Shown: piece after piece, positions 1-64,000 of the stretch
How positions within the stretch are numbered: position 1 is the first letter of the stretch
Layout: the number at the start of each line of letters is the position of its first letter
IMG/VR virus record: IMGVR_UViG_3300034093_002316
Location: 1-64,000 of that record
From: a virus
Length of the DNA: 64,000 nt
Strand: one strand, 5' to 3'
Position numbers and translations under genes: made by a program
Notes under the pieces: model-generated
Told to the model about the DNA's origin: nothing
Seen by the model: only the letters and a program-made list of their open reading frames with translations
Databases searched by the model: none

Positions 1-1166
1 AATTGTACAGACGCATCCGTATATCCGTCATCTTTATATGTATAATGTAAATTTTGATATCCTCTATCTAATGCTGGCTGTATTGCTGCCCAGCCTATGT
101 TTGCATTTTCAATGGCAAGTAATGCATTGTTCCATTCTGTTGCAACTGTTACTAACATGTTACCAAAATCATTTGGGGCAATCTTACCTTTATACTCTGC
201 AACTTGGCGTACTGATTCTACATCAAATATTTGAAATGTAGAAAAGTCAGCGCCATCACCTCGTGCAACGTCAGCTACTACTGTGTAATCTTTTGCGTAA
301 TCCGGATATTCCCATACCCAATAGTTTCCGTCAAAACCTCTACGTTCTAATGGTTCTTCGCAACGGGTATCATATTCTAAAAGTAATGGACCATCTACTA
401 CAGTATGGCCGGAACTTACGAAGTCACAATCACATTCTTGTGCGGCACCACGTTCTCCTAGTAATTGAGTTTGTTCATTGCGCCACGCTTGATCTCGTTC
501 TGGATGTACTTGCCAATGCAATTTGATTGTATGAAAACCATTTATTCCAGATTCAGCATCAGCCCACGTTTGATGAAACCAGTTACCAACTCCATTTGGA
601 GTAGATAATACTATAGCGCCACCACCTGTTGATAATGTAGCTTGGGATGCTATCCATATTTCTTCTATGTTTCGAATAAATGCGGCCTCGTCAACTATAA
701 GCAATGATAATGCTTCCGAACGTGCTCCTGTGGTTGCTGACGATACTGCTTTAATTTGTGAGCCGTTTTTAAATTTTAATGATAGTTTATTGTCAGCTTC
801 TACCGTACCTTTTAACCAACTTGGTAAATTATCATGCATCACCCGCACTTTAGTTACTAAGTTTTTAGCTACTTCTTGTGTAGTTGCAATAACTAATACG
901 TTAAAATCTTCTGCAAATAACATGCTCCATAAAGCAAATCCAGCTGATAAAGTTGAAATACCTAACTGACGAGACTTGAGAATAACATTGTAACGGTTAT
1001 CTCGCAATTCAGATAATGAATCTTCCTGAAATGGAAATAAATTAAATTTAATTTTACCTCGTTTAGGATGTTGAATATAACAATAATTACGCATAAAAAA
1101 TACAGGATCTTTAGCACACATCATGTACTGTTGCTGTATTATCTGTTTTATACTTGGCTGAGACAT
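1..1166 (-). CDS. terL: Large terminase subunit, T4 gp17-like (3' end outside window)
   Basis: ATPase-nuclease of the DNA packaging motor, which docks on the portal, pumps DNA into the prohead and cuts the concatemer. From the ATG at 1166, 388 residues are visible and the C-terminus lies beyond the window. The ATPase part shows a Walker-A-like LKSRQLGIST (about residues 63-72), Walker B LLIVDEAAF (155-163) and a following LSTPNGVG coupling stretch. The nuclease part opens with VVADVARGDGADFSTF near residue 297, carrying the first acidic residues of the RNase-H-like site. This matches the domain order of gp17. Its start lies just after the stop of the upstream small gene, so it is probably the end of a short operon. 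Confidence 0.95.
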   Translation of the reverse strand, partial: MSQPSIKQIIQQQYMMCAKDPVFFMRNYCYIQHPKRGKIKFNLFPFQEDSLSELRDNRYNVILKSRQLGISTLSAGFALWSMLFAEDFNVLVIATTQEVAKNLVTKVRVMHDNLPSWLKGTVEADNKLSLKFKNGSQIKAVSSATTGARSEALSLLIVDEAAFIRNIEEIWIASQATLSTGGGAIVLSTPNGVGNWFHQTWADAESGINGFHTIKLHWQVHPERDQAWRNEQTQLLGERGAAQECDCDFVSSGHTVVDGPLLLEYDTRCEEPLERRGFDGNYWVWEYPDYAKDYTVVADVARGDGADFSTFQIFDVESVRQVAEYKGKIAPNDFGNMLVTVATEWNNALLAIENANIGWAAIQPALDRGYQNLHYTYKDDGYTDASVQ

Positions 1167-1168
1167 TG

Positions 1169-1546
1169 TTATTTTACAACTTCGATGATTAATTTGCTAG
1201 TAAGTATAGTAGTTAATATACCTCCACTAAACCAAATTGCTTTATGATCATACCATTTTGTTTGAAATCGTTTTTCGCGTTCTACATACAAATCAACATT
1301 CTTTTGTAACAAAGCAATTTGTTGTTCTCGATATGCAATTTGCATAGAATCCAATTCAATCAATTTGCCTTGTTTTTCTAACAAATATTTTTGTTCTGAA
1401 ATAATTTGATCGTTGATATCATTTAATTCAGTTAAAGAATCCAACGTAAATGATATATCTAAAATTTGTTGTTCCGTAAAACATGTATCTGCAATTTGAG
1501 AATGTGCGGTTAATGGAAACAATAATATAACTAGTAACTTTTTCAT
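1169..1546 (-). CDS. Signal-peptide, coiled-coil and C-terminal TM protein (spanin-like topology)
   Basis: 125 residues. The first 16 look like a signal peptide (MKKLLVILLFPLTAHS then Q). A predicted coiled coil fills about residues 25-95 and a hydrophobic segment (WFSGGILTTILTSKLIIEVV) sits at the C-terminus. An exported N-terminus, a periplasmic rod and a C-terminal inner-membrane anchor is the arrangement of a one-piece spanin, the lysis protein that joins the inner and outer membranes. No convincing lipobox is seen: the first Cys is at residue 22, several residues after the likely cleavage point. It overlaps the upstream gene by ATGA, so the two are probably translationally coupled. Function is inferred from topology only; it could be a virion or neck accessory protein. 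Confidence 0.75.
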   Translation of the reverse strand: MKKLLVILLFPLTAHSQIADTCFTEQQILDISFTLDSLTELNDINDQIISEQKYLLEKQGKLIELDSMQIAYREQQIALLQKNVDLYVEREKRFQTKWYDHKAIWFSGGILTTILTSKLIIEVVK

Positions 1547-1902
1547 GAGTTGATGTTTTTAGGTTTACGACCTCTTTTTGTTTTATTTAAAATATTTTGT
1601 TTAGCATCGGTAACCGTTCTAGTTTCTGGTTTAATTTCTTGCTTTTTTTCTTCTAGCTGTTCTATAACTTGTTCTTGTTGTTTGATTTCTTGTTTTAAAT
1701 CTTCTCTTTGTTGAGCAATTACTTCTGCTTTTCCGTCAATTTTATCAACAGCTTGTTTGTTGTTATTAATTTGATCTTGTAGTTTATCTAATTTATTGGA
1801 ATTGCGTCGTTTTGACGTAACTAGAAAAAATGCAAATGCTGCAGCAATTGCTCCTACGATTACCATCCAATATTTTTTAATTGTTTTCATTTTCTGTTCC
1901 AT
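1543..1902 (-). CDS. Small membrane protein with coiled coil
   Basis: 119 residues: one N-terminal transmembrane segment (WMVIVGAIAAAFAFFLVTS), then a Gln/Glu/Lys-rich coiled coil to about residue 95 and a basic tail (KTKRGRKPKN). This is the layout of an inner-membrane spanin (Rz-like) or of a membrane-anchored scaffold. Two ATGs are possible, at 1902 and 1890; both lie inside the end of the upstream gene, and the one at 1890 has the better purine-rich lead (GGAACAGAAA). Together with the next gene it forms an adjacent pair of membrane and coiled-coil proteins beside the terminase. No family is recognised with confidence. Confidence 0.75.
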   Translation of the reverse strand: MEQKMKTIKKYWMVIVGAIAAAFAFFLVTSKRRNSNKLDKLQDQINNNKQAVDKIDGKAEVIAQQREDLKQEIKQQEQVIEQLEEKKQEIKPETRTVTDAKQNILNKTKRGRKPKNINS

Positions 1903-2521
1903 TTAGTTTTTTTAAAAAATCTTCTTTAAATTTATTAAATTCTGCTTGTATAGTATTTTCAAATTCTTCTGTAGTCATTTTTGCAGACCAAGTTTCTTTT
2001 TGTCCTTCGGAATTTGTTACGAATTCGTGTACTTGAGTGTAAGCTTGTTTCAATAATGCTACATCTCGTTCCGCAGCTGCTAACCAAGCTAATGCATTTT
2101 CTCGTATTTTGTTTTGTTCATATTCGTCGTATTTACCGTCTTTTTTTAATTCATGCTCCATTTCGATAACACAATCAAAACACATTCCATGAATTTTTCT
2201 CATTTTTTCATTAAGTGGATGTTTGGTTATGCATGTACACGTTTCTTTACGGCAATTGGGATATGATCTTATTTCATCTCGTACTGTTTGTAATACTTCC
2301 GAAGTTTTTAATTTTTTGATGCGAAATCCATCTTTTTGTTCAATAACATAAGTTATTCCGTTGGTGTCAGTTTCTTCCCAAACTTCTCCAATTTGATGTT
2401 TTTCATTTTTCTTTGCCGTTTCATTCGCATCAGAAAACCCAACGATTTTTTTGGTTTGAAACTTGTGTGTACCGTCGATTAATTGTTTGACGGCTTTAAT
2501 GTTTTGTAACTTTTTAGACAT
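1877..2521 (-). CDS. Cys-rich (putative zinc-binding) protein upstream of terminase
   Basis: 214 residues, family not recognised. The middle contains a compact Cys cluster (NCRKETCTCITKH, then about twenty residues later MCFDCV), suggesting one zinc site near residues 90-120. The rest is charged and helical, with a C-terminal EFENTIQAEFNKFKEDFLKKL helix. In T4 the small terminase gene lies next to the large one, so a packaging role is possible, but nothing in the sequence proves it. The end overlaps the next gene by 14-26 nt depending on that gene's start, which points to one transcription unit. Confidence 0.75.
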   Translation of the reverse strand: MSKKLQNIKAVKQLIDGTHKFQTKKIVGFSDANETAKKNEKHQIGEVWEETDTNGITYVIEQKDGFRIKKLKTSEVLQTVRDEIRSYPNCRKETCTCITKHPLNEKMRKIHGMCFDCVIEMEHELKKDGKYDEYEQNKIRENALAWLAAAERDVALLKQAYTQVHEFVTNSEGQKETWSAKMTTEEFENTIQAEFNKFKEDFLKKLNGTENENN

Positions 2522-2527
2522 ATAACT

Positions 2528-3472
2528 TTATTTAGATTTAGTTTCTGCGTCTTCAGAATCTGATTCAGAAGATATTGTTGCTATTTTCTTTATAGCAAAC
2601 GATCTAAGCAATTTAAAGAAATTAGCTTTATCTTCAGAATCAATTTCTTTCATTGCATTTTTTAAAATTTTATTTATAAGTTTAATCTTACCAATAGCAC
2701 CTTCTTTTGATAATCTTTCTGAAGCTTTTTGTATGAGTTTATCAGTTTCTTCTTCTGGAGATAGTGCCGGTGCTGCAGCTGGCGTTGCTGCAGGTTCGCC
2801 CTCTGCGGGTGGAGTTGATGGCACTGGTGCTGCATCTGTTGTTGGTGCGCCAGCGTCGGGTGTAGGCGATGGTGTAGCTGGCGCTGGCGATACTCCTCCG
2901 GTAGGCGGAGCTCCGGCGTCCATAGGTGGAGTTTCGGGTGCAGCAGCTGCATCGGGCGCTGGAGCATCTGTCGGTGCCGCATCGAGTGCTGGTGCATCTG
3001 TTGGCGGTGTTTCTGGTGCTGGTGCTTCCGGTTCTTCTTCTGCAGGTGGGGTTGGTTGCTCGAACAATACTTTTGCAATTTTTCTTCGTACGTATTCTCT
3101 AACCAAACGTTCTTTTTGTTCTCTAGTTAAATTTTCAATTTTATCTTTAAGAACATCTGCAGTTTCTTTTTCCTCAGTATCTTGACGTTTCTTTAAACGC
3201 TTTGCTGCAGTTTTAGGATCGTAATCGCCATCTTCTAAATCTTTATATAAACGATCGTCGTCATTGTATTTTGGAAACATTTTGCCGTCATCTTGTACGG
3301 GTTTATCTGTTTTACGCAAAACATTAAGTTGTTTGTCTCCAGTAGAATGTGGATTTAATGCACCTTTTTTATCGTCTTCAGTATAATCTTTAAGATCTTT
3401 TCTTGGTTTTGGTTTTTGTGATTTTTCAAAATCTTTTGGTGTTTTATACTTGCTTTTATGTTTTTGCGCCAT
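2528..3472 (-). CDS. Low-complexity Pro/Ala/Asp-rich protein
   Basis: 314 residues in three parts: a basic, charged N-terminal third (about 1-120); a Pro/Ala/Asp/Glu-rich linker (about 140-240) built from degenerate units such as APETPPTDAP; and a helical C-terminus ending in acidic Ser/Glu-rich sequence. Just before the linker the sequence VRRKIAKVLFEQ resembles the L-x-E tag motif found at the N-terminus of many proteins in this window, here in an internal position. The long linker makes the plus strand open as well, but that frame is only a shadow. It may be a head or scaffold-associated protein; its function is unknown. A late-type promoter motif precedes it. Confidence 0.75.
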   Translation of the reverse strand: MAQKHKSKYKTPKDFEKSQKPKPRKDLKDYTEDDKKGALNPHSTGDKQLNVLRKTDKPVQDDGKMFPKYNDDDRLYKDLEDGDYDPKTAAKRLKKRQDTEEKETADVLKDKIENLTREQKERLVREYVRRKIAKVLFEQPTPPAEEEPEAPAPETPPTDAPALDAAPTDAPAPDAAAAPETPPMDAGAPPTGGVSPAPATPSPTPDAGAPTTDAAPVPSTPPAEGEPAATPAAAPALSPEEETDKLIQKASERLSKEGAIGKIKLINKILKNAMKEIDSEDKANFFKLLRSFAIKKIATISSESDSEDAETKSK

Positions 3473-3494
3473 TACAATTTTCCTTTTATTTTAT

Positions 3495-3502
3495 ATAAAT
3501 AT
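3495..3502 (-). promoter_or_regulatory. Late-type promoter motif ATATTTAT
   Basis: Core ATATTTAT followed by ATAAAA on the coding strand, 22 nt before the ATG of the Pro/Ala-rich gene; AAAAGGAAAA lies between motif and start. Confidence 0.5.
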
Positions 3503-3505
3503 TAG

Positions 3506-4087
3506 TTAAACAGATTTAACTTTGTTTTTTAATAATAACGCTTTTGAAATATTTTTAGAATGTTCTTCAGTGCGGGGCGGTTTTTTTTTATTTTTAAGTG
3601 ACTTACTAATATTAAGTTTATGTTCATCACTCATTGGACCTCGACTTAAACCAGATTTACCTTTATTCCATGGAACTCGTCCTTTTCCAGCTTTAGAAAT
3701 TTTTTCTCTAGTTTCTATAGAATGTTTAACGGAGTTGCCTTTATTTTGTTTACCTAATTGTTGTATAATTGATTGTTGCAGTTGTTTACAACGACTATAT
3801 TCTTTAGAACTAACAATATAATTTCGTTCATGTTTTGAGCTTTGATGATTCATCATTCTCCATAATGCATAATGCAATTTTATTTCGTTAGGATAAATTT
3901 CACAAAGAAGTTTGTGTGCAACATAATGTTCTCGAGCTGTAAGTAATACTAAATTAGTTTTATCATTGCTTCCACTTAAACATTTAGGAATAATATGATG
4001 GCGTTCAAAATATATTCCGCGACCTTTTTTACGATTCTCAGATTGAGATCGATCAATTAACTGATTGTATATTTTTTTATAATTCAT
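3506..4087 (-). CDS. Free-standing HNH homing endonuclease with NUMOD3 repeats
   Basis: 193 residues. The HNH core is ERHHIIPKCLSGSNDKTNLV (about residues 28-47), followed by a helix with the third metal or catalytic His (REHYVAHKLL). The C-terminal third carries NUMOD3-type DNA-binding motifs: ETREKISKAGKGRVPWNKGK and two more R/H-x-x-x-x-I-S-K-A/S-L units. Such enzymes nick or cut a cognate site and spread into phage genomes lacking them. It sits between unrelated genes without an intron boundary, so it is a free-standing selfish gene. It follows the fusion gene by only 7 nt and may be read from that gene's transcript. Confidence 0.9.
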   Translation of the reverse strand: MNYKKIYNQLIDRSQSENRKKGRGIYFERHHIIPKCLSGSNDKTNLVLLTAREHYVAHKLLCEIYPNEIKLHYALWRMMNHQSSKHERNYIVSSKEYSRCKQLQQSIIQQLGKQNKGNSVKHSIETREKISKAGKGRVPWNKGKSGLSRGPMSDEHKLNISKSLKNKKKPPRTEEHSKNISKALLLKNKVKSV

Positions 4088-4094
4088 TACTAAA

Positions 4095-6590
4095 TCATCG
4101 TGCGTATTTTAATACTCCTAATATTTGATTTACCGGTGCAAATGCTCCCGTCATCTTGTACGTATTACCTTGATACGTAAATACAACGCCTTCTGCAGGA
4201 ACGATTGCATCAAATCCTCCTAATTTTTGAATTCTTTGAAGTTCTAATTTCAGTTTATCTAACGTAGCTTGATTTGGAGATGATTGTAGTTCCCCAATCA
4301 ATTGATTCATTTCTGCTTTGATTGTCTGTACGGTTTGATTTGGATTTGCTGCTAAGAAATTAGATGCATTTTGCAAAACCAATACTCCTAATCTTAAAAA
4401 GATAGATTCAAATGGTTCTAAATTTTGTTTTTTATACTTTTTAAAATCAGATTTATCAAATTCAGTTACCCAATTTTGAAACTCCGGATTATCAATTTGT
4501 TTCTTAAGCATTGCAATATTAGTAGATTTATCATCAAATGCCCAACGATACATCAATTTTTCTAAAATGTCATTCGGAATTGCATATCCCAACTGTTGTG
4601 CTTTGCTTTGTATTACATCTCTCCACCATGCTTTATGATAATCACTTAACAAATCCGTTTCTTTTAAACCGTAACGTTTTTGTAATTGATCTATTTCATT
4701 AAAAAATGCAGCTTGTTGGTCTTCGAAGTCGTAAACTCGTCCTAATTTAATTCGTTGTGGAGGAATAAATGAAAATGTGTTTTGCATGTGCGCATTTGCA
4801 TCTTGTATAACCGATTGCATTAATGTTCCTCCAGTTAAGTCAGTTTCTACAACATTTCCTTTTTCATCATATTCAACTAAATTATGAAATTGTAAATGTG
4901 CTTTATCATATGCAATTACGTTACGAGTTGCTGGATAAATAATTTCCATGTTTGCAAATACTCGTCCGTTTTTAAATATTTGATTTAGTTTTTGCGTATC
5001 AATTTTATTTAAAGATTCAGTTAAATCTTCCGCACATGCACGATACGCATCTACTACTAATTTATATCCTGCAGATGCTTCAGCGCCATTTTTTTCTATA
5101 GACTCTCGATACTTACGTTCAAAATCCGCAACCAATTGTTCCGGAGTCATTGGATTAATTATAGTACCTTTATTACGTGCAAATCCTGGCTGTCCGTCTT
5201 TCCAAGTTACAAATATATTTTGTCCATCAGTTTTTTCAGTTACAGCTTGTTCAATATCTAAACGTCCTGCTAATGCACGTGATACAATTTCTCGTACATC
5301 ATTAAAAGATAATCCATGATCGTCCCATGGATGTGCCATATGTCCTGCCGCACCGCCTTCGGTTAAAACGTTTCCGGTACTCATTGCAGATTCTATTCTA
5401 TATATAATATCTTCTGGATTGTTTGATTGCCAACGTTTTCTTTGTTTTTTGATAGTTCTAGGAATCAATTCAATCATTTTTTTACCAGGATTCCATTGCA
5501 ACATGAACGGCATATGAATTGGAATATCAAATTGATAATCAGATCCGACAGCCGTTGGTCGTTCTAAATCCAATTGTCTTGCAATTTTATCTCCATACTC
5601 GTTAGCTAAATCTTCAAAAAAGTCCTTAAGTTCATCCGTATATATTGGAGCTTCATTTCTAGGATCATTTAGTCTATCAATAAAATGTGTAAATTTACCT
5701 TGAAAGTCTACATCAATATTGTATTGTTTGAAAAAATTATCTACTGCGGTTTCGATTGACGATAATTCTTGTCGAGTAATATAATTTTCTTTGATAATAT
5801 TTTCTATTAATTTAGCGCCAACTACAGTTTTTTGAAAATCATCAAAATCATATACAAAATCTCGTCCGCGATGTTTATCTAAAAACGAACGTAATTTTTT
5901 TATTTTAGTAGCATGGCGTTCTTTTTCGCGAGGAAACATCATAGATTCCAAAACATCATCAACATCTTCTTGTAAAGTCTTAATCCACCATTCTTTAGTA
6001 AATAAAGATTCTTGTAAACCTAATACAGTCTGCCATGCATTTTTTACTTTAGCATCATCATATTGCGGATATGATTGTCTAAATTGTTCGTATGAATTAT
6101 TAGCAATCGCATTTCTAACTGCAGTTGCTGATATTGGATCTCCGTTAGAATTGGTTAATGGATCTACATTGATATTTAATTCTACAGCATCAACGCTACG
6201 TGGTATAGTACGGCCTTTTTTATCGCCTATAGTAGCATATTTATCTACATTTGGAATAAAATCTTTTGCACGTACGTAATCATCACCTTTAGTAGATGCC
6301 GCCATCGCATAACGTCCTGTCGCATCTTGTGGTAATGCAAACAAATATTCATATGCAGCCATGATAGGAGAATTAAATTCCGTAGGTTGTATTTCTATGT
6401 TTGGATTATCATTTAAAATATTGAATAATTCTATGGTTTTTTCTCTGGTAATTCCATCTCGTTCTTTAGGACCGATTAAAAGTATTACTCGATCTACTTG
6501 TGGATCTGCCACATACCGATTGGCTAATTCTAAATGTGCTCCAGTTAATGGTTTAAATCCTCCAGGAAAAAGTACTGTTATTTTATTCAT
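4095..6590 (-). CDS. HIGH-superfamily nucleotidyltransferase fused to ligase-like nucleotidyltransferase
   Basis: 831 residues with two catalytic-looking modules. The N-terminus matches NMN/pantetheine-phosphate adenylyltransferase folds: PGGFKPLTGAHLELANRY (residues 9-26, with the usual HxGH reduced to TGAH) and the partner motif ISATAVRNAI (about 150). The C-terminal half carries the motifs of covalent nucleotidyltransferases (RNA/DNA ligase and capping enzyme fold): motif I TEKTDGQNIF (about 445-455, with the presumed lysine nucleophile), motif III VFANMEII (about 547), motif IV AEGVVFTYQG (about 802) and motif V YKMTGAF (about 813). The family is known from T4-like marine phages, but its substrate is not established. 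One late-type promoter precedes it. It could act in RNA or NAD metabolism; which is not shown by the sequence. Confidence 0.85.
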   Translation of the reverse strand: MNKITVLFPGGFKPLTGAHLELANRYVADPQVDRVILLIGPKERDGITREKTIELFNILNDNPNIEIQPTEFNSPIMAAYEYLFALPQDATGRYAMAASTKGDDYVRAKDFIPNVDKYATIGDKKGRTIPRSVDAVELNINVDPLTNSNGDPISATAVRNAIANNSYEQFRQSYPQYDDAKVKNAWQTVLGLQESLFTKEWWIKTLQEDVDDVLESMMFPREKERHATKIKKLRSFLDKHRGRDFVYDFDDFQKTVVGAKLIENIIKENYITRQELSSIETAVDNFFKQYNIDVDFQGKFTHFIDRLNDPRNEAPIYTDELKDFFEDLANEYGDKIARQLDLERPTAVGSDYQFDIPIHMPFMLQWNPGKKMIELIPRTIKKQRKRWQSNNPEDIIYRIESAMSTGNVLTEGGAAGHMAHPWDDHGLSFNDVREIVSRALAGRLDIEQAVTEKTDGQNIFVTWKDGQPGFARNKGTIINPMTPEQLVADFERKYRESIEKNGAEASAGYKLVVDAYRACAEDLTESLNKIDTQKLNQIFKNGRVFANMEIIYPATRNVIAYDKAHLQFHNLVEYDEKGNVVETDLTGGTLMQSVIQDANAHMQNTFSFIPPQRIKLGRVYDFEDQQAAFFNEIDQLQKRYGLKETDLLSDYHKAWWRDVIQSKAQQLGYAIPNDILEKLMYRWAFDDKSTNIAMLKKQIDNPEFQNWVTEFDKSDFKKYKKQNLEPFESIFLRLGVLVLQNASNFLAANPNQTVQTIKAEMNQLIGELQSSPNQATLDKLKLELQRIQKLGGFDAIVPAEGVVFTYQGNTYKMTGAFAPVNQILGVLKYAR

Positions 6591-6606
6591 GTATGTTTCT
6601 TTTTAT

Positions 6607-6614
6607 ATAAATAT
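6607..6614 (-). promoter_or_regulatory. Late-type promoter motif ATATTTAT
   Basis: Core ATATTTAT plus ATAAAAAG on the coding strand, 16 nt before the ATG of the nucleotidyltransferase fusion gene. Confidence 0.5.
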
Positions 6615-6620
6615 TACATT

Positions 6621-9308
6621 TTATAATACTGGACCTCCAGCTGGGGGTTGTGTTGATGCTCCAACAGATCTGCTAGATCGATATACTATATCTTTAATTT
6701 TAATCGTCGGATTTACTGTTAATGTTGATGAATAATAAACGACAAAATAAATTAAACAATACATACCTTGTCTATCACTTATAGTAGTATTTGAAAAATT
6801 TAAATTCAGTACTCCGGATGATATTCTATTAGAAGTCGTAGTACCTAGGTTAGTTGTTGATAAAATAGAAAAATTAGAAAATACATCATAATTCGTTGTT
6901 AACTGGCTTGATTGATATAAACTTCCTGTAGCAATATAATGTCTAATTGTTAAATCAGGAATACTACTTCCTCCAGCACTGTTGTCAATTTCAATATTAA
7001 ATGAACATTGTATACTAGTTTCACCAGGCAATAAAAATGTATGAAATAAACTACCAGTTATACCATTTATTTCACCATTATCTATAGTTTGTCCTGCAGC
7101 AGAATATTCAGAGGTATCGTAATATAGTAATCTACCGATATTTAATCCATCTGCATATTCTGCATTTGAATTAAATAATATATTACCATTATTCACTGCA
7201 ATAAATGATGATGCAGTTACATCGCCATCTGCAGTTAAATAAAATCCACTTGATGAAATTTCTAAATTACCATTACTTCCGGAAATATATTGAGATGTAG
7301 GATCTCCAAAGAAAAATGTTTCGGTATGTACATCTAATTCAGATGGAATAGTTGAATAACGAAAATAATTATTAGCATCTCCGTATAATTCTAATCCAAC
7401 GCCACTATATGGTACGCCTCCTTTAGTACCTGTAGATCCAGCTAGTGCAGAACCACTCCATAATAAAAATCCAGGAAATCCTGCAGCAAATCCTTCATAT
7501 CCTAATGAACGAATAAATCCAGTATTTTTATATCCGGATATAGCTACACCCGATTGCAGTGAATCTGCTACATACAAAGAACCGGTAAGCATAGAATAAT
7601 CGCCATCGATATATCGATTACCGCCTTCCCAATTTTTATTATAAACATAACTAATTTGTCGACTTTTTTCTCCGTTAACGTTGTAATATTCGGCTTTGAA
7701 TGTAAGTTGATTATCAGATTTATGTGCCGTTGGTACTAAGGTTCTTAATCTAGTATAATTAGGAGAATAACCAGAATCGTTGTCCGTTGTGGTTCTAACA
7801 TCAGCTACTTCCCAAGTTCCAGATTCTACTACTAATAACAATGTCCCAACGCCTTCTCTGTCAGTTTCAAAATTAAAAACAACATCATCATATCGTTGAG
7901 AATTTTGAGATATCGTTAATTCGCCAAGACGTTTACCAAAACGTACGGGAAACTGTTGATTGAAATAGTCCGTTGCATCATAATCAAATGCACTACCGGA
8001 CATGTATAAAGATAATTTCGCAGTGCTAGAGCCTGATAAAGCACCTATAGCATCGATAGTAATTTTGTATTCAGAATTTGCAATAAAAATGCCGTTGTAT
8101 GTAGATTTTATTTTTGCAATGCTTACAGAATTTTTTGCAGATATATCTACGTTATTTTGTATTTGCATTGCATTGTTTAATGATGCAGTTGACCAAGTTA
8201 ATGTCGGTGCTGTTGCTGATATACCATTAACATAAGAAACACCTTCCCAATATGTATTAATAACACTTTGTGTTGTAAATGATCCAATGCTAACATCCGG
8301 AAATAAAGATGAAGTGTCAGAAACAAATATTTCCGTTTCTTCTAATTCAACATCATTTAACAATTCCCATGTACCAACAGTACCGTTGTTGTTCATGAAA
8401 ACTTTTATTCGAGAAACATCTCCAGTTGCCGGGTCTAATCCTTTTATTTGCATCAAAGCAAATGATTCAGAATTTTGCGTAGCAACATAAGTAGGAGTAG
8501 CTTCGTATGAAATACTATATGCAGATGCATCAAAACTAGAATATGTATGTCCCGATATGCTTTGGCTGCTATAAACTGTATATTCTGTATCTAACAATGC
8601 TACGGTTGAACTTAATATCTTTTTAATCGTACTCGAGTACGTAGTTGTAGATGGAGTGTATGCAGGGTTAGGAGCAGGATTTACTGGTGCAGTAACAGTT
8701 AAAGTACCAGTAGACATATCATTAGTAAATAATCCTCCCGCTAATTCAACAGCTGGTTGACCATTATATGTAAAATACTTAACCGTGCCGGTGTTATACG
8801 TAGGAAATTGTCCGCCGGTTCCATATGTTCTAGCTAATTGAACTCCTACTTGTTCTTGTACAACTAAAGTTGGAGTAGTTTCAAAAATTATTTCTGATAT
8901 GTTCGATACGTTAGGATTAACTGGTACACTTCTGCTCCATTTAACATTAGGTTTACCTTGCCATTCTGCGGGAGCATTAACTGCTTCGCCTATCAATGTT
9001 ATAGTGCAATTTCCAGGAGACGTTTCATCATAAACGTAAATCGCTACAACCCTAGATTTATCGTCATCTATGTAATTGATAACTTCAGAATAAATAGGAT
9101 TGCCGTTGTAATCTAAAACTTCTATGTTTAAAAAACTACCAGGACGTAAACTAGTTGGATTTCCTCGTAATTTAAAAAGATTTTTTCCGGAAGTTAATCG
9201 CGTAGGAAATTCGGATATTTGAAAATAATCCGGAGATGTCGATGATGTATCTTCAAACCAAACCGGAACAAATTGTAAACCTTTATAAACCGCTTCTTTA
9301 CGTTTCAT
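6621..9308 (-). CDS. Large virion structural protein, probable tail fibre or baseplate-attached protein
   Basis: 895 residues rich in Ser, Thr, Tyr and Gly and predicted to be mostly beta strand, typical of fibre or receptor-binding proteins. The first about 120 residues look like a small beta domain that attaches to the virion. The remainder has sandwich-like stretches (for example TAKLSLYMSGSAFDY near residue 435) and a C-terminal region of alternating hydrophobics ending in a Gly/Pro tail (TQPPAGGPVL). No enzymatic motif or chaperone domain is seen. It has its own late-type promoter and stands apart from the baseplate block, next to recombination genes. The structural role is inferred from composition and length. 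Confidence 0.75.
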   Translation of the reverse strand: MKRKEAVYKGLQFVPVWFEDTSSTSPDYFQISEFPTRLTSGKNLFKLRGNPTSLRPGSFLNIEVLDYNGNPIYSEVINYIDDDKSRVVAIYVYDETSPGNCTITLIGEAVNAPAEWQGKPNVKWSRSVPVNPNVSNISEIIFETTPTLVVQEQVGVQLARTYGTGGQFPTYNTGTVKYFTYNGQPAVELAGGLFTNDMSTGTLTVTAPVNPAPNPAYTPSTTTYSSTIKKILSSTVALLDTEYTVYSSQSISGHTYSSFDASAYSISYEATPTYVATQNSESFALMQIKGLDPATGDVSRIKVFMNNNGTVGTWELLNDVELEETEIFVSDTSSLFPDVSIGSFTTQSVINTYWEGVSYVNGISATAPTLTWSTASLNNAMQIQNNVDISAKNSVSIAKIKSTYNGIFIANSEYKITIDAIGALSGSSTAKLSLYMSGSAFDYDATDYFNQQFPVRFGKRLGELTISQNSQRYDDVVFNFETDREGVGTLLLVVESGTWEVADVRTTTDNDSGYSPNYTRLRTLVPTAHKSDNQLTFKAEYYNVNGEKSRQISYVYNKNWEGGNRYIDGDYSMLTGSLYVADSLQSGVAISGYKNTGFIRSLGYEGFAAGFPGFLLWSGSALAGSTGTKGGVPYSGVGLELYGDANNYFRYSTIPSELDVHTETFFFGDPTSQYISGSNGNLEISSSGFYLTADGDVTASSFIAVNNGNILFNSNAEYADGLNIGRLLYYDTSEYSAAGQTIDNGEINGITGSLFHTFLLPGETSIQCSFNIEIDNSAGGSSIPDLTIRHYIATGSLYQSSQLTTNYDVFSNFSILSTTNLGTTTSNRISSGVLNLNFSNTTISDRQGMYCLIYFVVYYSSTLTVNPTIKIKDIVYRSSRSVGASTQPPAGGPVL

Positions 9309-9327
9309 TGGCTGATATTCTTTTTAT

Positions 9328-9335
9328 ATAAATAT
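9328..9335 (-). promoter_or_regulatory. Late-type promoter motif ATATTTAT
   Basis: GATATTTATATAAAAAG on the coding strand, 19 nt before the ATG of the large structural gene; it abuts the stop codon of the Mre11-Rad50 fusion gene. Confidence 0.5.
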
Positions 9336-12300
9336 CAGTTGTGACTAATATGGCTGTATCCGTCAGTTTTATTAACTTCTATTAAATTATCAACCATATC
9401 TCGCATAGTATCAACGTGAGAAATGATAATAGAAAAATCAAATTTACTTCTAAAGTAATCAAACAAATTAACTACTGCAGAAATGTGTTCCGCATCTAAA
9501 GAACCCCATCCTTCATCGATTGCAATGAAATTAGGACGTGGTAATGCTGAAACATTGATAAGTGCTATTCTAATTGCCAAAGATGAAATAAAACGTTCCA
9601 TTCCACTTGTTAATTCTAATGGCCAAAAATTATCTTCATCATAAATAATATAACCGTTGATGTTTTTACCATCACTTTGAAGCACCATATTAAAATCTAC
9701 TACTTGATTCAATACATTGTTGATTTCAGATTCTATTTTTGGCATAGCTTTTGAAATCAATTCATATGGCACTCCGTCTCTTTTAACCGATTCTAAATAA
9801 TATTCAAATGCTTTATATTCAGTTTCAAGTTGTTTGTATGAATCTAATTGAGTCATAGCTAAAGATTTATTAGTTTTAGCTACTTCAATTTTACCATGTT
9901 TACTTCGAATTGATTCCGTAATAGTTTTTATGTTTTCATTTTCCGTTTCAATTTTAGATTTTAATGCAATGATTTGTGAGTCAACAACATCATTATGTTT
10001 AATTGCAGTTTCATTGGCTCTAAATGATTCTTGACGTTCTAAACAAGTTTCTAATTCCGATTCTCTTGTTTGTAAATCACTTTCTAAAATTTGAAGTTGA
10101 AGTTCTTTAACATCTAAACTATTAGACGCAGTTTCAAGTTTTTGTTTTAATGCAACATATTCTTTGTATTGCATTTCGTGTATTTGTAAATCTTCAATTG
10201 AATTTTGTATGTTTTCATATTGTTCGAATAAATCATCTAATACTGTTCTATCTTGATTAATCGTATTTTGGGCTTCGATTGCATTTTGAACGAATACGTT
10301 AGATGTACAGTATTTACAATTTGAATCGTATTCATGTTCGGCAAGGTGATTAATTTTTTCTTGTTTTGCATTGATTACTCCTTTTTGCAATTTAACGTTT
10401 TGTTGCATTTCGTCAATTTGTATTTCTAAAGACCGTAACATATCTACCGCTTGTTGCAACTCTGTTAAATTGTATTGAGATTTGATTTTGCTTTTATTTT
10501 CTGTTATGTTTTGTTTTAATTCGAATATTTCATGTTCTGCCGTTTCAATTTGAGTTTGCAACGTTTCGATGCTATCTGTTAAATTCGATTCTTGTTGTTC
10601 TAATATTTTAATATTTGGTCCGGTATATGTTGTCGGTAATTTAGTTTCAATCAATGATACAATTTCATTTTGATGTGCATTTCTTCGTTCTTGTGCTTCA
10701 TTTTCTAACGTTTGAAAATCTTCAATTGATTGTTGATTTTCTGTGATAATGATGTCGGCATCTAAAATTATTTTAGCAAAATCTGTTTTTTTGTATTCTT
10801 TTAATTTACCGGCAGTTTCCTTGATTTCGTCAGCTCCTAATTGATACAATTGTTCGAACACTGTGATATCTAGGAATTGAGAAAGTAAATCTTTTCGTTC
10901 TTTTTGCGATTTTTCAATAAAATTGTTGTTGTCAGCTTGAAGTGAAAATGCAGTTAAAATAAAATCATCATATGTACCTAAATATCTACGTATGTTTTTA
11001 TTTGTTTCACTGCGTTCTTCTCCGTTTAAATTTTCTGAATCTGTATAAAAATCAACATCTACTTTTACGTGAGTTTCTTTCTTTTTGTTTTTTGTTCCTC
11101 GTCGTTCTATGGTATACATAACGCCGTTCATTTCAAAACGAAATGTTCCGCGGAACCATGTTTTTTTGTTGTTTAAAACTTCATTTGCTTTGCCAGTTTT
11201 GCTACATTTATCAAATATAGTATATGTAATTGCATCAAGCAAACTAGATTTACCAGATGTATTTGCAGCAAACAATCCGCACACATCTTGCAAATTTTCA
11301 AAATTTATAACATTGCCTTCGCCGTATGAAAACATGTTATCGAATTCAAATGAAACTGGATGCCATGTTATGTGACGTATAGATTCTACTGCCGGTAATT
11401 TTGAATTTACGGTGCGATTGATGTGACGAATTGCATCTGTTTCTTCTGCGGTTGCTTGTGGAAAATTAACTGAAATGTAATCAGTAATTAGCGTATTTTG
11501 ATATTCTACATCTCGTACGTTTCCAATAGTATAAGATGACGATGAGTCTGTATTAACTATGGCAGTTGATCTTTGTATTGTGATGTCTTGTACATCGTAT
11601 TTTTTACGAACCGTTGCAATTAATTTTTTCATATCAGCTGCTGACGTATCTTGAAACTTGATACGTATTCTCGGTTTAGCTGGCATTCGATGCGGTGCAT
11701 TAATTATTTTAGTACCTCGAACTTCTAAAGTTATATAACCATAATCATTTTCGATTTCTACAAATTTAGCAGCGCGATCAGGTAAGTCCCATACTAGTAT
11801 GCCATGGTCTAATGCTTCTCCGTGGTTCTGCTGGATGAGACTACCAGGATAAGCAATTGTTTTGGCTTCATTTAAAAACTGTGCTGGTTTATGAATATCG
11901 CCTAACAACGTAATGTCATGTCCATCGAATAAATCAACGCCTACGTGTTCATTTGAAATTTGATACCCGATATCAGTGCGTGCCGTATTAACTGCTCCGT
12001 GATGCAATGCAATTTTATACGCAGCTTCGAATTGATTGGCTCTAATGTATTCGCTAGGTGGAACATCTACTGCCATGTGATTGAAAACGACGTTGGCAAT
12101 TTCAAACAATCCGTTTTCTTTAACAAAAATAATGTTAGGATTTTTTATAACATTGAGAATTGGACTTATAGCATCAACGCGATGCATATTGTTCAAATTC
12201 ATATCATGATTGCCTAGTATCACTACGGTTGGAATCGTAAACCCATCGAAAAATTCAACTAACATATCGATAAGTTCCGGAGACATATCCAATTTGCTAT

Positions 12301-12484
12301 GAACGATATCTCCAGTAACTACAGCAATACTATTATCAGTAGCGTGTTGTGCTATGTAGTTAAACATGTTTTGAAACACTTCTCGATATTCTCGATGTCG
12401 TTTCAATGTTCGTATATGTACGTCGGAAATGTGATAAATTTTATCAATCCACTTTAATCCAATATCATAATGTTTTATGTCCAT
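9335..12484 (-). CDS. 47-46: Fused Mre11-Rad50 (SbcD-SbcC; T4 gp47-gp46) recombination nuclease
   Basis: 1,049 residues joining the two subunits of the DNA-end-processing nuclease in one chain. The N-terminus is the calcineurin-like phosphoesterase, with all metal motifs: ISDVHIR (19-25), VTGDIVHS (56-63), LGNHDMN (90-96), ALHHGA (159-164) and LGDIHKP (194-200). From about residue 375 the ABC/SMC ATPase begins: Walker A AANTSGKSSLLDA (about 405-417), two coiled-coil arms flanking a zinc-hook NCKYC (about 725), signature TSGMERF (about 960) and Walker B FIAIDEGWGSLD (about 990). In T4 these are separate genes needed for recombination-dependent replication and host DNA breakdown. It overlaps the primase gene by 10 nt, so the two are probably coupled. 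Confidence 0.95.
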   Translation of the reverse strand: MDIKHYDIGLKWIDKIYHISDVHIRTLKRHREYREVFQNMFNYIAQHATDNSIAVVTGDIVHSKLDMSPELIDMLVEFFDGFTIPTVVILGNHDMNLNNMHRVDAISPILNVIKNPNIIFVKENGLFEIANVVFNHMAVDVPPSEYIRANQFEAAYKIALHHGAVNTARTDIGYQISNEHVGVDLFDGHDITLLGDIHKPAQFLNEAKTIAYPGSLIQQNHGEALDHGILVWDLPDRAAKFVEIENDYGYITLEVRGTKIINAPHRMPAKPRIRIKFQDTSAADMKKLIATVRKKYDVQDITIQRSTAIVNTDSSSSYTIGNVRDVEYQNTLITDYISVNFPQATAEETDAIRHINRTVNSKLPAVESIRHITWHPVSFEFDNMFSYGEGNVINFENLQDVCGLFAANTSGKSSLLDAITYTIFDKCSKTGKANEVLNNKKTWFRGTFRFEMNGVMYTIERRGTKNKKKETHVKVDVDFYTDSENLNGEERSETNKNIRRYLGTYDDFILTAFSLQADNNNFIEKSQKERKDLLSQFLDITVFEQLYQLGADEIKETAGKLKEYKKTDFAKIILDADIIITENQQSIEDFQTLENEAQERRNAHQNEIVSLIETKLPTTYTGPNIKILEQQESNLTDSIETLQTQIETAEHEIFELKQNITENKSKIKSQYNLTELQQAVDMLRSLEIQIDEMQQNVKLQKGVINAKQEKINHLAEHEYDSNCKYCTSNVFVQNAIEAQNTINQDRTVLDDLFEQYENIQNSIEDLQIHEMQYKEYVALKQKLETASNSLDVKELQLQILESDLQTRESELETCLERQESFRANETAIKHNDVVDSQIIALKSKIETENENIKTITESIRSKHGKIEVAKTNKSLAMTQLDSYKQLETEYKAFEYYLESVKRDGVPYELISKAMPKIESEINNVLNQVVDFNMVLQSDGKNINGYIIYDEDNFWPLELTSGMERFISSLAIRIALINVSALPRPNFIAIDEGWGSLDAEHISAVVNLFDYFRSKFDFSIIISHVDTMRDMVDNLIEVNKTDGYSHISHN

Positions 12485-13419
12485 ATGAGTCCCATTTTTA
12501 ATTGCATTAAACGTTCAAATGTTAATACATCGGTATTTTCAATAATTTCCGTAATGCGTTCGAATCCTAATTCAGCTGCATCTTGATTTTGCAATTCTAC
12601 GAAATAAACATTTAATCCTTCTGCCATGAAACGTTCTGCAATACTAATTGCATTCTTCAATGCATCGGCATCCAAACAAATATAAATGTCTCGTACTCGT
12701 TCTTGTATGATTTTCTTTTGTAGTGCAGGTTGTATTATTTTTCCAAATAATGGAATTGCATTTCGTTTTACCGCAATTGCATCAAATGAACCTTCGCATA
12801 ACACTATCGGCTGTGACCAATTAATTGTTAAATCAAAACCAATAATGTCTTTAGATACTTTAGGATTTTTATGTTTTTGTGTATCTGCCTTATAAAAAGC
12901 ACGGCTTACAAAATAATTCAATTGTCCGGCCGCGTCATAACTAGGTATGATTATCTTACCAGCATATTCTCCAGCTTCGCAATATCCAATTCGATATTTA
13001 ACTATATCAAAAACAGTAACGTTGCGATTATTTAAATAATGTATTGCGTTTTTATAATCCGGAGTATTTTTTTTAATCCATAATGGTTTGTAATCTACCG
13101 GTAATTGTACAACATCTGGCTTAGATACGGTAACTGTAGTTTGTCGGTATTTTGTAGATTCAATTATCCGTTCCAATTGTTCGAAACGTTCTTTGGGAAG
13201 ATTTAATTGTTTGAATAACGACGCAATGCTGCGTCCTTTTTTATCAGATATCCAACAGTGCCATGGATTTTCTCCGTTAGAATTTGTGTGAATATCAATT
13301 TCTAATTTTGGTTTATAGTGAGAAACAAACGGAGAAAAGAATGCGATATTATTACCAGAAGTAGATTTACCTTTACCTAGAATTGATTCTAATAATTGTA
13401 ATAATTTAATATTCTTCAC
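12475..13419 (-). CDS. 61: DNA primase, T4 gp61-like (TOPRIM)
   Basis: 314 residues beginning at a GTG (complement of 13417-13419). The catalytic TOPRIM domain shows the glutamate motif VLCEGSFDAIAVKR (about 207-220) and the DxD-type motif IYICLDADALKNA (about 246-258). Before it, YFVSRAFYK and FDIVKYRIGY fit the DnaG-type RNA polymerase core. The N-terminal zinc ribbon is poorly preserved: only PWHCWISDKKGR (about 52-63) remains recognisable, with one Cys and a His. It would make the RNA primers for lagging-strand synthesis. The gene overlaps the recombination nuclease gene downstream, placing two replication functions in one transcript. Confidence 0.85.
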   Translation of the reverse strand: MKNIKLLQLLESILGKGKSTSGNNIAFFSPFVSHYKPKLEIDIHTNSNGENPWHCWISDKKGRSIASLFKQLNLPKERFEQLERIIESTKYRQTTVTVSKPDVVQLPVDYKPLWIKKNTPDYKNAIHYLNNRNVTVFDIVKYRIGYCEAGEYAGKIIIPSYDAAGQLNYFVSRAFYKADTQKHKNPKVSKDIIGFDLTINWSQPIVLCEGSFDAIAVKRNAIPLFGKIIQPALQKKIIQERVRDIYICLDADALKNAISIAERFMAEGLNVYFVELQNQDAAELGFERITEIIENTDVLTFERLMQLKMGLIWT

Positions 13420-13607
13420 TAATATAATATAAATAAAATACTGTATTAATCCAATTATTTATATTAATATATTATAATTAATAATATTGGTTAGACACAT
13501 ACATTACATTTCTGGTCTAACGATCGATTCAATACTGAATCAATCATTAATTAATATGAAACATTAATTTCATTGAATGTATTAAAAATTTTTCACATTT
13601 CAAATCT
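13420..13607. other. AT-rich intergenic spacer with inverted repeats
   Basis: 188 bp with no supported gene. It holds two small inverted repeats: GTTAGAC (13490-13496) with GTCTAAC (13515-13521), and GATTCA with TGAATC (13526-13541). The AT stretch at 13430-13485 includes TATTTTATTTATATTA on the coding strand of the primase gene, a weak form of the late motif. It probably carries the primase promoter and the end of that transcription unit; no clear U-tract terminator is seen. Confidence 0.4.
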
Positions 13608-14090
13608 TTACGTAAAAAATTTCTTAACATCGATAACTTCTTCTCCGTCACGTAGACATTCCGCGAACCATTCTGCAGGAATTTCTTTTTTTGCAACATG
13701 TTTAATTCCTAATTTTGCAGCATATGCTTCATATGTAGTTTGGCTTCCTTTAGATATTTTTTGAGTAGGAGTTTGAAATACCATGCGAATATCAATTCCA
13801 GGATTCGATGCTAATACATGTTTCATTTTTAAACGATCCGCACTAGTCCATCGTCCTTTAGTTTCAATAAACATTAATTCGCCGTTACGTTTAACGAATA
13901 CAAAGTCTGGAGTATATTTTGCTTGACGCTCCGGTACTATGTAATTTAATGTTTCAGTTTCATATTTCAAAGGATAATCAGCTGATTTTATTTGTTCAGC
14001 TACAACATGTTCTAATCCTGATTTGTAACCGTATTTATATGCAGCAGCTCGTTTTGAACTACCAGCGCTGTGCCAATGATTTTTTGCCAT
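13608..14090 (-). CDS. Endonuclease I-like Holliday junction resolvase (T7 gp3 family)
   Basis: 160 residues with the PD-(D/E)xK layout of phage endonuclease I: an N-terminal helix with the metal-binding Glu (SGLEHVVAEQ, about 25-34), then KYTPDFVFVKRNGE (about 58-71) and the core FIETKGRWTSADR (about 74-86). This order, spacing and the ETKGxW signature match T7 endonuclease I. The enzyme resolves branched DNA before packaging. Length is close to the family norm (about 150). T4 itself uses gp49 for this job, so this is a replacement by a different resolvase family. It stands alone between a spacer and a tagged-protein pair. Confidence 0.9.
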   Translation of the reverse strand: MAKNHWHSAGSSKRAAAYKYGYKSGLEHVVAEQIKSADYPLKYETETLNYIVPERQAKYTPDFVFVKRNGELMFIETKGRWTSADRLKMKHVLASNPGIDIRMVFQTPTQKISKGSQTTYEAYAAKLGIKHVAKKEIPAEWFAECLRDGEEVIDVKKFFT

Positions 14091-14109
14091 AACTATTATT
14101 TTATTTATT

Positions 14110-15315
14110 CTAATTAGATTTTTTCCAATCTATATATTCTTTCCAAGTACTAGTTTTTCCATTCGGCTTCGTTATCGTTGCCGAATCTACAAAAACTCCA
14201 TTTTCTACATCTCCTGATACTAGATAATCTTTCATTATGCCGCCGCCTTCTTCCCAAAATTTAAAATCAGTAATTGTTCCTTGCCAAAAACGATACTCTA
14301 ATTCTAGAGTAGCAGAATTATAAGCTTCAGCTTGTATCGTTCCAATAAATATTTTATTCATCGTAACTGGATCTGTTACAGAACCTATATATTGAATTAT
14401 ATCTTGTTCATATTTATCATCTAATATATCTCCTGTAAATAAAAACGTTTTTGTAACTTTACTTAAAATTTTATCTGCTAAAAATGTAAAAATAATTGTT
14501 ATTTCTTGATTTTCCATTTTACTATATAGATCTACATCTTTGCCGTTTAGGTTGATAGTATATATTTTTTCAATTGGAGGATCTGGCTCGTTAACTGGCG
14601 CTTCTGGTAATTTGCTAATATCTATTTTTGTAAAATCTACGGTTGGTAATGTAATATTAATTTTTTTTAATTTGTTGTACCATTCTTCATATTGTTTTAA
14701 TCCATTTGGATCTACATTTTGTCGATTTAAACCTTTTTCTAGTAACAATTGTTTCGCATAATATTCTCCATTTTCAAATTTGTTTATTGAAGAATCGCCT
14801 ATTCGTTCGAGGGTTCGTATGAATATTTGTACCTGATCGCCAGTTGTATCTTTATCTTTCTTTAAAAACAATTCAGTTTGATTAGCAAAAAATTCACGGT
14901 CAAATACCCAACATCTAAAAGAAAAAACTCTAGCAGATGGTCGTAAATCTCCACTTATCAGTGCCACATGATCTTGGTTTAAAATATTTGTTACTTTAGC
15001 AAATTGCGGTTGTTTTAACACATCATTAATAGATTTAAATAAAACATCTTCAGAAGCACGTACTTTCGGTAATTTAGATTTTTGTTTATCCGTGCCAGGT
15101 TCTTGTTTTGGTTTGAATTTTTTTGCAATAACTCTTACATCAAATCCATATACCGCACCTGCAGCTTCGTATTCTGATCTTTCAGTTGTTTTATCAGCAC
15201 CATTCATCAATGAAATTTTTACCGGGATATCTTCTGGATCATATTCAATTGGAGTAACTTCGCTTTGTTCAAAAAGCATTGTTCTAATAATACGTTCTAA
15301 TAGGTTCTGTTTCAT
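14110..15315 (-). CDS. Unknown protein with L-x-E N-terminal tag (1)
   Basis: 401 residues from the ATG at 15315; a TTG eight codons upstream keeps the frame open but overlaps the preceding gene. The N-terminus MKQNLLERIIRTMLFEQSE is a short amphipathic helix ending in L-F-E, like the tags on other proteins here. The body mixes alpha and beta (EYEAAGAVYGFDVRVIAKKF; LISGDLRPSARVFSFRCWVF) and has a beta-rich C-terminal half from about residue 250. No known family is recognised. Its partner upstream is the kinase-like gene, and both tags fit a capsid-targeting peptide, so co-packaging is a reasonable guess. Confidence 0.8.
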   Translation of the reverse strand: MKQNLLERIIRTMLFEQSEVTPIEYDPEDIPVKISLMNGADKTTERSEYEAAGAVYGFDVRVIAKKFKPKQEPGTDKQKSKLPKVRASEDVLFKSINDVLKQPQFAKVTNILNQDHVALISGDLRPSARVFSFRCWVFDREFFANQTELFLKKDKDTTGDQVQIFIRTLERIGDSSINKFENGEYYAKQLLLEKGLNRQNVDPNGLKQYEEWYNKLKKINITLPTVDFTKIDISKLPEAPVNEPDPPIEKIYTINLNGKDVDLYSKMENQEITIIFTFLADKILSKVTKTFLFTGDILDDKYEQDIIQYIGSVTDPVTMNKIFIGTIQAEAYNSATLELEYRFWQGTITDFKFWEEGGGIMKDYLVSGDVENGVFVDSATITKPNGKTSTWKEYIDWKKSN

Positions 15316-15320
15316 ATATA

Positions 15321-15328
15321 ATAAATAT
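15321..15328 (-). promoter_or_regulatory. Late-type promoter motif ATATTTAT
   Basis: ATATTTAT only 5 nt before the ATG at 15315 and overlapping the stop region of the kinase-like gene. If functional it would give an almost leaderless message; it may instead be a chance match in AT-rich sequence. Confidence 0.3.
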
Positions 15329-15865
15329 TTACCAATCAACTAATACTAAATTTCCGGTCCACATCATGACATTATCGGATCGAAAATCTAAATCTAAATC
15401 AAATTCCGGTATTCCTATTCTATTAACATCAGTTTTAAGCGCATTTAAAAAATTATCTAGTAGCGGATCTATAGAATCTGTTTCATCTAAAAAATCAAAT
15501 ATGGAAACTTCTCCGCCTTCACTTCTTGCAAACACAGCAAAGTCTTGCATAAACAAATCTATTTCACGTTTTGTGCGCGTTGGTAATTCCGTTGCATTTG
15601 CCATGATATACATGTTTTTACCATCAACGTAATAAACAGGAATAAACGTAGTAAATTCAGTATAACGATTCACGATATTACGTGCTACTTCATATTCATC
15701 TTGTTCTTTAGTAATTTTAAATACTTTGTCTTCATCGTTAATTTCATAAACTCGACCATTATCGCCTTGTGCTATAAGTTTGAATTGTTTGTTTTGAATT
15801 TTATCCAAACAACGACGAATATCCGAATCAGACATTTCTCGCAATAATTGTTTTAAACGTATCAT
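15329..15865 (-). CDS. Truncated protein-kinase-fold protein with L-x-E N-terminal tag (2)
   Basis: 178 residues. After the tag MIRLKQLLREM, residues 30-52 show a kinase N-lobe: glycine-loop-like IAQGDNGRVYEI (G34, G37, V39) and the VFK lysine (K50). A hinge-like YIMANATELP follows (86-95). Residues 158-165, LDLDFRSDN, match the catalytic loop pattern D-[LF]-[KR]-x-x-N, and the chain stops at VLVDW (174-178), the position of the DFG-type metal aspartate seen as DW in phosphotransferase families. The rest of the C-lobe is absent. Known kinases are 250 residues or more, so this is a minimal or non-catalytic form. It lies between tagged gene 1 and the LamG tail gene. Confidence 0.75.
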   Translation of the reverse strand: MIRLKQLLREMSDSDIRRCLDKIQNKQFKLIAQGDNGRVYEINDEDKVFKITKEQDEYEVARNIVNRYTEFTTFIPVYYVDGKNMYIMANATELPTRTKREIDLFMQDFAVFARSEGGEVSIFDFLDETDSIDPLLDNFLNALKTDVNRIGIPEFDLDLDFRSDNVMMWTGNLVLVDW

Positions 15866-15868
15866 GCA

Positions 15869-17431
15869 TTATCCCGGTAAAATATTTTTATCAATATCAA
15901 GTCGTATGAAAAAATTCATATCAACATCATCTCGTTTTTTAATAGGTTGTGCTAATTTAGCAATTGCTAACAATTGTCCGTAATCGTCATACAATCCAAT
16001 TGTAGTTATGTAAGGAGAAAACGCACTAGAACTAGCAAACGTTTGATACGTAACGTCATCATCCATTGTTAAACTAGGATTCAATGATAAATTAAAATCT
16101 CCCGCATCAATTTTAGTTACAACACCTAATTCATACATTGATAGAGTACTACGATAACTTGCAGTATACGGTGCATTTAAAATATTATTATATCGATAGT
16201 CTGGACTAGATATTACAACCATTCCTTGTTTAGAAAATACATTTCCAACTTTATTAGTTTGCAACATAGTTCCGCCTTCTGTTCGATCTGCTAAATATCC
16301 AATTTGTGTAGCATTCAATGCTTTGTTATAAATTCTTATTTCATCTAAAGAACCTTGCAAATTATTCGATGTTGCAGAATATCCTCCTATATACATCGGA
16401 TGTTCGTTATCTATTCTTGCAGATGAAGTAAATGGGCCGTTTGGCATTGCTAACAACGTACTACTAGCAGATGCATGAAGCGTGCCGTTAATATACATTT
16501 GTAAATTACTTCCAGTTTTTTGACATACAACATGATACCAAGATGCAGTAACGAAAGTAGATGAAGTAATTTGTGTTTTAAATGTAGTACTGCCAGCAGC
16601 TGAAAAAATTAATTGATTGCTACCGCTTAATTCTATTCGAAATGGATATTTTGGAGTATTACTTCCGGAAGCTTTAGTTAATACTAACTCATTATTTATT
16701 GTAGAATTTGCACCAGATATAAAAAATGCAATACTATAATCATTACTTCTATTGTATTGTCCTAATATATCATCTTTTATGTAACCGTTGCCATTGAATT
16801 TAGCTGATAATCCAATTGAAGAAGTTGCTCCAGTTGTAGTTGTAACTCCGGGCTGATATGTTACGTTTTGACTTTTATACGTAATACGTGTTGTATCAAA
16901 ATATTCATTGAAACCTTCGTAATATTGCGTTTCGGAAACAATAGATGCTGTATTAAAAGCAGTTTCTATTACATTTCCGTAAATATCTGAAGCTAAATTA
17001 ACACTGCCAGTAAATGTAAATGATGCAGGTTTTATTCCTTCGCCAACTCGTATGTTAGGTATCGATAAAACGGAAGCAGTTTGATACAAATACTTAGGTG
17101 TTCGTATGAAATTAGTTGGACCGAAAGTATTATACGGTTCGAATTTATTTTTATAAAAAAGATGATTAATAGAAAAATAAGTTACGGATCTTAAACTTCC
17201 ATCTACATTGGATGCACTATTATAAGCAACATCGGAATCTAGTGCTGGAAGATTGTTTAAATCGGAATAAATACCAATTAATGGCAAACAACTTGAAGTT
17301 GCGCTACCCGAATAAAACGTCCACAATTTATATGTTTGAAACGGATTGCTAGATACATCGCTAGAATCCACTTTTTTAAAAACGGTTGGATTGATTCCTT
17401 GATATATATCTATGCTATTTGTATCTGCCAT
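15869..17431 (-). CDS. Tail structural protein with LamG-like domain
   Basis: 520 residues, Ser/Thr/Tyr-rich. Residues about 205-375 form a concanavalin/LamG_3-type jelly roll: SAKFNGNGYIKDD, YSIAFFISG, SWYHVVCQKTGSNLQMYING and LQGSLDEIRIYNKALNATQI are the characteristic strands of this domain, often used for sugar or surface binding. The flanks are beta-rich and resemble the next tail gene at the C-terminus (YITTIGLYDDYGQLLAIAKLAQPIKK against its YITTVGLYNDSRELLAVAKL), so the two share a C-terminal module. Likely a peripheral baseplate or fibre component. A late-type promoter lies upstream. Confidence 0.8.
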   Translation of the reverse strand: MADTNSIDIYQGINPTVFKKVDSSDVSSNPFQTYKLWTFYSGSATSSCLPLIGIYSDLNNLPALDSDVAYNSASNVDGSLRSVTYFSINHLFYKNKFEPYNTFGPTNFIRTPKYLYQTASVLSIPNIRVGEGIKPASFTFTGSVNLASDIYGNVIETAFNTASIVSETQYYEGFNEYFDTTRITYKSQNVTYQPGVTTTTGATSSIGLSAKFNGNGYIKDDILGQYNRSNDYSIAFFISGANSTINNELVLTKASGSNTPKYPFRIELSGSNQLIFSAAGSTTFKTQITSSTFVTASWYHVVCQKTGSNLQMYINGTLHASASSTLLAMPNGPFTSSARIDNEHPMYIGGYSATSNNLQGSLDEIRIYNKALNATQIGYLADRTEGGTMLQTNKVGNVFSKQGMVVISSPDYRYNNILNAPYTASYRSTLSMYELGVVTKIDAGDFNLSLNPSLTMDDDVTYQTFASSSAFSPYITTIGLYDDYGQLLAIAKLAQPIKKRDDVDMNFFIRLDIDKNILPG

Positions 17432-17458
17432 GATAGTAAAAACCCTGCTACATTTATA

Positions 17459-17466
17459 ATAAATAT
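17459..17466 (-). promoter_or_regulatory. Late-type promoter motif ATATTTAT
   Basis: TTATATTTATTATAAATG on the coding strand, 27 nt before the ATG of the LamG tail gene. A CCCTG...CAGGG pair flanks it (17441-17473), a possible small hairpin. Confidence 0.5.
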
Positions 17467-17491
17467 AACAGGGCTCAAATCATTGATTATT

Positions 17492-18772
17492 TTAGTAATC
17501 AAGCTTAACTCGAATCAATGCTTCTCTTTGAAATGATTTCAATAATGGTTTACTTAATTTAGCAACTGCTAATAATTCTCTACTATCATTGTATAAACCA
17601 ACCGTAGTAATATAAGTTTTAGGATCTCCGATAAATGTGTTTTGTGAAATCTGTCCAACACTTCCAGTTACATAAGATGGATTGTTTGAAAAATTATATT
17701 CTGCATTTTTTACTCTTACAAAATAGTGTGTACTAGTAATTTTTTCTGAATTTCTTGCTAAAAATTGATTAGATAATGCACCAGATCCGGAAATTGAATG
17801 ATATAAAAGGAAATGATTATTACCTTCTGCTCCAGCAGTCGTACTGCCACTTAAATTAGTAGCAAAACTTAATTGTCCGTCTAACATTTTTCCATCTAAT
17901 ACCAATACTCCATGATCTGGATAAGCTAACCCATAATATATGGGTGTCGTAGAGTTGAAAACTCCATTTGTTATAGAACCAGAAACGACGTTATAGACTT
18001 TTCCAGAATCTCCTATAGTTGCAGATGCAATTGAAGAATCGTCTATCAATTTAATTACGGTAGATCCCACGGTTACGGATCCCGTCGCATTAACATCATG
18101 AGTTGATATAGATAATAAAGGTAGTTCGAAATTGCCAGCATCTAAACGTTCCTTTAAACGATTTCTTTTAAAATTTAATACGTATATAGAATCTGTACTA
18201 CCAGATCCGGCTGTCGTAAATCTGGATTGATTTGCACTTAATAAAAGTTGTCTATATTGAGAATAAACAGCTTTAGTAGGAGAATCATTTTGAGTACCTA
18301 GTGCCGAAGAACCACTTCCCAATGCATGTCCATATGCTAAAGCAAATTGTACAGCAGCGCCGTCAGCACTAGGAGTTTCTTGATATACATCTACATAATA
18401 TCTTCTCTGCGATGTAGTTTGTGCTGACGAAGAAAAATACGTAGTTAATCCAGCAACATTATCACTCCATAAACCTGCAGTAACAGTTTCGGTCTGATTA
18501 GATACTACATCATTAGTTTGATCAAATCTAGTATAGATACGTCCGTTTCTTGCAAGAATCGTAGTTTGTTGTTGTTCTGCAATTATTTCGTTAGCAAGTT
18601 GTTGTGCTAATTGTTGTACTTGTTCATTAAATGCAGCACCTGCTTGAGCAGCTATGTTTTGATTTTGTGATAAACTAGCTCCAGATACGCGTCCTGGCCC
18701 TCCTTGCGTATTTCCAAGTGGAAATCCGCCTTGCTTAGGTTGTTGTTTTAATTTTTTAATAAAATCTTTCAT
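17492..18772 (-). CDS. Virion structural protein sharing a C-terminal module with its neighbour
   Basis: 426 residues from the ATG at 18772, preceded by AAAGAAGTAAAT; a second ATG at 18799 overlaps the upstream gene. The N-terminus (MKDFIKKLKQQPKQGG) is basic and followed by a Gly/Gln-rich linker and a coiled-coil stretch (NEQVQQLAQQLANEI). The rest is beta-rich. The C-terminal segment YITTVGLYNDSRELLAVAKLS is clearly homologous to the end of the LamG tail protein next to it, a sign of a shared docking module. Structural, probably tail or baseplate; no specific T4 counterpart is recognised. Confidence 0.75.
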   Translation of the reverse strand: MKDFIKKLKQQPKQGGFPLGNTQGGPGRVSGASLSQNQNIAAQAGAAFNEQVQQLAQQLANEIIAEQQQTTILARNGRIYTRFDQTNDVVSNQTETVTAGLWSDNVAGLTTYFSSSAQTTSQRRYYVDVYQETPSADGAAVQFALAYGHALGSGSSALGTQNDSPTKAVYSQYRQLLLSANQSRFTTAGSGSTDSIYVLNFKRNRLKERLDAGNFELPLLSISTHDVNATGSVTVGSTVIKLIDDSSIASATIGDSGKVYNVVSGSITNGVFNSTTPIYYGLAYPDHGVLVLDGKMLDGQLSFATNLSGSTTAGAEGNNHFLLYHSISGSGALSNQFLARNSEKITSTHYFVRVKNAEYNFSNNPSYVTGSVGQISQNTFIGDPKTYITTVGLYNDSRELLAVAKLSKPLLKSFQREALIRVKLDY

Positions 18773-18785
18773 ATTTACTTCTTTA

Positions 18786-19448
18786 TTAACTAGTTGCATT
18801 ATTTGTTACTGCAGTAACTTTTTTAACTGTTAAATTAATAGTAACGCTACCACCAGTTTCGTTTCCAATAATAGTAATGGTTGCAGTTTTATCTTCAATA
18901 TATTGTGCTTTTGCTACAACTCGGAATTCAAATCCAGCGACTGCAACACTTTGTGCATCTTCATTATCTCCAATAAATCTAGGACTAGTTGGCAACACGG
19001 AATTTTGTAATGCACGTGTTACTTGAATATCGGCAACTGTAGAATCTGATAATATTGCTGTATATCCTAAATTAGAATTACCTCCAGTTAAATTGCTAGT
19101 ATTTGGAGAAATTGCTGAAGCGTCGCCAGATGCTAATAAAGTAATAGCAGTATTTCCTACAGTAACTACTGGTATATTAGTAGTTTGTTTTGGCAATGTA
19201 ATTAATTTGTAACGAAGCGCTTGAGTTTCATCAGCAACTGCTTCTACTATTGGCATATTCTCAATGATTACGCCGTAGTAGTTAGTTCCTAATGGATGAT
19301 TTGGATTCCATAACGAATAATCTACTTCATCATCCCCTAAAGCAAACTGAGTAATTTTAAATGCATCCCCGCCTCTTGCTAGCAATTCTCGGCCTTTAAG
19401 AGTTAAGATAGCATCAACAGTTACAGAACTATTATCTAAGTATCCCAT
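18786..19448 (-). CDS. Tail or baseplate-associated structural protein
   Basis: 220 residues. The start MGYLDNSSVTVDAILTLKGR and the following FKITQFALGDDEVDYSLWNP form a block that recurs in structural proteins of T4-like phages from marine and Bacteroidota hosts. Beyond residue 90 it is a beta-rich, Thr/Val-dominated domain (KTATITIIGNETGGSVTINL) with an Ig-like pattern. It lies in the tail gene block with its own late-type promoter. Exact place in the particle unknown. Confidence 0.75.
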   Translation of the reverse strand: MGYLDNSSVTVDAILTLKGRELLARGGDAFKITQFALGDDEVDYSLWNPNHPLGTNYYGVIIENMPIVEAVADETQALRYKLITLPKQTTNIPVVTVGNTAITLLASGDASAISPNTSNLTGGNSNLGYTAILSDSTVADIQVTRALQNSVLPTSPRFIGDNEDAQSVAVAGFEFRVVAKAQYIEDKTATITIIGNETGGSVTINLTVKKVTAVTNNATS

Positions 19449-19466
19449 ATTTTATTCCTATTTAAA

Positions 19467-19474
19467 ATAAATAT
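19467..19474 (-). promoter_or_regulatory. Late-type promoter motif ATATTTAT
   Basis: GATATTTATTTTAAATAGG on the coding strand, 18 nt before the ATG of the 220-residue structural gene. Confidence 0.5.
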
Positions 19475-19487
19475 CTACTATTAAAAT

Positions 19488-22400
19488 TTATACTAAAACA
19501 AAACTTCCTTGTTCTCCTAAGGTTTGATATATCAACTGATTAGGATTTGCAGTCTTCCATTCTACTGCCGGACCACCGTCGACGGTTTGCGTAGAATTGA
19601 TATTAAAGTCTGGAGAAGTTAGTTTAGAACCATTATATTTTTGATTGCCAATTCCAATTGGTAAATAATTTTGTACTTGTGCTAAACTTCCGGTAAATTT
19701 ATATGATACTGTTGCATAACTACTAGTTCCGTAAGATCCAGATCCATAAACAGGTCCAGTATATACTGCTACATAACTAGAAGAAATGATTTGATATTCA
19801 GATGTAGTACTATCAATTATTACCGGATCTAATGCTTCACTTCTCCAATACGGAGTTGATGCTGTAATATAAGTAGTACCATTAAATATAAGATAATCGT
19901 ATGAATAAGTAGTACCGTTGTATCTTTTAGAATCAGACGCAGTTAAGTATGCTTGGTATTGATCATCGTCATTTGCTGACAATGTTAATATACGTCCATC
20001 AATTCCTCCTACATATTGTAAATAATCTCCAGATGCGGTTGGAGGGACACTTTGCAAAGTAACATTTAAAACATTGTCTTCATATGATACCTTAGGCAAT
20101 GCTACGTCTTTACTACGTTCTAATATATTTGGTTGAATTAAAATACCAGTTAATTTATCAACACGTGCGGGTAGTAATTGTTCTAATTGTCGAAAGAATG
20201 ATAAATCAAACAATGTGAATATTTTTATATACGCATTAATATCATTAGCTTCTGCATATTTTTTCCAATACGATTGCGCACGTTGAATTAATCGAGGATA
20301 TGATTTTGATTCGGTTTCTCCTGGATCTCCAATAAAACTATCTAATTCAGTAAATCCTAGTTGTGCAATGATATCTTCATCAATCATTGTTTGCGGAGAA
20401 AAATAAACTCCTAATTTTTTACTATCTAATGGAGCTTTATCAAATTGACTTCGTTCTGCTCTAGTTTTGAAATCTAAAGTTCCAACTAATTCGTTGTCTT
20501 CTAGTCTTATTTTATTATCATCATACGTTCCTGCGGCTAATGATATTCCGTCAAAATAATATGTTTCTTCAATCGAATCATACGGAGTAGCAATAGACCA
20601 AAATTGCATCGACGCACTGAAGTCAGTGGCTACTGGTTGTACGCCTTGCAATGAACCGGTTAATGTGTGATTAACTTGTTGCGTAAGCGGCAATCTAAAT
20701 AACAATTCATTGTACGGATCTGTACTGTTATAAGCAGATGGAGCTTTTACGTGATTATCAAAATACGGTTCAATTGAAGATGCGCGATTCCATAAACGTA
20801 TTTCTTGAAGTTGACCGTCTAAACGAGATGCATTGACCGAATCGCCAAACGTAATAGTACTATTAGCAGTTGGAATTGTAATGCTAGACGCAGTTGCCGA
20901 TGTTTCTGCTACAATTTTTCCATATTTAGAACGTTTAACTATTGCATACGAATCTCCAGTATTTGGATCATATGTTACTAACACACTTAACCATCCGCCA
21001 TCAAACATTTCAATCGGTGTCGATACATTACCATTTAATGAAATAGTGCCTTTAGTTCCTGATACAAAATCTACAGTAGCGTACATTTGACCGCCATTAA
21101 TATCAAATAATTCCATTGTAGACGGTATCGTAGGATTGGTAATTACGTTGTCCGTACGAAAACGAAATTCTATGTCAGTTGGAGTAGTAGTATATATAAT
21201 TTTTACAATTCCAGCTGTAGTATTAATTAAATCTAAAGCATAATCGAAATTTAATTTTTCATATATAGGTGCCCTATTGAGTCTTGGACCGCCATATTCT
21301 TTAATTGTTATTAATGATTGAGGAATTCCATAACAAGATAATAATGCTTGTACACTTCGTTTAGTTCCTTTACTTTTTAATAACAATGGTAAATTGTTTA
21401 TGATGCGACGCCATACTGTGTATGTCATATCTCGTCCCGGGACGCTAGGATCTCCTACCGTATTAGAACCAGTTAACGGCGTACCGGCAGAATCAGTACC
21501 TAAAACATATCCCCATAAATCTTGATACTGATTACCGTCTGTTAAGTTCCATCCAAATTGTTTTGCTACAGAATATAACAATTCATTTGGCATACCTAAT
21601 TTAGGATTTTCTTCACGATTATGTATTTTGGTCATGTGATTAATATACGTATAAAGTATATCGTAATGATGCCCTAACATGTTAACGAATGTAGATAAAT
21701 TTTCATTGCCGGAATCAAATCTAATAAATTCCGGAACTGCTTTAATTAAAGAATGAATATTTCTGTTATCATACAAACTAGCACTAGAATAAACCAACGA
21801 ATACCATGATTGGAATTGCGAACTAGATATCGGATATAATGAATATGGTTTTGTTGCGTTAGCTTTTGGTACCGGTGCAATATAACTACCGGTTAATTCC
21901 GGCACTGTTGGTGCTTCTAATGCAATATTGTAAGTTGTTAATTTAGATGACGATTCATAGTATAAAAACTTTTCAAATGCATCGAAACCACTAATTAATG
22001 CTGTTTTTCTGTCTGTATAATCTGCGGCATTAGTAGTAGCAGTGGAACCAGATATATATGATAATGCCGTGCTTTGTGCATCGTAATATTCTAATAATTC
22101 TAATTTGTATTTAAAATTTTCTAAACGTTCTGTTGCCGAACTATAAAAAATAAAATTATTAAAATCGGAAAAATCTATATTTAATTTAACTCCAGATAAA
22201 CTTCCAGAAAAATATGCATCTATGATTTGTTGGGATGTTTGTACGGACGATCCTAATAATTCATTCCACGAATCAAAATTAGTTCCAGAAGAAATATTAT
22301 AATCTGAATTCGCATACCAATTTGGATTCGATAATTGATTGTATTGCGGTCTAGTAATTGCCGGTAAGATAGAAATTCTATCAATGTATGACGATTTTTG

Positions 22401-23075
22401 TTCTTCTACTACCCAACATTTAAAATCAGTTTCTATATTAGATGGTAATGGTTCGTATAATTTTACATACAAATATTCGCCAACAACGACACTATTAACA
22501 AAAACAAAACATTGATTTCTGCTAAAATTTAACAAATAAGATTTATACGATACTCCATTAGCCGTTTGATTAACTGTATCGATATAATTTGTTATTTGTT
22601 GTAAAAATTCAGAATCTTCAGCATCAATTGCACGTAAACGTATTTCCGTACGATCTGGTGAAATTTCATCAATTCTTAAGTGTTGACGTTCAAAACTTCC
22701 AATTAAATTTTTAAAGAAATTAACTGCAATTCTAAATGTGCCAGCAGTTAAATTTAATTTAGAAAATTCATCATATACATCGATTGCAACTGGCTGTGCA
22801 CCAAATGTAATTAATTGATTAGTAATTTTATCGCGATATTCTGGTATACTATTTTTTATGCCAATTTTATGCGTACCAGTTAACCAAGTATCGTTGGAAT
22901 AAACATGCATTTCAATTCGAGATGCATCTGTTTGCGTAGTTATATCCGTATTAAAACGTATGGATTCATTGATATCGTAACTAGCAAATTGAAGTTTACG
23001 ATTTGCAATACGTTCTCCGGATAATGACCGAACCGCATTTTTTATTTCATCGATATTTTTATATTGCGTTAACAT
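19488..23075 (-). CDS. Very large baseplate/tail protein with LamG insertion
   Basis: 1,195 residues, the largest gene in the window. Residues about 450-600 are helical and carry a tail-protein-I-like block: EFIRFDSGNENLSTFVNMLG, then YTVWRRIINNLPLLLKSKGT and KRSVQALLSCYGIP, the stalk-end signature of baseplate proteins that receive fibres. A LamG-type domain follows at about 620-760 (SITIPTANSTITFGDSVNAS; LDGQLQEIRLWNRASSIEPY). The N-terminal 400 residues and the C-terminus are beta-rich. In position it corresponds to the large wedge proteins of T4 (gp7/gp10 region), but sequence identity to them cannot be claimed by eye. Cotranscribed with the wedge genes upstream. Confidence 0.8.
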   Translation of the reverse strand: MLTQYKNIDEIKNAVRSLSGERIANRKLQFASYDINESIRFNTDITTQTDASRIEMHVYSNDTWLTGTHKIGIKNSIPEYRDKITNQLITFGAQPVAIDVYDEFSKLNLTAGTFRIAVNFFKNLIGSFERQHLRIDEISPDRTEIRLRAIDAEDSEFLQQITNYIDTVNQTANGVSYKSYLLNFSRNQCFVFVNSVVVGEYLYVKLYEPLPSNIETDFKCWVVEEQKSSYIDRISILPAITRPQYNQLSNPNWYANSDYNISSGTNFDSWNELLGSSVQTSQQIIDAYFSGSLSGVKLNIDFSDFNNFIFYSSATERLENFKYKLELLEYYDAQSTALSYISGSTATTNAADYTDRKTALISGFDAFEKFLYYESSSKLTTYNIALEAPTVPELTGSYIAPVPKANATKPYSLYPISSSQFQSWYSLVYSSASLYDNRNIHSLIKAVPEFIRFDSGNENLSTFVNMLGHHYDILYTYINHMTKIHNREENPKLGMPNELLYSVAKQFGWNLTDGNQYQDLWGYVLGTDSAGTPLTGSNTVGDPSVPGRDMTYTVWRRIINNLPLLLKSKGTKRSVQALLSCYGIPQSLITIKEYGGPRLNRAPIYEKLNFDYALDLINTTAGIVKIIYTTTPTDIEFRFRTDNVITNPTIPSTMELFDINGGQMYATVDFVSGTKGTISLNGNVSTPIEMFDGGWLSVLVTYDPNTGDSYAIVKRSKYGKIVAETSATASSITIPTANSTITFGDSVNASRLDGQLQEIRLWNRASSIEPYFDNHVKAPSAYNSTDPYNELLFRLPLTQQVNHTLTGSLQGVQPVATDFSASMQFWSIATPYDSIEETYYFDGISLAAGTYDDNKIRLEDNELVGTLDFKTRAERSQFDKAPLDSKKLGVYFSPQTMIDEDIIAQLGFTELDSFIGDPGETESKSYPRLIQRAQSYWKKYAEANDINAYIKIFTLFDLSFFRQLEQLLPARVDKLTGILIQPNILERSKDVALPKVSYEDNVLNVTLQSVPPTASGDYLQYVGGIDGRILTLSANDDDQYQAYLTASDSKRYNGTTYSYDYLIFNGTTYITASTPYWRSEALDPVIIDSTTSEYQIISSSYVAVYTGPVYGSGSYGTSSYATVSYKFTGSLAQVQNYLPIGIGNQKYNGSKLTSPDFNINSTQTVDGGPAVEWKTANPNQLIYQTLGEQGSFVLV

Positions 23076-23077
23076 GT

Positions 23078-23914
23078 TTATTCAATTGTTTGATTCCATA
23101 AATCAACATTTTTAGATGCATCCGTAATCACCCAATATGTTTGATCTGCAATTATAATATGTGTATCTTGTCCCGAAAAAGCACCAATTCCGAATGTGTC
23201 CCCAATTTCAAATTGAGAATTTGGTATGATTTCATCAATTATCAATGTTTGCGTTTCCTCCGTACGTATTAAACCAAAACCATCTGTACTTAAATGACCA
23301 TCTGCCGGAAAATTAGCAAATGGACCTTTAAAGGATCTATTCAACCCTTCCGTGTCCGGACCATTTTTTATTATAGTAAAATATGCAGATCCATATGGCA
23401 CATCTCCGTCATATCTATGATTAATTTTAATTCTAAATCTTAAATCCGTTCCTGAATTTTTTATTTCTTTAGTTACGTAATATGCATTGGTATTATTTTG
23501 TGGTTGGCCATCAACCACTTCACTAAACTCCAATCCACCAGGAAATGATGTTACAGGAATTTGTTGATTATCGACAGGTTTAAATCTAGAATAAACTAAA
23601 TCCGTAATAGAATTTGTTAATGCATCGATATCAGTATCTAATGTAACTGTTCTAGCGGTTGTACTAACGGGAAATTTAAAATATTCAAAACGCGTATTTA
23701 AAATTTTTAACATGGAATTGTTAGAAATTTTCGTAGCAGTTGGCTCAATAATTAATAACGGATTAGTTTCAGATCCTTCTTGTAACGTAATGTTGCCAGC
23801 AGCATCGCGAGGATGAATGCTAACATTATCAGAAGTAACAGTTAATCCATTTTTTAAATACTTTGCATTTTTTCGTAAATTAACCGTATCAAATTGTCTT
23901 GTTATTTCTGCCAT
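23078..23914 (-). CDS. Baseplate-associated structural protein
   Basis: 278 residues, beta-rich with little helix. The N-terminus (MAEITRQFDTVNLRKNAKYL) is followed by strands interrupted by Gly/Asp turns, and the C-terminus reads QTYWVITDASKNVDLWNQTI. No known domain is recognised. Its start overlaps the stop of the preceding gene by one base (TAATG), which implies coupled translation with that gene and a fixed stoichiometric role in the baseplate or tail tip. Confidence 0.75.
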   Translation of the reverse strand: MAEITRQFDTVNLRKNAKYLKNGLTVTSDNVSIHPRDAAGNITLQEGSETNPLLIIEPTATKISNNSMLKILNTRFEYFKFPVSTTARTVTLDTDIDALTNSITDLVYSRFKPVDNQQIPVTSFPGGLEFSEVVDGQPQNNTNAYYVTKEIKNSGTDLRFRIKINHRYDGDVPYGSAYFTIIKNGPDTEGLNRSFKGPFANFPADGHLSTDGFGLIRTEETQTLIIDEIIPNSQFEIGDTFGIGAFSGQDTHIIIADQTYWVITDASKNVDLWNQTIE

Positions 23915-25032
23915 TATCGAATCACTTTAAAGTAAATTTGATCTGTGATGTAATCTTCAACAATGCCATCTTTAATTTTTAATTCTAAACGATAATACCG
24001 TTCTGGCATTAAACCGTTTAAATCTAAATATATAAAATTACTTGTTGAATCACAACTCAATTTACTATAAATATCATCGTACGGAATTATGGTTTCTTCT
24101 GTTAACGCATCGATAACTGTGTAATAAGTAGTTTGAGGTAAATATTTTACAGTTTCTATTGGAAATACATTTGTTGGGGATTTTTGTGGATACTTATCTC
24201 TCGCAAAAATTCTTATTTTTGCAATTTCTGTATCTTTATAAGTAGGTTTAACGCGAGTATATGTTGTATATGACTCAGTATTAACCGCAGTTAATGATCC
24301 CGTTGTAAATGTAGTGTCATCCCAATACATTGTTATCCTAGGAACATATATAGTATGAGTTTCTCTACTAAAGAAACGTATATATCCTTTTACAGCACTA
24401 TCCGCTTCATCCGGATCCGAATATTGCAATAAAAATCCGTAATTAGGTATAGTTGCGCCACCACTGCCACTTAACCATACTTTTACAGCATTTGTAACAT
24501 CCATATTAATATCAGATGGTCGATAAGAAAAAGATTCAGAAGTAATTAATCCTGCAGTAGACCCTCCAGACGCAGATTGAAACATCCACGAACCCCCAGC
24601 ACCAGATCCCGACACATACAATGTGCTAGAACCAATTTGTATGTTTTGACTACTAGAATACCAAGAACTAGCAGATATTGGATAATTCCAACTTACACCA
24701 TCCGTCGTTGCTCCTGATTGAAAACCAGTACCATTTATCCAATTTTGGCCAACTAGTTTTGCATATATAGAATATTCTGATGGTAAATTTTTTGCATGTG
24801 ACGTAAACAATTGTAAAACAAATTTACAATTATTAACCGTTTTTCCATATTTAGATAATGATGCAGAAATTTCTGCCATATCAAATTTTACGACAGATCT
24901 AGATTTTAATAGATTTTCGCCATCAGTATCTAATCGTTTACCAATTTCTAATATTTCATCAATTCCCGTATTATAGTTAGGAGCTGATTCATATAAAGTA
25001 GCATCTTGTTGTGCGTAAAATATTCTAAACAT
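23914..25032 (-). CDS. Baseplate/tail structural protein with DNRLRE-like N-terminus
   Basis: 372 residues. The opening QQDATLYESAPNYNTGIDEI resembles the start of DNRLRE-type beta domains (a disordered-loop beta sandwich often found on surface proteins), followed by RSVVKFDMAEI and later SDINMDVTNAVKVWL, both in keeping with that fold. The C-terminal part (YYRLELKIKDGIVEDYITD) is another beta module. Probably part of the baseplate periphery; the family assignment is tentative. It lies directly downstream of the gp6-like wedge gene and is coupled to the next gene by TAATG. Confidence 0.7.
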   Translation of the reverse strand: MFRIFYAQQDATLYESAPNYNTGIDEILEIGKRLDTDGENLLKSRSVVKFDMAEISASLSKYGKTVNNCKFVLQLFTSHAKNLPSEYSIYAKLVGQNWINGTGFQSGATTDGVSWNYPISASSWYSSSQNIQIGSSTLYVSGSGAGGSWMFQSASGGSTAGLITSESFSYRPSDINMDVTNAVKVWLSGSGGATIPNYGFLLQYSDPDEADSAVKGYIRFFSRETHTIYVPRITMYWDDTTFTTGSLTAVNTESYTTYTRVKPTYKDTEIAKIRIFARDKYPQKSPTNVFPIETVKYLPQTTYYTVIDALTEETIIPYDDIYSKLSCDSTSNFIYLDLNGLMPERYYRLELKIKDGIVEDYITDQIYFKVIR

Positions 25033-25044
25033 TTATTATATCCT

Positions 25045-26925
25045 TTAAAAAGCAGTTACTTTACCGCGTATATCTTGATTTGGAAATCTAACTTCAAAAA
25101 TACTAGGGTCTAGAGACGGATAAATTACTCCATTTCTCGTAGCTGTATTTAAATCATAAACATTTCCAGAATAACCGTCACTAGTTTTATATAAATTTTT
25201 AAATTCAACTCCGATTACGGACTGTACTCCAGGAACATTAGCTAATGTAGTTAAAGCATCAGATTTTATAATAGGTTGGTTTATTTGCCAACGATCCACA
25301 TTAAATAATTTTTTAAGTTCATCGATACAACGAAGTTTAACTACATTGCTATTGAAATTCGGTAATACTGAAATTTCAAAATTGATTCCAATATTAATTA
25401 TAAATGCATCTTTAATATTTATTGCATCTGTTAAAATTCTATAATAATCTAAATACGTTTTTAAATTTTCTTTAACCGCATCATTCAATGCAATTAATTG
25501 TTTGTTTTGATCATATCCTAAAATATACATGTTTAATGCTAATGGATTTGGCACTCGAGATTGTACTAATTCTTGTTGAGTAATTTGATCATCAGGTACG
25601 ATATATGCTTTAGCTATGCTTCCGTATTTTGATGGCATCGAATATGCACGTATAATGTAATCTTCTCTTGTTACTAAACGATTTTGTGTTGCAAAATTTG
25701 CCAATGCGTTGTTTTTAATATCAATCAACGTATCCGCAGTTTTCCCGCCGGCTGCTGGATCTGGATTAGTAACGGCTACTGATGTTTTAACAAAATTTAC
25801 TAGTCCTGCATTATTTGCTGAATTAACGTTTTCATTATAATCGATAAAACTAATAGTTTTTAAAGTAGCTGCAGGAACATTATCTTGTATTCCGTTACCA
25901 ACAGTATATGTAACTGTTAATGTTGTATTTGCAGGTGCTTGTCCATATGCTCTTGTATATAAAAAATTTGAAGGATCAATATCAATGTCTACGGATCTTC
26001 TAAAACCAGCTAACCCGTTACCAACATTATCTGGATTAGGAATTATTTCTTCATCATTATTGTCAGATATCCCCGCACCAAATTGCAATTCTAAACGATT
26101 GTCACTTCTTAATCTAGTAACAAAACGTTTTGAAGTTTTTCTCATTTTAAGAAGTGTCGGTGCTGAATCTCGATATCCAACTAAATCTGGATCATTTTCT
26201 AAAAGATTTGGAACGTCTTCGAAAATAGTATCTTGTGCTAAATATGGAACTTGATACCAATTATCTCCATCTGCTTCCGTAACAGAAATAATTTCTATAA
26301 TGTTGGTATCTGGTAACAATATTTTATCATATGCTACGGCAGAACCAAATGTAAACGTAGCAGTTTTTACTTGTCCGGAAACAGCTTTTGCTGATTTTTT
26401 AAGTAAATAGTATGTAGGTTGATTGGTTGCAGTATTAGTTTCATATATAGTAACTTCCGTAGGATTAAATGATGATGAAAATCCAAAATCCACATCTTCT
26501 AACGTTCTAAATACAGCCGCTCCGGTTTGTTGTTTTATTTGCATTCCAGATTTTATAGAAAGTGCATAGTTAAAATCAGGTGCTACAGATGCGCCAGATC
26601 CAATTGCAGGTACTAATTGAAATACATCTAAACTTGTTTGTGCTGCTACGGAATTGTTTGGTTTATATCCTAATGCACGTGCTAAATCAAAAACATTTCC
26701 TCGTTCCGTAGCACGTTCTAATAACGATTCTCGCAAATTAGTATCAGCATAAAATGAAAGCACGTCGCCAACATATGATGCCAATTCTATAAACAACATA
26801 CCAGGCGAAGATTCATTAAAATCTGTGTAAGAGTTTGGAAAATACTGTTTAGTAAATTCAATTAGATTTTTTCGGAATTGTCCGAAATCTTTGCCTAAAT
26901 ATGATACATCTTTTTTTGTTTCCAT
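25045..26925 (-). CDS. 6: Baseplate wedge protein, T4 gp6-like (baseplate J superfamily)
   Basis: 626 residues. The N-terminal region FTKQYFPNSYTDFNESSPGM, then MLFIELASYVGDVLSFYADT and LRESLLERATERGNVFDLAR is the conserved beginning of gp6/baseplate-J proteins. The central core includes LVTREDYIIRAYSMPSKYGS, the strand-helix block common to J domains, and the end carries DALTTLANVPGVQSVIGVEF. gp6 dimers form the ring that holds the T4 baseplate together. Length is close to T4 gp6 (660). The gp25-like gene lies 3 nt upstream, as expected for neighbouring wedge subunits. Confidence 0.9.
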   Translation of the reverse strand: METKKDVSYLGKDFGQFRKNLIEFTKQYFPNSYTDFNESSPGMLFIELASYVGDVLSFYADTNLRESLLERATERGNVFDLARALGYKPNNSVAAQTSLDVFQLVPAIGSGASVAPDFNYALSIKSGMQIKQQTGAAVFRTLEDVDFGFSSSFNPTEVTIYETNTATNQPTYYLLKKSAKAVSGQVKTATFTFGSAVAYDKILLPDTNIIEIISVTEADGDNWYQVPYLAQDTIFEDVPNLLENDPDLVGYRDSAPTLLKMRKTSKRFVTRLRSDNRLELQFGAGISDNNDEEIIPNPDNVGNGLAGFRRSVDIDIDPSNFLYTRAYGQAPANTTLTVTYTVGNGIQDNVPAATLKTISFIDYNENVNSANNAGLVNFVKTSVAVTNPDPAAGGKTADTLIDIKNNALANFATQNRLVTREDYIIRAYSMPSKYGSIAKAYIVPDDQITQQELVQSRVPNPLALNMYILGYDQNKQLIALNDAVKENLKTYLDYYRILTDAINIKDAFIINIGINFEISVLPNFNSNVVKLRCIDELKKLFNVDRWQINQPIIKSDALTTLANVPGVQSVIGVEFKNLYKTSDGYSGNVYDLNTATRNGVIYPSLDPSIFEVRFPNQDIRGKVTAF

Positions 26926-26927
26926 GC

Positions 26928-27368
26928 TTACACTATCGATATTGTATTGTCGTTATTTGCATATACAACTATACTGTCAGTACTAAAATTTTCAATATTA
27001 TATGTTATCGTAATTGAAAGAAGATGCGGAAGTGTTGGATCTTCTTCTGCGGTTACTACATTGATATTTTCTATAGAAATGTATGGCAACCACGTGTTAA
27101 TTGGATCTACTAGTAGTTCCGAAACATCTTCTTTAATTTGTATGGTATTTGGTTCGAACAACAAATTTAACAAGCTAGTACCATATGATGGTTGCATATA
27201 TCGTTCGCCAATTCTAGTAAACAACAATGTTTTTAAATTTTCTTTGGCTTGTTCTCGTACCGAATATATAGGTTTGAAAATAGATTCTGCATTAGTGAAT
27301 TTTACTCCTAATACAATTTCGTTGACAGAATCAACAGCTTGAGCTATATTTTCATAAACAAATGCCAT
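26928..27368 (-). CDS. 25: Baseplate wedge subunit, gp25-like (GPW/gp25 family)
   Basis: 146 residues, the usual length of this family. Diagnostic are ENLKTLLFTRIGERYMQPSY (about 42-61), GTSLLNLLFEPNT (about 62-74) and a C-terminal strand pair (LLSITITYNIENFSTDSIVV). gp25 sits at the interface of wedge and tail-tube start and triggers sheath polymerisation and contraction. The tagged scaffold-like gene ends exactly at its start, and the gp6-like gene begins immediately after it. Confidence 0.9.
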   Translation of the reverse strand: MAFVYENIAQAVDSVNEIVLGVKFTNAESIFKPIYSVREQAKENLKTLLFTRIGERYMQPSYGTSLLNLLFEPNTIQIKEDVSELLVDPINTWLPYISIENINVVTAEEDPTLPHLLSITITYNIENFSTDSIVVYANNDNTISIV

Positions 27369-27880
27369 TAATTAGTTTTCTTTTTATTTATTGCTTTCAT
27401 TAACGCAGAATAATCTCGCGTCATAGCTTGTTGTACGACTGGGTCAACTTCATATACCTTTCCAGTTTCTGGATCTTCCATTACTTTTGGCGCCGATGGG
27501 GTCACGCCCATTGCTTCTTTCATGTTTTGTCGCATTGCTCCGAAATTCATAGCATCTTTCGATGTCATGCGAATTTCATCCATACCTTCTGCCATTAACT
27601 CTTTAAAGCTATTCATGGCCATAGGTCCTTGTTCCGTTAATGGATCTGTTTCATTTAATACTGATGCCCATTTATTTTCCGTAAATTGTACATTAGATTT
27701 TCTTCCAGATTCAGAAACCATTCTTGGAGCAACTCGTACCGTTTCGGTTGTCGAACGTTTTGGTTGTTTCATTTCCGTAATTGTAGATTGTAACCCTTCT
27801 CGAAGAATTTCAGTTAATTCTTCTTTAATAACTTCACGCACTGCTGTTTTTAGTGCTTTTATCAATGTTTTTGAATCCAT
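27368..27880 (-). CDS. Small structural or assembly protein with helical N-terminus
   Basis: 170 residues from the ATG at 27880; an upstream frame extension to 27934 runs into the next gene and past the late promoter, so it is unlikely. The N-terminus is a long amphipathic helix (MDSKTLIKALKTAVREVIKE, then ELTEILREGLQ) reminiscent of the tag family, followed by a disordered, charged middle and a C-terminal helix (AMTRDYSALMKAINKK). No family recognised. It ends at the first base of the gp25-like gene and has its own late-type promoter, so it may help assemble the wedge. Confidence 0.75.
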   Translation of the reverse strand: MDSKTLIKALKTAVREVIKEELTEILREGLQSTITEMKQPKRSTTETVRVAPRMVSESGRKSNVQFTENKWASVLNETDPLTEQGPMAMNSFKELMAEGMDEIRMTSKDAMNFGAMRQNMKEAMGVTPSAPKVMEDPETGKVYEVDPVVQQAMTRDYSALMKAINKKKTN

Positions 27881-27896
27881 ATGTATATTATTTATT

Positions 27897-27904
27897 ATAA
27901 ATAT
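27897..27904 (-). promoter_or_regulatory. Late-type promoter motif ATATTTAT
   Basis: GATATTTATAATAAATAA on the coding strand, 16 nt before the ATG at 27880. Confidence 0.5.
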
Positions 27905-27924
27905 CAAATTGCGTAAAATATGGT

Positions 27925-28746
27925 TTATAACCAACTAGAAGAATCTGTCTTAGGGCCATATACGGTTTGATCCGTAGTATCTATGTAATAATCTCCGATT
28001 TGACCGATATCAGTCGTAGGAATACCCGATCCATATAAAACTCTAGATGGGGCTTCATTTAAATTGGCAACAACATCAATTTGATTAACGATTAAATCTT
28101 GTATAACGTCAAATCTTTGTTGCAAATCTTCATCAGATACATTAACTTTTTTATAAAAATCGCTCGGATATACTTGTTCTAATCTTACCAATGTAATGTT
28201 TTCTGATAAAAGTGTGATATCTGGAGAACTAGTTGCTATTCCATTACCGCAAGTATTTGAAATTACGTAATCTGTTTGTGCTATTACATCTAATGTTTTT
28301 TCTATAAATCCAACTACTATTTCAATGCTACTAGTTAATACATTTATACATGCACTCGATATCGTTATTATATCTAAAAATGTGTTTAAAAATTGTACTA
28401 ATGGTCCATTTGGCACTCCTGGTATCATTGGTATTAAAAGTTGTGCATTAGCTGAGGTAGTTGCAAAATTAATTAAAAATCTGAACGCGCCGCTTATGAT
28501 AGGTACGAATTGAAATATTGATTGAATTTGATTAATAACGGTTTCTAAATTTCGTAACGCATTTTTTAATTGTAAGATATCACCATCATCACAATTAGCA
28601 TTTGGGGATATAGATAACAATGAATTTTGCAAATCCGTTGTTAGTTTGTTTAATTCTTCAGTTTTTTCATTTATTAATGGTTGAACGGAATCTAGTATAC
28701 GTGCCGGTATTTGCGAAATTTGATTGTATGGAAATAATGATGCCAT
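27925..28746 (-). CDS. Baseplate/tail protein with hydrophobic helices
   Basis: 273 residues. The first 60 are helical and polar; residues about 80-160 contain several hydrophobic stretches (FVPIISGAFRFLINFATTSA; FLDIITISSACINVLTSSIE) that could insert into a membrane or pack in a bundle. The C-terminal end (SGIPTTDIGQIGDYYIDTTD) is a short motif common in phage tail and fibre proteins that precede trimerisation or collagen-like parts. It lies between the hub-like gene and the small helical gene. It might be a tail-tip component that meets the host membrane, but that is inference. Confidence 0.7.
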   Translation of the reverse strand: MASLFPYNQISQIPARILDSVQPLINEKTEELNKLTTDLQNSLLSISPNANCDDGDILQLKNALRNLETVINQIQSIFQFVPIISGAFRFLINFATTSANAQLLIPMIPGVPNGPLVQFLNTFLDIITISSACINVLTSSIEIVVGFIEKTLDVIAQTDYVISNTCGNGIATSSPDITLLSENITLVRLEQVYPSDFYKKVNVSDEDLQQRFDVIQDLIVNQIDVVANLNEAPSRVLYGSGIPTTDIGQIGDYYIDTTDQTVYGPKTDSSSWL

Positions 28747-28748
28747 TG

Positions 28749-29780
28749 TTAATACGTATCCTGTTGAATGTTATTATTTTTTAATTTATTTAGTTCCGTT
28801 TGATACTTGCTAAAAAATGTAGCATCTGAAATAATTATTGGAGCTCCGTTACTATCACGCAAAGACGTTGACATTACTTGTAAAAATAGATTAAATAAAT
28901 TTTCTACCGCAGTACTATGTAATCCTGGTTCTTTTTCTTTTTTAACGCCTATAGATATAACGGGCGCATTTAATTCAACAGCTTGTTGAGAATCTAATAC
29001 TACTACATCCGTTTTGGCTTTAAGTGTGATTCGTTCAGCTACTCCAATAAATTGCGATCTAGAGAATGCAGTTTCCCCGTGTTTAGATTGACGTATTGTA
29101 TTATTTAATCTAAAATCTGGTAATGTTTGTGTACTAGTTAAATACAAAGATGCATCATCTTGTTGAATGTTTTCCGTTACAAATTTTCGGTTAGGTTGAT
29201 TTTTACGACCATTCGATAAAATGATAATGGGTTGTGTAGTTAAATGATCTTCCGAAGTTTCTCCGCGCCACGATGCGGGAATGCTATATACACCCCCAGG
29301 TCTAATAGTATTGGAAAATCGTATGCTATTACCCGTACGACCTTCTAATATAAAATCGCCTTCATATGGTTGTAACGGAGAAACAGATTTAAATTGAAAT
29401 GTTTTACCTGGTTTTATTTGCAAAGAAATTTCATTTGCAGTTCTGTCAGATATACCAGGTAATAAATTAGCATTCATTGATGACTGTACATCGACTGCAG
29501 ATAAATAAAACCAAGATTCTCTTCTTTTAGTTGGAGTAGAATCTTGATTAAACGTTCTATAAATTAAAACAAATTCGCCTACTAAAGGAATTCGTTTCAT
29601 GTTCATATTAACAGGCCTGGCTAAAAATGGTTTTTCATTAAAATAGCTATTACATGACCTAACTCGTAATGCAAACAATTTGTTAACATTCCCATCTGAT
29701 TGAGATGGATCTATGTATTGATATGTATAATCATATTCTAATACTTCTGCTACGTCAAACTGAATGTTACGTTGTTCCAT
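28749..29780 (-). CDS. Baseplate hub/spike protein, gp5-like OB-fold
   Basis: 343 residues. The N-terminal half has an OB-type barrel pattern (RIPLVGEFVLIYRTFNQDST) and the hallmark block YEGDFILEGRTGNSIRFSNT seen in gp5-type hub proteins of T4-like phages from marine bacteria. Later, AERITLKAKTDVVVLDSQQA and VELNAPVISIGV look like the first strands of a spike beta-helix. No lysozyme domain is inserted, unlike T4 gp5. It likely forms the central piercing device of the baseplate. The coupled upstream gene overlaps it by 14 nt. Confidence 0.75.
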   Translation of the reverse strand: MEQRNIQFDVAEVLEYDYTYQYIDPSQSDGNVNKLFALRVRSCNSYFNEKPFLARPVNMNMKRIPLVGEFVLIYRTFNQDSTPTKRRESWFYLSAVDVQSSMNANLLPGISDRTANEISLQIKPGKTFQFKSVSPLQPYEGDFILEGRTGNSIRFSNTIRPGGVYSIPASWRGETSEDHLTTQPIIILSNGRKNQPNRKFVTENIQQDDASLYLTSTQTLPDFRLNNTIRQSKHGETAFSRSQFIGVAERITLKAKTDVVVLDSQQAVELNAPVISIGVKKEKEPGLHSTAVENLFNLFLQVMSTSLRDSNGAPIIISDATFFSKYQTELNKLKNNNIQQDTY

Positions 29781-30207
29781 TTACATCCTTTGACAATTTA
29801 GATTTTGCATCGGCAATTTTTTGATGTAAAACGACGTCTTCTTCTTGTATTCTATCTATCTCATCTTCTAATTCACTATTCAATGTAGCTTCGGCAACTT
29901 TAAGTAATTGTTGTTTTTCTTCATCACTTAATAATCCATCCGCTCCGGATATAGTTTGTTTGGTAGAAATGTATCTTTGGACAATAGCTGTTAATTTGAC
30001 TAAATGATCATCATTTTTAACAGCTACATCCAAATATTCTTTGATAAGGGGTACAATGATAGTAGCATCCGATGCATTACGGATAAGTGGTTGTAATTGA
30101 GCAATCAGCTGATTGATTTGTCTATCTTTCTTTTTGGAATTGTGATAAACATCGGACATTAAATCTGCAAAGCTAGTACCTTTGAATAATTCATCATTCT
30201 TGTCCAT
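29767..30207 (-). CDS. Small helical protein of the baseplate operon
   Basis: 146 residues, almost entirely helical and charged, with heptad-like stretches (KKKDRQINQLIAQLQPLIRN; ELEDEIDRIQEEDVVLHQKI). No known family. Because it is coupled by overlap to the hub-like gene and has its own late-type promoter, it may be an assembly chaperone or a short baseplate subunit comparable in position to T4 gp26/gp28-type small proteins. Confidence 0.7.
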   Translation of the reverse strand: MDKNDELFKGTSFADLMSDVYHNSKKKDRQINQLIAQLQPLIRNASDATIIVPLIKEYLDVAVKNDDHLVKLTAIVQRYISTKQTISGADGLLSDEEKQQLLKVAEATLNSELEDEIDRIQEEDVVLHQKIADAKSKLSKDVNGTT

Positions 30208-30225
30208 ATCATAAATCCTTTATAA

Positions 30226-30233
30226 ATAAATAT
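30226..30233 (-). promoter_or_regulatory. Late-type promoter motif ATATTTAT
   Basis: GATATTTATTTATAAAGG on the coding strand, 18 nt before the ATG at 30207; it overlaps the last base of the late sigma gene's stop region. Confidence 0.5.
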
Positions 30234-30940
30234 CAAAAAGGCAGTTTTACGAAGTTTTGTTGTTCATACTCTTTGAAGTTGTCTTCATAAAGTTGTTTTA
30301 GTATTTTAACTACTCGAGTTACCGAATTTGTTTGTGATGCATCTAATCCAGTACGTTCTCTAATTAATATGTATAAACGTTTTTTGTTAAAGTCTTCAAC
30401 GTGTTCTCGATTTTCAAAAATATGAAGAATAGAATCAGCTACGTGTATATCCGTTGGATTGGTAAAAATAAAATTTAAATTGTTGTAACAATAATCAACA
30501 TAACCATCCATGAAATATTCTAAAACTTCGCGCATTTCTTCGTTATGCATTTCCGTAAGAACATTTCGTTGTTCATCAATATCCAATTCTTGCGTAGCTG
30601 CTTTAAGCTTCTTATAAGCTTTTTCATTTTCGCCTATTAAATAATTGTATGACGTTCTTGTGTAATATGAATATGCTTTACCCGCGTCTGGATTAAATTT
30701 AGATAAACGTTCCGTTAAAAATGTAACTAAATCCGTTTGAAGATCTGTAAATGTAGAATCAATGTAAGTAGGTTTAATGGTATTAATCAAATTCTCTGCC
30801 ATTTTCATAAATGCTGGATAAATGAAACGACGGTATATTTTTTCTCGAGTTATTGATTTTTCGGTTTTATTGTATGCCAATATTGCTATTTCCGTAATCT
30901 TAGTAAAATAAACATTACTTTTCTTCTTGCGCTTCGCCAT
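30233..30940 (-). CDS. 55: Late-transcription sigma factor, T4 gp55-like
   Basis: 235 residues from the ATG at 30940 (a TTG one codon upstream is also in frame). The centre is a sigma region-2-like block: FTDLQTDLVTFLTERLSKFN, PDAGKAYSYYTRTSYNYLIG and ENEKAYKKLK, where the aromatic YSYYTRTSYN stretch matches the core-binding and -10 recognition part. The C-terminus (VTRVVKILKQLYEDNFKEYE) may hold the clamp-binding tail used by gp55. It would direct the host polymerase to late promoters, for which the oriented ATATTTAT motif in this window is the obvious candidate. It overlaps the membrane-protein gene upstream by 26 nt. Confidence 0.8.
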   Translation of the reverse strand: MAKRKKKSNVYFTKITEIAILAYNKTEKSITREKIYRRFIYPAFMKMAENLINTIKPTYIDSTFTDLQTDLVTFLTERLSKFNPDAGKAYSYYTRTSYNYLIGENEKAYKKLKAATQELDIDEQRNVLTEMHNEEMREVLEYFMDGYVDYCYNNLNFIFTNPTDIHVADSILHIFENREHVEDFNKKRLYILIRERTGLDASQTNSVTRVVKILKQLYEDNFKEYEQQNFVKLPF

Positions 30941-31232
30941 CAAATTCTTCTTTAAGTTGCGTAATTACTTCATTTAATAATTGAAATGTAGTTCCAGCTT
31001 CGTCATCTTTTTCAAATGCACCCAATCGGTCAATTTTTTGCATAACTTCGTATGATTCCGAAATTTTAGAATACATGTAAAGATTTGTTACTTCTAAATT
31101 TTCTTCATATGTTTGCATTTCTTCGATGTATTCTTGTGCTTCGGCTAATGTACCGGCTAAAAACCACATACGATACGCAAAAAAGATGCTTGTTCCTAGC
31201 AATAAACTGCTAATAATTATTAATGCTATCAT
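30915..31232 (-). CDS. Small membrane-anchored coiled-coil protein
   Basis: 105 residues: N-terminal hydrophobic anchor (MIALIIISSLLLGTSIFFAY) and a cytoplasmic helical part with many Glu residues (LAEAQEYIEEMQTYEENLEV). Placed between the HD-domain gene and the late sigma gene, and overlapping the latter. Small proteins of this shape often lie next to gp55-type genes in Bacteroidota phages; the function is unknown. Confidence 0.7.
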   Translation of the reverse strand: MIALIIISSLLLGTSIFFAYRMWFLAGTLAEAQEYIEEMQTYEENLEVTNLYMYSKISESYEVMQKIDRLGAFEKDDEAGTTFQLLNEVITQLKEEFDGEAQEEK

Positions 31233-31234
31233 GA

Positions 31235-32011
31235 TTAGTCTTGATTAAATGCACTAAAAATATCCGTTAATGTCTTTTCAACATCTGGATTATTTTCAGC
31301 TAAATTCTTAAGTCCATTGCTTTTAGTTACTTTGCTTTTTTCAGTAACTGGTTTTGGAGTTGAATTGTCTCGGTTTCTCCATCGTTCATATTCAATTTGT
31401 GCTGCCATATGATCTGCATGATGCAATAATACCGGTAAATTGGTTTTTAATTTAGCTTGTGCGGATCTAGCAACAAAATACGGTTTATTTGCATCATCAT
31501 ACATTCCATCATGAATCTTAATTGCTTGATATTCGTTCCAAGACATTTTAACATCATACGCTTGTAGCAACCAAATAGAAAGATCCGGTACCATTGTAAA
31601 CGGAATGTTTTCATTGTGACGATACATTTTATTTTGATTCTTACGGTGCCAATCTGAAGTTTCTATTTGATATACTTCATTGCCTTCGCCTGGAAATCCT
31701 ACTTTACCTAAATCATGATGCATTGCCGCAAATATCATTTCTTCTTCAGTATAACCAGACATATCAGAACCCATTGACTTCCAAGTTATGTATAATGCTT
31801 TTGTGCAATCAATAACTCGAAGTATGTGGTCTACATAACCTCCAGCAAATGCATTGTGAAAATGTGCTACGGAAGATGCCGGCATCATTGCAATACGATC
31901 TTCGAAATCATCATACATTTTATTAAGTGCATCTTTACGGGTAGGAAATGTTGCATTAACAATTGCACGATACATTTCCCAATTGGATTTTATCTTTTCT
32001 GCTTCTAACAT
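31235..32011 (-). CDS. HD-domain phosphohydrolase
   Basis: 258 residues. The metal-binding series of the HD superfamily is visible: HFHNAFAGGYVDHILR (about 48-63), AAMHHDLGKVGFPG (about 93-106), KIHDGMYDD (about 168-176) and LLHHADHMA (about 199-207). HHDLGK is the family signature. Such enzymes hydrolyse nucleotides, cyclic dinucleotides or other phosphate esters; the substrate cannot be told from the sequence. The C-terminal 50 residues are a Lys/Ser-rich linker and a helix. Within 4 nt of the small membrane gene downstream, so cotranscribed with the late sigma factor. Confidence 0.9.
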   Translation of the reverse strand: MLEAEKIKSNWEMYRAIVNATFPTRKDALNKMYDDFEDRIAMMPASSVAHFHNAFAGGYVDHILRVIDCTKALYITWKSMGSDMSGYTEEEMIFAAMHHDLGKVGFPGEGNEVYQIETSDWHRKNQNKMYRHNENIPFTMVPDLSIWLLQAYDVKMSWNEYQAIKIHDGMYDDANKPYFVARSAQAKLKTNLPVLLHHADHMAAQIEYERWRNRDNSTPKPVTEKSKVTKSNGLKNLAENNPDVEKTLTDIFSAFNQD

Positions 32012-32033
32012 AGTTTATATAAATAATATAAGA

Positions 32034-32198
32034 TTACTTGCGTAATTCCAAAGTTTCGCCATTAACCAATTTCATTGTGCATTTCCAACACGTAACGGCA
32101 GTTGCATTTTCATCAACTCTAGGAGAAATTTCTTCACAATATTTGCATTGTAATTGTTTAAAACCTTTAACTTTATTTTTTTCTTTGCGATCTTTCAT
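32034..32198 (-). CDS. Zinc-ribbon microprotein
   Basis: 54 residues: a basic head (MKDRKEKNKVKGFKQL), then QCKYCEEISPRVDENATAV and TCWKCTMKLVNGETLELRK. The two CxxC knuckles 14 residues apart form a classic zinc ribbon like those in transcription factors and ribosomal proteins. The gene overlaps the end of the upstream membrane-protein gene by 26 nt and lies just before the HD-domain and late sigma genes, so a role in late transcription is possible. Supported by frame, start and motif; the function is inferred. Confidence 0.75.
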   Translation of the reverse strand: MKDRKEKNKVKGFKQLQCKYCEEISPRVDENATAVTCWKCTMKLVNGETLELRK

Positions 32199-33159
32199 TT
32201 CTTAATTTATTCCAATAAGACAGTATTTCTGGTTGTTTTTGTGGGGTTGGCTCAACCTTAATCTTTTCAGTAACCGTTTCGATTTTTGGTTCTTCTTTTA
32301 CTACAATAGGTTCTACGACATCTATTGATGGAACTGTTTCGAGTATTGATATCGTTTCAATATGTTTGCGTTCTTTTAATTCAAAAGCACGATTTGCTGA
32401 TATTAATAATATTATTGCTAACGGGTCAAACACTGCAATTAATAAAATTATCAACCAATTAACTACCGAATCCATTGAAGATCCGGATAATTCGGCAATA
32501 TATTGCAATGGACCAATTTCTGCAGATACTTCCGAATTAGTTCGTTTATCTAGTATTTCAAAATCAATTTTAGTAATAGAATCGGAAATTGCTGTTTGTT
32601 TTTCTGTCAATGCATCTAATCTAACGTTCGCATTACTTAATTGAGTTTCATACGCTTTTCTGTTAGCATTCGATGTTTTTCTAACTTGATTACCATTTCG
32701 ATCCGTGTATTGAATTACGTTGTTTGATAACGCAGATGTTAATTCCGTGATGTTATTCGTAACGGTTTGTTTTTCAGTTACAATTAATTGCAATTGTTCA
32801 TCGTATCTGGTTTTTTTGGATTCTAAGTTACTTATAACGGTTTCTTGATTTTGAAATTTATAAGCAGTATCTTGATAAGCTGAAACTAAAAATCCATAGA
32901 TACCTAACGAAGTGATACACATTAAAATAAACACCGCAATCATCATGTAAACTTTAATTGAAGTGGTTATTTGTTTCCAGTATCTATGCAAATAAGATGC
33001 TGTAATTAACTTGGAAGCTTCTAAAGAACCTGCAAGAACAATTACAGCTGTTGATTGTGATGAAAACAATTTGCTTAATCCAAATACACTATAATATGCA
33101 GCAGATCCTGCCAATACGAATGATGCTAATAGCACAACATACGGAAATATACGTTTCAT
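32173..33159 (-). CDS. Four-helix membrane protein with central coiled coil
   Basis: 328 residues. Hydrophobic segments at about 5-28, 37-50, 68-92 and 230-252, with a long coiled coil between the third and fourth (NQETVISNLESKKTRYDEQL and onward to about 215) and a Pro/Glu/Lys-rich cytoplasmic tail. The tail (VEPIVVKEEPKIETVTEKIK) looks like a flexible linker ending in a basic patch. The plan is shared by membrane proteins of other Bacteroidota phages, whose role is not established. Possible jobs are lysis timing or superinfection exclusion; no evidence in the sequence chooses between them. Confidence 0.8.
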   Translation of the reverse strand: MKRIFPYVVLLASFVLAGSAAYYSVFGLSKLFSSQSTAVIVLAGSLEASKLITASYLHRYWKQITTSIKVYMMIAVFILMCITSLGIYGFLVSAYQDTAYKFQNQETVISNLESKKTRYDEQLQLIVTEKQTVTNNITELTSALSNNVIQYTDRNGNQVRKTSNANRKAYETQLSNANVRLDALTEKQTAISDSITKIDFEILDKRTNSEVSAEIGPLQYIAELSGSSMDSVVNWLIILLIAVFDPLAIILLISANRAFELKERKHIETISILETVPSIDVVEPIVVKEEPKIETVTEKIKVEPTPQKQPEILSYWNKLRNERSQRKK

Positions 33160-33162
33160 TGT

Positions 33163-33342
33163 TTATTCACGGTCGATGTAATAACGAGCAGATTCCAATT
33201 TTTTAAATGCGGTTGCTAAATTTGATAGAGCCGACGCTTTATCAGTTTTACCTTCATTCATTGCTTTACCAATCATTTGAATGATGTTCATTGCATCTTC
33301 AATGTCATCTGTAATTTTTGCTTTGTACTTGTAATACGCCAT
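33163..33342 (-). CDS. Small helical protein
   Basis: 59 residues beginning MAYYKYKAKITDDIEDAMNI and ending ALSNLATAFKKLESARYYID plus RE. Two predicted helices separated by a Gly/Asn turn. No family recognised. It has its own late-type promoter 48 nt upstream and leads into the membrane-protein gene 3 nt downstream. Good codon use and a clean start and stop argue that it is real. Confidence 0.7.
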   Translation of the reverse strand: MAYYKYKAKITDDIEDAMNIIQMIGKAMNEGKTDKASALSNLATAFKKLESARYYIDRE

Positions 33343-33390
33343 AACAATTTGTGTTTTTAATTTATACTATATTATATATTATTATTTATT

Positions 33391-33398
33391 ATAAATAT
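33391..33398 (-). promoter_or_regulatory. Late-type promoter motif ATATTTAT
   Basis: ATATATTTATAATAAATAAT on the coding strand, 48 nt before the ATG of the 59-residue gene and at the stop of the UV endonuclease gene. Confidence 0.45.
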
Positions 33399-33399
33399 A

Positions 33400-34422
33400 T
33401 TATGATAAAATAATAGGCGTTGCGTGACAGTCAATACCAACATTCATAATAGCTTGTTCTTTTGCCTTAGCCTCAACTTCAACATCTAACGCATCGACAC
33501 CGTAAGTATCAGGAAGTCGCAAAATAAAGTCAGCATGAGCCTGTTCTTTGATCTTGCTGAACTCCTTGTACATCTTAGCAAATGTCGGCCATTTCGGTAA
33601 ATCTTCTTGCGCAATACCATGTTTATCGCAAATGCCTTCGATAAGTCGTTGTGCTTCGCGTCGACGAGATTCGCTGTAATGAGTGCATTGCGTAACACCA
33701 TGACGCGTCCAAGTTTCGCGAGCCATGAAGAATGCTTCCTTCTCGGATAAGTCACCAGTATTGAATGTATGATGCCAATAGTCAAACGTAATCGGAATAG
33801 CAATATCGCCGTGAAGCATTTCATACAAGTCACGCACCGAATACATGGATGCTTTATCGTCATTTTCTAAAACGAGACGGCGTTTAAGATTGTCGGATAA
33901 TCTATCCCAAGTGCGTAACCATCGTGCGACAGTCGTTGCCTTATCGCCATAAGTAGCACCTATGTGAATGTTGATAAGATTGTCAAAGCTAGGAGCAAAA
34001 CCCATCATATCAAACATCTCGGAATGTCGTTCTAATCCAACGATGCTATTTTCTACAACTATAGAATCGGGACTACCTAAGATGTGAAACGGACCAGGAT
34101 GCGTAGTAAGACGATGGCCGTGTGCCTTGGCATAATCACCGGCGATGCGAAGATGACTTACAATTTCATCGATACCTGGTAAGTCTGCTAACTCGTAATG
34201 ATTCCATCGAGGAAATATTTCTGAACCAATACGAAACAAACGAATGTCATGTTGTTCATTCCATTGGAGAATAGGCAACAAGTCACGTGCATTGGCAAGT
34301 GCAATGTCAGAAGCTAATTGCAAACCGCCTTGACGGAATTTGCGGTCAATCATCGCACGTCCTGTGCGGATGCCTTGAGAACCTAGTTGTGAGTTAATAC
34401 AACAGTAACCGAATCTAATCAT
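33400..34422 (-). CDS. uvsE: UV damage endonuclease (UVDE family)
   Basis: 340 residues, close to the bacterial family length. UVDE is a TIM-barrel enzyme that nicks DNA 5' to UV photoproducts. Visible family blocks: MIRFGYCCINSQLG at the start, IRLFRIGSEIFPRWNHYEL (about 60-78), HRLTTHPGPFHILGSPD (about 102-118), LVLENDDKASMYSV (about 179-192), and PITFDYWHHTFNTGD (about 208-222), which supply the metal-binding His, Glu and Asp. Codons such as GCG, CGT and GAC are more frequent than in the flanking AT-rich genes, which suggests separate acquisition. It is an accessory repair gene that replaces T4 denV-type repair. Confidence 0.9.
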   Translation of the reverse strand: MIRFGYCCINSQLGSQGIRTGRAMIDRKFRQGGLQLASDIALANARDLLPILQWNEQHDIRLFRIGSEIFPRWNHYELADLPGIDEIVSHLRIAGDYAKAHGHRLTTHPGPFHILGSPDSIVVENSIVGLERHSEMFDMMGFAPSFDNLINIHIGATYGDKATTVARWLRTWDRLSDNLKRRLVLENDDKASMYSVRDLYEMLHGDIAIPITFDYWHHTFNTGDLSEKEAFFMARETWTRHGVTQCTHYSESRRREAQRLIEGICDKHGIAQEDLPKWPTFAKMYKEFSKIKEQAHADFILRLPDTYGVDALDVEVEAKAKEQAIMNVGIDCHATPIILS

Positions 34423-34528
34423 AGTATTTTTTTATTAATATAAGAAAAAATATCCGTAATACAAAATAAAATGTTTTTTTTTTCCGATTCAATATTTATT
34501 TAAAAAAAGAAACCTTAAAGGAATAAAA
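34423..34528. other. Divergent intergenic region
   Basis: Very AT-rich region between the minus-strand UV endonuclease gene and the plus-strand tagged-protein gene. A T-rich run at 34473-34483 and a late-type motif for the plus strand are all that can be seen. Confidence 0.5.
34492..34499 (+). promoter_or_regulatory. Late-type promoter motif ATATTTAT (plus strand)
   Basis: CAATATTTATTTAAAAAAAG, 29 nt before the ATG of the first plus-strand gene. It reads in the gene's direction, which shows that the motif is oriented. TTAAAGGAATAAAA precedes the start. Confidence 0.5.
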
Positions 34529-35149
34529 ATGATACGACTAAAAAACATCTTAGCAGAAAACATGTTGAGATTTGGACCAAAGAATTTGTCTGAATCGGAG
34601 AAAAGAAGATTAAGAAATTTAAATTTATTAACAGAAGCTACATTGAAAGATTTAGATTCTACAGGAATGGCTTCGGCTCAAAAGTTTTTTGCTGCTGAAT
34701 ATGAAAAAGGCACAAATGGGCCACAATATGCTACTGCGAATCTAATATATGTAGCACATAACACTGGTAAGCCTGAAATAGGAATGAAATATAATATCAA
34801 CATTTTTAAACTAATGTCGATTAATTTTGGAGTTGCTCAATTTATAATTCCAGCATTCTACGGAATGATAGATTATACTTTGAATTACGGACTTACCGAT
34901 GCGGGCGATTTGCAACTTGGTATCGATCCTACGTATGCTAGCGAAAAAACTGTGGCAGACGCAGCATCTAGTATTAATTTCTATTATGAAGATATACTTC
35001 CGGAAACGTTAACAACTCATTTCAACGGACAAAAAGCAAAATTAGCTACGTCAATTGCAACAACTAAAGCAGCACAAAATTTTGCAGCATTAGGACCATT
35101 ATTAAAAGGTTCTGCGAAAACTGCATATGATTTAATAGCTGCTAGTTAA
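34529..35149 (+). CDS. Tagged protein of the ENMLRFG family, copy A (3)
   Basis: 206 residues. The N-terminus MIRLKNILAENMLRFGPKNL carries the tag and an L-x-E site at residues 8-10, with a second such site further in (NLLTEATLKDL). The mature part after it is alpha/beta: AQKFFAAEYEKGTNGPQYAT, NIFKLMSINFGVAQF and a C-terminal helical end (LGPLLKGSAKTAYDLIAAS). Copy B, directly downstream, is a clear paralogue. The ENMLRFG-x-KNLSES stretch recurs in Bacteroidota phage proteins. Function unknown; probably delivered or packaged with the head, as inferred from the tag. Confidence 0.85.
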   Translation: MIRLKNILAENMLRFGPKNLSESEKRRLRNLNLLTEATLKDLDSTGMASAQKFFAAEYEKGTNGPQYATANLIYVAHNTGKPEIGMKYNINIFKLMSINFGVAQFIIPAFYGMIDYTLNYGLTDAGDLQLGIDPTYASEKTVADAASSINFYYEDILPETLTTHFNGQKAKLATSIATTKAAQNFAALGPLLKGSAKTAYDLIAAS

Positions 35150-35180
35150 ATAAAATAAATAAATCTAAAAAGGAACAACA

Positions 35181-35858
35181 ATGAACAAAACTTTATTATC
35201 AGAAAATATGCTTCGATTTGGAACTAAAAATTTATCTGATTCTCAACAAAAACAATTGATCGTTAAATCTATCATGGAAACGATCAATCAAAACGGCTTA
35301 AGTTATGAAATCCGTAAACAATTAAGAGAACAAAATTTATTGTCAGAAGCTACATTGAAAGATTTAGATTCTGCAAACATGGCGACAGTTCAAAAGTTTT
35401 TTGCTGCTGAATGGAAAAAATATACAAATGGTCCACAAATGTCTACCGCAAATTTAGTATATGTAGCACAGACAACTGACATGGAAAAAGCGATGAAATA
35501 TTTTATTAAAATTTTTAAAATGATAAATGTAAATTTTGGAGTTATTAATTTTCCAATTACAGCATTTTATGGATTCGTAGATTATTTTCCAAACACCGGA
35601 CTTTCAGATTCAGGAGATTTGCAACTAGGTATCGATCCATCAGGAGCTAGCGAAAAAACCGTAAAAGATGCGGCAAGTACTATTAATTTCTATTATGAAG
35701 AAATACTTCCCGAGACTATAACAACTCATTTCAACGGACAAAAAGCTAAATTAGCTACAGCAATTGCATCTGCAAAATCATCAGCAAATTTTGCAGCATT
35801 AGGTCCAATGTTAACGGGTGCCGCTAAAACCGTATACGATTTGATAGCTGCTAGTTAA
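35181..35858 (+). CDS. Tagged protein of the ENMLRFG family, copy B (4)
   Basis: 225 residues, a tandem paralogue of the preceding gene: the stretches SEATLKDLDSANMATVQKFF, FKMINVNFGVINFPI and LQLGIDPSGASEKTVKDAAS align along the full length, with a 30-residue insertion after KNLSDS. The tag here is shorter (MNKTLLSENMLRFG, L-x-E at residues 6-8), with a second L-x-E at QNLLSEATL. A start with AAAAAGGAACAACA suggests a good ribosome site. The pair is followed by a strong terminator, so the two form a bicistronic unit. Confidence 0.85.
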   Translation: MNKTLLSENMLRFGTKNLSDSQQKQLIVKSIMETINQNGLSYEIRKQLREQNLLSEATLKDLDSANMATVQKFFAAEWKKYTNGPQMSTANLVYVAQTTDMEKAMKYFIKIFKMINVNFGVINFPITAFYGFVDYFPNTGLSDSGDLQLGIDPSGASEKTVKDAASTINFYYEEILPETITTHFNGQKAKLATAIASAKSSANFAALGPMLTGAAKTVYDLIAAS

Positions 35859-35882
35859 TAAAATTAGAATTAAAATAAGAAA

Positions 35883-35911
35883 AGCTAACCCGAAAGAGTT
35901 AGCTTTTTTTT
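35883..35911 (+). terminator. Rho-independent terminator (probably bidirectional)
   Basis: Stem AGCTAAC (35883-35889) with GTTAGCT (35898-35904), loop CCGAAAGA, followed by a run of eight T; A-rich on the other side, so it can also end the convergent minus-strand gene. Confidence 0.85.
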
Positions 35912-35927
35912 ATGTTTGATATTTCGA

Positions 35928-36482
35928 TTACGGTATCGTACACATAGGACAATCTAAAGATGTATCATTTTCATCATATGATAAAGTAGTCCAAATGCCA
36001 TCTAGTTTTTCAATAAAAATCATATGATATATATAAGTACATCCTTGATATTTAGTCATATGAAATTCTACAATTTCAATTGATTTTATACCATCTCGAT
36101 TAATATCGAAATGAATCTTTTGCAAAAGATGATGCGAGTCATTTAACAACCAACCAATTGGAGCTTTGTCTTCTGTTAAAATTTTATCTTTAACATATTC
36201 AGTACCGGTTGATATAATTAAATTAGTATCTGGAATTGTTTGCAAGTTTCCATCATTCCATTTAATAAAACGATCGTACGATTCAATCATTCCATTTTTA
36301 GTGTCGATGTCAGAAATAACATTAATTCGATTTGTAGACATAATATATCTAGTTTGCAAACCGGTATAATCAATTCCATATTTATCCAACAATTTATTTT
36401 GAGATTGAGTTAGTGATGTATAACACTGCGCATTGCCAATTGAAGAAAATGCAATCGTAACAATAAAAATTAACTTTTTCAT
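35928..36482 (-). CDS. Secreted protein of unknown function
   Basis: 184 residues with a signal peptide (MKKLIFIVTIAFSSIGNAQ, cleavage after about residue 18). The exported part is a mixed alpha/beta domain (IGWLLNDSHHLLQKIHFDIN; RDGIKSIEIVEFHMTKYQGC). A Cys pair at the end (LDCPMCTIP) may bind metal or form a disulfide. It has a promoter with TAGGAA at -35 and TATATTTA at -10, a 39-nt leader, and lies alone on the minus strand between tagged genes. It may act in the periplasm, for example against competing phages. Confidence 0.8.
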   Translation of the reverse strand: MKKLIFIVTIAFSSIGNAQCYTSLTQSQNKLLDKYGIDYTGLQTRYIMSTNRINVISDIDTKNGMIESYDRFIKWNDGNLQTIPDTNLIISTGTEYVKDKILTEDKAPIGWLLNDSHHLLQKIHFDINRDGIKSIEIVEFHMTKYQGCTYIYHMIFIEKLDGIWTTLSYDENDTSLDCPMCTIP

Positions 36483-36521
36483 AGCCGTAAAATTTAAATG
36501 AATAACTCTCTTATTATACTA

Positions 36522-36552
36522 TAAATATAATGATTATTTCGATTGTTTCCTA
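36522..36552 (-). promoter_or_regulatory. Early-type promoter, TAGGAA class
   Basis: -35 TAGGAA (36547-36552), 17-nt spacer, -10 TATATTTA (36522-36529); 39 nt to the ATG of the secreted protein. Confidence 0.6.
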
Positions 36553-36575
36553 ATTTATATAAAAAAACGTAACAG

Positions 36576-36583
36576 ATATTTAT
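36576..36583 (+). promoter_or_regulatory. Late-type promoter motif ATATTTAT (plus strand)
   Basis: AGATATTTATTATAAATAAT, 21 nt before the ATG of the 667-residue tagged gene and divergent from the secreted-protein promoter. Confidence 0.5.
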
Positions 36584-36604
36584 TATAAATAATACTACAT
36601 CATT

Positions 36605-38608
36605 ATGGCAAAAAATATCAAGCTAAAAGATTTATTAAATGAGCAAGATCCTAGAATTGCTGGATATAAGACTCCTTCGGATAGATATCTTAGTAAAACT
36701 GGACCTGATGCACAAGGAAATTATCAAATCGATCCTAGATTAGCTAAAGTAACTGCGGCCGCAACGGCTCGTGATTCTACAAACGTAGTACCAGCAAAAT
36801 TACCAAAAGCTGCCATAGAACGTACTTGGATAGATGATATTGAAGATGTTGCACAAACTATACATGATGAACACGGATATCTTTACGATGATGAAGCTAC
36901 AGCATTAAAAGCTATTAAAACTGTAAAAGATTTGGAACAATGGGAATACTTAGAACAGTATTTTGAAGATACTTATTTAAAACCATTGAATGAATATTTA
37001 AACTATTTTTTAAATAATGAACCAGTACGTAAAGATTTTGAAAACTGGCTGAAATCTAGAACATGGATGCCAGAAGATGTTAAGAAAAAATACATCGAAG
37101 CTATTAGTTTTGCAGAATTCGAACCTAGAGTCTTTGGCCCAGGAGGTATTGGTCAAGCAATGTGGCAAAACTTTGGCAAACCTACGGTAACATTGGATGA
37201 TATTCATGAAATAATAAATGAAATAGCATTCTGGGGCATGTTTATACCTGTAGTAGGATGGTTTGTGTCTGCAGGATTTTCCGTATTAAGTGGAGTAATG
37301 TATGCTGCAAAAGGCGATTTATACAATGCCGGAATGCAAGGAGTATTTGCAATGCTTCCAGGCGTTCCTGGATTGATATCAAAATTAGCTAAGTCCGGCG
37401 TAAAAATAACTCAAACTGGAGTTAAACAATTATCTAGTAAATTAAGTACCATGTCTAAAGGCATGGATATCGCATTAACTGGAACTGAAATTGCAGCAAT
37501 AAAAGCTTTAAATTCACCAGCTGTACAACAAGAAATAGTCGGAGCGTTTGCAAAAGATCTTTCAAAGCAATTGGCAAATCCATCCGGAGCTTCTAAATTT
37601 ATAAATGCATTTAAAACTTCAACAAAAGCCGCAAAAACTAAATTAATTGGAGGACTTACTAAGGCTTCTTCAAATCCATATGTACAAAAAGTACTTAATT
37701 TTGTATATGAAAATGCAGCCATGATGGGTGCATATACAGCAGCCGATAAAGCTCTTCGAATAGCAAATCGAGTAACTGATACGGAAATGAAAACATTGTT
37801 TCAAAATGCGTCTAACGAATTAGCTGATTATTTTAGATACAACGTAAAAATTACCGGCCGCGGCATAAAACTTGAAAATGCCAATACAAATTTAAAATTA
37901 ACTAGCATACTAGCAGTCAACAATGTAACAACGTTACATGAACAAAAAGAATGGAGTTACGATGATGCAGTAAACAAAGCTAAAAAAGATCGTGCTGCGG
38001 CAAAGGCAGAAGAAAGTATTGTTGGTATAGATGATATAATATATTGGGGCACATTTGCGGCATATGGCATAGGAGCGTATGTTACATATAAAGCTGGAAA
38101 AGGACTTTTAAAATCATTGTTAGGGGCTAGTGCTAAACAAGGATGGGGGTTATTATGGGAAAATGGATTCAACTTCAAAAAATGGAGAGATGCCCTAACT
38201 AGTAAAAAAGGTATAGCTGCTTTAGAAAAATATGGCATCACGTTAACTAAAACGGAATTTGAAAACATGACACGCGCGTGTGTGGTAAGATCACAAGCAG
38301 AAATTGATTTAGTATTAAGCCGCGTAAGATCAGGAGAATTAAATCCAAAAGAAGCAATTAAACTGTTACGTAATTTAACTCCAGAAACTTTAGAAAAAGA
38401 ATATTTAGCTTTATACGATATATACAAAACATCGACACCAAAAGCGACTGCAGCAACACCTACCGCAACTGGCGCGCCAGCCGGTGCCACCGCTGCAGCT
38501 GCAACTCCAAAAGGTATGCCAACGGGAACAAAATTATCGATTAGTCAAGCAGCAGCATTTAGACAAAATCCTAATTTAACTTGGAGACAATTAAGAGATA
38601 ATTATTAA
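36605..38608 (+). CDS. Large tagged protein with membrane-active, pre-toxin-like segment (5)
   Basis: 667 residues. Tag MAKNIKLKDLLNEQDP (L-x-E at 11-13). Residues about 203-258 form a Gly/Pro-rich hydrophobic block (IPVVGWFVSAGFSVLSG; KGDLYNAGMQGVFAMLPGVP; GLISKLAK) that closely resembles the pre-toxin (PT-TG) region found ahead of polymorphic toxin domains. A second hydrophobic block lies at about 475-506 (IIYWGTFAAYGIGAYVTYKA). Near residue 618-645 is a Thr/Ala/Pro linker before a short helical end. No known enzymatic motif is seen. If packaged through the tag, it could be ejected and act on the host membrane. It ends 3 nt before the stop of the convergent gene, with a tail-to-tail overlap of 4 nt. 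Confidence 0.8.
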   Translation: MAKNIKLKDLLNEQDPRIAGYKTPSDRYLSKTGPDAQGNYQIDPRLAKVTAAATARDSTNVVPAKLPKAAIERTWIDDIEDVAQTIHDEHGYLYDDEATALKAIKTVKDLEQWEYLEQYFEDTYLKPLNEYLNYFLNNEPVRKDFENWLKSRTWMPEDVKKKYIEAISFAEFEPRVFGPGGIGQAMWQNFGKPTVTLDDIHEIINEIAFWGMFIPVVGWFVSAGFSVLSGVMYAAKGDLYNAGMQGVFAMLPGVPGLISKLAKSGVKITQTGVKQLSSKLSTMSKGMDIALTGTEIAAIKALNSPAVQQEIVGAFAKDLSKQLANPSGASKFINAFKTSTKAAKTKLIGGLTKASSNPYVQKVLNFVYENAAMMGAYTAADKALRIANRVTDTEMKTLFQNASNELADYFRYNVKITGRGIKLENANTNLKLTSILAVNNVTTLHEQKEWSYDDAVNKAKKDRAAAKAEESIVGIDDIIYWGTFAAYGIGAYVTYKAGKGLLKSLLGASAKQGWGLLWENGFNFKKWRDALTSKKGIAALEKYGITLTKTEFENMTRACVVRSQAEIDLVLSRVRSGELNPKEAIKLLRNLTPETLEKEYLALYDIYKTSTPKATAATPTATGAPAGATAAAATPKGMPTGTKLSISQAAAFRQNPNLTWRQLRDNY

Positions 38609-39174
38609 TCTCGTTTAACGAAACCATTCAAAAAGTCTCGTTGTCGTTGTATAGCATCTTCTAACGTAGGTTTTGCAGCGTGTTTTCGTTTTTTTGAATT
38701 GTCTGGGTTAGTTCTGACAGAGCTAGGTGGTACATCATCCGTAATGCCGTTTCGTGATTTTCTAGTTTTAGTATCCGGGCAGTTATTATTTGCATTGCTT
38801 GTTCTGCTGTCTGTATTGTTAATTGCGCTTGTAATTGTTGGCCTTCTGTAGTTTTTAGAAATGCGTTCATTTTCTTTGATTTCTGCAATTCGTCGTTGGA
38901 TTTCATCGTTTCCAAGTTCTCGGGTGTCTTCGTAATAGATATATCCGACATGATAATCGGTTTTGACGTTTTGAATTTGTATACCACACGGATAACGAAC
39001 CCCTTCACATGATTCCACAGTATATTGAACGCCCCACGAGTTTTGTTTTGTTTTCGTAACATAACCATATTGTTTTTGTCCCATCCAAAAAAAGAAAACC
39101 GCATCTCCTGGTTGAAATTGCGGTTTATTGAATTTTGCTTGTATTTTATCGGAAACTTTTTGTTTTTTTGCCAT
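38605..39174 (-). CDS. TUDOR-like (HVA1/DUF2945-type) domain protein
   Basis: 189 residues. The first 75 fit a small beta-barrel: PQFQPGDAVFFFWMGQKQYG, YVTKTKQNSWGVQYTVE and YHVGYIYYEDTREL resemble hypervirulence-associated TUDOR domains, which bind other proteins or nucleic acid. The rest is low complexity (NNTDSRTSNANNNCPD) with a helical, basic end. That part overlaps an alternative frame which itself looks coding, so the tail may be a product of overlapping reading frames. Function unknown. Confidence 0.65.
   Translation of the reverse strand: MAKKQKVSDKIQAKFNKPQFQPGDAVFFFWMGQKQYGYVTKTKQNSWGVQYTVESCEGVRYPCGIQIQNVKTDYHVGYIYYEDTRELGNDEIQRRIAEIKENERISKNYRRPTITSAINNTDSRTSNANNNCPDTKTRKSRNGITDDVPPSSVRTNPDNSKKRKHAAKPTLEDAIQRQRDFLNGFVKRD
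38661..38951 (-). CDS. Possible overprinted coiled-coil gene
   Basis: 96 residues from the ATG at 38951, lying inside the TUDOR-like gene in another frame. It starts MSDISITKTPENLETMKSND and continues with heptad-rich helices (TAEQAMQIITARILKLENHE; MMYHLALSELTQTIQKNENT). The sequence is ordinary helical protein, whereas the enclosing frame is low-complexity here. Either this is a true overlapping gene, or the TUDOR gene ends earlier and this is its successor. Upstream frame extension to 39104 shows no domain-like content. Confidence 0.45.
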   Translation of the reverse strand: MSDISITKTPENLETMKSNDELQKSKKMNAFLKTTEGQQLQAQLTIQTAEQAMQIITARILKLENHETALRMMYHLALSELTQTIQKNENTLQNLR

Positions 39175-39180
39175 TAATGC

Positions 39181-39618
39181 TTAATTAGTGCATATTCCTA
39201 CGTAAAAATCTATGATGCGAAATATCCGTAGATATCTAGTAATTTTGTCTTTCCGGAATGATTTTTCCATCATGATGTCTCTTCGAAGAATGTATCCAGA
39301 TTCAACAAATTTATAAATTACATGACGCATTGCTTTGAGACTATTAGATTCAATCATAATATTTTCATCGTCAATCATTATATCGACGCGGTCTACATCT
39401 TGCATCGAATCGTCATATGAAATAATAGGATGAGATTCTTCTTCAATTATGTATTGTTTAACCGAATCAAAAAATGTGCTTAAATCTAATCCGCTTTGTT
39501 TAGTTTGTTCCGAATCATAAATATCAAATAAATATTTAACTTGATCGGCACGATTTAAAGTCAAATAATATTGATATTCTGAATAATTTACATGTATATA
39601 AGAGAATAATGTTTTCAT
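39181..39618 (-). CDS. Hypothetical protein
   Basis: 145 residues from the ATG at 39618, which overlaps the preceding stop by ATGA; an extension to 39711 is only the shadow of that gene. The protein is helical at the start (MKTLFSYIHVNYSEYQYYLT) with a charged beta segment in the middle (DRVDIMIDDENIMIESNSLK) and a basic helix at the end (FRKDKITRYLRIFRIID). No known family. The coupling to its neighbour suggests joint function. Confidence 0.7.
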   Translation of the reverse strand: MKTLFSYIHVNYSEYQYYLTLNRADQVKYLFDIYDSEQTKQSGLDLSTFFDSVKQYIIEEESHPIISYDDSMQDVDRVDIMIDDENIMIESNSLKAMRHVIYKFVESGYILRRDIMMEKSFRKDKITRYLRIFRIIDFYVGICTN

Positions 39619-39779
39619 AGCGTTACTCTTTGTATTGTAAATAAATCTAGAATTTGCGTTTCGTTTAATCGTTTTATAATAGCTATTTTCGCAACGGCAT
39701 CGTCTAAACACGTTGCACGAACAGATCCTAATACTTCTTGTTTAGAATCTGTTTTATATGCGTATGTATAGATGCCCAT
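39615..39779 (-). CDS. Small hypothetical protein
   Basis: 54 residues: MGIYTYAYKTDSKQEVLGSV, then RATCLDDAVAKIAIIKRLNE and a short tail TQILDLFTIQRVTL. A beta-beta-alpha-beta pattern similar to small phage proteins of the DUF4494 type (VRATCLDDAVAKI resembles a SFTEAEA helix). A late-type motif lies 8 nt upstream. Coupled by ATGA to the next gene. Confidence 0.65.
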   Translation of the reverse strand: MGIYTYAYKTDSKQEVLGSVRATCLDDAVAKIAIIKRLNETQILDLFTIQRVTL

Positions 39780-39785
39780 CTTTTA

Positions 39786-40172
39786 TTATAAATATAAACC
39801 TAACTCATATGCCCGCATCGAAGATGATGTAGCTTCTGACAAAGTTTCGCTTAATTTTCTTAGTTCGTGACGTTTCAAAGAAAATGTTTGAGATTTTATA
39901 CGTACATCATATGAATCATTTTTTGATCCGTGGATATACGCTTCATCCATAATTGTTTTAACGGATTTAGAATAATTAACTAAATCTTTGTACAACATGT
40001 TAATTTTTTGATTGTATATGAATAATTCTCCAATTGAAGTATTCATTGGGTCAGTTTTAAAATTTTCTTCTGAAATTTTTTCAGCAAATACAAAATCCAA
40101 TGTAGACCAAATAGTGCCATATTTTTCTTGATATTTTTCACTGATTGCCCACGGATGATTGATACTTTTCAT
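39786..40172 (-). CDS. Hypothetical helical protein
   Basis: 128 residues, nearly all helix: KYQEKYGTIWSTLDFVFAEK, INMLYKDLVNYSKSVKTIMD, then a short beta pair (YDVRIKSQTFSLKRHELRKL) and a final Ser-rich helix. Not recognised. It follows the methyltransferase gene by 4 nt in the same direction, so the two probably share a transcript. Confidence 0.7.
   Translation of the reverse strand: MKSINHPWAISEKYQEKYGTIWSTLDFVFAEKISEENFKTDPMNTSIGELFIYNQKINMLYKDLVNYSKSVKTIMDEAYIHGSKNDSYDVRIKSQTFSLKRHELRKLSETLSEATSSSMRAYELGLYL
39788..39795 (-). promoter_or_regulatory. Late-type promoter motif ATATTTAT
   Basis: TTATATTTATAATAAAAG on the coding strand, 8 nt before the ATG of the 54-residue gene and overlapping the end of the previous gene. 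Confidence 0.4.
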
Positions 40173-40176
40173 GTTA

Positions 40177-40839
40177 TTAATGTTTATAAATTGTTACTGT
40201 GTATATGTCTTTTGAATAATTGTGTCGTATATTAACAAATTGATACTTTTCTAATAGCATATCCATTATCAATCCAGGATGCACGTAGAAGAAGCCTTCA
40301 TGTATGTTATTGTTGATTGGCGATAACAAATTGAAAGTAACGGCGTGATTTGCAGCTTGATACATTTTTTCTATATCCGTAAATAGTTTTTGTAAATCCG
40401 CATCTTCATCTTCGCATTTTCTTTGTGTGAAATATCCGGATGCTACAACCCAATCATGCACAGGTAATTCAAAGTTTTCAAATGACCCAATTTGTATGTC
40501 TAAATCGTATTTTTGTTTAGCTAAATCTGCCATTATGGGATTATGATCCAATCCAGTATATGCAAATACATGATCATGAATTTCAGCCAAATATCCGTAA
40601 AGATCGCCTCTTCCACATCCTATATCCAAAACGGTAAATGTAGTAGCATCTAGCCCCATTATTAAGTTTTGAAACAAGAAATTTTGTTCAGCGGTGCTAT
40701 TGTATCCAACAACAGTTGGGCTATATAACATGTAATCTGGATCTGTTCCTGCTTTTAACGAATCTCGCCTAGAATATTCAGGATCATCGCCATATACGAT
40801 TTTTTGTATTTTAGTTTGTAGTGCTTTTAAGGCATTCAT
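40177..40839 (-). CDS. SAM-dependent methyltransferase (class I)
   Basis: 220 residues. The SAM-binding motif I is VLDIGCGRGDLYGYL (about 70-84), with the acidic motif II at YTGLDHNPIMADLAKQKY (about 94-111), and motif IV VHDWVVASGYFTQ (about 127-139). This is the Rossmann-fold class I pattern. There is no NPPY-type motif, so N6-adenine or N4-cytosine DNA methylation is not favoured; a small-molecule, protein or cap-like substrate is more likely. Comparable methyltransferases occur in many T4-like phages near lysis and accessory genes. Confidence 0.85.
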   Translation of the reverse strand: MNALKALQTKIQKIVYGDDPEYSRRDSLKAGTDPDYMLYSPTVVGYNSTAEQNFLFQNLIMGLDATTFTVLDIGCGRGDLYGYLAEIHDHVFAYTGLDHNPIMADLAKQKYDLDIQIGSFENFELPVHDWVVASGYFTQRKCEDEDADLQKLFTDIEKMYQAANHAVTFNLLSPINNNIHEGFFYVHPGLIMDMLLEKYQFVNIRHNYSKDIYTVTIYKH

Positions 40840-40903
40840 AGAACTTTGATATAAAAGATATAATTTAGATTAAATAAGTTCATTACATGTTTGTTTTTGG
40901 GGC

Positions 40904-41179
40904 TCATGCTCTAACAATTGGCAATTGATTATTTTCAAACAATGTAGAATAATTCATAGTAGGCGTTATGATGCCAGAATCACAAAGTTTTTCGGTTAAA
41001 TCTTTGTTAATGAACGTTTTCTTGGTTTTTGAAGTATTTATCATGGTCATTGCAGATCTATTCTCAAACAAGATATCATACATTGTAGATTTATTGACGA
41101 TAAACTTGTCTAAAATGATAGCTACATGATTAACGCCTTCATGTGATACGATAACGGGAGTTCCAACTTTGTAAGACAT
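40904..41179 (-). CDS. Small beta-rich protein
   Basis: 91 residues. The first half has an SH3-like pattern (MSYKVGTPVIVSHEGVNHVA; IILDKFIVNKSTMYDILFEN), typical of small KOW/SH3 barrels that bind nucleic acid or protein. The second half is helical with a hydrophobic tail. The single-base overlap (TAATG) with the upstream DUF4494-like gene indicates translational coupling. No specific function. Confidence 0.65.
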   Translation of the reverse strand: MSYKVGTPVIVSHEGVNHVAIILDKFIVNKSTMYDILFENRSAMTMINTSKTKKTFINKDLTEKLCDSGIITPTMNYSTLFENNQLPIVRA

Positions 41180-41388
41180 TATTCTAGAATTTTAATGATT
41201 TTACTTGCATTAACTGCTTTCACTTCGAAGTCAAAATTGTAGCCTTGAAAGTCTTTAACTACTTTAGCTTCTGCCTCTGTTACGGACATTGCTTCTACTA
41301 GATAAGTTTCGGTGACTTTTTTCTCTTTTGTACCTTTTGGGGTATCAAATTCTTGTGTTAATTGTACTTTTGCTGTGTAATAACTCAT
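41179..41388 (-). CDS. DUF4494-like protein
   Basis: 69 residues: MSYYTAKVQLTQEF, then KEKKVTETYLVEAMSVTEAE and AKVVKDFQGYNFDFEVKAVN. The kkVTExYLVeAmSvTEAEa core is the mark of DUF4494, a small family common in Bacteroidota and their phages, of unknown role. Its presence supports the host inference. A late-type motif lies 30 nt upstream. Confidence 0.75.
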   Translation of the reverse strand: MSYYTAKVQLTQEFDTPKGTKEKKVTETYLVEAMSVTEAEAKVVKDFQGYNFDFEVKAVNASKIIKILE

Positions 41389-41418
41389 TTTTTAATTTAT
41401 TAAGGTTTATAACTTATT

Positions 41419-41426
41419 ATAAATAT
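41419..41426 (-). promoter_or_regulatory. Late-type promoter motif ATATTTAT
   Basis: TTATATTTATAATAAG on the coding strand, 30 nt before the ATG of the DUF4494-like gene. Confidence 0.5.
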
Positions 41427-41462
41427 AATAAAATAAATTGAATAATCAAATATTTGTTCAAT

Positions 41463-42260
41463 TTATCTTTTTATGAATTCTTGTAAAGATTTTTTCTTTT
41501 TGTAGTGGTCAAATGACTTACGTATCTCTGCTGGCTTCATTTTTAATGAAGTTTGAAGTGCATAAATTACGTCAATTATCATGTCGATGCGTTCCGAAGC
41601 AGTTTTTGGTGCATTTTTCATGCGATTAATGATTTTTTTCAAATCTTTTAAATACTCTGTAGGTACTTCGTCGATAATTTTTACTGTTTTTTTGATTTTT
41701 TCAGATTTTTCTGATGATTTTGATTTAGACTTACCTTCAACAAGCAAATTTTGTGCAATTATTGCAGATTCTCGCAAAACGTCGCCATATTTTACTACCC
41801 AAGCTAGTTCTGGACCTGGTCCTCCGGGGGGTGGAGCTCCGCCTTCTGCACCTCCACCTTTGCCTTTTTCAATTTTTTCTTTGTCAGCAGCGCCTAAACC
41901 TTTAACATCATCCAAGCTAAGCTGTAATTCTATGGTGTAATCGTTATTACGACCCCATCCAGTATAAGGAACTAGTTTGATTACTTCTTGTCTTAACAAA
42001 TTTAGCAATATTCCTGGATTCAAATTGAATTCTTTGCCGCTTCTAGCTAGAAATTCGCGTATGCCGATATCAGAAATGGAATAAATGACGCCCAGATGCG
42101 TGCTACCATAGGCATCAAATTTTCCTAAAAACTTTTCTTCTGCTGGAGTAAACAACGAATCAACGGCATCTTTACTAGCATTGTCAGTTTCTAACTCCGA
42201 TTGTTCTCGAAGCATCAATTTTAATGTAGTTTCTACTCGTTGATTCAATGTTTTTTTCAT
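41463..42260 (-). CDS. Tagged protein (6), unknown
   Basis: 265 residues. Tag-like start MKKTLNQRVETTLKLMLREQ with M-L-R-E at residues 16-19. The middle is a mixed alpha/beta domain (YGSTHLGVIYSISDIGIREF; NPGILLNLLRQEVIKLVPYT) followed by a Gly/Pro linker (AEGGAPPPGGPGP) and a helical end (TASERIDMIIDVIYALQTSL). The C-terminus HYKKKKSLQEFIKR is again short, basic and amphipathic. No known family; inferred to be head-associated because of the tag. Confidence 0.75.
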   Translation of the reverse strand: MKKTLNQRVETTLKLMLREQSELETDNASKDAVDSLFTPAEEKFLGKFDAYGSTHLGVIYSISDIGIREFLARSGKEFNLNPGILLNLLRQEVIKLVPYTGWGRNNDYTIELQLSLDDVKGLGAADKEKIEKGKGGGAEGGAPPPGGPGPELAWVVKYGDVLRESAIIAQNLLVEGKSKSKSSEKSEKIKKTVKIIDEVPTEYLKDLKKIINRMKNAPKTASERIDMIIDVIYALQTSLKMKPAEIRKSFDHYKKKKSLQEFIKR

Positions 42261-42261
42261 G

Positions 42262-42447
42262 TTACAATGCTTTAGTTTCAGCTAATTGAGTTGAACGATA
42301 TTTCGTTGCCAATTTTTTCATTTCGTTGATAGACTTTCTAGCTATAACTCCTGCTTTCTTAACTCCTTTTGCTTGAAATCTTTCATGGTTTTCTTTAAAT
42401 GTTAACCAATGTGATTCCAATACTTCGTAAATTTCTTGTGATGTCAT
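42262..42447 (-). CDS. Histone H1-like (Hc1-type) DNA-binding protein
   Basis: 61 residues: ESHWLTFKENHERFQAKGVK, then KAGVIARKSINEMKKLATKY and RSTQLAETKAL. The KG-x-KxAG-x-xARKsinElkKLa-x-yR pattern is the core of the small Hc1/histone-H1-like proteins of Bacteroidota. These coat DNA through Lys/Arg contacts. A phage copy could condense phage or host DNA. A late-type motif lies 20 nt upstream, so it is probably made late. Confidence 0.7.
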   Translation of the reverse strand: MTSQEIYEVLESHWLTFKENHERFQAKGVKKAGVIARKSINEMKKLATKYRSTQLAETKAL

Positions 42448-42467
42448 ATTAACCTTTTTTATTTATT

Positions 42468-42475
42468 ATAAATAT
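42468..42475 (-). promoter_or_regulatory. Late-type promoter motif ATATTTAT
   Basis: CATATTTATAATAAATAAAA on the coding strand, 20 nt before the ATG of the Hc1-like gene; AAAAAAGGTTAAT follows. Confidence 0.5.
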
Positions 42476-42476
42476 G

Positions 42477-42671
42477 TTACTGTACAAAACGGTCCATAAA
42501 TGCATTTATGTTTTGATCAGAAACTTTTAATGTAGTGTAACCATCTAATTCCATGTAAATGATATTGTCATGTTGATATATTTGTTGTATGCACGCACAA
42601 TTAACATAACGTTGTTCAATAACGTCGTTAGCTGTTATAACATTAACCAATATAAACATGTTATGTTTCAT
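42477..42671 (-). CDS. Small beta-rich protein
   Basis: 64 residues: MKHNMFILVNVITANDVIEQ, RYVNCACIQQIYQHDNIIYM and ELDGYTTLKVSDQNINAFMD. Alternating strands and a final helix; Cys25 and Cys27 form a CxC. No family recognised. It starts one base before the end of the upstream gene (coupled) and lies with the ferritin-like gene cluster. Confidence 0.65.
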   Translation of the reverse strand: MKHNMFILVNVITANDVIEQRYVNCACIQQIYQHDNIIYMELDGYTTLKVSDQNINAFMDRFVQ

Positions 42672-43249
42672 TAATCACCGGTCCATTTACCACCCATGTA
42701 ACCTTTAGATGGACTTCCTCCTGGCATACTGTAAGGATCCATTCCGGTACCGCTACTAATATCAACATCTAATTTAGGCGCATCTTCAATATCTTTAAAA
42801 TTGATTCGAACACCTCGTTCGATTAATTCTGCAATAACTTTTGCTATGTAATATTGAGACGGATTTCCTTGTTCTAAAAATTTGATTACTCCATCAACAG
42901 ACTGTCGTGCTTCCGGATATAATATTCCAGATCCTAATTTAGTTCTATTAGTTTTCATCCACTCTGCTAATTTAGATTTTGATACTCTTTTTGGTAAAGC
43001 AAAATCCGATAAGTTTATACGATTAGTTATAGTGTCTGGAATTCGCATCCAATCCATATTCGCATATTCATCTGCAAAATCCGGTCCCATATCATCATCA
43101 GCAGATGATAATGCTACTCGACGTAATGGTTCTGGCATATTGTTCCACATTTCATTTTCGTTGTATTCTCTTAAGATACGTTTTGCACGAACTAATTCTT
43201 CTTTAAGAATTTGTACATGTTTTGGATTTTTAAAATCAAATATTTTCAT
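42671..43249 (-). CDS. Unknown protein with basic helical N-terminus and L-x-E site (7)
   Basis: 192 residues from the ATG at 43249; a TTG six codons further up overlaps the ferritin-like gene. The start MKIFDFKNPKHVQILKEELV then RAKRILREYNENEMWNN contains L-R-E at about residues 26-28, a longer version of the tag seen elsewhere. The body includes SKSKLAEWMKTNRTKLGSGI and IAKVIAELIERGVRINFKDI, then a Gly/Ser-rich tail (SSGTGMDPYSMPGGSPSKGY). No known domain. Cotranscribed with the ferritin-like gene, which ends 1 nt before this ATG. Confidence 0.7.
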   Translation of the reverse strand: MKIFDFKNPKHVQILKEELVRAKRILREYNENEMWNNMPEPLRRVALSSADDDMGPDFADEYANMDWMRIPDTITNRINLSDFALPKRVSKSKLAEWMKTNRTKLGSGILYPEARQSVDGVIKFLEQGNPSQYYIAKVIAELIERGVRINFKDIEDAPKLDVDISSGTGMDPYSMPGGSPSKGYMGGKWTGD

Positions 43250-43250
43250 G

Positions 43251-43625
43251 TTATTGTAGGTTTTCAAGTTTATAAATAGTAGTATAAATCAAATCTTTGA
43301 ATGCGTCCAATTGATTAATAATGTTCGTATCTTCTTTAGGTATTTTAGTATAAGATCTATCTACATATGTTGCTAATGCTTTAAAATATTTAATTGCGGT
43401 ATCTTGTCCGTATTCATCAAATTTTTCTGCCGGGACAAAACCTTTAAGTATTCCATGTTTACCTTGATATGCTTCTACTAACGCATCTAACATATCAGGA
43501 ATTGCATCATAATATTTACATAAAGCTTTATGCGCAGCAAAAGATCCCGGTCCGGTTGTTTGCCAATGGAATACGTGTGCTTGGTCTCTAGATGCCATTA
43601 GCGTTGATATTAATTTTTCAAACAT
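43251..43625 (-). CDS. Ferritin-like (Dps-related) phage protein, DUF5856-type
   Basis: 124 residues. The first helix SRDQAHVFHWQTTGPGSFAA (about 12-31) carries the His and aromatic pattern of Dps-like ferroxidase helices, and CKYYDAIPDMLDALVEAYQG (about 36-55) supplies the Asp/Glu of the partner helix. A compact four-helix arrangement is expected. Such proteins occur in many T4-like phages; iron storage or protection of DNA from oxidation is possible, but a complete ferroxidase site cannot be assigned by eye. Confidence 0.8.
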   Translation of the reverse strand: MFEKLISTLMASRDQAHVFHWQTTGPGSFAAHKALCKYYDAIPDMLDALVEAYQGKHGILKGFVPAEKFDEYGQDTAIKYFKALATYVDRSYTKIPKEDTNIINQLDAFKDLIYTTIYKLENLQ

Positions 43626-43628
43626 TGT

Positions 43629-44840
43629 TTACCTTTTTAATAGTTTTTTTAATTTTATGTTAGATATTGATTCCGTTACAGTTTCTCCGCCAGCAGCTAA
43701 CACATAATTAGCTTCTTTGTTTCTTCGTTTTTTATTTACTCCACTATTATCGCCTTCACGTGCGCGAATTGCATCTGCAATTGCTTGTATGTCTTCTGAC
43801 TGTGCTGCGGTTTTTATAGAATTAGGCAATGACCCGTAATTGTATGCAACAGATACTAATGCTGCAACAACTCCAGCTGGTAAATCAGCCGAATTGATAG
43901 CTCGTATCGTTTGTGGAATAAATTCGTTTTCTAAACGACGCTTTAAATCGCGCGCGGCATCGTCTTGTGTTATAACAATACTAGGCCGCACTGATCGATT
44001 GCTACCTAATCGTATAACATCACCATCTGCTGTAGTTATTGTACTACTACCATGTCCAATTCTCCAAGCATTAACGTCCCATCCTGGTTCTGCAGAAAAT
44101 CCTTCAAACCTAGCTAATAAACGAGTTGCTTGATTTTCCAAACTGTCTGAAAAATTTGCTCCCGATACTATATCCGAAGTGTCAACAAATATTGGTTTAG
44201 ATAAAGATATTTTTTTCGTTTTTGTTTTTAACTTCGCATCTATAGGTTCGATATCGTAATCTTTAACAAGTTTATACCATTTATCTGATAATTCTTGATG
44301 TCCATTTGAATTTAATTCAGTACCATCACTTTCAAAATATGATGAATTAAATTCGGATAAATCAATTACATCGTCGGTAATACGTTGCGACGCAACCCAT
44401 TCCGATAATTCTTGTAATTCTTGTAATTCGGAATCGTCTGCAGAATCTATATCCATTGAAATAGGATTGGTTATTGCAATAACTTTGTTTACGTGTTGTT
44501 TTGCAAATTTAAATATTTCTTCAAGAATCCTAGTAGTTCTACTTACGTTTTTATTTATTGAATTGCTAACCATGATGCTAACTACATCATATTTATCTAA
44601 TTCTATAGCACGTCTTACCGTTTTAGCTAAATCTATAACATCCATGTTAGCTTTTGCTACAATATCTCCGGTTACATATTCAGCTTCTAATAAATTGTTA
44701 GCATAGCTAATATCATCTCCAGTTTGTTCGTCACCGATAAACAATACATTGACTTTTTGGTTAGTATCATTTCCGGATAATACATCTGCTAACGGAGTTT
44801 CGTTAATGTCAGATTCTAATATTTGTTTTAAACGTATCAT
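43629..44840 (-). CDS. Tagged (8) SGNH-like plus GH24 lysozyme protein
   Basis: 403 residues. Tag MIRLKQILESD (I-L-E at 7-9). Residues 30-190 resemble an SGNH hydrolase: VNVLFIGDEQTGDD (30-43) stands at the catalytic-serine block but has Glu in place of Ser, and SDGTELNSNGHQ (171-182) matches the Asp-His block. From about residue 235 a T4-type muramidase domain follows: LLARFEGFSAEPGW (241-254, catalytic Glu246), WRIGHGSSTI (259-268), VAYNYGSLPN (331-340) and KRRNKEANYVL (371-381). The C-terminus ISNIKLKKLLKR repeats the tag-like pattern. It would cut peptidoglycan; the tag suggests it enters the head or is processed. It overlaps the upstream small gene by ATGA. Confidence 0.85.
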   Translation of the reverse strand: MIRLKQILESDINETPLADVLSGNDTNQKVNVLFIGDEQTGDDISYANNLLEAEYVTGDIVAKANMDVIDLAKTVRRAIELDKYDVVSIMVSNSINKNVSRTTRILEEIFKFAKQHVNKVIAITNPISMDIDSADDSELQELQELSEWVASQRITDDVIDLSEFNSSYFESDGTELNSNGHQELSDKWYKLVKDYDIEPIDAKLKTKTKKISLSKPIFVDTSDIVSGANFSDSLENQATRLLARFEGFSAEPGWDVNAWRIGHGSSTITTADGDVIRLGSNRSVRPSIVITQDDAARDLKRRLENEFIPQTIRAINSADLPAGVVAALVSVAYNYGSLPNSIKTAAQSEDIQAIADAIRAREGDNSGVNKKRRNKEANYVLAAGGETVTESISNIKLKKLLKR

Positions 44841-44983
44841 CTGCCTTGTGCTACATATGGTTTAACGTAATTAGTCGCATTTTTGCTAGCACTTCTTTTA
44901 GTTTTAGCATGAATACCTGGTCTTTTTACCTTTGATTTTTTAATGTGTACTTTTACGTTGTTTGTTTTAGTTTTTGCTGCCAT
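44837..44983 (-). CDS. Small basic protein
   Basis: 48 residues, strongly basic: MAAKTKTNNVKVHIKKSKVK, RPGIHAKTKRSASKNATNYV and KPYVAQGR. It resembles a small Lys-rich protein seen in other Bacteroidota phages; the composition suggests nucleic-acid binding. It is coupled by ATGA to the lysozyme gene and follows a late-type motif 55 nt upstream. Confidence 0.7.
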   Translation of the reverse strand: MAAKTKTNNVKVHIKKSKVKRPGIHAKTKRSASKNATNYVKPYVAQGR

Positions 44984-45038
44984 TACATTTTCCTTTTGTT
45001 ATAACATGGTAACTAATTGAAAAACGTAACTATTTAAT

Positions 45039-45046
45039 ATAAATAT
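45039..45046 (-). promoter_or_regulatory. Late-type promoter motif ATATTTAT
   Basis: GATATTTATATTAAATAG on the coding strand, 55 nt before the ATG of the basic protein and just after the terminator of the preceding unit. Confidence 0.5.
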
Positions 45047-45053
45047 CAAACAA

Positions 45054-45082
45054 TAAAAAAACCTGATGCTTTCACACCAGGT
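45054..45082 (-). terminator. Rho-independent terminator
   Basis: On the minus strand ACCTG (45078-45082 complement) pairs with CAGGT (45061-45065 complement) around a 12-nt loop and is followed by seven U; it ends the transcript of the acidic tagged gene. Confidence 0.75.
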
Positions 45083-45116
45083 CCTAACTATATTCGCCTA
45101 AGGTAGCAGACGTTCT

Positions 45117-45848
45117 TTATTTTTTAAATGTTTCTCGCAAAATGTAATCGTTGCCTTTAAGATTTCGAAGGATTCTATCTTCTAAAGGAAGTGTGCGCAT
45201 TTCTTGTAATCCGCCTTTTGTAATTAAAGAGGATTCGTTTTTATGCATCTTGTCTTTGATTGAATCAATTTGATCGTCAATGTGTTGCAAAGCTTCTCCG
45301 TAATAATCGGCTACTGGTCCTCCTTCCGGTTCAGCTTCTTGTTCCATATCAAACTCAATTTGTTTGCGTTGTGCTTTAAGTGCCGCTAATTTTTCACGAT
45401 AAAAATCGCTAGGAGCTTTTTCTGAAGATTTGCTAGAGTTAGGCATGTTACTTGATTTCGTACCAGTTGCCATTTGTGAAGTGTTAAATTGACGTTGCCA
45501 TCTTTGTTGAGGCGTATTCCAACGTGCATCAATCTCTTCATCGGACAATTCATTGATAGATTCATTTTTAGCTTTTTTATCTTTAAAAGCTTTTTTCATC
45601 GATTCCTCTTCATCACCATCTCCGTCTGCATCAATATAATCTGGTTTAGCCGATTCGTCTACTTCTTCTTCATGTTCAACTTCATCCTCAACGTCTTCAG
45701 AATCGCCGGTAAACGGCATATTCAATTCTGCTTGTTCTCGCATTTTGGCTTCATATGCTGCAGTTGTATCAGCTATGGTAGGCAAAGACCCATCTGCTTT
45801 ACGTTCCCACGCAAAACCTTCAGCTAATATGTTTTTAAGTTTTATCAC
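45117..45848 (-). CDS. Tagged acidic protein (9)
   Basis: 243 residues. Tag MIKLKNILAEGFAWERKADG (L-A-E at 8-10). The next section is very acidic (DSEDVEDEVEHEEEVDES; DADGDGDEEE), followed by charged helices (FYREKLAALKAQRKQIEFDM) and a C-terminal helix GNDYILRETFKK. Acidic, proteolysable proteins with such a tag resemble scaffold or internal proteins of T4 heads. It has its own late-type promoter and a terminator, so it is monocistronic and probably made in quantity. Confidence 0.8.
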   Translation of the reverse strand: MIKLKNILAEGFAWERKADGSLPTIADTTAAYEAKMREQAELNMPFTGDSEDVEDEVEHEEEVDESAKPDYIDADGDGDEEESMKKAFKDKKAKNESINELSDEEIDARWNTPQQRWQRQFNTSQMATGTKSSNMPNSSKSSEKAPSDFYREKLAALKAQRKQIEFDMEQEAEPEGGPVADYYGEALQHIDDQIDSIKDKMHKNESSLITKGGLQEMRTLPLEDRILRNLKGNDYILRETFKK

Positions 45849-45864
45849 GGTTATTCCTTTTAGT

Positions 45865-45872
45865 ATAAATAT
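45865..45872 (-). promoter_or_regulatory. Late-type promoter motif ATATTTAT
   Basis: ATATATTTATACTAAAAGG on the coding strand, 16 nt before the ATG of the acidic tagged gene. Confidence 0.5.
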
Positions 45873-45882
45873 ATTAACGTTA

Positions 45883-46335
45883 TCATTTTATATGTGCATC
45901 AAAGCAAAACAACTTACGCATTCGATTTATTTCACGCGCACTTATATCAAAGTTCATGCTTAATGCATTAAGAGTTGAATCAAAATCATGTTTATCGTGT
46001 TGTTGTTTATATGCATCATGTTCTGTATCTACTAAATGTTTTGCATCAGCAATTGCATTTAATAATGCATCATAACATTGCAATACATTTTCAATCGCAT
46101 TTTGAGTATCTGGAAACATGTTAACGGTTACTTGTTTCAATTCAATTAATTTCCAACCAGAATTCAAACAGTGTTGAAACATACCTGTCGGATCTAATAA
46201 ATGTTCTCCCGATGCATCGGCTGAAATTTCTCGGCTGCCGTTTGATTTGGGCAATTTAGAATTAAGCAACGTATAAGTATAACGTTGATTGGGTTGAACT
46301 TGTTTAACGGTTACGATTACATTTTGTCTTTTCAT
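45883..46335 (-). CDS. Hypothetical early protein
   Basis: 150 residues. The start MKRQNVIVTVKQVQPNQRYT is beta-rich, then a segment SADASGEHLLDPTGMFQHCL and a long helical end (AIADAKHLVDTEHDAYKQQH; FDISAREINRMRKLF). Family not recognised. It has a TTGACA-class early promoter although it lies among late-type genes, so it marks the edge of the early-gene regulon. Confidence 0.7.
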   Translation of the reverse strand: MKRQNVIVTVKQVQPNQRYTYTLLNSKLPKSNGSREISADASGEHLLDPTGMFQHCLNSGWKLIELKQVTVNMFPDTQNAIENVLQCYDALLNAIADAKHLVDTEHDAYKQQHDKHDFDSTLNALSMNFDISAREINRMRKLFCFDAHIK

Positions 46336-46361
46336 AGCTTATTGTTTTAAATTATTTAAAA

Positions 46362-46392
46362 TAAAGATAATAAAAAAACTCGTACGTGTCAA
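46362..46392 (-). promoter_or_regulatory. Early-type promoter, TTGACA class
   Basis: -35 TTGACA (46387-46392), 17-nt spacer, -10 TATCTTTA (46362-46369); 26 nt to the ATG at 46335. An A-tract with GTTTT precedes the -35. Confidence 0.7.
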
Positions 46393-46492
46393 GCAAAACG
46401 TAAAAAAAGTTTAAGTACGTTTGTTTATGCATAGTATATAGTGCGCCCTTCCAGGTCCGCACGGAACGCTTCCAGCACCGCACAAGCCGTTT

Positions 46493-47017
46493 TTAATTTG
46501 CGTCGTCCGCAACACCAGACGCATCATACTTGTTAGTTCGCACCAACCAAAGCTTACCGTTGCGATCCAACACCGTGTACCCAGCAGAAGCAACAGACGC
46601 CGAATTAGCTTGAAGCATGCTTCTATATATGCGAGTCTTTTGAAGATCCTTCGCAGTACTAGTAGTATCCGATCCCGTAATGTCGATTGCCATGGGAGCA
46701 TAGATTCTCGCAAAGTCCATGATGGCTTCTGCCGCAGTTCGCAACAGCCGTAAATAATTGATGTTACCCGACGCCGCACTACGTGCATGCGATACGGTGA
46801 ATCCTTCTCTGCTACGATCTTGCGACATCATGGCAAATGACCATTCTCCGCCATCCATGTGCGATGTGCGAACAAAAGCAAATATCATGGGTTCGTTGTC
46901 CGCCATGATGCGGGCCTCCCAATGATGAGTGCCTTCTTGCGTCCATGTAAATTGCGTAGCATATGGTTGTATGTTACGCAGTGTGATTTCCGTGATTAAG
47001 TCTCGTAGTCGTATCAT
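46493..47017 (-). CDS. Tagged protein (10), unknown
   Basis: 174 residues. Tag MIRLRDLITEITLRNIQPYA (I-T-E at 8-10). The body is alpha/beta: HHWEARIMADNEPMIFAFVR, GEWSFAMMSQDRSREGFTVS, then a helix (NYLRLLRTAAEAIMDFARIY) and APMAIDITGSDTTSTAKDLQ plus RIYRSMLQANSASVASAGYT. The order recalls small transferase-like folds but no catalytic motif can be named. The base composition is clearly richer in G+C than genes on the left. Coupled in direction with the next tagged gene. Confidence 0.75.
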   Translation of the reverse strand: MIRLRDLITEITLRNIQPYATQFTWTQEGTHHWEARIMADNEPMIFAFVRTSHMDGGEWSFAMMSQDRSREGFTVSHARSAASGNINYLRLLRTAAEAIMDFARIYAPMAIDITGSDTTSTAKDLQKTRIYRSMLQANSASVASAGYTVLDRNGKLWLVRTNKYDASGVADDAN

Positions 47018-47028
47018 GATGTTGTCGT

Positions 47029-47370
47029 TTAATAGTTTAATCCGGTTTCGATGCGTTCCGCTAGGGTAGTAGCATTTTCATTGACAATGTCATAATCCGT
47101 GGCTTCCGATGTAGCATACTCGCGAATAGTAGCACGAGTGTTGTTGATGTATTCCAAGTATGCATCAGCCAATATCTCAGCATTGTTCTTAAGTATCATT
47201 TTAGCTTCATCCGACAACCCCATGTAATTTGTAGAACTCAAATCCATTTGTAGCGCTTTGAATGCCGCTTCTTGTTGTGATAACGCGTCTTCGATGCCAA
47301 CGGTATCAACACGTTGTTCCGTGATGCGATGACGTGTGTTTTCTAGTAATAGGTCTTTTAATCGTTTCAT
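47029..47370 (-). CDS. Tagged helical protein (11)
   Basis: 113 residues. Tag MKRLKDLLLENTRHRITEQR with two processing-like sites (L-L-E at 8-10 and I-T-E at 16-18). The rest is helical: DALSQQEAAFKALQMDLSST, LKNNAEILADAYLEYINNTR, ending in TTLAERIETGLNY. No known family. It precedes another tagged gene by 11 nt, and nothing between them looks like a promoter, so the pair is cotranscribed. Confidence 0.75.
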   Translation of the reverse strand: MKRLKDLLLENTRHRITEQRVDTVGIEDALSQQEAAFKALQMDLSSTNYMGLSDEAKMILKNNAEILADAYLEYINNTRATIREYATSEATDYDIVNENATTLAERIETGLNY

Positions 47371-47757
47371 ATTAATATATATCAGTTTCCGCTGAAACGC
47401 TGGAAACGGGAATCGGCCGCAACATGTACGTTAAGGAGAGATTCTAGAGTTGTTCTTAGTATGGGTACTAGCTACGTGCTAGGGAATTCTAAGCTATATT
47501 AATAGTACATGTACTAGGGAGGCTTGTATGACACCGTCATATTCAATAAAGAGACCCTATATAGCAAAATTTCTCCCCGTGCAAGGAAAATATATATAAC
47601 CACCCGCATCAATCAGGGGGTGCCTTACCCCTTTAACGAAACCCTCCCCACCCCCCCAGAACAAGGGGGGTCTATGGGGTCAAATCAGGGGGGGCTATAC
47701 CCCATGTTGTTAGGGGGGCTACCTACCCCCCTTTACTAGTACTATATGTGGTTCTGC
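47371..47757. other. Gene-free boundary region with palindromes and G/C-run hairpins
   Basis: 387 bp without a supported gene. Left part: an inverted repeat GTTTCC/GGAAAC near 47388-47410, CTAG-flanked ACTAGCTACGTGCTAG near 47468-47483 and the palindrome AGTACATGTACT near 47505-47516. Right part (47614-47731): five G-runs of four to seven alternating with C-runs, able to form several hairpins. A plus-strand open frame crosses the right part but has no start context. The region divides the tagged-protein cluster from the early-gene block. Confidence 0.6.
47614..47731. repeat. G-run/C-run hairpin cluster
   Basis: Three imperfect units of the form TCAGGGGG...CCCC. Plus-strand G-runs at 47616-47620, 47665-47670, 47676-47679, 47688-47694 and 47713-47718 with C-runs at 47628-47631, 47646-47657, 47700-47703 and 47726-47731. 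The content is extreme for this AT-rich genome and could form hairpins or a G-quadruplex. Confidence 0.7.
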
Positions 47758-48000
47758 TTAACCTCGAATGCGTTCTATGATTATGCGGGTTGCTTCTTCT
47801 GCTTCTGGCAATGTGTGGTCTGCTTGTATGCCTAGGGACTCCATCATGTTGTGAACAGTGGCCCATCGTGCACGCAGCGTGCCAACCAATTCATCTTCGT
47901 GGCCATATCGCTGTTCGGCTTGCTTTAACTCTAACCACATCATGGCGTCTGTCTTTTGAATCTCTGTTACCATTGCTGCTTTTGTCATTGTCTTTTTCAT
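47758..48000 (-). CDS. Small helical early protein
   Basis: 80 residues, mostly helix: MKKTMTKAAMVTEIQKTDAM, MWLELKQAEQRYGHEDELVG, TLRARWATVHNMMESLGIQA, then a short acidic helix. Family not recognised. The leader AAGAGAGATATG is the shared early start context, but the preceding promoter is less regular than that of its neighbours (TATAATAT about 40 nt upstream). Confidence 0.7.
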   Translation of the reverse strand: MKKTMTKAAMVTEIQKTDAMMWLELKQAEQRYGHEDELVGTLRARWATVHNMMESLGIQADHTLPEAEEATRIIIERIRG

Positions 48001-48045
48001 ATCTCTCTTGTTACGTATTATTACTCTACTCTCTCTTATATTATA

Positions 48046-48249
48046 TTACTTGCTTAGTGCTTTAAGGCATTCCGGACATCCTACTTCTTCTATTCCGGCA
48101 GCGGCTGCGTGGTTGCTACTTAATGCTGGTGTACCACATAGGTTGCCTTTGCCGGATAAATATGCATGTGCCGTATTGGTCCACACATTGCCTTTGTTAC
48201 CGAAAATCATAAACCCTTTTCCTAACTCTTTTACATTTACCTTTGTCAT
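48046..48249 (-). CDS. Small early protein with C-terminal CxxC
   Basis: 67 residues: MTKVNVKELGKGFMIFGNKG, NVWTNTAHAYLSGKGNLCGT and PALSSNHAAAAGIEEVGCPE plus CLKALSK. Cys38 and the GCPEC pair could hold a metal with the nearby His. No family recognised. It has a textbook early promoter and an AAAGAGAGAGATATG leader, so it is probably expressed right after infection. Confidence 0.7.
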   Translation of the reverse strand: MTKVNVKELGKGFMIFGNKGNVWTNTAHAYLSGKGNLCGTPALSSNHAAAAGIEEVGCPECLKALSK

Positions 48250-48271
48250 ATCTCTCTCTTTTTAATTTATA

Positions 48272-48302
48272 TAAATATAATGATTTAATCTGTGCGTGTC
48301 AA
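48272..48302 (-). promoter_or_regulatory. Early-type promoter, TTGACA class
   Basis: -35 TTGACA (48297-48302), 17-nt spacer, -10 TATATTTA (48272-48279); 22 nt to the ATG at 48249. Confidence 0.75.
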
Positions 48303-48315
48303 CCGAATAGTCAAC

Positions 48316-48474
48316 TTATTTGTGACTGTCTAATACGTACATCATGAACGTCGTATTCGGATACTTTGCTTTGTATATTGTATAGTCTACATAGCTTATT
48401 GCTAATGCTATCGCCGTTACTACTAAAGCTGCTACTACTAATTTGATTTTTACTTTTCTGCTTAATTTATACAT
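48316..48474 (-). CDS. Small single-TM early protein
   Basis: 52 residues: basic start MYKLSRKVKIK, a transmembrane stretch LVVAALVVTAIALAISYV and a short external tail (DYTIYKAKYPNTTFMMYVLD). A positive-inside start and one helix suggest an inner-membrane peptide. It has its own TTGACA-class promoter. Function unknown; small early membrane peptides often act on host membrane complexes or block superinfection. Confidence 0.7.
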   Translation of the reverse strand: MYKLSRKVKIKLVVAALVVTAIALAISYVDYTIYKAKYPNTTFMMYVLDSHK

Positions 48475-48497
48475 CTCTCTATCTTTTTAATTATACT

Positions 48498-48528
48498 TAA
48501 ATATAATGATAATAAGCACACGTGTCAA
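48498..48528 (-). promoter_or_regulatory. Early-type promoter, TTGACA class
   Basis: -35 TTGACA (48523-48528), 17-nt spacer, -10 TATATTTA (48498-48505); 23 nt to the ATG at 48474. Confidence 0.75.
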
Positions 48529-48554
48529 GCATTTTGCTAACTTTTTTTTACAGT

Positions 48555-48604
48555 GCAAAGCCGACGCCTTTCAGCGCCGACTTGCTATGTTGAGAGATAT
48601 GTTT
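48555..48604 (-). promoter_or_regulatory. 3'-end module: anti-leader sequence plus GC hairpin
   Basis: Just past the stop of the AAA+ gene the transcript reads AAACATATCTCTCAACATAG, complementary to the GAGAGATATG leader of the early genes, followed by a GC-rich hairpin (48555-48585; loop near 48568-48573, arms GCAAGTCGGCGC and GCGTCGGCTTTGC). Instead of a U-tract, an A-tract follows that belongs to the next promoter. It is probably the transcript end of the ATPase gene. Confidence 0.55.
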
Positions 48605-48606
48605 GC

Positions 48607-49557
48607 TTATTCTGCTGCGATGATTTGTTCTGCTATCATCTCCTCTGCGTTATCAAATCCCATCGCACATATTCTTGCCGCTTTGATAAAGCTTCTGAGG
48701 TTAATGTCAATGCCGGCATACTTCGCATCCAACGACTTCATTATCTCTAATGCCTTTTGCTTAGCCGCTAACGGAATGCTACGCTCCATACCTTCCATCA
48801 ATTGCTCCATTCGAGTAAACATTTGCGTCGTGTTCATTGTGATATCCGACACGAAGCTTCTACTACGGATAGCCTCATCCAAGCGGCTTTGGTGGATGTT
48901 GCTGATGAATATGATGCGTCCTGTAAATTCGAAATGCGGTGGGATCGGATCGCCATACTCATCCTTAAGCGGCTTCGAAGAGATATAAGATATCTTGCGA
49001 GTGTCATAGCTGTCTAATGCCGCTTTAAGAATATTCACAGCATCGTCATCTTTGAATACCGAATCACAGTCATCCAATACGATTATCTTATCCGAGTTTT
49101 GATATAGCGTAATAAACAATCCGGCTGCGGTAGCACGACCCTTAAAGTGTACGAAGTCTTTGGACTCTGACAAACCTAATCCTTTAAGTGTCTCCTTAAC
49201 CAAATGCGTCTTACCTACGCCAGCCATACCCGTAATTACTAAGGAAGGTTGGATACCTCTACCTACCATCTTTGTGAGGCGCTCCAAGTTGCCAAACATC
49301 ACTTGCGGATCTCTTGACTCTAATACTGTCATGAACGACATCTTTGCTGGAGCCGTGCTAGCTGGAGCCGTGCCGGCTTCTTTGCGGGACATTCTAGTTA
49401 CTCTGCCGGAGCCGCTAACAACTAATACTTCCTTGTTCGCCTCAGCATTTCTTAACTGAACTGGACGGATTGCATCCTTCGGTGCAAACTCACCTGTCTT
49501 AACATTCTTTGCAAATAACTTGCCTTTTACTCTTACTGGTTCAAATACATTTAACAT
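48607..49557 (-). CDS. AAA+ ATPase
   Basis: 316 residues. Walker A GMAGVGKTHLVKE (about 109-121), Walker B KIIVLDDCDSVF (about 156-167), sensor 1 RIIFISNIHQSR (about 214-225) and an arginine-rich RLDEAIRSRSF (about 225-235) typical of the finger region. The N-terminal 90 residues are a separate low-complexity or beta module (VLVVSGSGRVTRMSRKEAG). Similar ATPases occur in several T4-like phage families near early genes; their partner is unknown. It carries its own early promoter and its mRNA ends in an anti-leader module, so its expression may be tightly limited. Confidence 0.85.
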   Translation of the reverse strand: MLNVFEPVRVKGKLFAKNVKTGEFAPKDAIRPVQLRNAEANKEVLVVSGSGRVTRMSRKEAGTAPASTAPAKMSFMTVLESRDPQVMFGNLERLTKMVGRGIQPSLVITGMAGVGKTHLVKETLKGLGLSESKDFVHFKGRATAAGLFITLYQNSDKIIVLDDCDSVFKDDDAVNILKAALDSYDTRKISYISSKPLKDEYGDPIPPHFEFTGRIIFISNIHQSRLDEAIRSRSFVSDITMNTTQMFTRMEQLMEGMERSIPLAAKQKALEIMKSLDAKYAGIDINLRSFIKAARICAMGFDNAEEMIAEQIIAAE

Positions 49558-49579
49558 ATCTCTCTCTTTTTAATTTATA

Positions 49580-49610
49580 TAAATATAATGATTTTTTTGG
49601 TACGTGTCAA
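49580..49610 (-). promoter_or_regulatory. Early-type promoter, TTGACA class
   Basis: -35 TTGACA (49605-49610), 17-nt spacer, -10 TATATTTA (49580-49587); 22 nt to the ATG at 49557. Confidence 0.75.
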
Positions 49611-49645
49611 CCGTTTCGGTAACTTTTTTTAAGAAAAGTTTCTGG

Positions 49646-49900
49646 CTATTCTTCGCCAGCTAACTCCTCATGTAGATCCGTTAACCACTGCCGATCCATC
49701 ATCTCTTGCTTATATGTCTTAACACAATACAATTCGAATGGAGCAATTGGATCCTCTGATTTGAACTCGACATGGAATTCATCCCATACCTGACGCGACT
49801 CTTCGAAGGTTGCTAATACATCTGCCGGAGCTATGTCTAATTCATACTGCTGAACGATCCCTCCGGTTAACTCTCCCTTTACTGTTACATTTACTTTCAT
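49646..49900 (-). CDS. Small acidic early protein
   Basis: 84 residues, net acidic. MKVNVTVKGELTGGIVQQYE then LDIAPADVLATFEESRQVWD and EFHVEFKSEDPIAPFELYCV: a small beta sheet plus helix. It ends in a helix (DRQWLTDLHEELAGEE). No family recognised. Own early promoter and leader GATAAGAGATATG. Confidence 0.7.
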   Translation of the reverse strand: MKVNVTVKGELTGGIVQQYELDIAPADVLATFEESRQVWDEFHVEFKSEDPIAPFELYCVKTYKQEMMDRQWLTDLHEELAGEE

Positions 49901-49925
49901 ATCTCTTATCTCTTATTATTATACT

Positions 49926-49956
49926 TAAAGATAATGATAATAACCGTGCGTGTCAA
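49926..49956 (-). promoter_or_regulatory. Early-type promoter, TTGACA class
   Basis: -35 TTGACA (49951-49956), 17-nt spacer, -10 TATCTTTA (49926-49933); 25 nt to the ATG at 49900. An A-tract and GTTTGCAAAATGC precede the -35. Confidence 0.75.
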
Positions 49957-49994
49957 GCATTTTGCAAACTTTTTTTAAACTTTTTTTTTTTTGT

Positions 49995-50107
49995 AGTCAG
50001 GGAGGACTCGAACCCCAATCTCTCGGCAAGACTTAATGTATATTCTCGGGTCATGACTCCTCACCTTTTACTGCTCACCAAGCGCGTTACCAATTAGCTA
50101 CCTGACT
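49995..50107 (-). tRNA. tRNA-like element (atypical, possibly degenerate)
   Basis: Read on the minus strand: acceptor arms AGTCAGG and CCTGACT pair over 7 bp, positions 8-9 are TA, a D-arm-like GCTAATTGGTAACGC follows, and the T arm is GGGGTTCGAGTCCTC. The element is 113 nt, about 25-35 nt longer than a normal tRNA, and no standard 17-nt anticodon arm is found. A possible CAT triplet stands in the central part. No CCA is encoded. This may be a tRNA with an insertion, a decayed tRNA, or a tRNA mimic. A tRNA search program and a fold would decide. Confidence 0.45.
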
Positions 50108-50240
50108 GTAATAAGAGGCTTCGTCAACGGTGCACTGCGATAAGGTCTTCTGAAATTATCTGTGTACAAAGTATCCACCTCTTACACGTCCGCAAGGGCC
50201 AACATCGCTGCTGACCCGGGGACTATGTTGAGAGATATGT
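50108..50240 (-). ncRNA. Structured RNA candidate downstream of an early gene
   Basis: 133 nt between the acidic early gene and the tRNA-like element. On the minus strand it opens with the anti-leader ACATATCTCTCAACATAG, then TCCCCGGGTCAGC and GGCCCTTGCGGAC, and a 7-bp pair TAAGAGG (50178-50184) with CCTCTTA (50112-50118). It looks like a folded 3' untranslated region or small RNA; no open reading frame is supported. Confidence 0.4.
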
Positions 50241-50684
50241 TTACTCCTCCGTTTGGGTTCCTAACCCGTCATTAACCGACTGCATTATTTCTTCCTCGCT
50301 AGGACCGCAGTCATCGTCTTCTTCGCCCTTCTCCAACTCTACAATGTCATCTGCAGCTTCCTCAACCAATTGGTCCAAAGCGCCGGTGACGTGCTCCATA
50401 ATTTCGTACACATTAACATCGACACGATTTAATTCGATGCGGTTATCCCAATTTAACTCAAACTCCGCGGAACTTAAATCGACCAAGTCGCTGCTGTTAT
50501 AGTCGAGGGCACGTTCGATTTTATTAGCAATTTCCTCAGCAAACTCCGGAGTCAATTTGAATTCCTTCTCGACAACAACTACCGGCTCGATGCTTTGGAT
50601 CAATGCAATAACATTGTCAATGCTTACTACTGAGGTTAACTCCTTTGCTCCCTCTAACTGTGCAATTAAATTTTCTTTTGTCAT
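50241..50684 (-). CDS. Acidic early protein
   Basis: 147 residues with many Glu/Asp. MTKENLIAQLEGAKELTSVV then a helix-strand pattern (KLTPEFAEEIANKIERALDY; AEFELNWDNRIELNRVDVNV) and a highly acidic end (ELEKGEEDDDCGPSEEEI). A DNA-mimic role is conceivable because early phage inhibitors often are acidic, but no family match is evident. Its promoter carries the alternative -35. The stop codon is fused to a downstream anti-leader sequence. Confidence 0.7.
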   Translation of the reverse strand: MTKENLIAQLEGAKELTSVVSIDNVIALIQSIEPVVVVEKEFKLTPEFAEEIANKIERALDYNSSDLVDLSSAEFELNWDNRIELNRVDVNVYEIMEHVTGALDQLVEEAADDIVELEKGEEDDDCGPSEEEIMQSVNDGLGTQTEE

Positions 50685-50707
50685 ATCTCTCTCTTTTTAA
50701 TTATATT

Positions 50708-50738
50708 TAAATTTAATGATTTTTTTGTTCGGTTCCTA
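50708..50738 (-). promoter_or_regulatory. Early-type promoter, TAGGAA class
   Basis: -35 TAGGAA (50733-50738), 17-nt spacer, -10 TAAATTTA (50708-50715); 23 nt to the ATG at 50684. Confidence 0.6.
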
Positions 50739-50757
50739 ATTTTTTAGCAACTTTTTT

Positions 50758-50874
50758 TTAATAAATTACAGGCTCAATAAAGTTACCAATTACCAATTGA
50801 ACTGTGGCATACAATGCCGATACGGTGAACAATGTTACGAAAACTACGTCTACTACTTTTTCTACTCTTTTCAT
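50758..50874 (-). CDS. Tiny single-TM early protein
   Basis: 38 residues: MKRVEKVVDVVFVTLFTVSA then LYATVQLVIGNFIEPVIY. One transmembrane helix with a positive start. Own TTGACA-class promoter and leader AAAGAGATATATG. Function unknown. Confidence 0.65.
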   Translation of the reverse strand: MKRVEKVVDVVFVTLFTVSALYATVQLVIGNFIEPVIY

Positions 50875-50900
50875 ATATCTCTCTTTTTAAATTTATAATA

Positions 50901-50931
50901 TAAAAATAATGAATTAAATAATGCGTGTCAA
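50901..50931 (-). promoter_or_regulatory. Early-type promoter, TTGACA class
   Basis: -35 TTGACA (50926-50931), 17-nt spacer, -10 TATTTTTA (50901-50908); 26 nt to the ATG at 50874. Confidence 0.7.
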
Positions 50932-50959
50932 GCTTTTTTGAAACTTTTTTAAACTTTTT

Positions 50960-51106
50960 TTACTTGAATCGAAACTCGTCTAATTCGGCTTCAACATCTT
51001 TGAGTGCCTGGCCAACTTCATCGTCTTGCTGGAATAAGTCATATGACTCCATGATGTTTCTCAGTTCTCGTACTTTTGCTTCTAATGCTTTTAGTTCTCT
51101 CTTCAT
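50960..51106 (-). CDS. Small coiled-coil protein
   Basis: 48 residues: MKRELKALEAKVRELRNIME, SYDLFQQDDEVGQALKDVEA and ELDEFRFK. Two heptad-rich helices separated by an acidic turn, the shape of a small helical hairpin. No known family. Transcribed with the two tiny genes upstream. Confidence 0.65.
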   Translation of the reverse strand: MKRELKALEAKVRELRNIMESYDLFQQDDEVGQALKDVEAELDEFRFK

Positions 51107-51109
51107 TTC

Positions 51110-51202
51110 TTAATTGTAAAGTTCCACATAAATTAAAGCGTCAATCATCAATTCGGACTGACATATCATCATTCTGATTTCTCTTATTTCCTTTGCTGTC
51201 AT
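51110..51202 (-). CDS. Tiny helical protein
   Basis: 30 residues: MTAKEIREIRMMICQSELMI then DALIYVELYN. Ordinary helix-forming composition, with its start just after the stop of the upstream membrane peptide. Too short for firm assignment. Confidence 0.45.
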   Translation of the reverse strand: MTAKEIREIRMMICQSELMIDALIYVELYN

Positions 51203-51203
51203 G

Positions 51204-51323
51204 TTAAGCCGTTTTAAGTGTGAATACTATTGCCGGGATCAAACCGATAACTCCTAATACATTACCGAATGCTAACATTGTGCCTCCGATTACTGCTACT
51301 GCGAAAATTAATGCGTTTCTCAT
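51204..51323 (-). CDS. Tiny two-TM early protein
   Basis: 39 residues: MRNALIFAVAVIGGTMLAFG then NVLGVIGLIPAIVFTLKTA. Two short hydrophobic segments joined at Gly/Asn form a helical hairpin. Own TTGACA-class promoter 24 nt upstream and leader AAGAGATATG. Small two-helix proteins of this kind can serve as holins, but its early promoter argues against a lysis role. Confidence 0.65.
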   Translation of the reverse strand: MRNALIFAVAVIGGTMLAFGNVLGVIGLIPAIVFTLKTA

Positions 51324-51347
51324 ATCTCTTATTTTTTTATCTATACT

Positions 51348-51378
51348 TAAAGATAATGATAATAACCATGCGTGTCAA
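51348..51378 (-). promoter_or_regulatory. Early-type promoter, TTGACA class
   Basis: -35 TTGACA (51373-51378), 17-nt spacer, -10 TATCTTTA (51348-51355); 24 nt to the ATG at 51323. Confidence 0.75.
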
Positions 51379-51407
51379 GCATTTCGGCAAAAAAGTTTAA
51401 AAAAAGT

Positions 51408-52148
51408 TTATAGGTATTGTTCCAACAATTCGATGCCTGGAAGCGATGCCAATGCCAATTCAGCACCTCTAACTAACTGTCTGGCTCTTTCATTGGTTAC
51501 TCCCATCTCCTCAGCAATCTGATCCATACATTGTGGATACTCCCGTCCAATGCCATAGAATCTGCGTATAGCTTCTTCCTGCTTCGGCTTAAGCTGCGCT
51601 AAGACTCTGTTTAAGTCGTATTGCAAATCAGCCATGTCCCTCGAGGATTTCACGCTATCCGCAGCCAAGTAACGATCCGCATAGGTTTCCTTGTTCTCAT
51701 CATCGCCTACCGGAGTGTGGATACTCTTTGTAGAATACTCTTCGGTTGCTGTGCGATGTGAAGGAATCCTAACCACTCTGGATAAGTCATTGAGTGCCTT
51801 TTGCAATTCGGCTCTGATGTACCACACCGCAAAGGTAATGAATTTGACACCTTTCTCCGGATTGAATCTTTCAGCCGCTTCGAAGAGTCCTACATTGCCG
51901 AATGCGATGAGATCCTCCAATGCCAATCCCATTCCTTGATACTGCTTTGCTACTTGAATCACAAAGCGAAGGTTGGCTTCTACCAAGGCATTAACGGCCT
52001 TTCTGTCTCCGGCGGCTGCGGCTCTGCCTAATGTGGTTTCTTGTTCTCTGGTAAGGGCACCAATCTTCTTGGTCTCTTGGATATATCTCAATGTGCTTGC
52101 TACATCCGTTACAATTGCTCCTGTGCTTACGTGAATTTTCTTTGCCAT
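51408..52148 (-). CDS. RpoD-like sigma-70 factor
   Basis: 246 residues with the main sigma-70 regions in order: a 1.2-like N-terminus (TLRYIQETKKIGALTREQET), region 2 (NLRFVIQVAKQYQGMGLALE; DLIAFGNVGLFEAAERFNPE; GVKFITFAVWYIRAELQKAL), a region-3 block (RVVRIPSHRTATEEYSTKSI) and region 4 (QLKPKQEEAIRRFYGIGREY; QIAEEMGVTNERARQLVRG). The DLIAFGNVGL and ITFAVWYIR stretches are those of primary sigma factors that contact core polymerase and the -10. Primary sigmas of Bacteroidota are similar in size (about 285). It is separate from the gp55-like factor. It is transcribed from the promoter in front of the 65-residue gene and so is an early protein. Confidence 0.9.
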   Translation of the reverse strand: MAKKIHVSTGAIVTDVASTLRYIQETKKIGALTREQETTLGRAAAAGDRKAVNALVEANLRFVIQVAKQYQGMGLALEDLIAFGNVGLFEAAERFNPEKGVKFITFAVWYIRAELQKALNDLSRVVRIPSHRTATEEYSTKSIHTPVGDDENKETYADRYLAADSVKSSRDMADLQYDLNRVLAQLKPKQEEAIRRFYGIGREYPQCMDQIAEEMGVTNERARQLVRGAELALASLPGIELLEQYL

Positions 52149-52189
52149 AACTCTCTTTTGTTTTTAAATGAATAACTAATTGCAACCGA

Positions 52190-52387
52190 CTACTTGCCGG
52201 TTGCTAAGAACTTAAATGATACTCTCGTCGGCTTCTCAACCTTCGCCCGGTACTCTGCGTTGCGTTCTCCTTGACGAATAGCTTGTGCTACTGTGGCAGT
52301 GTTGCCTCCGGTTCTTGCATCTTTACTCATTTGAGCCATTACTGCTCCTTGTCTTTCGAATCCTGAATTTCTTCCTTTTTTTGCCAT
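52190..52387 (-). CDS. Small basic protein upstream of the sigma factor
   Basis: 65 residues, strongly basic: MAKKGRNSGFERQGAVMAQM, SKDARTGGNTATVAQAIRQG and ERNAEYRAKVEKPTRVSFKF. Likely nucleic-acid or polymerase binding, on composition only. It shares the transcript with the sigma factor gene and its promoter is of the TTGACA class. Confidence 0.65.
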   Translation of the reverse strand: MAKKGRNSGFERQGAVMAQMSKDARTGGNTATVAQAIRQGERNAEYRAKVEKPTRVSFKFLATGK

Positions 52388-52411
52388 CTCTCTTATTTTT
52401 TAATTATAATA

Positions 52412-52442
52412 TAAATATAATGATTATTTCTGTGCGTGTCAA
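52412..52442 (-). promoter_or_regulatory. Early-type promoter, TTGACA class
   Basis: -35 TTGACA (52437-52442), 17-nt spacer, -10 TATATTTA (52412-52419); 24 nt to the ATG at 52387. It also serves the RpoD-like sigma gene. Confidence 0.75.
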
Positions 52443-52460
52443 GCATTTTCGAAACTTTTT

Positions 52461-52670
52461 TTAAGCTTCGATAATATCGGATTCCTGGAACTCGCGGATG
52501 TCAAAACTAACCATCTCATCCAATTCCTCTTCATCATAGCCAAAATCCTCAGCTACCAATTCGCGTGTTTTTTCCTCAGCGTCTATTTCGCTAGCAGCTT
52601 TAATGTAATACAAACTAGAATATTCAACGCCTTCAACATCGGTAACAATTACTACAAATAACTTTTTCAT
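52461..52670 (-). CDS. Small acidic early protein
   Basis: 69 residues: MKKLFVVIVTDVEGVEYSSL, YYIKAASEIDAEEKTRELVA and EDFGYDEEELDEMVSFDIRE. A ferredoxin-like beta-alpha-beta order (strand, helix SEIDAEEKTRELV, acidic end). No family match. Own TTGACA-class promoter. Confidence 0.7.
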   Translation of the reverse strand: MKKLFVVIVTDVEGVEYSSLYYIKAASEIDAEEKTRELVAEDFGYDEEELDEMVSFDIREFQESDIIEA

Positions 52671-52695
52671 ATATCTCTCTTTTTAAATTAATACT

Positions 52696-52726
52696 TAAAT
52701 ATAATGAAAATAATAATGCGTGTCAA
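52696..52726 (-). promoter_or_regulatory. Early-type promoter, TTGACA class
   Basis: -35 TTGACA (52721-52726), 17-nt spacer, -10 TATATTTA (52696-52703); 25 nt to the ATG at 52670. Confidence 0.75.
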
Positions 52727-52744
52727 GCATTTTGCAAACTTTTT

Positions 52745-52975
52745 TTAATCTTTTTTTATGCCGTAACGCTTATCATACTGTTCACTGTCATACACATCAG
52801 CCGCTACCTCAGCTTCCGTCTCAACCATATAAGCTAAGCAAGCAATGATATCCTCAATCTCAAAGCCATCCATTAATGCCTGGCGAGTTAAGTTTTTCGC
52901 AGCTACGGCTAAATCATTTTGGTAAATACGATTTGTTACACTTGCAAATCTGTCTAATACATTAATGTCTCTCAT
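52745..52975 (-). CDS. Small early protein, helical
   Basis: 76 residues: MRDINVLDRFASVTNRIYQN, DLAVAAKNLTRQALMDGFEI and EDIIACLAYMVETEAEVAAD. Helical, with an acidic face and a basic tail (YDKRYGIKKD). Unknown family. Own promoter. Confidence 0.7.
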   Translation of the reverse strand: MRDINVLDRFASVTNRIYQNDLAVAAKNLTRQALMDGFEIEDIIACLAYMVETEAEVAADVYDSEQYDKRYGIKKD

Positions 52976-53000
52976 ATCTCTTTCTTTTTTTATTAATACT

Positions 53001-53031
53001 TAAATATAATAAATAAAACGATGCGTGTCAA
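53001..53031 (-). promoter_or_regulatory. Early-type promoter, TTGACA class
   Basis: -35 TTGACA (53026-53031), 17-nt spacer, -10 TATATTTA (53001-53008); 25 nt to the ATG at 52975. Confidence 0.75.
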
Positions 53032-53050
53032 GCATTTTGCTAACTTTTTT

Positions 53051-53341
53051 TTAACTTATTTCAACACATTCAAAATACACACCTTCCGCCAAAGCCAAAT
53101 TAAACGTCGTGTCATCTACGTCAATAATCAATTCCAATAAAAACTCATCGTCAATTTGCTTATCCCAATCGTCACTTCCCTCAATCCATTCTACTAACTC
53201 CGTATTACTATAACAATATTCGGCGAATCTCCTTCTCACTTTTTTCAACAAATCCAATTTGTCTTCTGCGAACATTTCTATTCCGCTTTCTACTACTCCA
53301 CCTCCAAATGCGTAACCAATTTCCAATTTAAATTCTCTCAT
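53051..53341 (-). CDS. Small acidic early protein
   Basis: 96 residues: MREFKLEIGYAFGGGVVESG, IEMFAEDKLDLLKKVRRRFA and EWIEGSDDWDKQIDDEFLLE. Beta-helix-beta order with acidic residues clustered in the centre. No family recognised. Its -35 is TAGGAT rather than TTGACA, one of the alternative class. Confidence 0.7.
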   Translation of the reverse strand: MREFKLEIGYAFGGGVVESGIEMFAEDKLDLLKKVRRRFAEYCYSNTELVEWIEGSDDWDKQIDDEFLLELIIDVDDTTFNLALAEGVYFECVEIS

Positions 53342-53365
53342 ATCTCTTATTTTTAAATTAATACT

Positions 53366-53396
53366 TAAATATAATGAAAATAATAATGCGATCCTA
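53366..53396 (-). promoter_or_regulatory. Early-type promoter, TAGGAT variant
   Basis: -35 TAGGAT (53391-53396), 17-nt spacer, -10 TATATTTA (53366-53373); 24 nt to the ATG at 53341. Confidence 0.55.
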
Positions 53397-53421
53397 ATAA
53401 AAAGTAAAAAAAGTTTGCCGG

Positions 53422-53802
53422 CTAATTAAAGCCAACAAACCCTCGTTCTAATTCTAATCCCAAATCCTCAGCTATTTCCTTTAATCGGTAATACGGAGCA
53501 TTCTCAATCTCTTGTGTTACAATGTTATCTATTCTTGCAATGCTATAACCGCATCCGATACCATAAAGGGTAACGGTCTTTTGGATAACTTCCATTGCGC
53601 CGGAAGACTGATCCCAATCAAATTCGCCCAACTCAGTCACGGTAACACCTAATGCAAATGCTGTGGACTCTACGGCTTCATTCCACAATGCGAATACTTT
53701 ATCGCGTACCACATCAGCTACTACATCATTGTGGTCATACATTTCGCGGCTCCATGGTTTTGTGATTTGGATTCCGTACTCTACTTTTGCTGTCTTTTTC
53801 AT
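53422..53802 (-). CDS. Early protein, unknown
   Basis: 126 residues: MKKTAKVEYGIQITKPWSRE, then helix ADVVRDKVFALWNEAVESTA, and a later stretch QKTVTLYGIGCGYSIARIDN. Mixed alpha/beta. It ends in RLKEIAEDLGLELERGFVGF. No family match by eye. Own early promoter; leader AAAGAGAGATATATG. Confidence 0.7.
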   Translation of the reverse strand: MKKTAKVEYGIQITKPWSREMYDHNDVVADVVRDKVFALWNEAVESTAFALGVTVTELGEFDWDQSSGAMEVIQKTVTLYGIGCGYSIARIDNIVTQEIENAPYYRLKEIAEDLGLELERGFVGFN

Positions 53803-53824
53803 ATATCTCTCTTTTTAATTTATA

Positions 53825-53855
53825 TAAAGATAAGGAAAAAAGAGATGCGTGTCAA
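53825..53855 (-). promoter_or_regulatory. Early-type promoter, TTGACA class
   Basis: -35 TTGACA (53850-53855), 17-nt spacer, -10 TATCTTTA (53825-53832); 22 nt to the ATG at 53802. Confidence 0.75.
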
Positions 53856-53873
53856 GTATTTTGACAACTTTTT

Positions 53874-54077
53874 TTAACTTATTTCAATTACGGTAACTGG
53901 TACACTCGGATCCATGCCATAATAACATGTAATGTCGATATCCTCTAATTCGACAATACGTGCATTTTTTCTAGTTTTTACTACTTTTGCCCGTATTAAT
54001 ACATCCGGCGTGTTATCCCAAGAAAATTGTACAATTTGTCCTTTTGCTACAGTTCCTAATATTACTAAATTTTCCAT
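53874..54077 (-). CDS. Small SH3/OB-like early protein
   Basis: 67 residues: MENLVILGTVAKGQIVQFSW, DNTPDVLIRAKVVKTRKNAR and IVELEDIDITCYYGMDPSVP. Five alternating strands suggest a small barrel (KOW/SH3-like) that may bind RNA or polymerase. It has the last regular TTGACA-class promoter of the early block. Confidence 0.65.
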   Translation of the reverse strand: MENLVILGTVAKGQIVQFSWDNTPDVLIRAKVVKTRKNARIVELEDIDITCYYGMDPSVPVTVIEIS

Positions 54078-54099
54078 GTCTCTCTTTTAAATTAATACT

Positions 54100-54130
54100 T
54101 AAAGATAATAATAAAAAGCACACGTGTCAA
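54100..54130 (-). promoter_or_regulatory. Early-type promoter, TTGACA class
   Basis: -35 TTGACA (54125-54130), 17-nt spacer, -10 TATCTTTA (54100-54107); 22 nt to the ATG at 54077. Confidence 0.75.
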
Positions 54131-54540
54131 GCAAAATCCAAAAAAAGTTTGAAAAAAGTTTCGAAAAGGAGTCCCGGGAATAAGAGAGAGAAACCCAGGA
54201 CCCCATTATCAACACAGTGCCTCAACACTGCCTTACCTAACCAACCGATCCGCCGGGAGTGTCTTTCGAGCACCATGATCCCGGACCCTGTCGGTTTATT
54301 TGAGAGATATGTTTTCATACAAAGGCCCGGAGGTGTTAGCTTGTGGCTTTTCCCTCGGGAGTGCGTAGCTTGTGGTTACCGGGCCTAGGTTCCATGTGAT
54401 CGACGCTCAATACCCGTACCCGATATCCGGAGGCACTCAAAGACTAATACGACACACTTACCAATGTCTGATCCTTAAGGTCGCTCTCTTACGGCATTTG
54501 GTTGGATCAACCTTCCTTCTTATTTACACTTATATAATAT
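54131..54540 (-). ncRNA. Structured non-coding region
   Basis: About 410 bp with no credible gene but many pairings: AGGCCCGG (54323-54330) with CCGGGCCT (54379-54386) enclosing two direct copies of TAGCTTGTGG (54337, 54366); CCGGGAGTG...CACCATGATCCCGG around 54253-54283; and, on the minus strand, GTCCTGGG with CCCGGGAC near 54168-54199. A copy of the anti-leader (AACATATCTCTCAA on the minus strand) lies at 54300-54314. It could be one or more structured RNAs, such as a long leader or a tRNA-like RNA. The evidence is pairing only; no promoter of the early class is found at the right end. Confidence 0.4.
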
Positions 54541-54543
54541 GAA

Positions 54544-55273
54544 ATCTAAAAATGAATTCCAACCGAATCCAAAAATAAATCTAAAAATCGTCTAAAAATA
54601 ACGGCGCGTTGGACTAAAAATAGACCCGGGATGGTGCCGGTTTCGTCTAAAAATACGAGTCGCTATAGCTAGGTCAGCAAATGTAACGTGCTTATAGTGC
54701 ATCTTCGTCTAAAAATCAAAACCCCATTTCGTCTAAAAATAGCCTGATTTCGTCTAAAAATAGCAGGGAGGAGCGGATATGCATCTAAAAATAGCCTGAT
54801 TTCGTCTAAAAATAGGACTCGCTATATATAGCATCTCCATCAGTAGTTGCACTATAACACATATAGCACATCTATATACCGAGACGTATAAGCTAGCGAT
54901 CACGTAGATCCATCAGTATAGCTACCGTTAATACACCTACACACAACACTAAAAATGGCAATCCTAATCCAGACATATGATTCGTTTTCTATAATATAAG
55001 GAAACCCATCTAAAAATCAAACCTGGAATTGAACTAAAAATCGTCTAAAAATAGCCGGAACGGTTGGAATTGTGGATTCCCTTTTACACTGCGTATACGT
55101 GCGTCTAGGCGGCTTGATATATACGTATATACCGTGCCTTGTAATAAAGAGTCTATGCCCCATGGAAACATTGTATTGGGAGGGTGATATATATAACCAA
55201 TCTGGACTACCTATACTAGACACAATTTCGTCTAAAAATAGACTGCCATATCTGCGTATTTTAATCTAAAAAT
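54544..55273. repeat. Array of TCTAAAAAT repeats (possible iterons)
   Basis: About sixteen copies of [GA]TCTAAAAAT and close variants, all in one orientation, at 54544, 54567 (variant), 54579, 54590, 54612 (variant), 54645, 54707, 54731, 54752, 54783, 54804, 55008, 55032 (variant), 55043, 55230 and 55264. Many are preceded by TTTC, giving TTTCGTCTAAAAATAG. Some are close (11 or 21 nt apart), others scattered. This is like iterons or protein-binding sites at replication origins or centromere-like loci. The gene-free surroundings fit such a site. Confidence 0.7.
54893..54976 (-). CDS. Possible tiny membrane peptide
   Basis: 27 residues: MSGLGLPFLVLCVGVLTVAI then LMDLRDR. One hydrophobic helix and a charged end. 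It lies between clusters of the TCTAAAAAT array. Too short to be sure; supported only by a clean start, stop and helix. Confidence 0.4.
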   Translation of the reverse strand: MSGLGLPFLVLCVGVLTVAILMDLRDR

Positions 55274-55337
55274 AATCTAGAGATGCTGAGGGATTCTCGT
55301 TACTAGACACGTGGTCGATTGCGGTGCTGGGTACTAG

Positions 55338-55586
55338 TTAACCTACGATACTTTGCATTATGGCTTCGCCTACCGCCCAACACATAGCTACACACATCAC
55401 TACTCCGGCTGCGATTGCTACGCCCAATATGCCTGATAACGTGCGTAACACATAGGGCCATATCCACGTGTGTTCTGGTTCCTCTTCTTGCAATATGTAT
55501 CGTTCTGTTATGATTCCTGTTAAGTATATCATGTACCACGTAGCTATTATGCTTATTGCGCCTATTAAAGTTTCTATTACTATCAT
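55338..55586 (-). CDS. Two-TM membrane protein
   Basis: 82 residues: hydrophobic MIVIETLIGAISIIATWYMI, then a loop ERYILQEEEPEHTWIW, and GILGVAIAAGVVMCVAMCWA as the second helix. Ends in GEAIMQSIVG. Family unknown. Preceded by another small membrane gene whose stop adjoins its start (ATGATAG overlap region), so they are probably cotranscribed. Confidence 0.7.
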   Translation of the reverse strand: MIVIETLIGAISIIATWYMIYLTGIITERYILQEEEPEHTWIWPYVLRTLSGILGVAIAAGVVMCVAMCWAVGEAIMQSIVG

Positions 55587-55700
55587 TTACTCTGGCATTT
55601 GACGGTATATTTCATCTATCATATAACATATTGTCATATTAAACAACACGTATGTTATCATGCTTATTGCTATTAAGCCTATCGTTGTCTTTGTCTTCAT
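55587..55700 (-). CDS. Tiny single-TM protein
   Basis: 37 residues: MKTKTTIGLIAISMITYVLF then NMTICYMIDEIYRQMPE. One transmembrane helix at residues 6-27. It is immediately followed by the two-TM gene. Promoter not clear. Confidence 0.6.
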   Translation of the reverse strand: MKTKTTIGLIAISMITYVLFNMTICYMIDEIYRQMPE

Positions 55701-55762
55701 CCGTAGTATTATTTAGCATTATCCGGAACTTACTACGTATTTTTATTAGTTTGCGGATCCGA

Positions 55763-56155
55763 TTACTTCTTTTTAAATTGTTCAAGCCAATAGTTAAATT
55801 CTTCTATATCTTTCATACCACCACCATTAAAAAATGCTGATTTTAAATCTTCCTCACTATACATTCTTTCAGCTTGCCATTTAGCTCCTGCAATAAAATG
55901 CTTTATAACTTCTTTGTCATAAAAATCATTTGAGCCATCATACGGAACTCTAAATCCATACTTATCAGCAGCTTCTTCAAGTGTTTCTTGTTTAAGTTCG
56001 TTTCCACCACACTTACCGCATCCAACCAATCCGACTCCTTCACATCCGGCACACACACCAAATTCCGATTTTTTCTCACCATCACATCCTGGACATGTTA
56101 TTATCCCATCGACGCAACAATAAGCTGGGTTCTTAATTAGTTTTGATTTTTCCAT
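55763..56155 (-). CDS. DnaJ-type zinc-finger protein
   Basis: 130 residues. The N-terminal third has three CxxCxG-like motifs (ITCPGCDGEKKSEFG; VCAGCEGVGLVGCGKCGG), the zinc-binding repeats of DnaJ central domains. The rest, ETLEEAADKYGFRVPYDGSN and FIAGAKWQAERMYSEEDLKS, is a helical unit common in small Bacteroidota phage proteins. There is no J domain. It may be an independent chaperone or RNA-binding adaptor. It lies 1 nt after the next upstream gene, so cotranscribed. Confidence 0.8.
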   Translation of the reverse strand: MEKSKLIKNPAYCCVDGIITCPGCDGEKKSEFGVCAGCEGVGLVGCGKCGGNELKQETLEEAADKYGFRVPYDGSNDFYDKEVIKHFIAGAKWQAERMYSEEDLKSAFFNGGGMKDIEEFNYWLEQFKKK

Positions 56156-56156
56156 A

Positions 56157-56663
56157 TCAAATCTTTTTAGTTAATATAAGACATCCTTCTGAGTCAAGTT
56201 TTGGTGTTGAATATGGTACATCATGAAATTGAAACATAGCATCGGGTGTTTTTACCATCTCAATCTCAACTTCAATTTCTGTTGGTTGTAATAAAGCAAC
56301 TAATTCGGTAAATGTTCTATTAGGATGATTTTCTAAGGAGTTAAATGCTTTTCTAAGATTAGATAAAGTAAACACCTTGTCTTTATTCAACTCCATTGCT
56401 TTGTTGAAGCCTTCTCTGAAACCTTTTCTTTCTCTTGGGCTAAAAGAATCTCTCCATCCAGGTTCTGACTCATCAGGAAATGCTTCATTAGCTAACTTCT
56501 CAACATCAACTACTCCAAATATCTCATCACAGTTTTGTTTGGAGAGTTTATACCAACCATGACCTACACCGCTTTTTGCGTGAATATCTATTTCACCATC
56601 AAGATGAAGAGTATATTCATATTCACCTCCACTAAATATTTTCTTAATTAGTTTTGCTTTCAT
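56157..56663 (-). CDS. Hypothetical early protein
   Basis: 168 residues from the ATG at 56663. It begins MKAKLIKKIFSGGEYEYTLH and contains a helical middle part (SPRERKGFREGFNKAMELNK) and an acidic, beta-rich end. A longer reading from 56690 starts upstream of the promoter -10 and is not likely. The -10 lies only 4 nt from this ATG, so the message would be leaderless. Function unknown. Confidence 0.75.
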   Translation of the reverse strand: MKAKLIKKIFSGGEYEYTLHLDGEIDIHAKSGVGHGWYKLSKQNCDEIFGVVDVEKLANEAFPDESEPGWRDSFSPRERKGFREGFNKAMELNKDKVFTLSNLRKAFNSLENHPNRTFTELVALLQPTEIEVEIEMVKTPDAMFQFHDVPYSTPKLDSEGCLILTKKI

Positions 56664-56667
56664 ACTA

Positions 56668-56698
56668 TAAATATAATGATTATTTCGCACGTTTCCTA
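56668..56698 (-). promoter_or_regulatory. Early-type promoter, TAGGAA class, leaderless
   Basis: -35 TAGGAA (56693-56698), 17-nt spacer, -10 TATATTTA (56668-56675); only 4 nt to the ATG at 56663. Confidence 0.6.
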
Positions 56699-56720
56699 AT
56701 ATTTACAGTATAATAAGAGA

Positions 56721-57413
56721 TTATTCATTTAAATTTCCGGTGCCGTAAAGCGTTGCCCATGTTGAAAATGATTTCATTATGTCTTCTTCCATCTTAGACA
56801 ATTCCAGATCGAGTGATGGCAACCAATCTGATGTGAAGGTTGCCGTCCTTCGAGTTACTTGCATACTTGCCGTACCAACCTGCCCGGTTACAGGAAATTG
56901 TCGTATAAATTCATGTCTCTTAGTCTCAAACTGACACACATTTATGTATCCTCGTACGTATCTATATATTTTATCCGTTACACCAACGCGCCACGACTCA
57001 TCTCGTAGTCTCAAGTTGAATGGGCGTATATGCCATGACTCATCTCGTAAGCTCAAATCAAATGGTCCATATGGTTGGACGGGTCTGGTATAAGTTATTT
57101 CCCAAGCGTATACCAATCCTTTATCCACATTGCTTTGTATGTACATGATCCACGTGCTTAGATCCGTTAAGTATATGGTTGTGATGCCGTCCAGATTGCT
57201 ATCAGGTATATGCAGGTTATGATTATTATGCGTTACTCCGTCAATTGGAACCCAGAATTTTGCTGCAGCTATACGTGTCAGACAGTTGCAAGGAACGGGT
57301 TGTTGCAACATATCTTGCAGTTTCAAGTTCAATGCGTTTGAATGCAAATCCGGGAATTGATCGCATAATACGTTGTACATCTGCAGTGCCGTTATCATTA
57401 TGGGTCTTTGCAT
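56721..57413 (-). CDS. Unknown protein with internal duplicated motif
   Basis: 230 residues. A short tandem repeat occurs near the middle: PFDLSLRDESWHI then PFNLRLRDESWRV, 14 residues apart. The N-terminal part has several strands (AAAKFWVPIDGVTHNNHNLH; GITTIYLTDLSTWIMYIQSN), which recalls small phage proteins of unknown fold; the C-terminal part is helical (DLELSKMEEDIMKSFSTWAT). No domain is recognised. G+C content is slightly raised compared with its neighbours. Confidence 0.65.
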   Translation of the reverse strand: MQRPIMITALQMYNVLCDQFPDLHSNALNLKLQDMLQQPVPCNCLTRIAAAKFWVPIDGVTHNNHNLHIPDSNLDGITTIYLTDLSTWIMYIQSNVDKGLVYAWEITYTRPVQPYGPFDLSLRDESWHIRPFNLRLRDESWRVGVTDKIYRYVRGYINVCQFETKRHEFIRQFPVTGQVGTASMQVTRRTATFTSDWLPSLDLELSKMEEDIMKSFSTWATLYGTGNLNE

Positions 57414-57417
57414 CGTG

Positions 57418-57774
57418 CTATTGTTTTTGTTCTACAATCTCAATTAGTTTATCAAGACAAGCTGCTTCTGCTTCTTCATGGGTGCTATAAGCTGCAGATG
57501 TATAGTATTTTTCTTTAAATTTTTCAATGTAAAATCTATATCTTTCTTTTGAGGATTCTTTTATGTAAGAACAATACTTATGCTTCTCTCTAAACCATCT
57601 TAAGGCTTGTTGGTATAGTGGGGCTTTAAAATCATTTGTTCTTGCTTCACCATCAATAAGGTCTGCAAGAATATACTCATTTTCACCTTTCCACCAATAC
57701 ATAAAGCAAGGCTCATTAAATCCAAGTTGCTTCATCCTTAAAGCTAACTCATAAGATATAAATTCTTTTTCCAT
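57418..57774 (-). CDS. MEKEF-family small protein, copy A
   Basis: 118 residues, a paralogue of the gene at 59297. Shared parts: MEKEF-[IV]-[SP]YELALRMKQLGF then NEPCF near the start, and ALRWFREKH further on. The middle differs. It ends in a helix (EEAEAACLDKLIEIVEQ). Such proteins recur in Bacteroidota phages and plasmids, often in several copies. Function unknown. Confidence 0.75.
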   Translation of the reverse strand: MEKEFISYELALRMKQLGFNEPCFMYWWKGENEYILADLIDGEARTNDFKAPLYQQALRWFREKHKYCSYIKESSKERYRFYIEKFKEKYYTSAAYSTHEEAEAACLDKLIEIVEQKQ

Positions 57775-57794
57775 ACTATTTGTTTTCGAATCGG

Positions 57795-58007
57795 TTACAT
57801 TGGCAATGTTGGTGAATACGTCTTATCCGCGATATCGCGTTCGAACACTATGAAGTATCCACCTCGGATAGTCTGACTGCTACCGGTTGTAACATGTTGT
57901 GCCGTTACTGATACTACTCGCCAACCTTGTGCCATGACATCATCTAACTTATTTTGAACGTCGGAAGTATATTCATTACCGATTACTAAGACTCTTTGTT
58001 CTTTCAT
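57795..58007 (-). CDS. DUF4177-like small protein
   Basis: 70 residues: MKEQRVLVIGNEYTSDVQNK, LDDVMAQGWRVVSVTAQHVT and GGYFIVFERDIADKTYSPTL. The vQ-x-xLd-x-xxxqGWxvVSV core and the strand ending in FER match the DUF4177 family of tiny ferredoxin-like proteins. Role unknown. Confidence 0.75.
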   Translation of the reverse strand: MKEQRVLVIGNEYTSDVQNKLDDVMAQGWRVVSVTAQHVTTGSSQTIRGGYFIVFERDIADKTYSPTLPM

Positions 58008-58008
58008 C

Positions 58009-58212
58009 TTATTCTGATTTAAATGTTTCGTTGTAGTATTGTTCCGAATTTGTTTTTGGCAAATAGTTTAACCATCCAACTCTATAAGCTTCCACAATTT
58101 GTTTCTTCTCCATTTCTTTGGCTTGTTGAATAATTTCATCTCTTTGCCAACGTGGTAAATCTCCCCAAGTTTTCATCTGTTCTTCTAACCATTCTACTGC
58201 CGTCAGTTTCAT
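58009..58212 (-). CDS. Small KLTAVEWL-family protein
   Basis: 67 residues from the ATG at 58212: MKLTAVEWLEEQMKTWGDLP, RWQRDEIIQQAKEMEKKQIV and EAYRVGWLNYLPKTNSEQYY plus NETFKSE. This is a very common small protein of Bacteroidota phages and mobile DNA: a helical EWL-x-EQ start and an EQYYxETF end. A start six codons upstream would overlap the lipoprotein gene. Function unknown; it supports the host inference. Confidence 0.8.
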   Translation of the reverse strand: MKLTAVEWLEEQMKTWGDLPRWQRDEIIQQAKEMEKKQIVEAYRVGWLNYLPKTNSEQYYNETFKSE

Positions 58213-58213
58213 A

Positions 58214-58450
58214 CTACTTAATGTTTTCATCGTGACGATTATTCTTACCGGAAGTGTACGTTGTCATTGTCTCACCCAATGTAGTAAAATAATGATAACG
58301 TGAACCATCGCGGAAACGATACACCTTTACGCCGTCTTGTTCAAAAAGAAATGACACATCAAAGTTACCTTGTTTCGTGGTGCTTTGTGGTTCGTTGTAA
58401 CAGCTGGTAAGCATCAATCCGGTTAATGCAATTAAAAAGATTCGTTTCAT
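58214..58450 (-). CDS. Small lipoprotein
   Basis: 78 residues from the ATG at 58450. Lipoprotein signal: MKRIFLIALTGLMLTSCYNE with a lipobox LTSC (Cys17). The mature part, VSFLFEQDGVKVYRFRDGSR followed by YHYFTTLGETMTTY, is a short beta domain similar to small lipoproteins widespread in Bacteroidota. It may be exported to the outer membrane and block receptors or superinfection. Confidence 0.8.
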   Translation of the reverse strand: MKRIFLIALTGLMLTSCYNEPQSTTKQGNFDVSFLFEQDGVKVYRFRDGSRYHYFTTLGETMTTYTSGKNNRHDENIK

Positions 58451-58659
58451 ATTTCTAATATCCAATTAAGTACGTTTACTTTGCTAGTTAATATTGCTAC
58501 AGCATCATTTGCTGCATACATTTCTCCAGGATCAGCTTCTCCCCAGTTTTGTTTATCTTTATGATATCTTTCATAAGCATCTTTTGCCCAATCTTGTGCA
58601 TCTTTTAAATCTAATAGAGTTTCATCTAGATTAGCTTTTATTTTTTCTTCCGTTATCAT
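58447..58659 (-). CDS. Small helical protein
   Basis: 70 residues: MITEEKIKANLDETLLDLKD, AQDWAKDAYERYHKDKQNWG and EADPGEMYAANDAVAILTSK. Helical; a four-base overlap with the lipoprotein start (ATGA-type) suggests coupling. Not recognised. Confidence 0.7.
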   Translation of the reverse strand: MITEEKIKANLDETLLDLKDAQDWAKDAYERYHKDKQNWGEADPGEMYAANDAVAILTSKVNVLNWILEI

Positions 58660-58670
58660 TTTAAGTTAAT

Positions 58671-59039
58671 TTAAAATTCAACATCATCACACATTTGATT
58701 TTCTTCTCGTATTCTTTCTTCTGCTAATTCATAAACCGCAAAGAAATCCTTACGATCCGTTTCGTCTAATTGTAACAATCTAGCACCAACCGTATTCATA
58801 TCACAACACATTTCATCTGCATCGTATTGCAACGTTGCAACGGTATAACATTGTTCCGGCGAATTGAATATAGATTCTTGTATGGATGTATTGTTACGAC
58901 GTAGGAAACCGCCATCAGATTGCCAACCGTCTGCAATGTATTCTTCTCGCTTACCGTAATAAGGATTGGGTTGCCATTTAACAAATTCATAACGGCTTTG
59001 ACTGAAACGGCATTCGATGTTGTTAACTCTTATTTTCAT
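58671..59039 (-). CDS. Hypothetical protein
   Basis: 122 residues: MKIRVNNIECRFSQSRYEFV, KWQPNPYYGKREEYIADGWQ, then YTVATLQYDADEMCCDMNTV and a helical acidic end. The tight beta turn and aromatic residues at the start suggest a small sheet. Cys95-Cys96 and nearby acidic groups could bind metal. No family recognised. Confidence 0.7.
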   Translation of the reverse strand: MKIRVNNIECRFSQSRYEFVKWQPNPYYGKREEYIADGWQSDGGFLRRNNTSIQESIFNSPEQCYTVATLQYDADEMCCDMNTVGARLLQLDETDRKDFFAVYELAEERIREENQMCDDVEF

Positions 59040-59048
59040 AACTTTTAT

Positions 59049-59291
59049 TTATCGTTTATCTACTAAGAAAAATTCTTCGAACTCTGTCGGCGTGAAATAT
59101 GTTAATTCATCATCCTGATAGTCCTCATCATATCGTACTCCGTATTCACCGGTCTTCTTGGTAATAGTTTGCAATGTACCAAACATTACATTACGACTCG
59201 CAATAGCATCACCAATCTTAACATTTCCTGTTTTGAGATTTACTGGTTCGAACCCTTCTGCTAACATTTTCTTTATTGTCTGTTCTCTCAT
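59049..59291 (-). CDS. Small beta-rich protein
   Basis: 80 residues: MREQTIKKMLAEGFEPVNLK, TGNVKIGDAIASRNVMFGTL and QTITKKTGEYGVRYDEDYQD. The end FTPTEFEEFFLVDK is helical. A compact SH3-like or PH-like fold is possible. Unknown family. Near an LAE at residues 10-12, but the N-terminus lacks the tag pattern. Confidence 0.65.
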   Translation of the reverse strand: MREQTIKKMLAEGFEPVNLKTGNVKIGDAIASRNVMFGTLQTITKKTGEYGVRYDEDYQDDELTYFTPTEFEEFFLVDKR

Positions 59292-59296
59292 AACTC

Positions 59297-59632
59297 TTAT
59301 TTATTTTCTACAATCTCAATACAGTATTTAAGACAAGCAAGTTCTGCTTCGTCGTATGTGTACTCACCTGTATCTGACAATTCATCCATAATCCATATAT
59401 GTTTCGATCTGTGCTTCTCTCTAAACCATCTAAATGCTTGTGAGAATGTTGGTGCTGAAATATGATTTGTTTTATTATGATTATCATACTTAAACATTAC
59501 AACTTCACCAATATTAGGGATTTTATACATTAATTCTTTTGTTGTAAAATCATACAAATTAAAACAAGGTTCATTAAATCCAAGTTGCTTCATTCTTAAA
59601 GCTAACTCATAAGGTACAAATTCTTTCTCCAT
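59297..59632 (-). CDS. MEKEF-family small protein, copy B
   Basis: 111 residues, a paralogue of the gene at 57418: shared MEKEFVPYELALRMKQLGF and NEPCF, then AFRWFREKHRSKHIW and a C-terminal helix (DEAELACLKYCIEIVENK). The centre differs in sequence and length. Its promoter has a third -35 form (TTGGAC). Two or more copies in one phage suggest divergence of binding specificity. Confidence 0.75.
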   Translation of the reverse strand: MEKEFVPYELALRMKQLGFNEPCFNLYDFTTKELMYKIPNIGEVVMFKYDNHNKTNHISAPTFSQAFRWFREKHRSKHIWIMDELSDTGEYTYDEAELACLKYCIEIVENK

Positions 59633-59651
59633 AACTCTTATTTTTATACTT

Positions 59652-59682
59652 TAAATATAAGAATTATTTTGCAAACGTCCAA
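59652..59682 (-). promoter_or_regulatory. Early-type promoter, TTGGAC variant
   Basis: -35 TTGGAC (59677-59682), 17-nt spacer, -10 TATATTTA (59652-59659); 19 nt to the ATG at 59632. Confidence 0.5.
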
Positions 59683-59683
59683 C

Positions 59684-59875
59684 CTATTTGTCGGATTTAA
59701 ACCAACGTTCATATGCTGACGGATCTATAACAGCACGACTCCGATGCCTTTCTGACACCGGAGCCTTCATTAGTTTGTTGTATAAGTCTTGCATCGATGC
59801 GGATGCTTTGTTTTGATATGGCACATGTTCTTTGTGCTCATTATCGAAATTCATGTTAGGCCGGATCGCTGTCAT
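59684..59875 (-). CDS. Small hypothetical protein
   Basis: 63 residues: MTAIRPNMNFDNEHKEHVPY, QNKASASMQDLYNKLMKAPV and SERHRSRAVIDPSAYERWFK. Basic, partly disordered, with a helix at residues 26-40. Overlaps the end of the next upstream membrane gene by 20 nt. Unknown. Confidence 0.6.
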   Translation of the reverse strand: MTAIRPNMNFDNEHKEHVPYQNKASASMQDLYNKLMKAPVSERHRSRAVIDPSAYERWFKSDK

Positions 59876-60080
59876 CGTTTCTATTGAATAATGCAGTGAA
59901 TACGTCTCGCCAATACAAATACGTCGGAACGAATATCAACCAGGATAACAATAAAGCCGGTACCCATATGTACCAAAGTTCCAATTTAGTTTGTGCAGCA
60001 ACCAATGCTCCGATAAATGCTACAAACATAACAAGGTATGAGCATACAAATACAGCTAGGTCTTTAAGAAATAATTTCAT
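59856..60080 (-). CDS. Two-TM membrane protein
   Basis: 74 residues: MKLFLKDLAVFVCSYLVMFV and AFIGALVAAQTKLELWYIWV then PALLLSWLIFVPTYLYW. Two transmembrane helices, with an acidic end (NDDSDPA). No lysis motif. Family unknown. Confidence 0.7.
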   Translation of the reverse strand: MKLFLKDLAVFVCSYLVMFVAFIGALVAAQTKLELWYIWVPALLLSWLIFVPTYLYWRDVFTALFNRNDDSDPA

Positions 60081-60105
60081 GTATTTAAGTTTAAAAGTTT
60101 ACAAT

Positions 60106-60468
60106 TTACCAATAATATCTGTAACATATATCATCATACATTACTATGACATACGATCCGTCAGTACTACTTGATATGGTTACTACACAGTCTGTTTGAG
60201 TTTCATCAACTGCTGACCAAGATACGTATTCTCTTCTATTAGCTATTCTATCATATAGCAAATAAACAGATCCGGCAAGGTCGCTTACATACATTCTGCC
60301 ATCTTCCAACAAGAACGTTATCTCACACGCTTTAAAGTCATCCCAGAACCATTCTTCGGTTTCCGAATCCCAAACGCCAAACTCACTTGCATACGCTTCA
60401 ATCGTTGTTTGTGCATTAGATACTAGCGACACCATCGCCAACATCAATATTAAAAATAGTTTTTTCAT
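60106..60468 (-). CDS. Secreted small protein
   Basis: 120 residues with a signal peptide (MKKLFLILMLAMVSLVSNAQ, cleavage near residue 19). The mature part is a beta sandwich-like domain: CEITFLLEDGRMYVSDLAGS, VYLLYDRIANRREYVSWSAV and CVVTISSSTDGSYVIVMYDD. It has three Cys residues. Function unknown; such exported phage proteins may alter the host surface. Confidence 0.75.
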   Translation of the reverse strand: MKKLFLILMLAMVSLVSNAQTTIEAYASEFGVWDSETEEWFWDDFKACEITFLLEDGRMYVSDLAGSVYLLYDRIANRREYVSWSAVDETQTDCVVTISSSTDGSYVIVMYDDICYRYYW

Positions 60469-60470
60469 GT

Positions 60471-60791
60471 TTATTTATTTTCGTTTTTTATTTTTTGTTC
60501 ATACTCCCATCGGCTGATGATTAATTCCCTTTGCATTCTTCCTCGATTGCTTTGACGTGCTTCAACCAAATTGTATTCCGTTTCCAATTCTTCCAACGTC
60601 ATGTTAGCAACCTCACGTTGCGTCGGTGTCATGAAGTCTCTAGGATCTCGATTTCGATACTTGGCAAGAAATTCTTGTAACTGTGCTAGATCGGTAGGAT
60701 CCATTTCTTGCAACTGTTTAACGGCATCTTCATACATTGCCTTTACTTGAGACTCTTGGTTCTCTAATTCTTCGTTTTCTGTTTCTGACAT
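60471..60791 (-). CDS. Helical acidic protein
   Basis: 106 residues: MSETENEELENQESQVKAMY, EDAVKQLQEMDPTDLAQLQE and FMTPTQREVANMTLEELETE. Helical, with a basic helix at the end (NRGRMQRELIISRWEYEQKI). It lies directly upstream of the secreted protein gene. Unknown. Confidence 0.65.
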   Translation of the reverse strand: MSETENEELENQESQVKAMYEDAVKQLQEMDPTDLAQLQEFLAKYRNRDPRDFMTPTQREVANMTLEELETEYNLVEARQSNRGRMQRELIISRWEYEQKIKNENK

Positions 60792-60810
60792 ATTATGTAT
60801 TTATTAAAAT

Positions 60811-61353
60811 TTAATTAAGTTTCCAATCAATTTGATGATTATATACTCGGTGTGCATATCCGTTAATGCAAGGACGTCCTGTATTGTAACAACCAAACAC
60901 CGTTTTCCAATCGCCATATTTATTATACAGTTTGCGTAATACTTTCATCGATGTCATAACATTGTATTCGATGTCATTGCGTAAACGTTGGCGTGATACA
61001 TTGTCTCGATTGTTACTTCTCGCAGTAGGTAACATGATTTGCATTGGACCTAAGGCACCTGCCGATGATCCTTGTGCTGGATTGTACTTCCAATGAAATG
61101 GACCTCGGTATCCTGTTTCTGCTTTAGCTATGCCATATGCAAACCGTTTAGGAACGTTGAATGAATCTGCATATTTTTCTATGTTAAAATACATTTGAAG
61201 ACACGGAGGATCCGTTGATGTGATGGCATTATATGACCTTGTAGACAATTCCGGTGTTGACGAAACTACACTAATAGAATTAAAAAAAAGATTGATAGCG
61301 ACTAACGATGCAGCCGCTATCAACAAAACTTTAAGTTTAGTCATGCTTTGCAT
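60811..61353 (-). CDS. SLT-type lytic transglycosylase
   Basis: 180 residues. After a membrane or signal-anchor helix (KLKVLLIAAASLVAINLFF, residues 6-24), an SLT domain follows: FAYGIAKAETGYRGPF (about 71-86, catalytic Glu79), SSAGALGPMQIMLPTARS (about 95-112), NDIEYNVMTSMKVLRKLYNK (about 125-144) and VFGCYNTGRPC (about 152-162). The E-GPMQIM-YNxG series is that of family-1 transglycosylases. It cuts peptidoglycan and, because of the N-terminal anchor, would act at the periplasmic side of the inner membrane. Either ATG at 61353 or 61344 is possible. It overlaps the upstream gene. Confidence 0.9.
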   Translation of the reverse strand: MQSMTKLKVLLIAAASLVAINLFFNSISVVSSTPELSTRSYNAITSTDPPCLQMYFNIEKYADSFNVPKRFAYGIAKAETGYRGPFHWKYNPAQGSSAGALGPMQIMLPTARSNNRDNVSRQRLRNDIEYNVMTSMKVLRKLYNKYGDWKTVFGCYNTGRPCINGYAHRVYNHQIDWKLN

Positions 61354-61657
61354 TTTGATAAATACGATTCGTATACATCTTGAATATTGTCATTCCAACG
61401 GAATCGGAATACACAACATACTTTCCGGTGTTTCTTTCAACCAGCATGAGCTCATTGGCATCATTTACTGCAATTGAAATTTCACTTGGTGCAAAGGCCT
61501 TTGAGTATGGATTAACTTCTACTACTTCCTTAGGCGGATAATTCTGAGTATATCGGCCAATGAAGAAGCCTAGTACCAATGCTCCAACTAGAATAACATA
61601 ATTAATTACGCGTTTCATAGCTGTTACAAACTGTTCTTTACTTACAGGCATTTTCAT
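61337..61657 (-). CDS. Single-TM protein upstream of the transglycosylase
   Basis: 106 residues: a transmembrane helix RVINYVILVGALVLGFFIGR at about 16-35 and a periplasmic alpha/beta tail (SEISIAVNDANELMLVERNT; VVYSDSVGMTIFKMYTNRIY). The overlap with the transglycosylase gene and the shared membrane location suggest a functional pair. No family known. A start at the internal ATG (residue 14) is also possible. Confidence 0.7.
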   Translation of the reverse strand: MKMPVSKEQFVTAMKRVINYVILVGALVLGFFIGRYTQNYPPKEVVEVNPYSKAFAPSEISIAVNDANELMLVERNTGKYVVYSDSVGMTIFKMYTNRIYQNAKHD

Positions 61658-61675
61658 ATATATTTGGTTTTGGGA

Positions 61676-61954
61676 TTACTTGGTTGTGTTGCATTTAACT
61701 GCAAACGCTTCAATTGATTTTACCCCACACGGACATGTGCGAGTAACGCTATCAAATTTGCAATTGGTTCTTGACTTCAATTTGCTTTGAATCCATACGT
61801 GCTGTTCTGCTTCTATGGACGTCATTTCCACATCCGGATACACCGTACGTGCAATTCTTAACTTGGGTTTTTCTTGCCTAGGCAGTTTGCATAACATACC
61901 GAAACGGCGTAACAACAATAAAAAAGATGTGTTTATGTTTCTTTTTCTTTTCAT
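61676..61954 (-). CDS. Small basic Cys-containing protein
   Basis: 92 residues: MKRKRNINTSFLLLLRRFGM, LCKLPRQEKPKLRIARTVYP and KSRTNCKFDSVTRTCPCGVK. Five Cys residues, including CPC, give a possible metal site in the C-terminal half. The N-terminus has a short hydrophobic stretch (SFLLLL) but no clear signal. Unknown. Confidence 0.6.
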   Translation of the reverse strand: MKRKRNINTSFLLLLRRFGMLCKLPRQEKPKLRIARTVYPDVEMTSIEAEQHVWIQSKLKSRTNCKFDSVTRTCPCGVKSIEAFAVKCNTTK

Positions 61955-62017
61955 GGCTTCTTATTTTCTATAATATAAGAAGTCTTTTTAAATAATCCAA
62001 CCGGCCTGGATGATTAA

Positions 62018-62353
62018 TTAATCTTTAAGTAAGTTTTTCTTTGCGTTTTTAATGTCAAAATATGTATCAACTAATTTGTCAATACGTTTATCCGTATACG
62101 AAGTGCATGCACGTTCCGTTTCATTGCATACGAGATGCATTGTTTCAACGCCATGGTTCAATTGATTTCGTAAGGTTTGTTCTACCATGTTAATTTCGCG
62201 TGATAGTTCGCGTTCGTCATCTTCTAAACGACGTTTTAGTTTAACTACTTCTCTAGTTATCGAAACAACCTTAAGCATTCCTATAACAGTTGCAACTGCT
62301 AATGCAAATACAACCATCGTAACAATACCTATAGCAAATGATTCTAAGTTCAT
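62018..62353 (-). CDS. Single-TM coiled-coil protein
   Basis: 111 residues: transmembrane SFAIGIVTMVVFALAVATVI at about 5-24, then a coiled coil (TREVVKLKRRLEDDERELSR; EINMVEQTLRNQLNHGVETM) and a charged end (DKLVDTYFDIKNAKKNLLKD). Topology resembles an inner-membrane spanin but no outer partner is seen beside it. Unknown. Confidence 0.7.
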   Translation of the reverse strand: MNLESFAIGIVTMVVFALAVATVIGMLKVVSITREVVKLKRRLEDDERELSREINMVEQTLRNQLNHGVETMHLVCNETERACTSYTDKRIDKLVDTYFDIKNAKKNLLKD

Positions 62354-62390
62354 ATATTCTCCTTTGTTAATCCAGGCCGGATTGAATCAT

Positions 62391-62960
62391 TTAGTCCCAC
62401 CAATCTCCGATTCGTTGGTCCAATATTTTAAATAGTAATCTTCTTGAACGTTCTTGATTGTCCCATGCAATACAGACTGCCAATGAGGTTCTGTCTTCCG
62501 GTACCGTTTCATCGCCCCACCATGCAATTTTTCCTTGTAGTGCACGTTTATATTGTAGAGGATACAATGCAAAGTATTCATCTAAATTGTCTTTGACAAT
62601 TGTCGATTCCACCGTATAGTGTCGTTTAGTTTCATCTGTTGCAACAAATTCATGTTTCCTTTCAACATAATCTAAGTATTCATCTGCATACGATTCTTTT
62701 TGTTGAATGTAACATAATCTGGCACATAATAACATCACTTCAACATCCCGTTGAGATGACACGTGCCGATCTCTCGATGCCATTCCATATGCTTGTTGTT
62801 CCAATTTGAATTGTAGCATTCGATAAATGTATGCTGAATCATAGTCGCGATCCTTCCATATTACCGGAAACCATTTCCATAGATTTTTTATTCCCGTAAC
62901 GAAGCTTTTAGGCCAATGTTTAGCATCATAGTGCCACCACAACTTAATTTTCTGTATCAC
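62391..62960 (-). CDS. Conserved phage protein, WHYD-type
   Basis: 189 residues from a GTG at 62958-62960; a TTG at 63005 would overlap the upstream gene by 62 nt. Family-like blocks: VIQKIKLWWHYDAKHWPKSF, VTGIKNLWKWFPVIWKDRDY and AYIYRMLQFKLEQQ, followed by SYADEYLDYVERKHEF. These occur in Bacteroidota and other large phages as an uncharacterised protein. Trp-rich N-terminus. Function unknown. Confidence 0.75.
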   Translation of the reverse strand: MIQKIKLWWHYDAKHWPKSFVTGIKNLWKWFPVIWKDRDYDSAYIYRMLQFKLEQQAYGMASRDRHVSSQRDVEVMLLCARLCYIQQKESYADEYLDYVERKHEFVATDETKRHYTVESTIVKDNLDEYFALYPLQYKRALQGKIAWWGDETVPEDRTSLAVCIAWDNQERSRRLLFKILDQRIGDWWD

Positions 62961-63294
62961 TGTGTTGTAATTTAAATAGTTCGTATGTACTGTTTTCCGT
63001 ATCAAACTTGATATAGTCTTCTCGTTGTTCTACAATACGCGTAATGGTAGTAGTTTGCCAGGTGAAGAAATGATTGAATGGCGACATAATTAAAGATCTT
63101 CCAACAGCTGGCTCATTGTGTTTTGCTTTGAACCATCCCATATCATCAAATTCAAGCCACATTACTTCAGCCGACTTCTTAGTTAATCCGTCTCGTTCTC
63201 TGACAAGTTTCCAATTAAGCGGAGGCGATGGCGGTATCATGTCACTTAAATCTTCCAATGTTACCGGAATGCGTTTTTGCTTTAGTTTACTCAT
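62944..63294 (-). CDS. Hypothetical protein
   Basis: 116 residues: basic MSKLKQKRIPVTLEDLSDMI, then a beta-rich middle (WKLVRERDGLTKKSAEVMWL; EFDDMGWFKAKHNEPAVGRS) and TTTITRIVEQREDYIKFDTE. Possibly a small nucleic-acid-binding barrel. Coupled with the next gene by a 17-nt overlap with its GTG start. Confidence 0.65.
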   Translation of the reverse strand: MSKLKQKRIPVTLEDLSDMIPPSPPLNWKLVRERDGLTKKSAEVMWLEFDDMGWFKAKHNEPAVGRSLIMSPFNHFFTWQTTTITRIVEQREDYIKFDTENSTYELFKLQHSDTEN

Positions 63295-63295
63295 A

Positions 63296-63520
63296 TCATT
63301 CTAATGTTAATCCGCTTTCGCCACGTAACTCATGTAACTTTTCTCTAATTTTTTCTACAGCTACATAAGCTTCGCCGATTAACTTGTCATTATATTTAAG
63401 TTCGGATCTTAAATGTTGATCTAAATCCCAAACCAACATCTTCCACTTCCAACCGTTGATAGCAGATTCCATATCTTCTCTATCTTCAAACGGATCAAAT
63501 TCTATTGTTACTTTTGCCAT
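63296..63520 (-). CDS. Small conserved phage protein, KVTIEFDPFED type
   Basis: 74 residues: MAKVTIEFDPFEDREDMESA, INGWKWKMLVWDLDQHLRSE and LKYNDKLIGEAYVAVEKIRE. The W-K-x-x-VWDLDQ-x-LRSE-x-KY pattern is frequent in phages of diverse hosts. It is probably a small beta-alpha protein of unknown function. It starts 1 nt after the end of the next gene. Confidence 0.75.
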   Translation of the reverse strand: MAKVTIEFDPFEDREDMESAINGWKWKMLVWDLDQHLRSELKYNDKLIGEAYVAVEKIREKLHELRGESGLTLE

Positions 63521-63531
63521 ATTATTTCATT

Positions 63532-63678
63532 TTAAAAGTTATCTCTAATTAAATTACATTTTTCACATGATTCAAAGCTTGAACCATTATCCTTTCTGTA
63601 TATCCATTTATATTTATGAATACAAAAAAAGTGCTGATGAAAAAATGTTTTTATTGATATCCATGTATTTCCTAACAT
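63532..63678 (-). CDS. Small HxC-type protein
   Basis: 48 residues: MLGNTWISIKTFFHQHFFCI, HKYKWIYRKDNGSSFESCEK then CNLIRDNF. The HFFCIHKYKW and SFESCEKC blocks give a CxH and a CxxC pair, consistent with one zinc site. The same motif order is frequent in small proteins of Bacteroidota phages. Good start and stop; within the gene cluster at the right end. Confidence 0.7.
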   Translation of the reverse strand: MLGNTWISIKTFFHQHFFCIHKYKWIYRKDNGSSFESCEKCNLIRDNF

Positions 63679-63696
63679 TTTATTCTGATTTAAAGG

Positions 63697-63909
63697 TTAT
63701 CTATATACTGTTGGTTGTCTGCTTGGCAAAAATTTATCCATCATGTTAAAAAACTCTCTATATTCTTTGAGTCTTTCATTCTGGTCTTCAATCCATTTTT
63801 CCTGTTTGCCAATATAGTATTTGATTAATTTATTTTCTTCCGAATCATCTAGATTATCAATAAGTTTTTTAGCTTCTTTTAATTTGTAATCTGGTTTAAA
63901 AAATGCCAT
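63697..63909 (-). CDS. Small helical protein
   Basis: 70 residues: MAFFKPDYKLKEAKKLIDNL, DDSEENKLIKYYIGKQEKWI and EDQNERLKEYREFFNMMDKF. Two long charged helices (helical hairpin). Unknown family. Transcribed with the neighbouring small gene. Confidence 0.65.
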   Translation of the reverse strand: MAFFKPDYKLKEAKKLIDNLDDSEENKLIKYYIGKQEKWIEDQNERLKEYREFFNMMDKFLPSRQPTVYR

Positions 63910-63910
63910 C

Positions 63911-64000
63911 CTATTCTGATTTAAAGGTTAATTCTTTTATCCAATCTTCAAATTTTACCAATGGCAAACTGGCTCTATCACATCGTACACAAAATTCTGC
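63911..64000 (-). CDS. Partial gene (5' end outside window)
   Basis: Only the last 29 residues are visible: AEFCVRCDRASLPLVKFEDW then IKELTFKSE. The CVRC pair may be part of a zinc site. Nothing more can be said. Confidence 0.5.
   Translation of the reverse strand, partial: AEFCVRCDRASLPLVKFEDWIKELTFKSE

Follow-up and report, generated by a model that had tools for sequence, protein, structure and literature searches.

The window analysed here, a stretch of 64,000 nucleotides, is part of a 67,929-base IMG/VR virus record and carries a cluster of short repeats upstream of a phage sigma factor gene. The features of the locus are as follows.

51408 to 52148, minus strand: phage sigma factor gene (phrog_351), a syntenic landmark downstream of the array, 2.4 kb away
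54165 to 54526, minus strand: structured non-coding RNA, roughly 360 nt long, its putative start set by the promoter and its end by an intrinsic-terminator-like hairpin
54168 to 54204, minus strand: terminator-like hairpin, with the CU loop TTTCTCTCTCTTATT at 54179 to 54193
54243 to 54297, minus strand: RNA module D, GACRGGGTCCGGG..GTGCTCGAAAGACAC..CCCGGCGGATCG, three helices with a GAAA loop
54322 to 54387, minus strand: RNA module A, a covarying 8-bp stem around AACCACA...AACACC
54529 to 54564, minus strand: putative class-II host-type promoter reading left, GGTTGGAATTC at 54554 to 54564 and TATTATATAAG at 54529 to 54539
54545 to 55273, plus strand: array of 16 CTAAAAAT units, 13 of them exact TCTAAAAAT
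54546, 54581, 54592, 54614, 54647, 54709, 54733, 54754, plus strand: starts of CTAAAAAT units 1 to 8
54785, 54806, 54949, 55010, 55034, 55045, 55232, 55266, plus strand: starts of CTAAAAAT units 9 to 16
54893 to 54976, minus strand: open reading frame in the array region for a 27-aa membrane peptide, MSGLGLPFLVLCVGVLTVAILMDLRDR
54985 to 55023, minus strand: weaker second site resembling a class-II promoter (GGTTTGATT..TTATATTATAG), putative, upstream of the 27-aa frame
55125 to 55310, no strand assigned: conserved block at the right array end, containing the last two units; minus-strand motifs GTGTCTAGTA..GGTTATATATATC..GGGGCATAGACTCTTTATT

The array and its putative border promoter

The original prediction of about sixteen units in a single direction agrees with our count, in which every copy lies on the plus strand. 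Exact TCTAAAAAT occurs 17 times in the whole 64-kb window against 2.99 expected, and shuffled sequences contained at most 8 copies and never 17. The form TTTCGTCTAAAAATAG is confined to the array within the 67.9-kb record, with four exact copies and one carrying a single mismatch. Start-to-start gaps between the 16 units are 35, 11, 22, 33, 62, 24, 21, 31, 21, 143, 61, 24, 11, 187 and 34 nt, and thus include both the 11- and the 21-nt pair spacing described earlier. The description of the 730 bp as gene-free needs qualification: the region is mostly non-coding, but the unit at 54949 lies inside the membrane-peptide frame, and the adjoining stretch at 54165 to 54526, which lay outside the region first described, encodes a conserved structured RNA. 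The array itself is confirmed as real and is stronger than first described.

The genome contains host-type promoters of two classes. The first, TTGACACGCAT-TTATCTTTA, is found at early genes; the second, GGTTGGA-TTATATTTA/TATATTATA, is referred to here as class II. The promoter-like sequence at the left border of the array, GGTTGGA-TATATTA, belongs to the second class and has the array directly upstream, with one unit sitting in its spacer; like the RNA behind it, it did not feature in the original prediction. In relatives its boxes keep a constant offset of 26 to 28 bp, and a GGTTGG box is found near the left array end in 20 of 26 arrays. The border is AT rich, with a GC content of 25% in the 100 bp at 54501 to 54600; this stretch, a possible counterpart of the AT-rich unwinding region beside iterons, coincides with the promoter. 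What follows the promoter depends on the relative and is either the structured RNA or a small membrane gene.

The phage is T4-like and probably has a host in the Bacteroidota, the host being suggested by the form of the promoters and by weak protein similarity to a Flavobacterium phage. A T4-type replisome is present, with PolB, a gp32-like protein, a DnaB-like protein, RecA and an AAA clamp loader among the families listed. The only sizeable plus-strand genes in the otherwise nearly one-directional genome lie at 34529 to 38608 and include one for a 667-aa protein without a PHROGs match.

Conservation of the array in related phages

With the sigma factor gene as the query, 48 related loci were collected, among which nearly all that were sufficiently long had a CTAAAAAT cluster in the same place and direction, down to about 62% sigma identity; in the IMG/VR relatives this place is upstream of the phage sigma gene. 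The array is thus conserved in dozens of related T4-like phages, as judged by comparison of their sequences, and it extends from close to moderately distant relatives. Several loci are nearly identical (L009/L010/L011, L020/L021, L024/L025 and L007/L045), and the counts given here use reduced sets, which still share ancestry. Random scatter of the motif at similar density, which would have spoken against the original prediction, is not what the genomes contain: in a scan of 23 whole records, the motif was almost restricted to the cluster in array-bearing genomes, and in one 100.8-kb contig, 12 of 13 copies fell inside 425 bp. Complete genomes are few among the relatives. In the near-complete 160-kb genome G003, the array is the only clear 9-mer cluster and coincides with the largest gene-free stretch.

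Arrays in relatives extend over 0.3 to 0.9 kb with 10 to 16 units, and the consensus of 294 pooled units is TT[CG][GA]TCTAAAAATA[GA]. Orientation was uniform in the 26 arrays, with 291 forward and 0 reverse units. Adjacent spacings concentrate at 11 to 12, 21 to 23 and 30 to 36 bp. For a period near 11.5 bp the phase concentration R reaches 0.54, whereas the null values go no higher than 0.25; since the 26 arrays share descent, however, fewer independent events underlie these figures than their counts suggest. The units are under selection, with identities at unit versus other positions of, for example, 0.97 versus 0.73, 0.98 versus 0.84, 1.00 versus 0.91 and 0.88 versus 0.73 in pairs of relatives. 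Single units have been gained or lost between relatives, although units are better conserved than the intervening DNA. A more distant clade (L040 and L042) has repeats of a variant unit, TATTTTTCG, in the equivalent position, a pattern expected of sites that coevolve with a single binding protein. Direction, spacing and unit conservation all fit selection by a sequence-specific DNA-binding protein.

The array is retained where the neighboring small genes differ between relatives, and its region holds further conserved boxes: of 22 arrays, 18 contain CTAGCTATA and about 12 a GTTC..GAAC palindrome. The array of L009 has about three copies of the former box, there as CTAGCTATACNGAGTAA, while that of L007 is interrupted at about 15600 to 15810 (array orientation) by a gene for a small acidic protein, preceded by a promoter-like sequence of its own. 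The block at the right array end is 77 to 80% identical to L007 and L009.

A pattern scan of all IMG/VR returned 32 contigs, most of them relatives of this phage and the rest unrelated short repeats, and no such array was present in the isolated distant relative Flavobacterium phage immuto. Among 43 matches in genome contigs, several were regular simple repeats and only L134 (CAIUZU010000197.1), a contig binned with a Helicobacteraceae MAG, clearly belonged, and it belonged to this phage family; a spread of the array to hosts or satellites was rejected on these grounds.

A structured RNA beside the array

The minus strand of 54165 to 54526 encodes, on the evidence of covariation, a new modular structured RNA that was previously undescribed. 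In the alignment of relatives the loops are fixed and the stems variable. Compensatory changes were found in 8 of 8 pairs of module A, in 31 cells compared to 10.3 in shuffles, with 97.9% of cells paired and a covariation score of 0.955 versus 0.309 after shuffling, and every slid version of the stem collapsed. For module D, 14 covarying cells were found versus 4.9. Covariance models of each module give no more than one match in any genome, next to the array, and they also match members outside the training set (L012, L016, L030 and L035). The RNA lies at 5564 to 5890 in L007, at 6828 to 7090 in L086 and at 8497 to 8680 in L024. No Rfam family scored above the gathering threshold for 54165 to 54526, and when the flank and the array were folded as single sequences, nothing stood out (z from -0.62 to 0.15), so that the RNA is recognized only from the alignment. 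In L016, a tRNA-like sequence with a CAT anticodon was read by eye inside the RNA cassette, on the gene-strand flank of the array.

The loop TTTCTCTCTCTTATT of the terminator-like hairpin is conserved, and its complement corresponds to the purine-rich leaders (AATAAGAGA and AAGAGAGAGA) of early genes just downstream, at 48260 to 53351 on the minus strand. In G003, all 15 gene-strand 9-mer matches lay within 12 nt before a start codon compared to 0 of 2 antisense matches. In three genomes the median duplex energies for genes with host-type promoters were -9.2, -7.5 and -11.0 kcal/mol versus -1.6 to -2.5 kcal/mol for other genes, the loop-leader energies beat 40 of 40 shuffled loops in each, and the strongest sites were concentrated in the 6 to 8 kb just downstream of the RNA. 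The raw number of loop/leader matches did not exceed that of shuffled purine-rich motifs, while the concentration before start codons and the duplex energy both went beyond the shuffled controls. Since purine-rich leaders make chance matches easy, we treat the pairing of the CU loop with early-gene leaders as a lead.

In L036, L037, L038 and L043, the array is present but there is no CU hairpin and no match to the covariance models, which indicates that the array is not merely the control region of that RNA. The array occurs more widely than the CU-loop RNA and persists with different small genes, and a platform with a function of its own therefore fits better than a control region for one RNA.

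The array as a candidate replication origin

Our conclusions all build on comparative sequence analysis. The most likely reading, which we hold tentatively and at somewhat less than even odds, is that the array is a replication origin, or one of several, of this T4-like phage lineage. The array would serve as a conserved platform of direct, co-oriented and helically spaced sites for a sequence-specific protein of phage or host origin, which would occupy the units in phase along a single helix face. The platform would be fused to the host-type promoter reading out of the left array end, and transcription from this promoter through the AT-rich edge may help to open the DNA or supply a primer. 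An initiator is our best guess for the protein that binds the array. The likeness to iterons proposed in the original prediction stands insofar as the putative protein sites are directional, helically spaced and conserved. As in iteron origins, there are at least three direct repeats in the same orientation with helical phasing; the cognate Rep initiator, usually linked, is what was not found. Rep3_N was absent from 7 related records, and no known initiator family was seen among the flanking proteins scanned or among the 25 families listed in each genome inventory. This argues against a known initiator and counts against the origin reading, though the initiator may be a novel one. GC skew likewise counts against an origin and was discarded as support for it, since in three genomes its differences follow gene blocks without a switch at the array.

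The next most likely explanation, if a rather unlikely one, is transcriptional control. A phage repressor or activator on the phased units would then regulate the border promoter and thereby the small membrane gene or the structured RNA, perhaps even the whole early block downstream. The setting suits this reading, since an operator or enhancer array serving the border promoter would look alike, with a class-II promoter immediately beside the array in the window and the GGTTGG box recurring near the left end in most arrays, a unit within the promoter spacer, and an RNA or membrane gene to be controlled behind it. However, other class-II promoters in the genome lack units, a host-type promoter can fire before any phage proteins exist and so needs no activator, and 10 to 16 sites over 0.3 to 0.9 kb is far above the number in usual phage operators. 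We rank an origin ahead of a control array. It is very unlikely that the units are themselves a tandem series of weak promoters, or that they act as decoys for the sigma factor of the host. Read on the minus strand, a unit is TATTTTTAGA, resembling the host -7 element TAnnTTTG/A; its TATTTTTA contains TAnnTTTA, just as originally noted, and the variants TACTTTTA and TATTTTTC of other clades match TAnnTTT. The multiple weak starts suggested from this likeness did not hold up, because the units show no enrichment of the preceding TTG that genuine promoters of this phage have at -33 (at a distance of 19 to 21 nt before 2 to 4 of 279 units compared to 3.6 expected). In addition, a spacing of 11 bp is too tight for separate promoters and places units within one polymerase footprint, and conservation reaches past the -7 element on both sides.

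Lower still in our ranking is an array that acts through DNA shape alone, by phased A-tracts that curve the DNA. A5 tracts do recur in register, and among stretches of equal length in the window the array ranks near the 95th percentile for predicted mean curvature, but stronger curvature is predicted at no fewer than 12 other places there, and curvature would need neither a single strand nor the conserved TC...ATA[GA] flanks. Curvature alone was rejected as a modest effect that is not strand specific. To a centromere-like (parS/parC) or packaging site we give equally little weight. Sites of the parC/parS kind typically consist of direct repeats in an array, and there is one array per genome, yet ParB_N, searched singly, was absent from 7 related records, no ParA, ParM or ParR was found among the proteins scanned, and no partition operon was seen beside the array, all of which goes against the binding of a partition protein that the original prediction had offered. 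The gene set is T4-like with baseplate and sheath, and the overlapping contig ends of G009, which mark this genome as probably complete, fit headful packaging of circularly permuted DNA, with no pac array.

Among known systems, the nearest reported case to our candidate origin is oriE of T4, and the resemblance is one of setting, not of sequence or kind. T4 origins share no motif and some use R-loops without iterons, which speaks against our reading, and oriE has 12-nt "iterons" and an early-mode promoter, the role of the repeats being unproven (PMC3016281). Common to both cases are a T4-like phage, a T4-type replisome and repeats close to a promoter able to work without phage factors. However, the direct repeats that we find at oriE (L119, 1903 to 2070) are 24-nt periodic and lie within the coding sequence of gene 5, so that coding constraint could explain them, whereas the array described here spans about 0.7 kb of almost wholly non-coding DNA and has no sequence relationship to them; the oriE repeats were rejected as its homologue for being coding repeats. 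The iteron origins of lambda (ori), P1 (RepA) and R6K (gamma origin) likewise have direct repeats in one orientation at helix-turn steps, with an adjoining AT-rich promoter region. Plasmid and lambda-type iterons have a linked initiator, whereas no linked Rep gene was found here, the 10 to 16 units stand at irregular multiples of one turn over 0.3 to 0.9 kb among other conserved boxes, and a structured RNA follows in most relatives.

The RNA has partial parallels as well. Mycobacterial prophages have RNA-based origins, in which a non-coding RNA beside par sites is required for replication (PMC7157519). There, too, a non-coding RNA gene lies near repeated sites, showing that a phage origin can include an RNA encoded alongside repeats, but those prophages are temperate and have parABS, while here ParB_N was absent from the 7 related records and the phage looks virulent. 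Like GOLLD and ROOL, the RNA described here is a structured non-coding RNA of phage genomes, but it is smaller and modular, has no Rfam match and carries CU-loop hairpins complementary to early-gene leaders. The most far-reaching version of the origin reading, which we regard as a long shot, would unite the elements of the locus: a phased iteron array would be wired to a promoter making the structured RNA, and the CU-rich loop of this RNA would pair with the purine-rich leaders of about a dozen early genes just downstream, so that one locus would set both the start of replication and the shut-off or tuning of early translation.

To our knowledge, the choice of replication origin in T4-like phages outside the Enterobacteria is not established. 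An array that is conserved, directional, largely non-coding and present once in each of dozens of T4-like genomes, probably from phages of Bacteroidota, provides a clean target for origin mapping or DNA pull-down. The adjoining RNA is new and covarying, and it predicts many mRNA targets within the same genome, which makes it directly testable.
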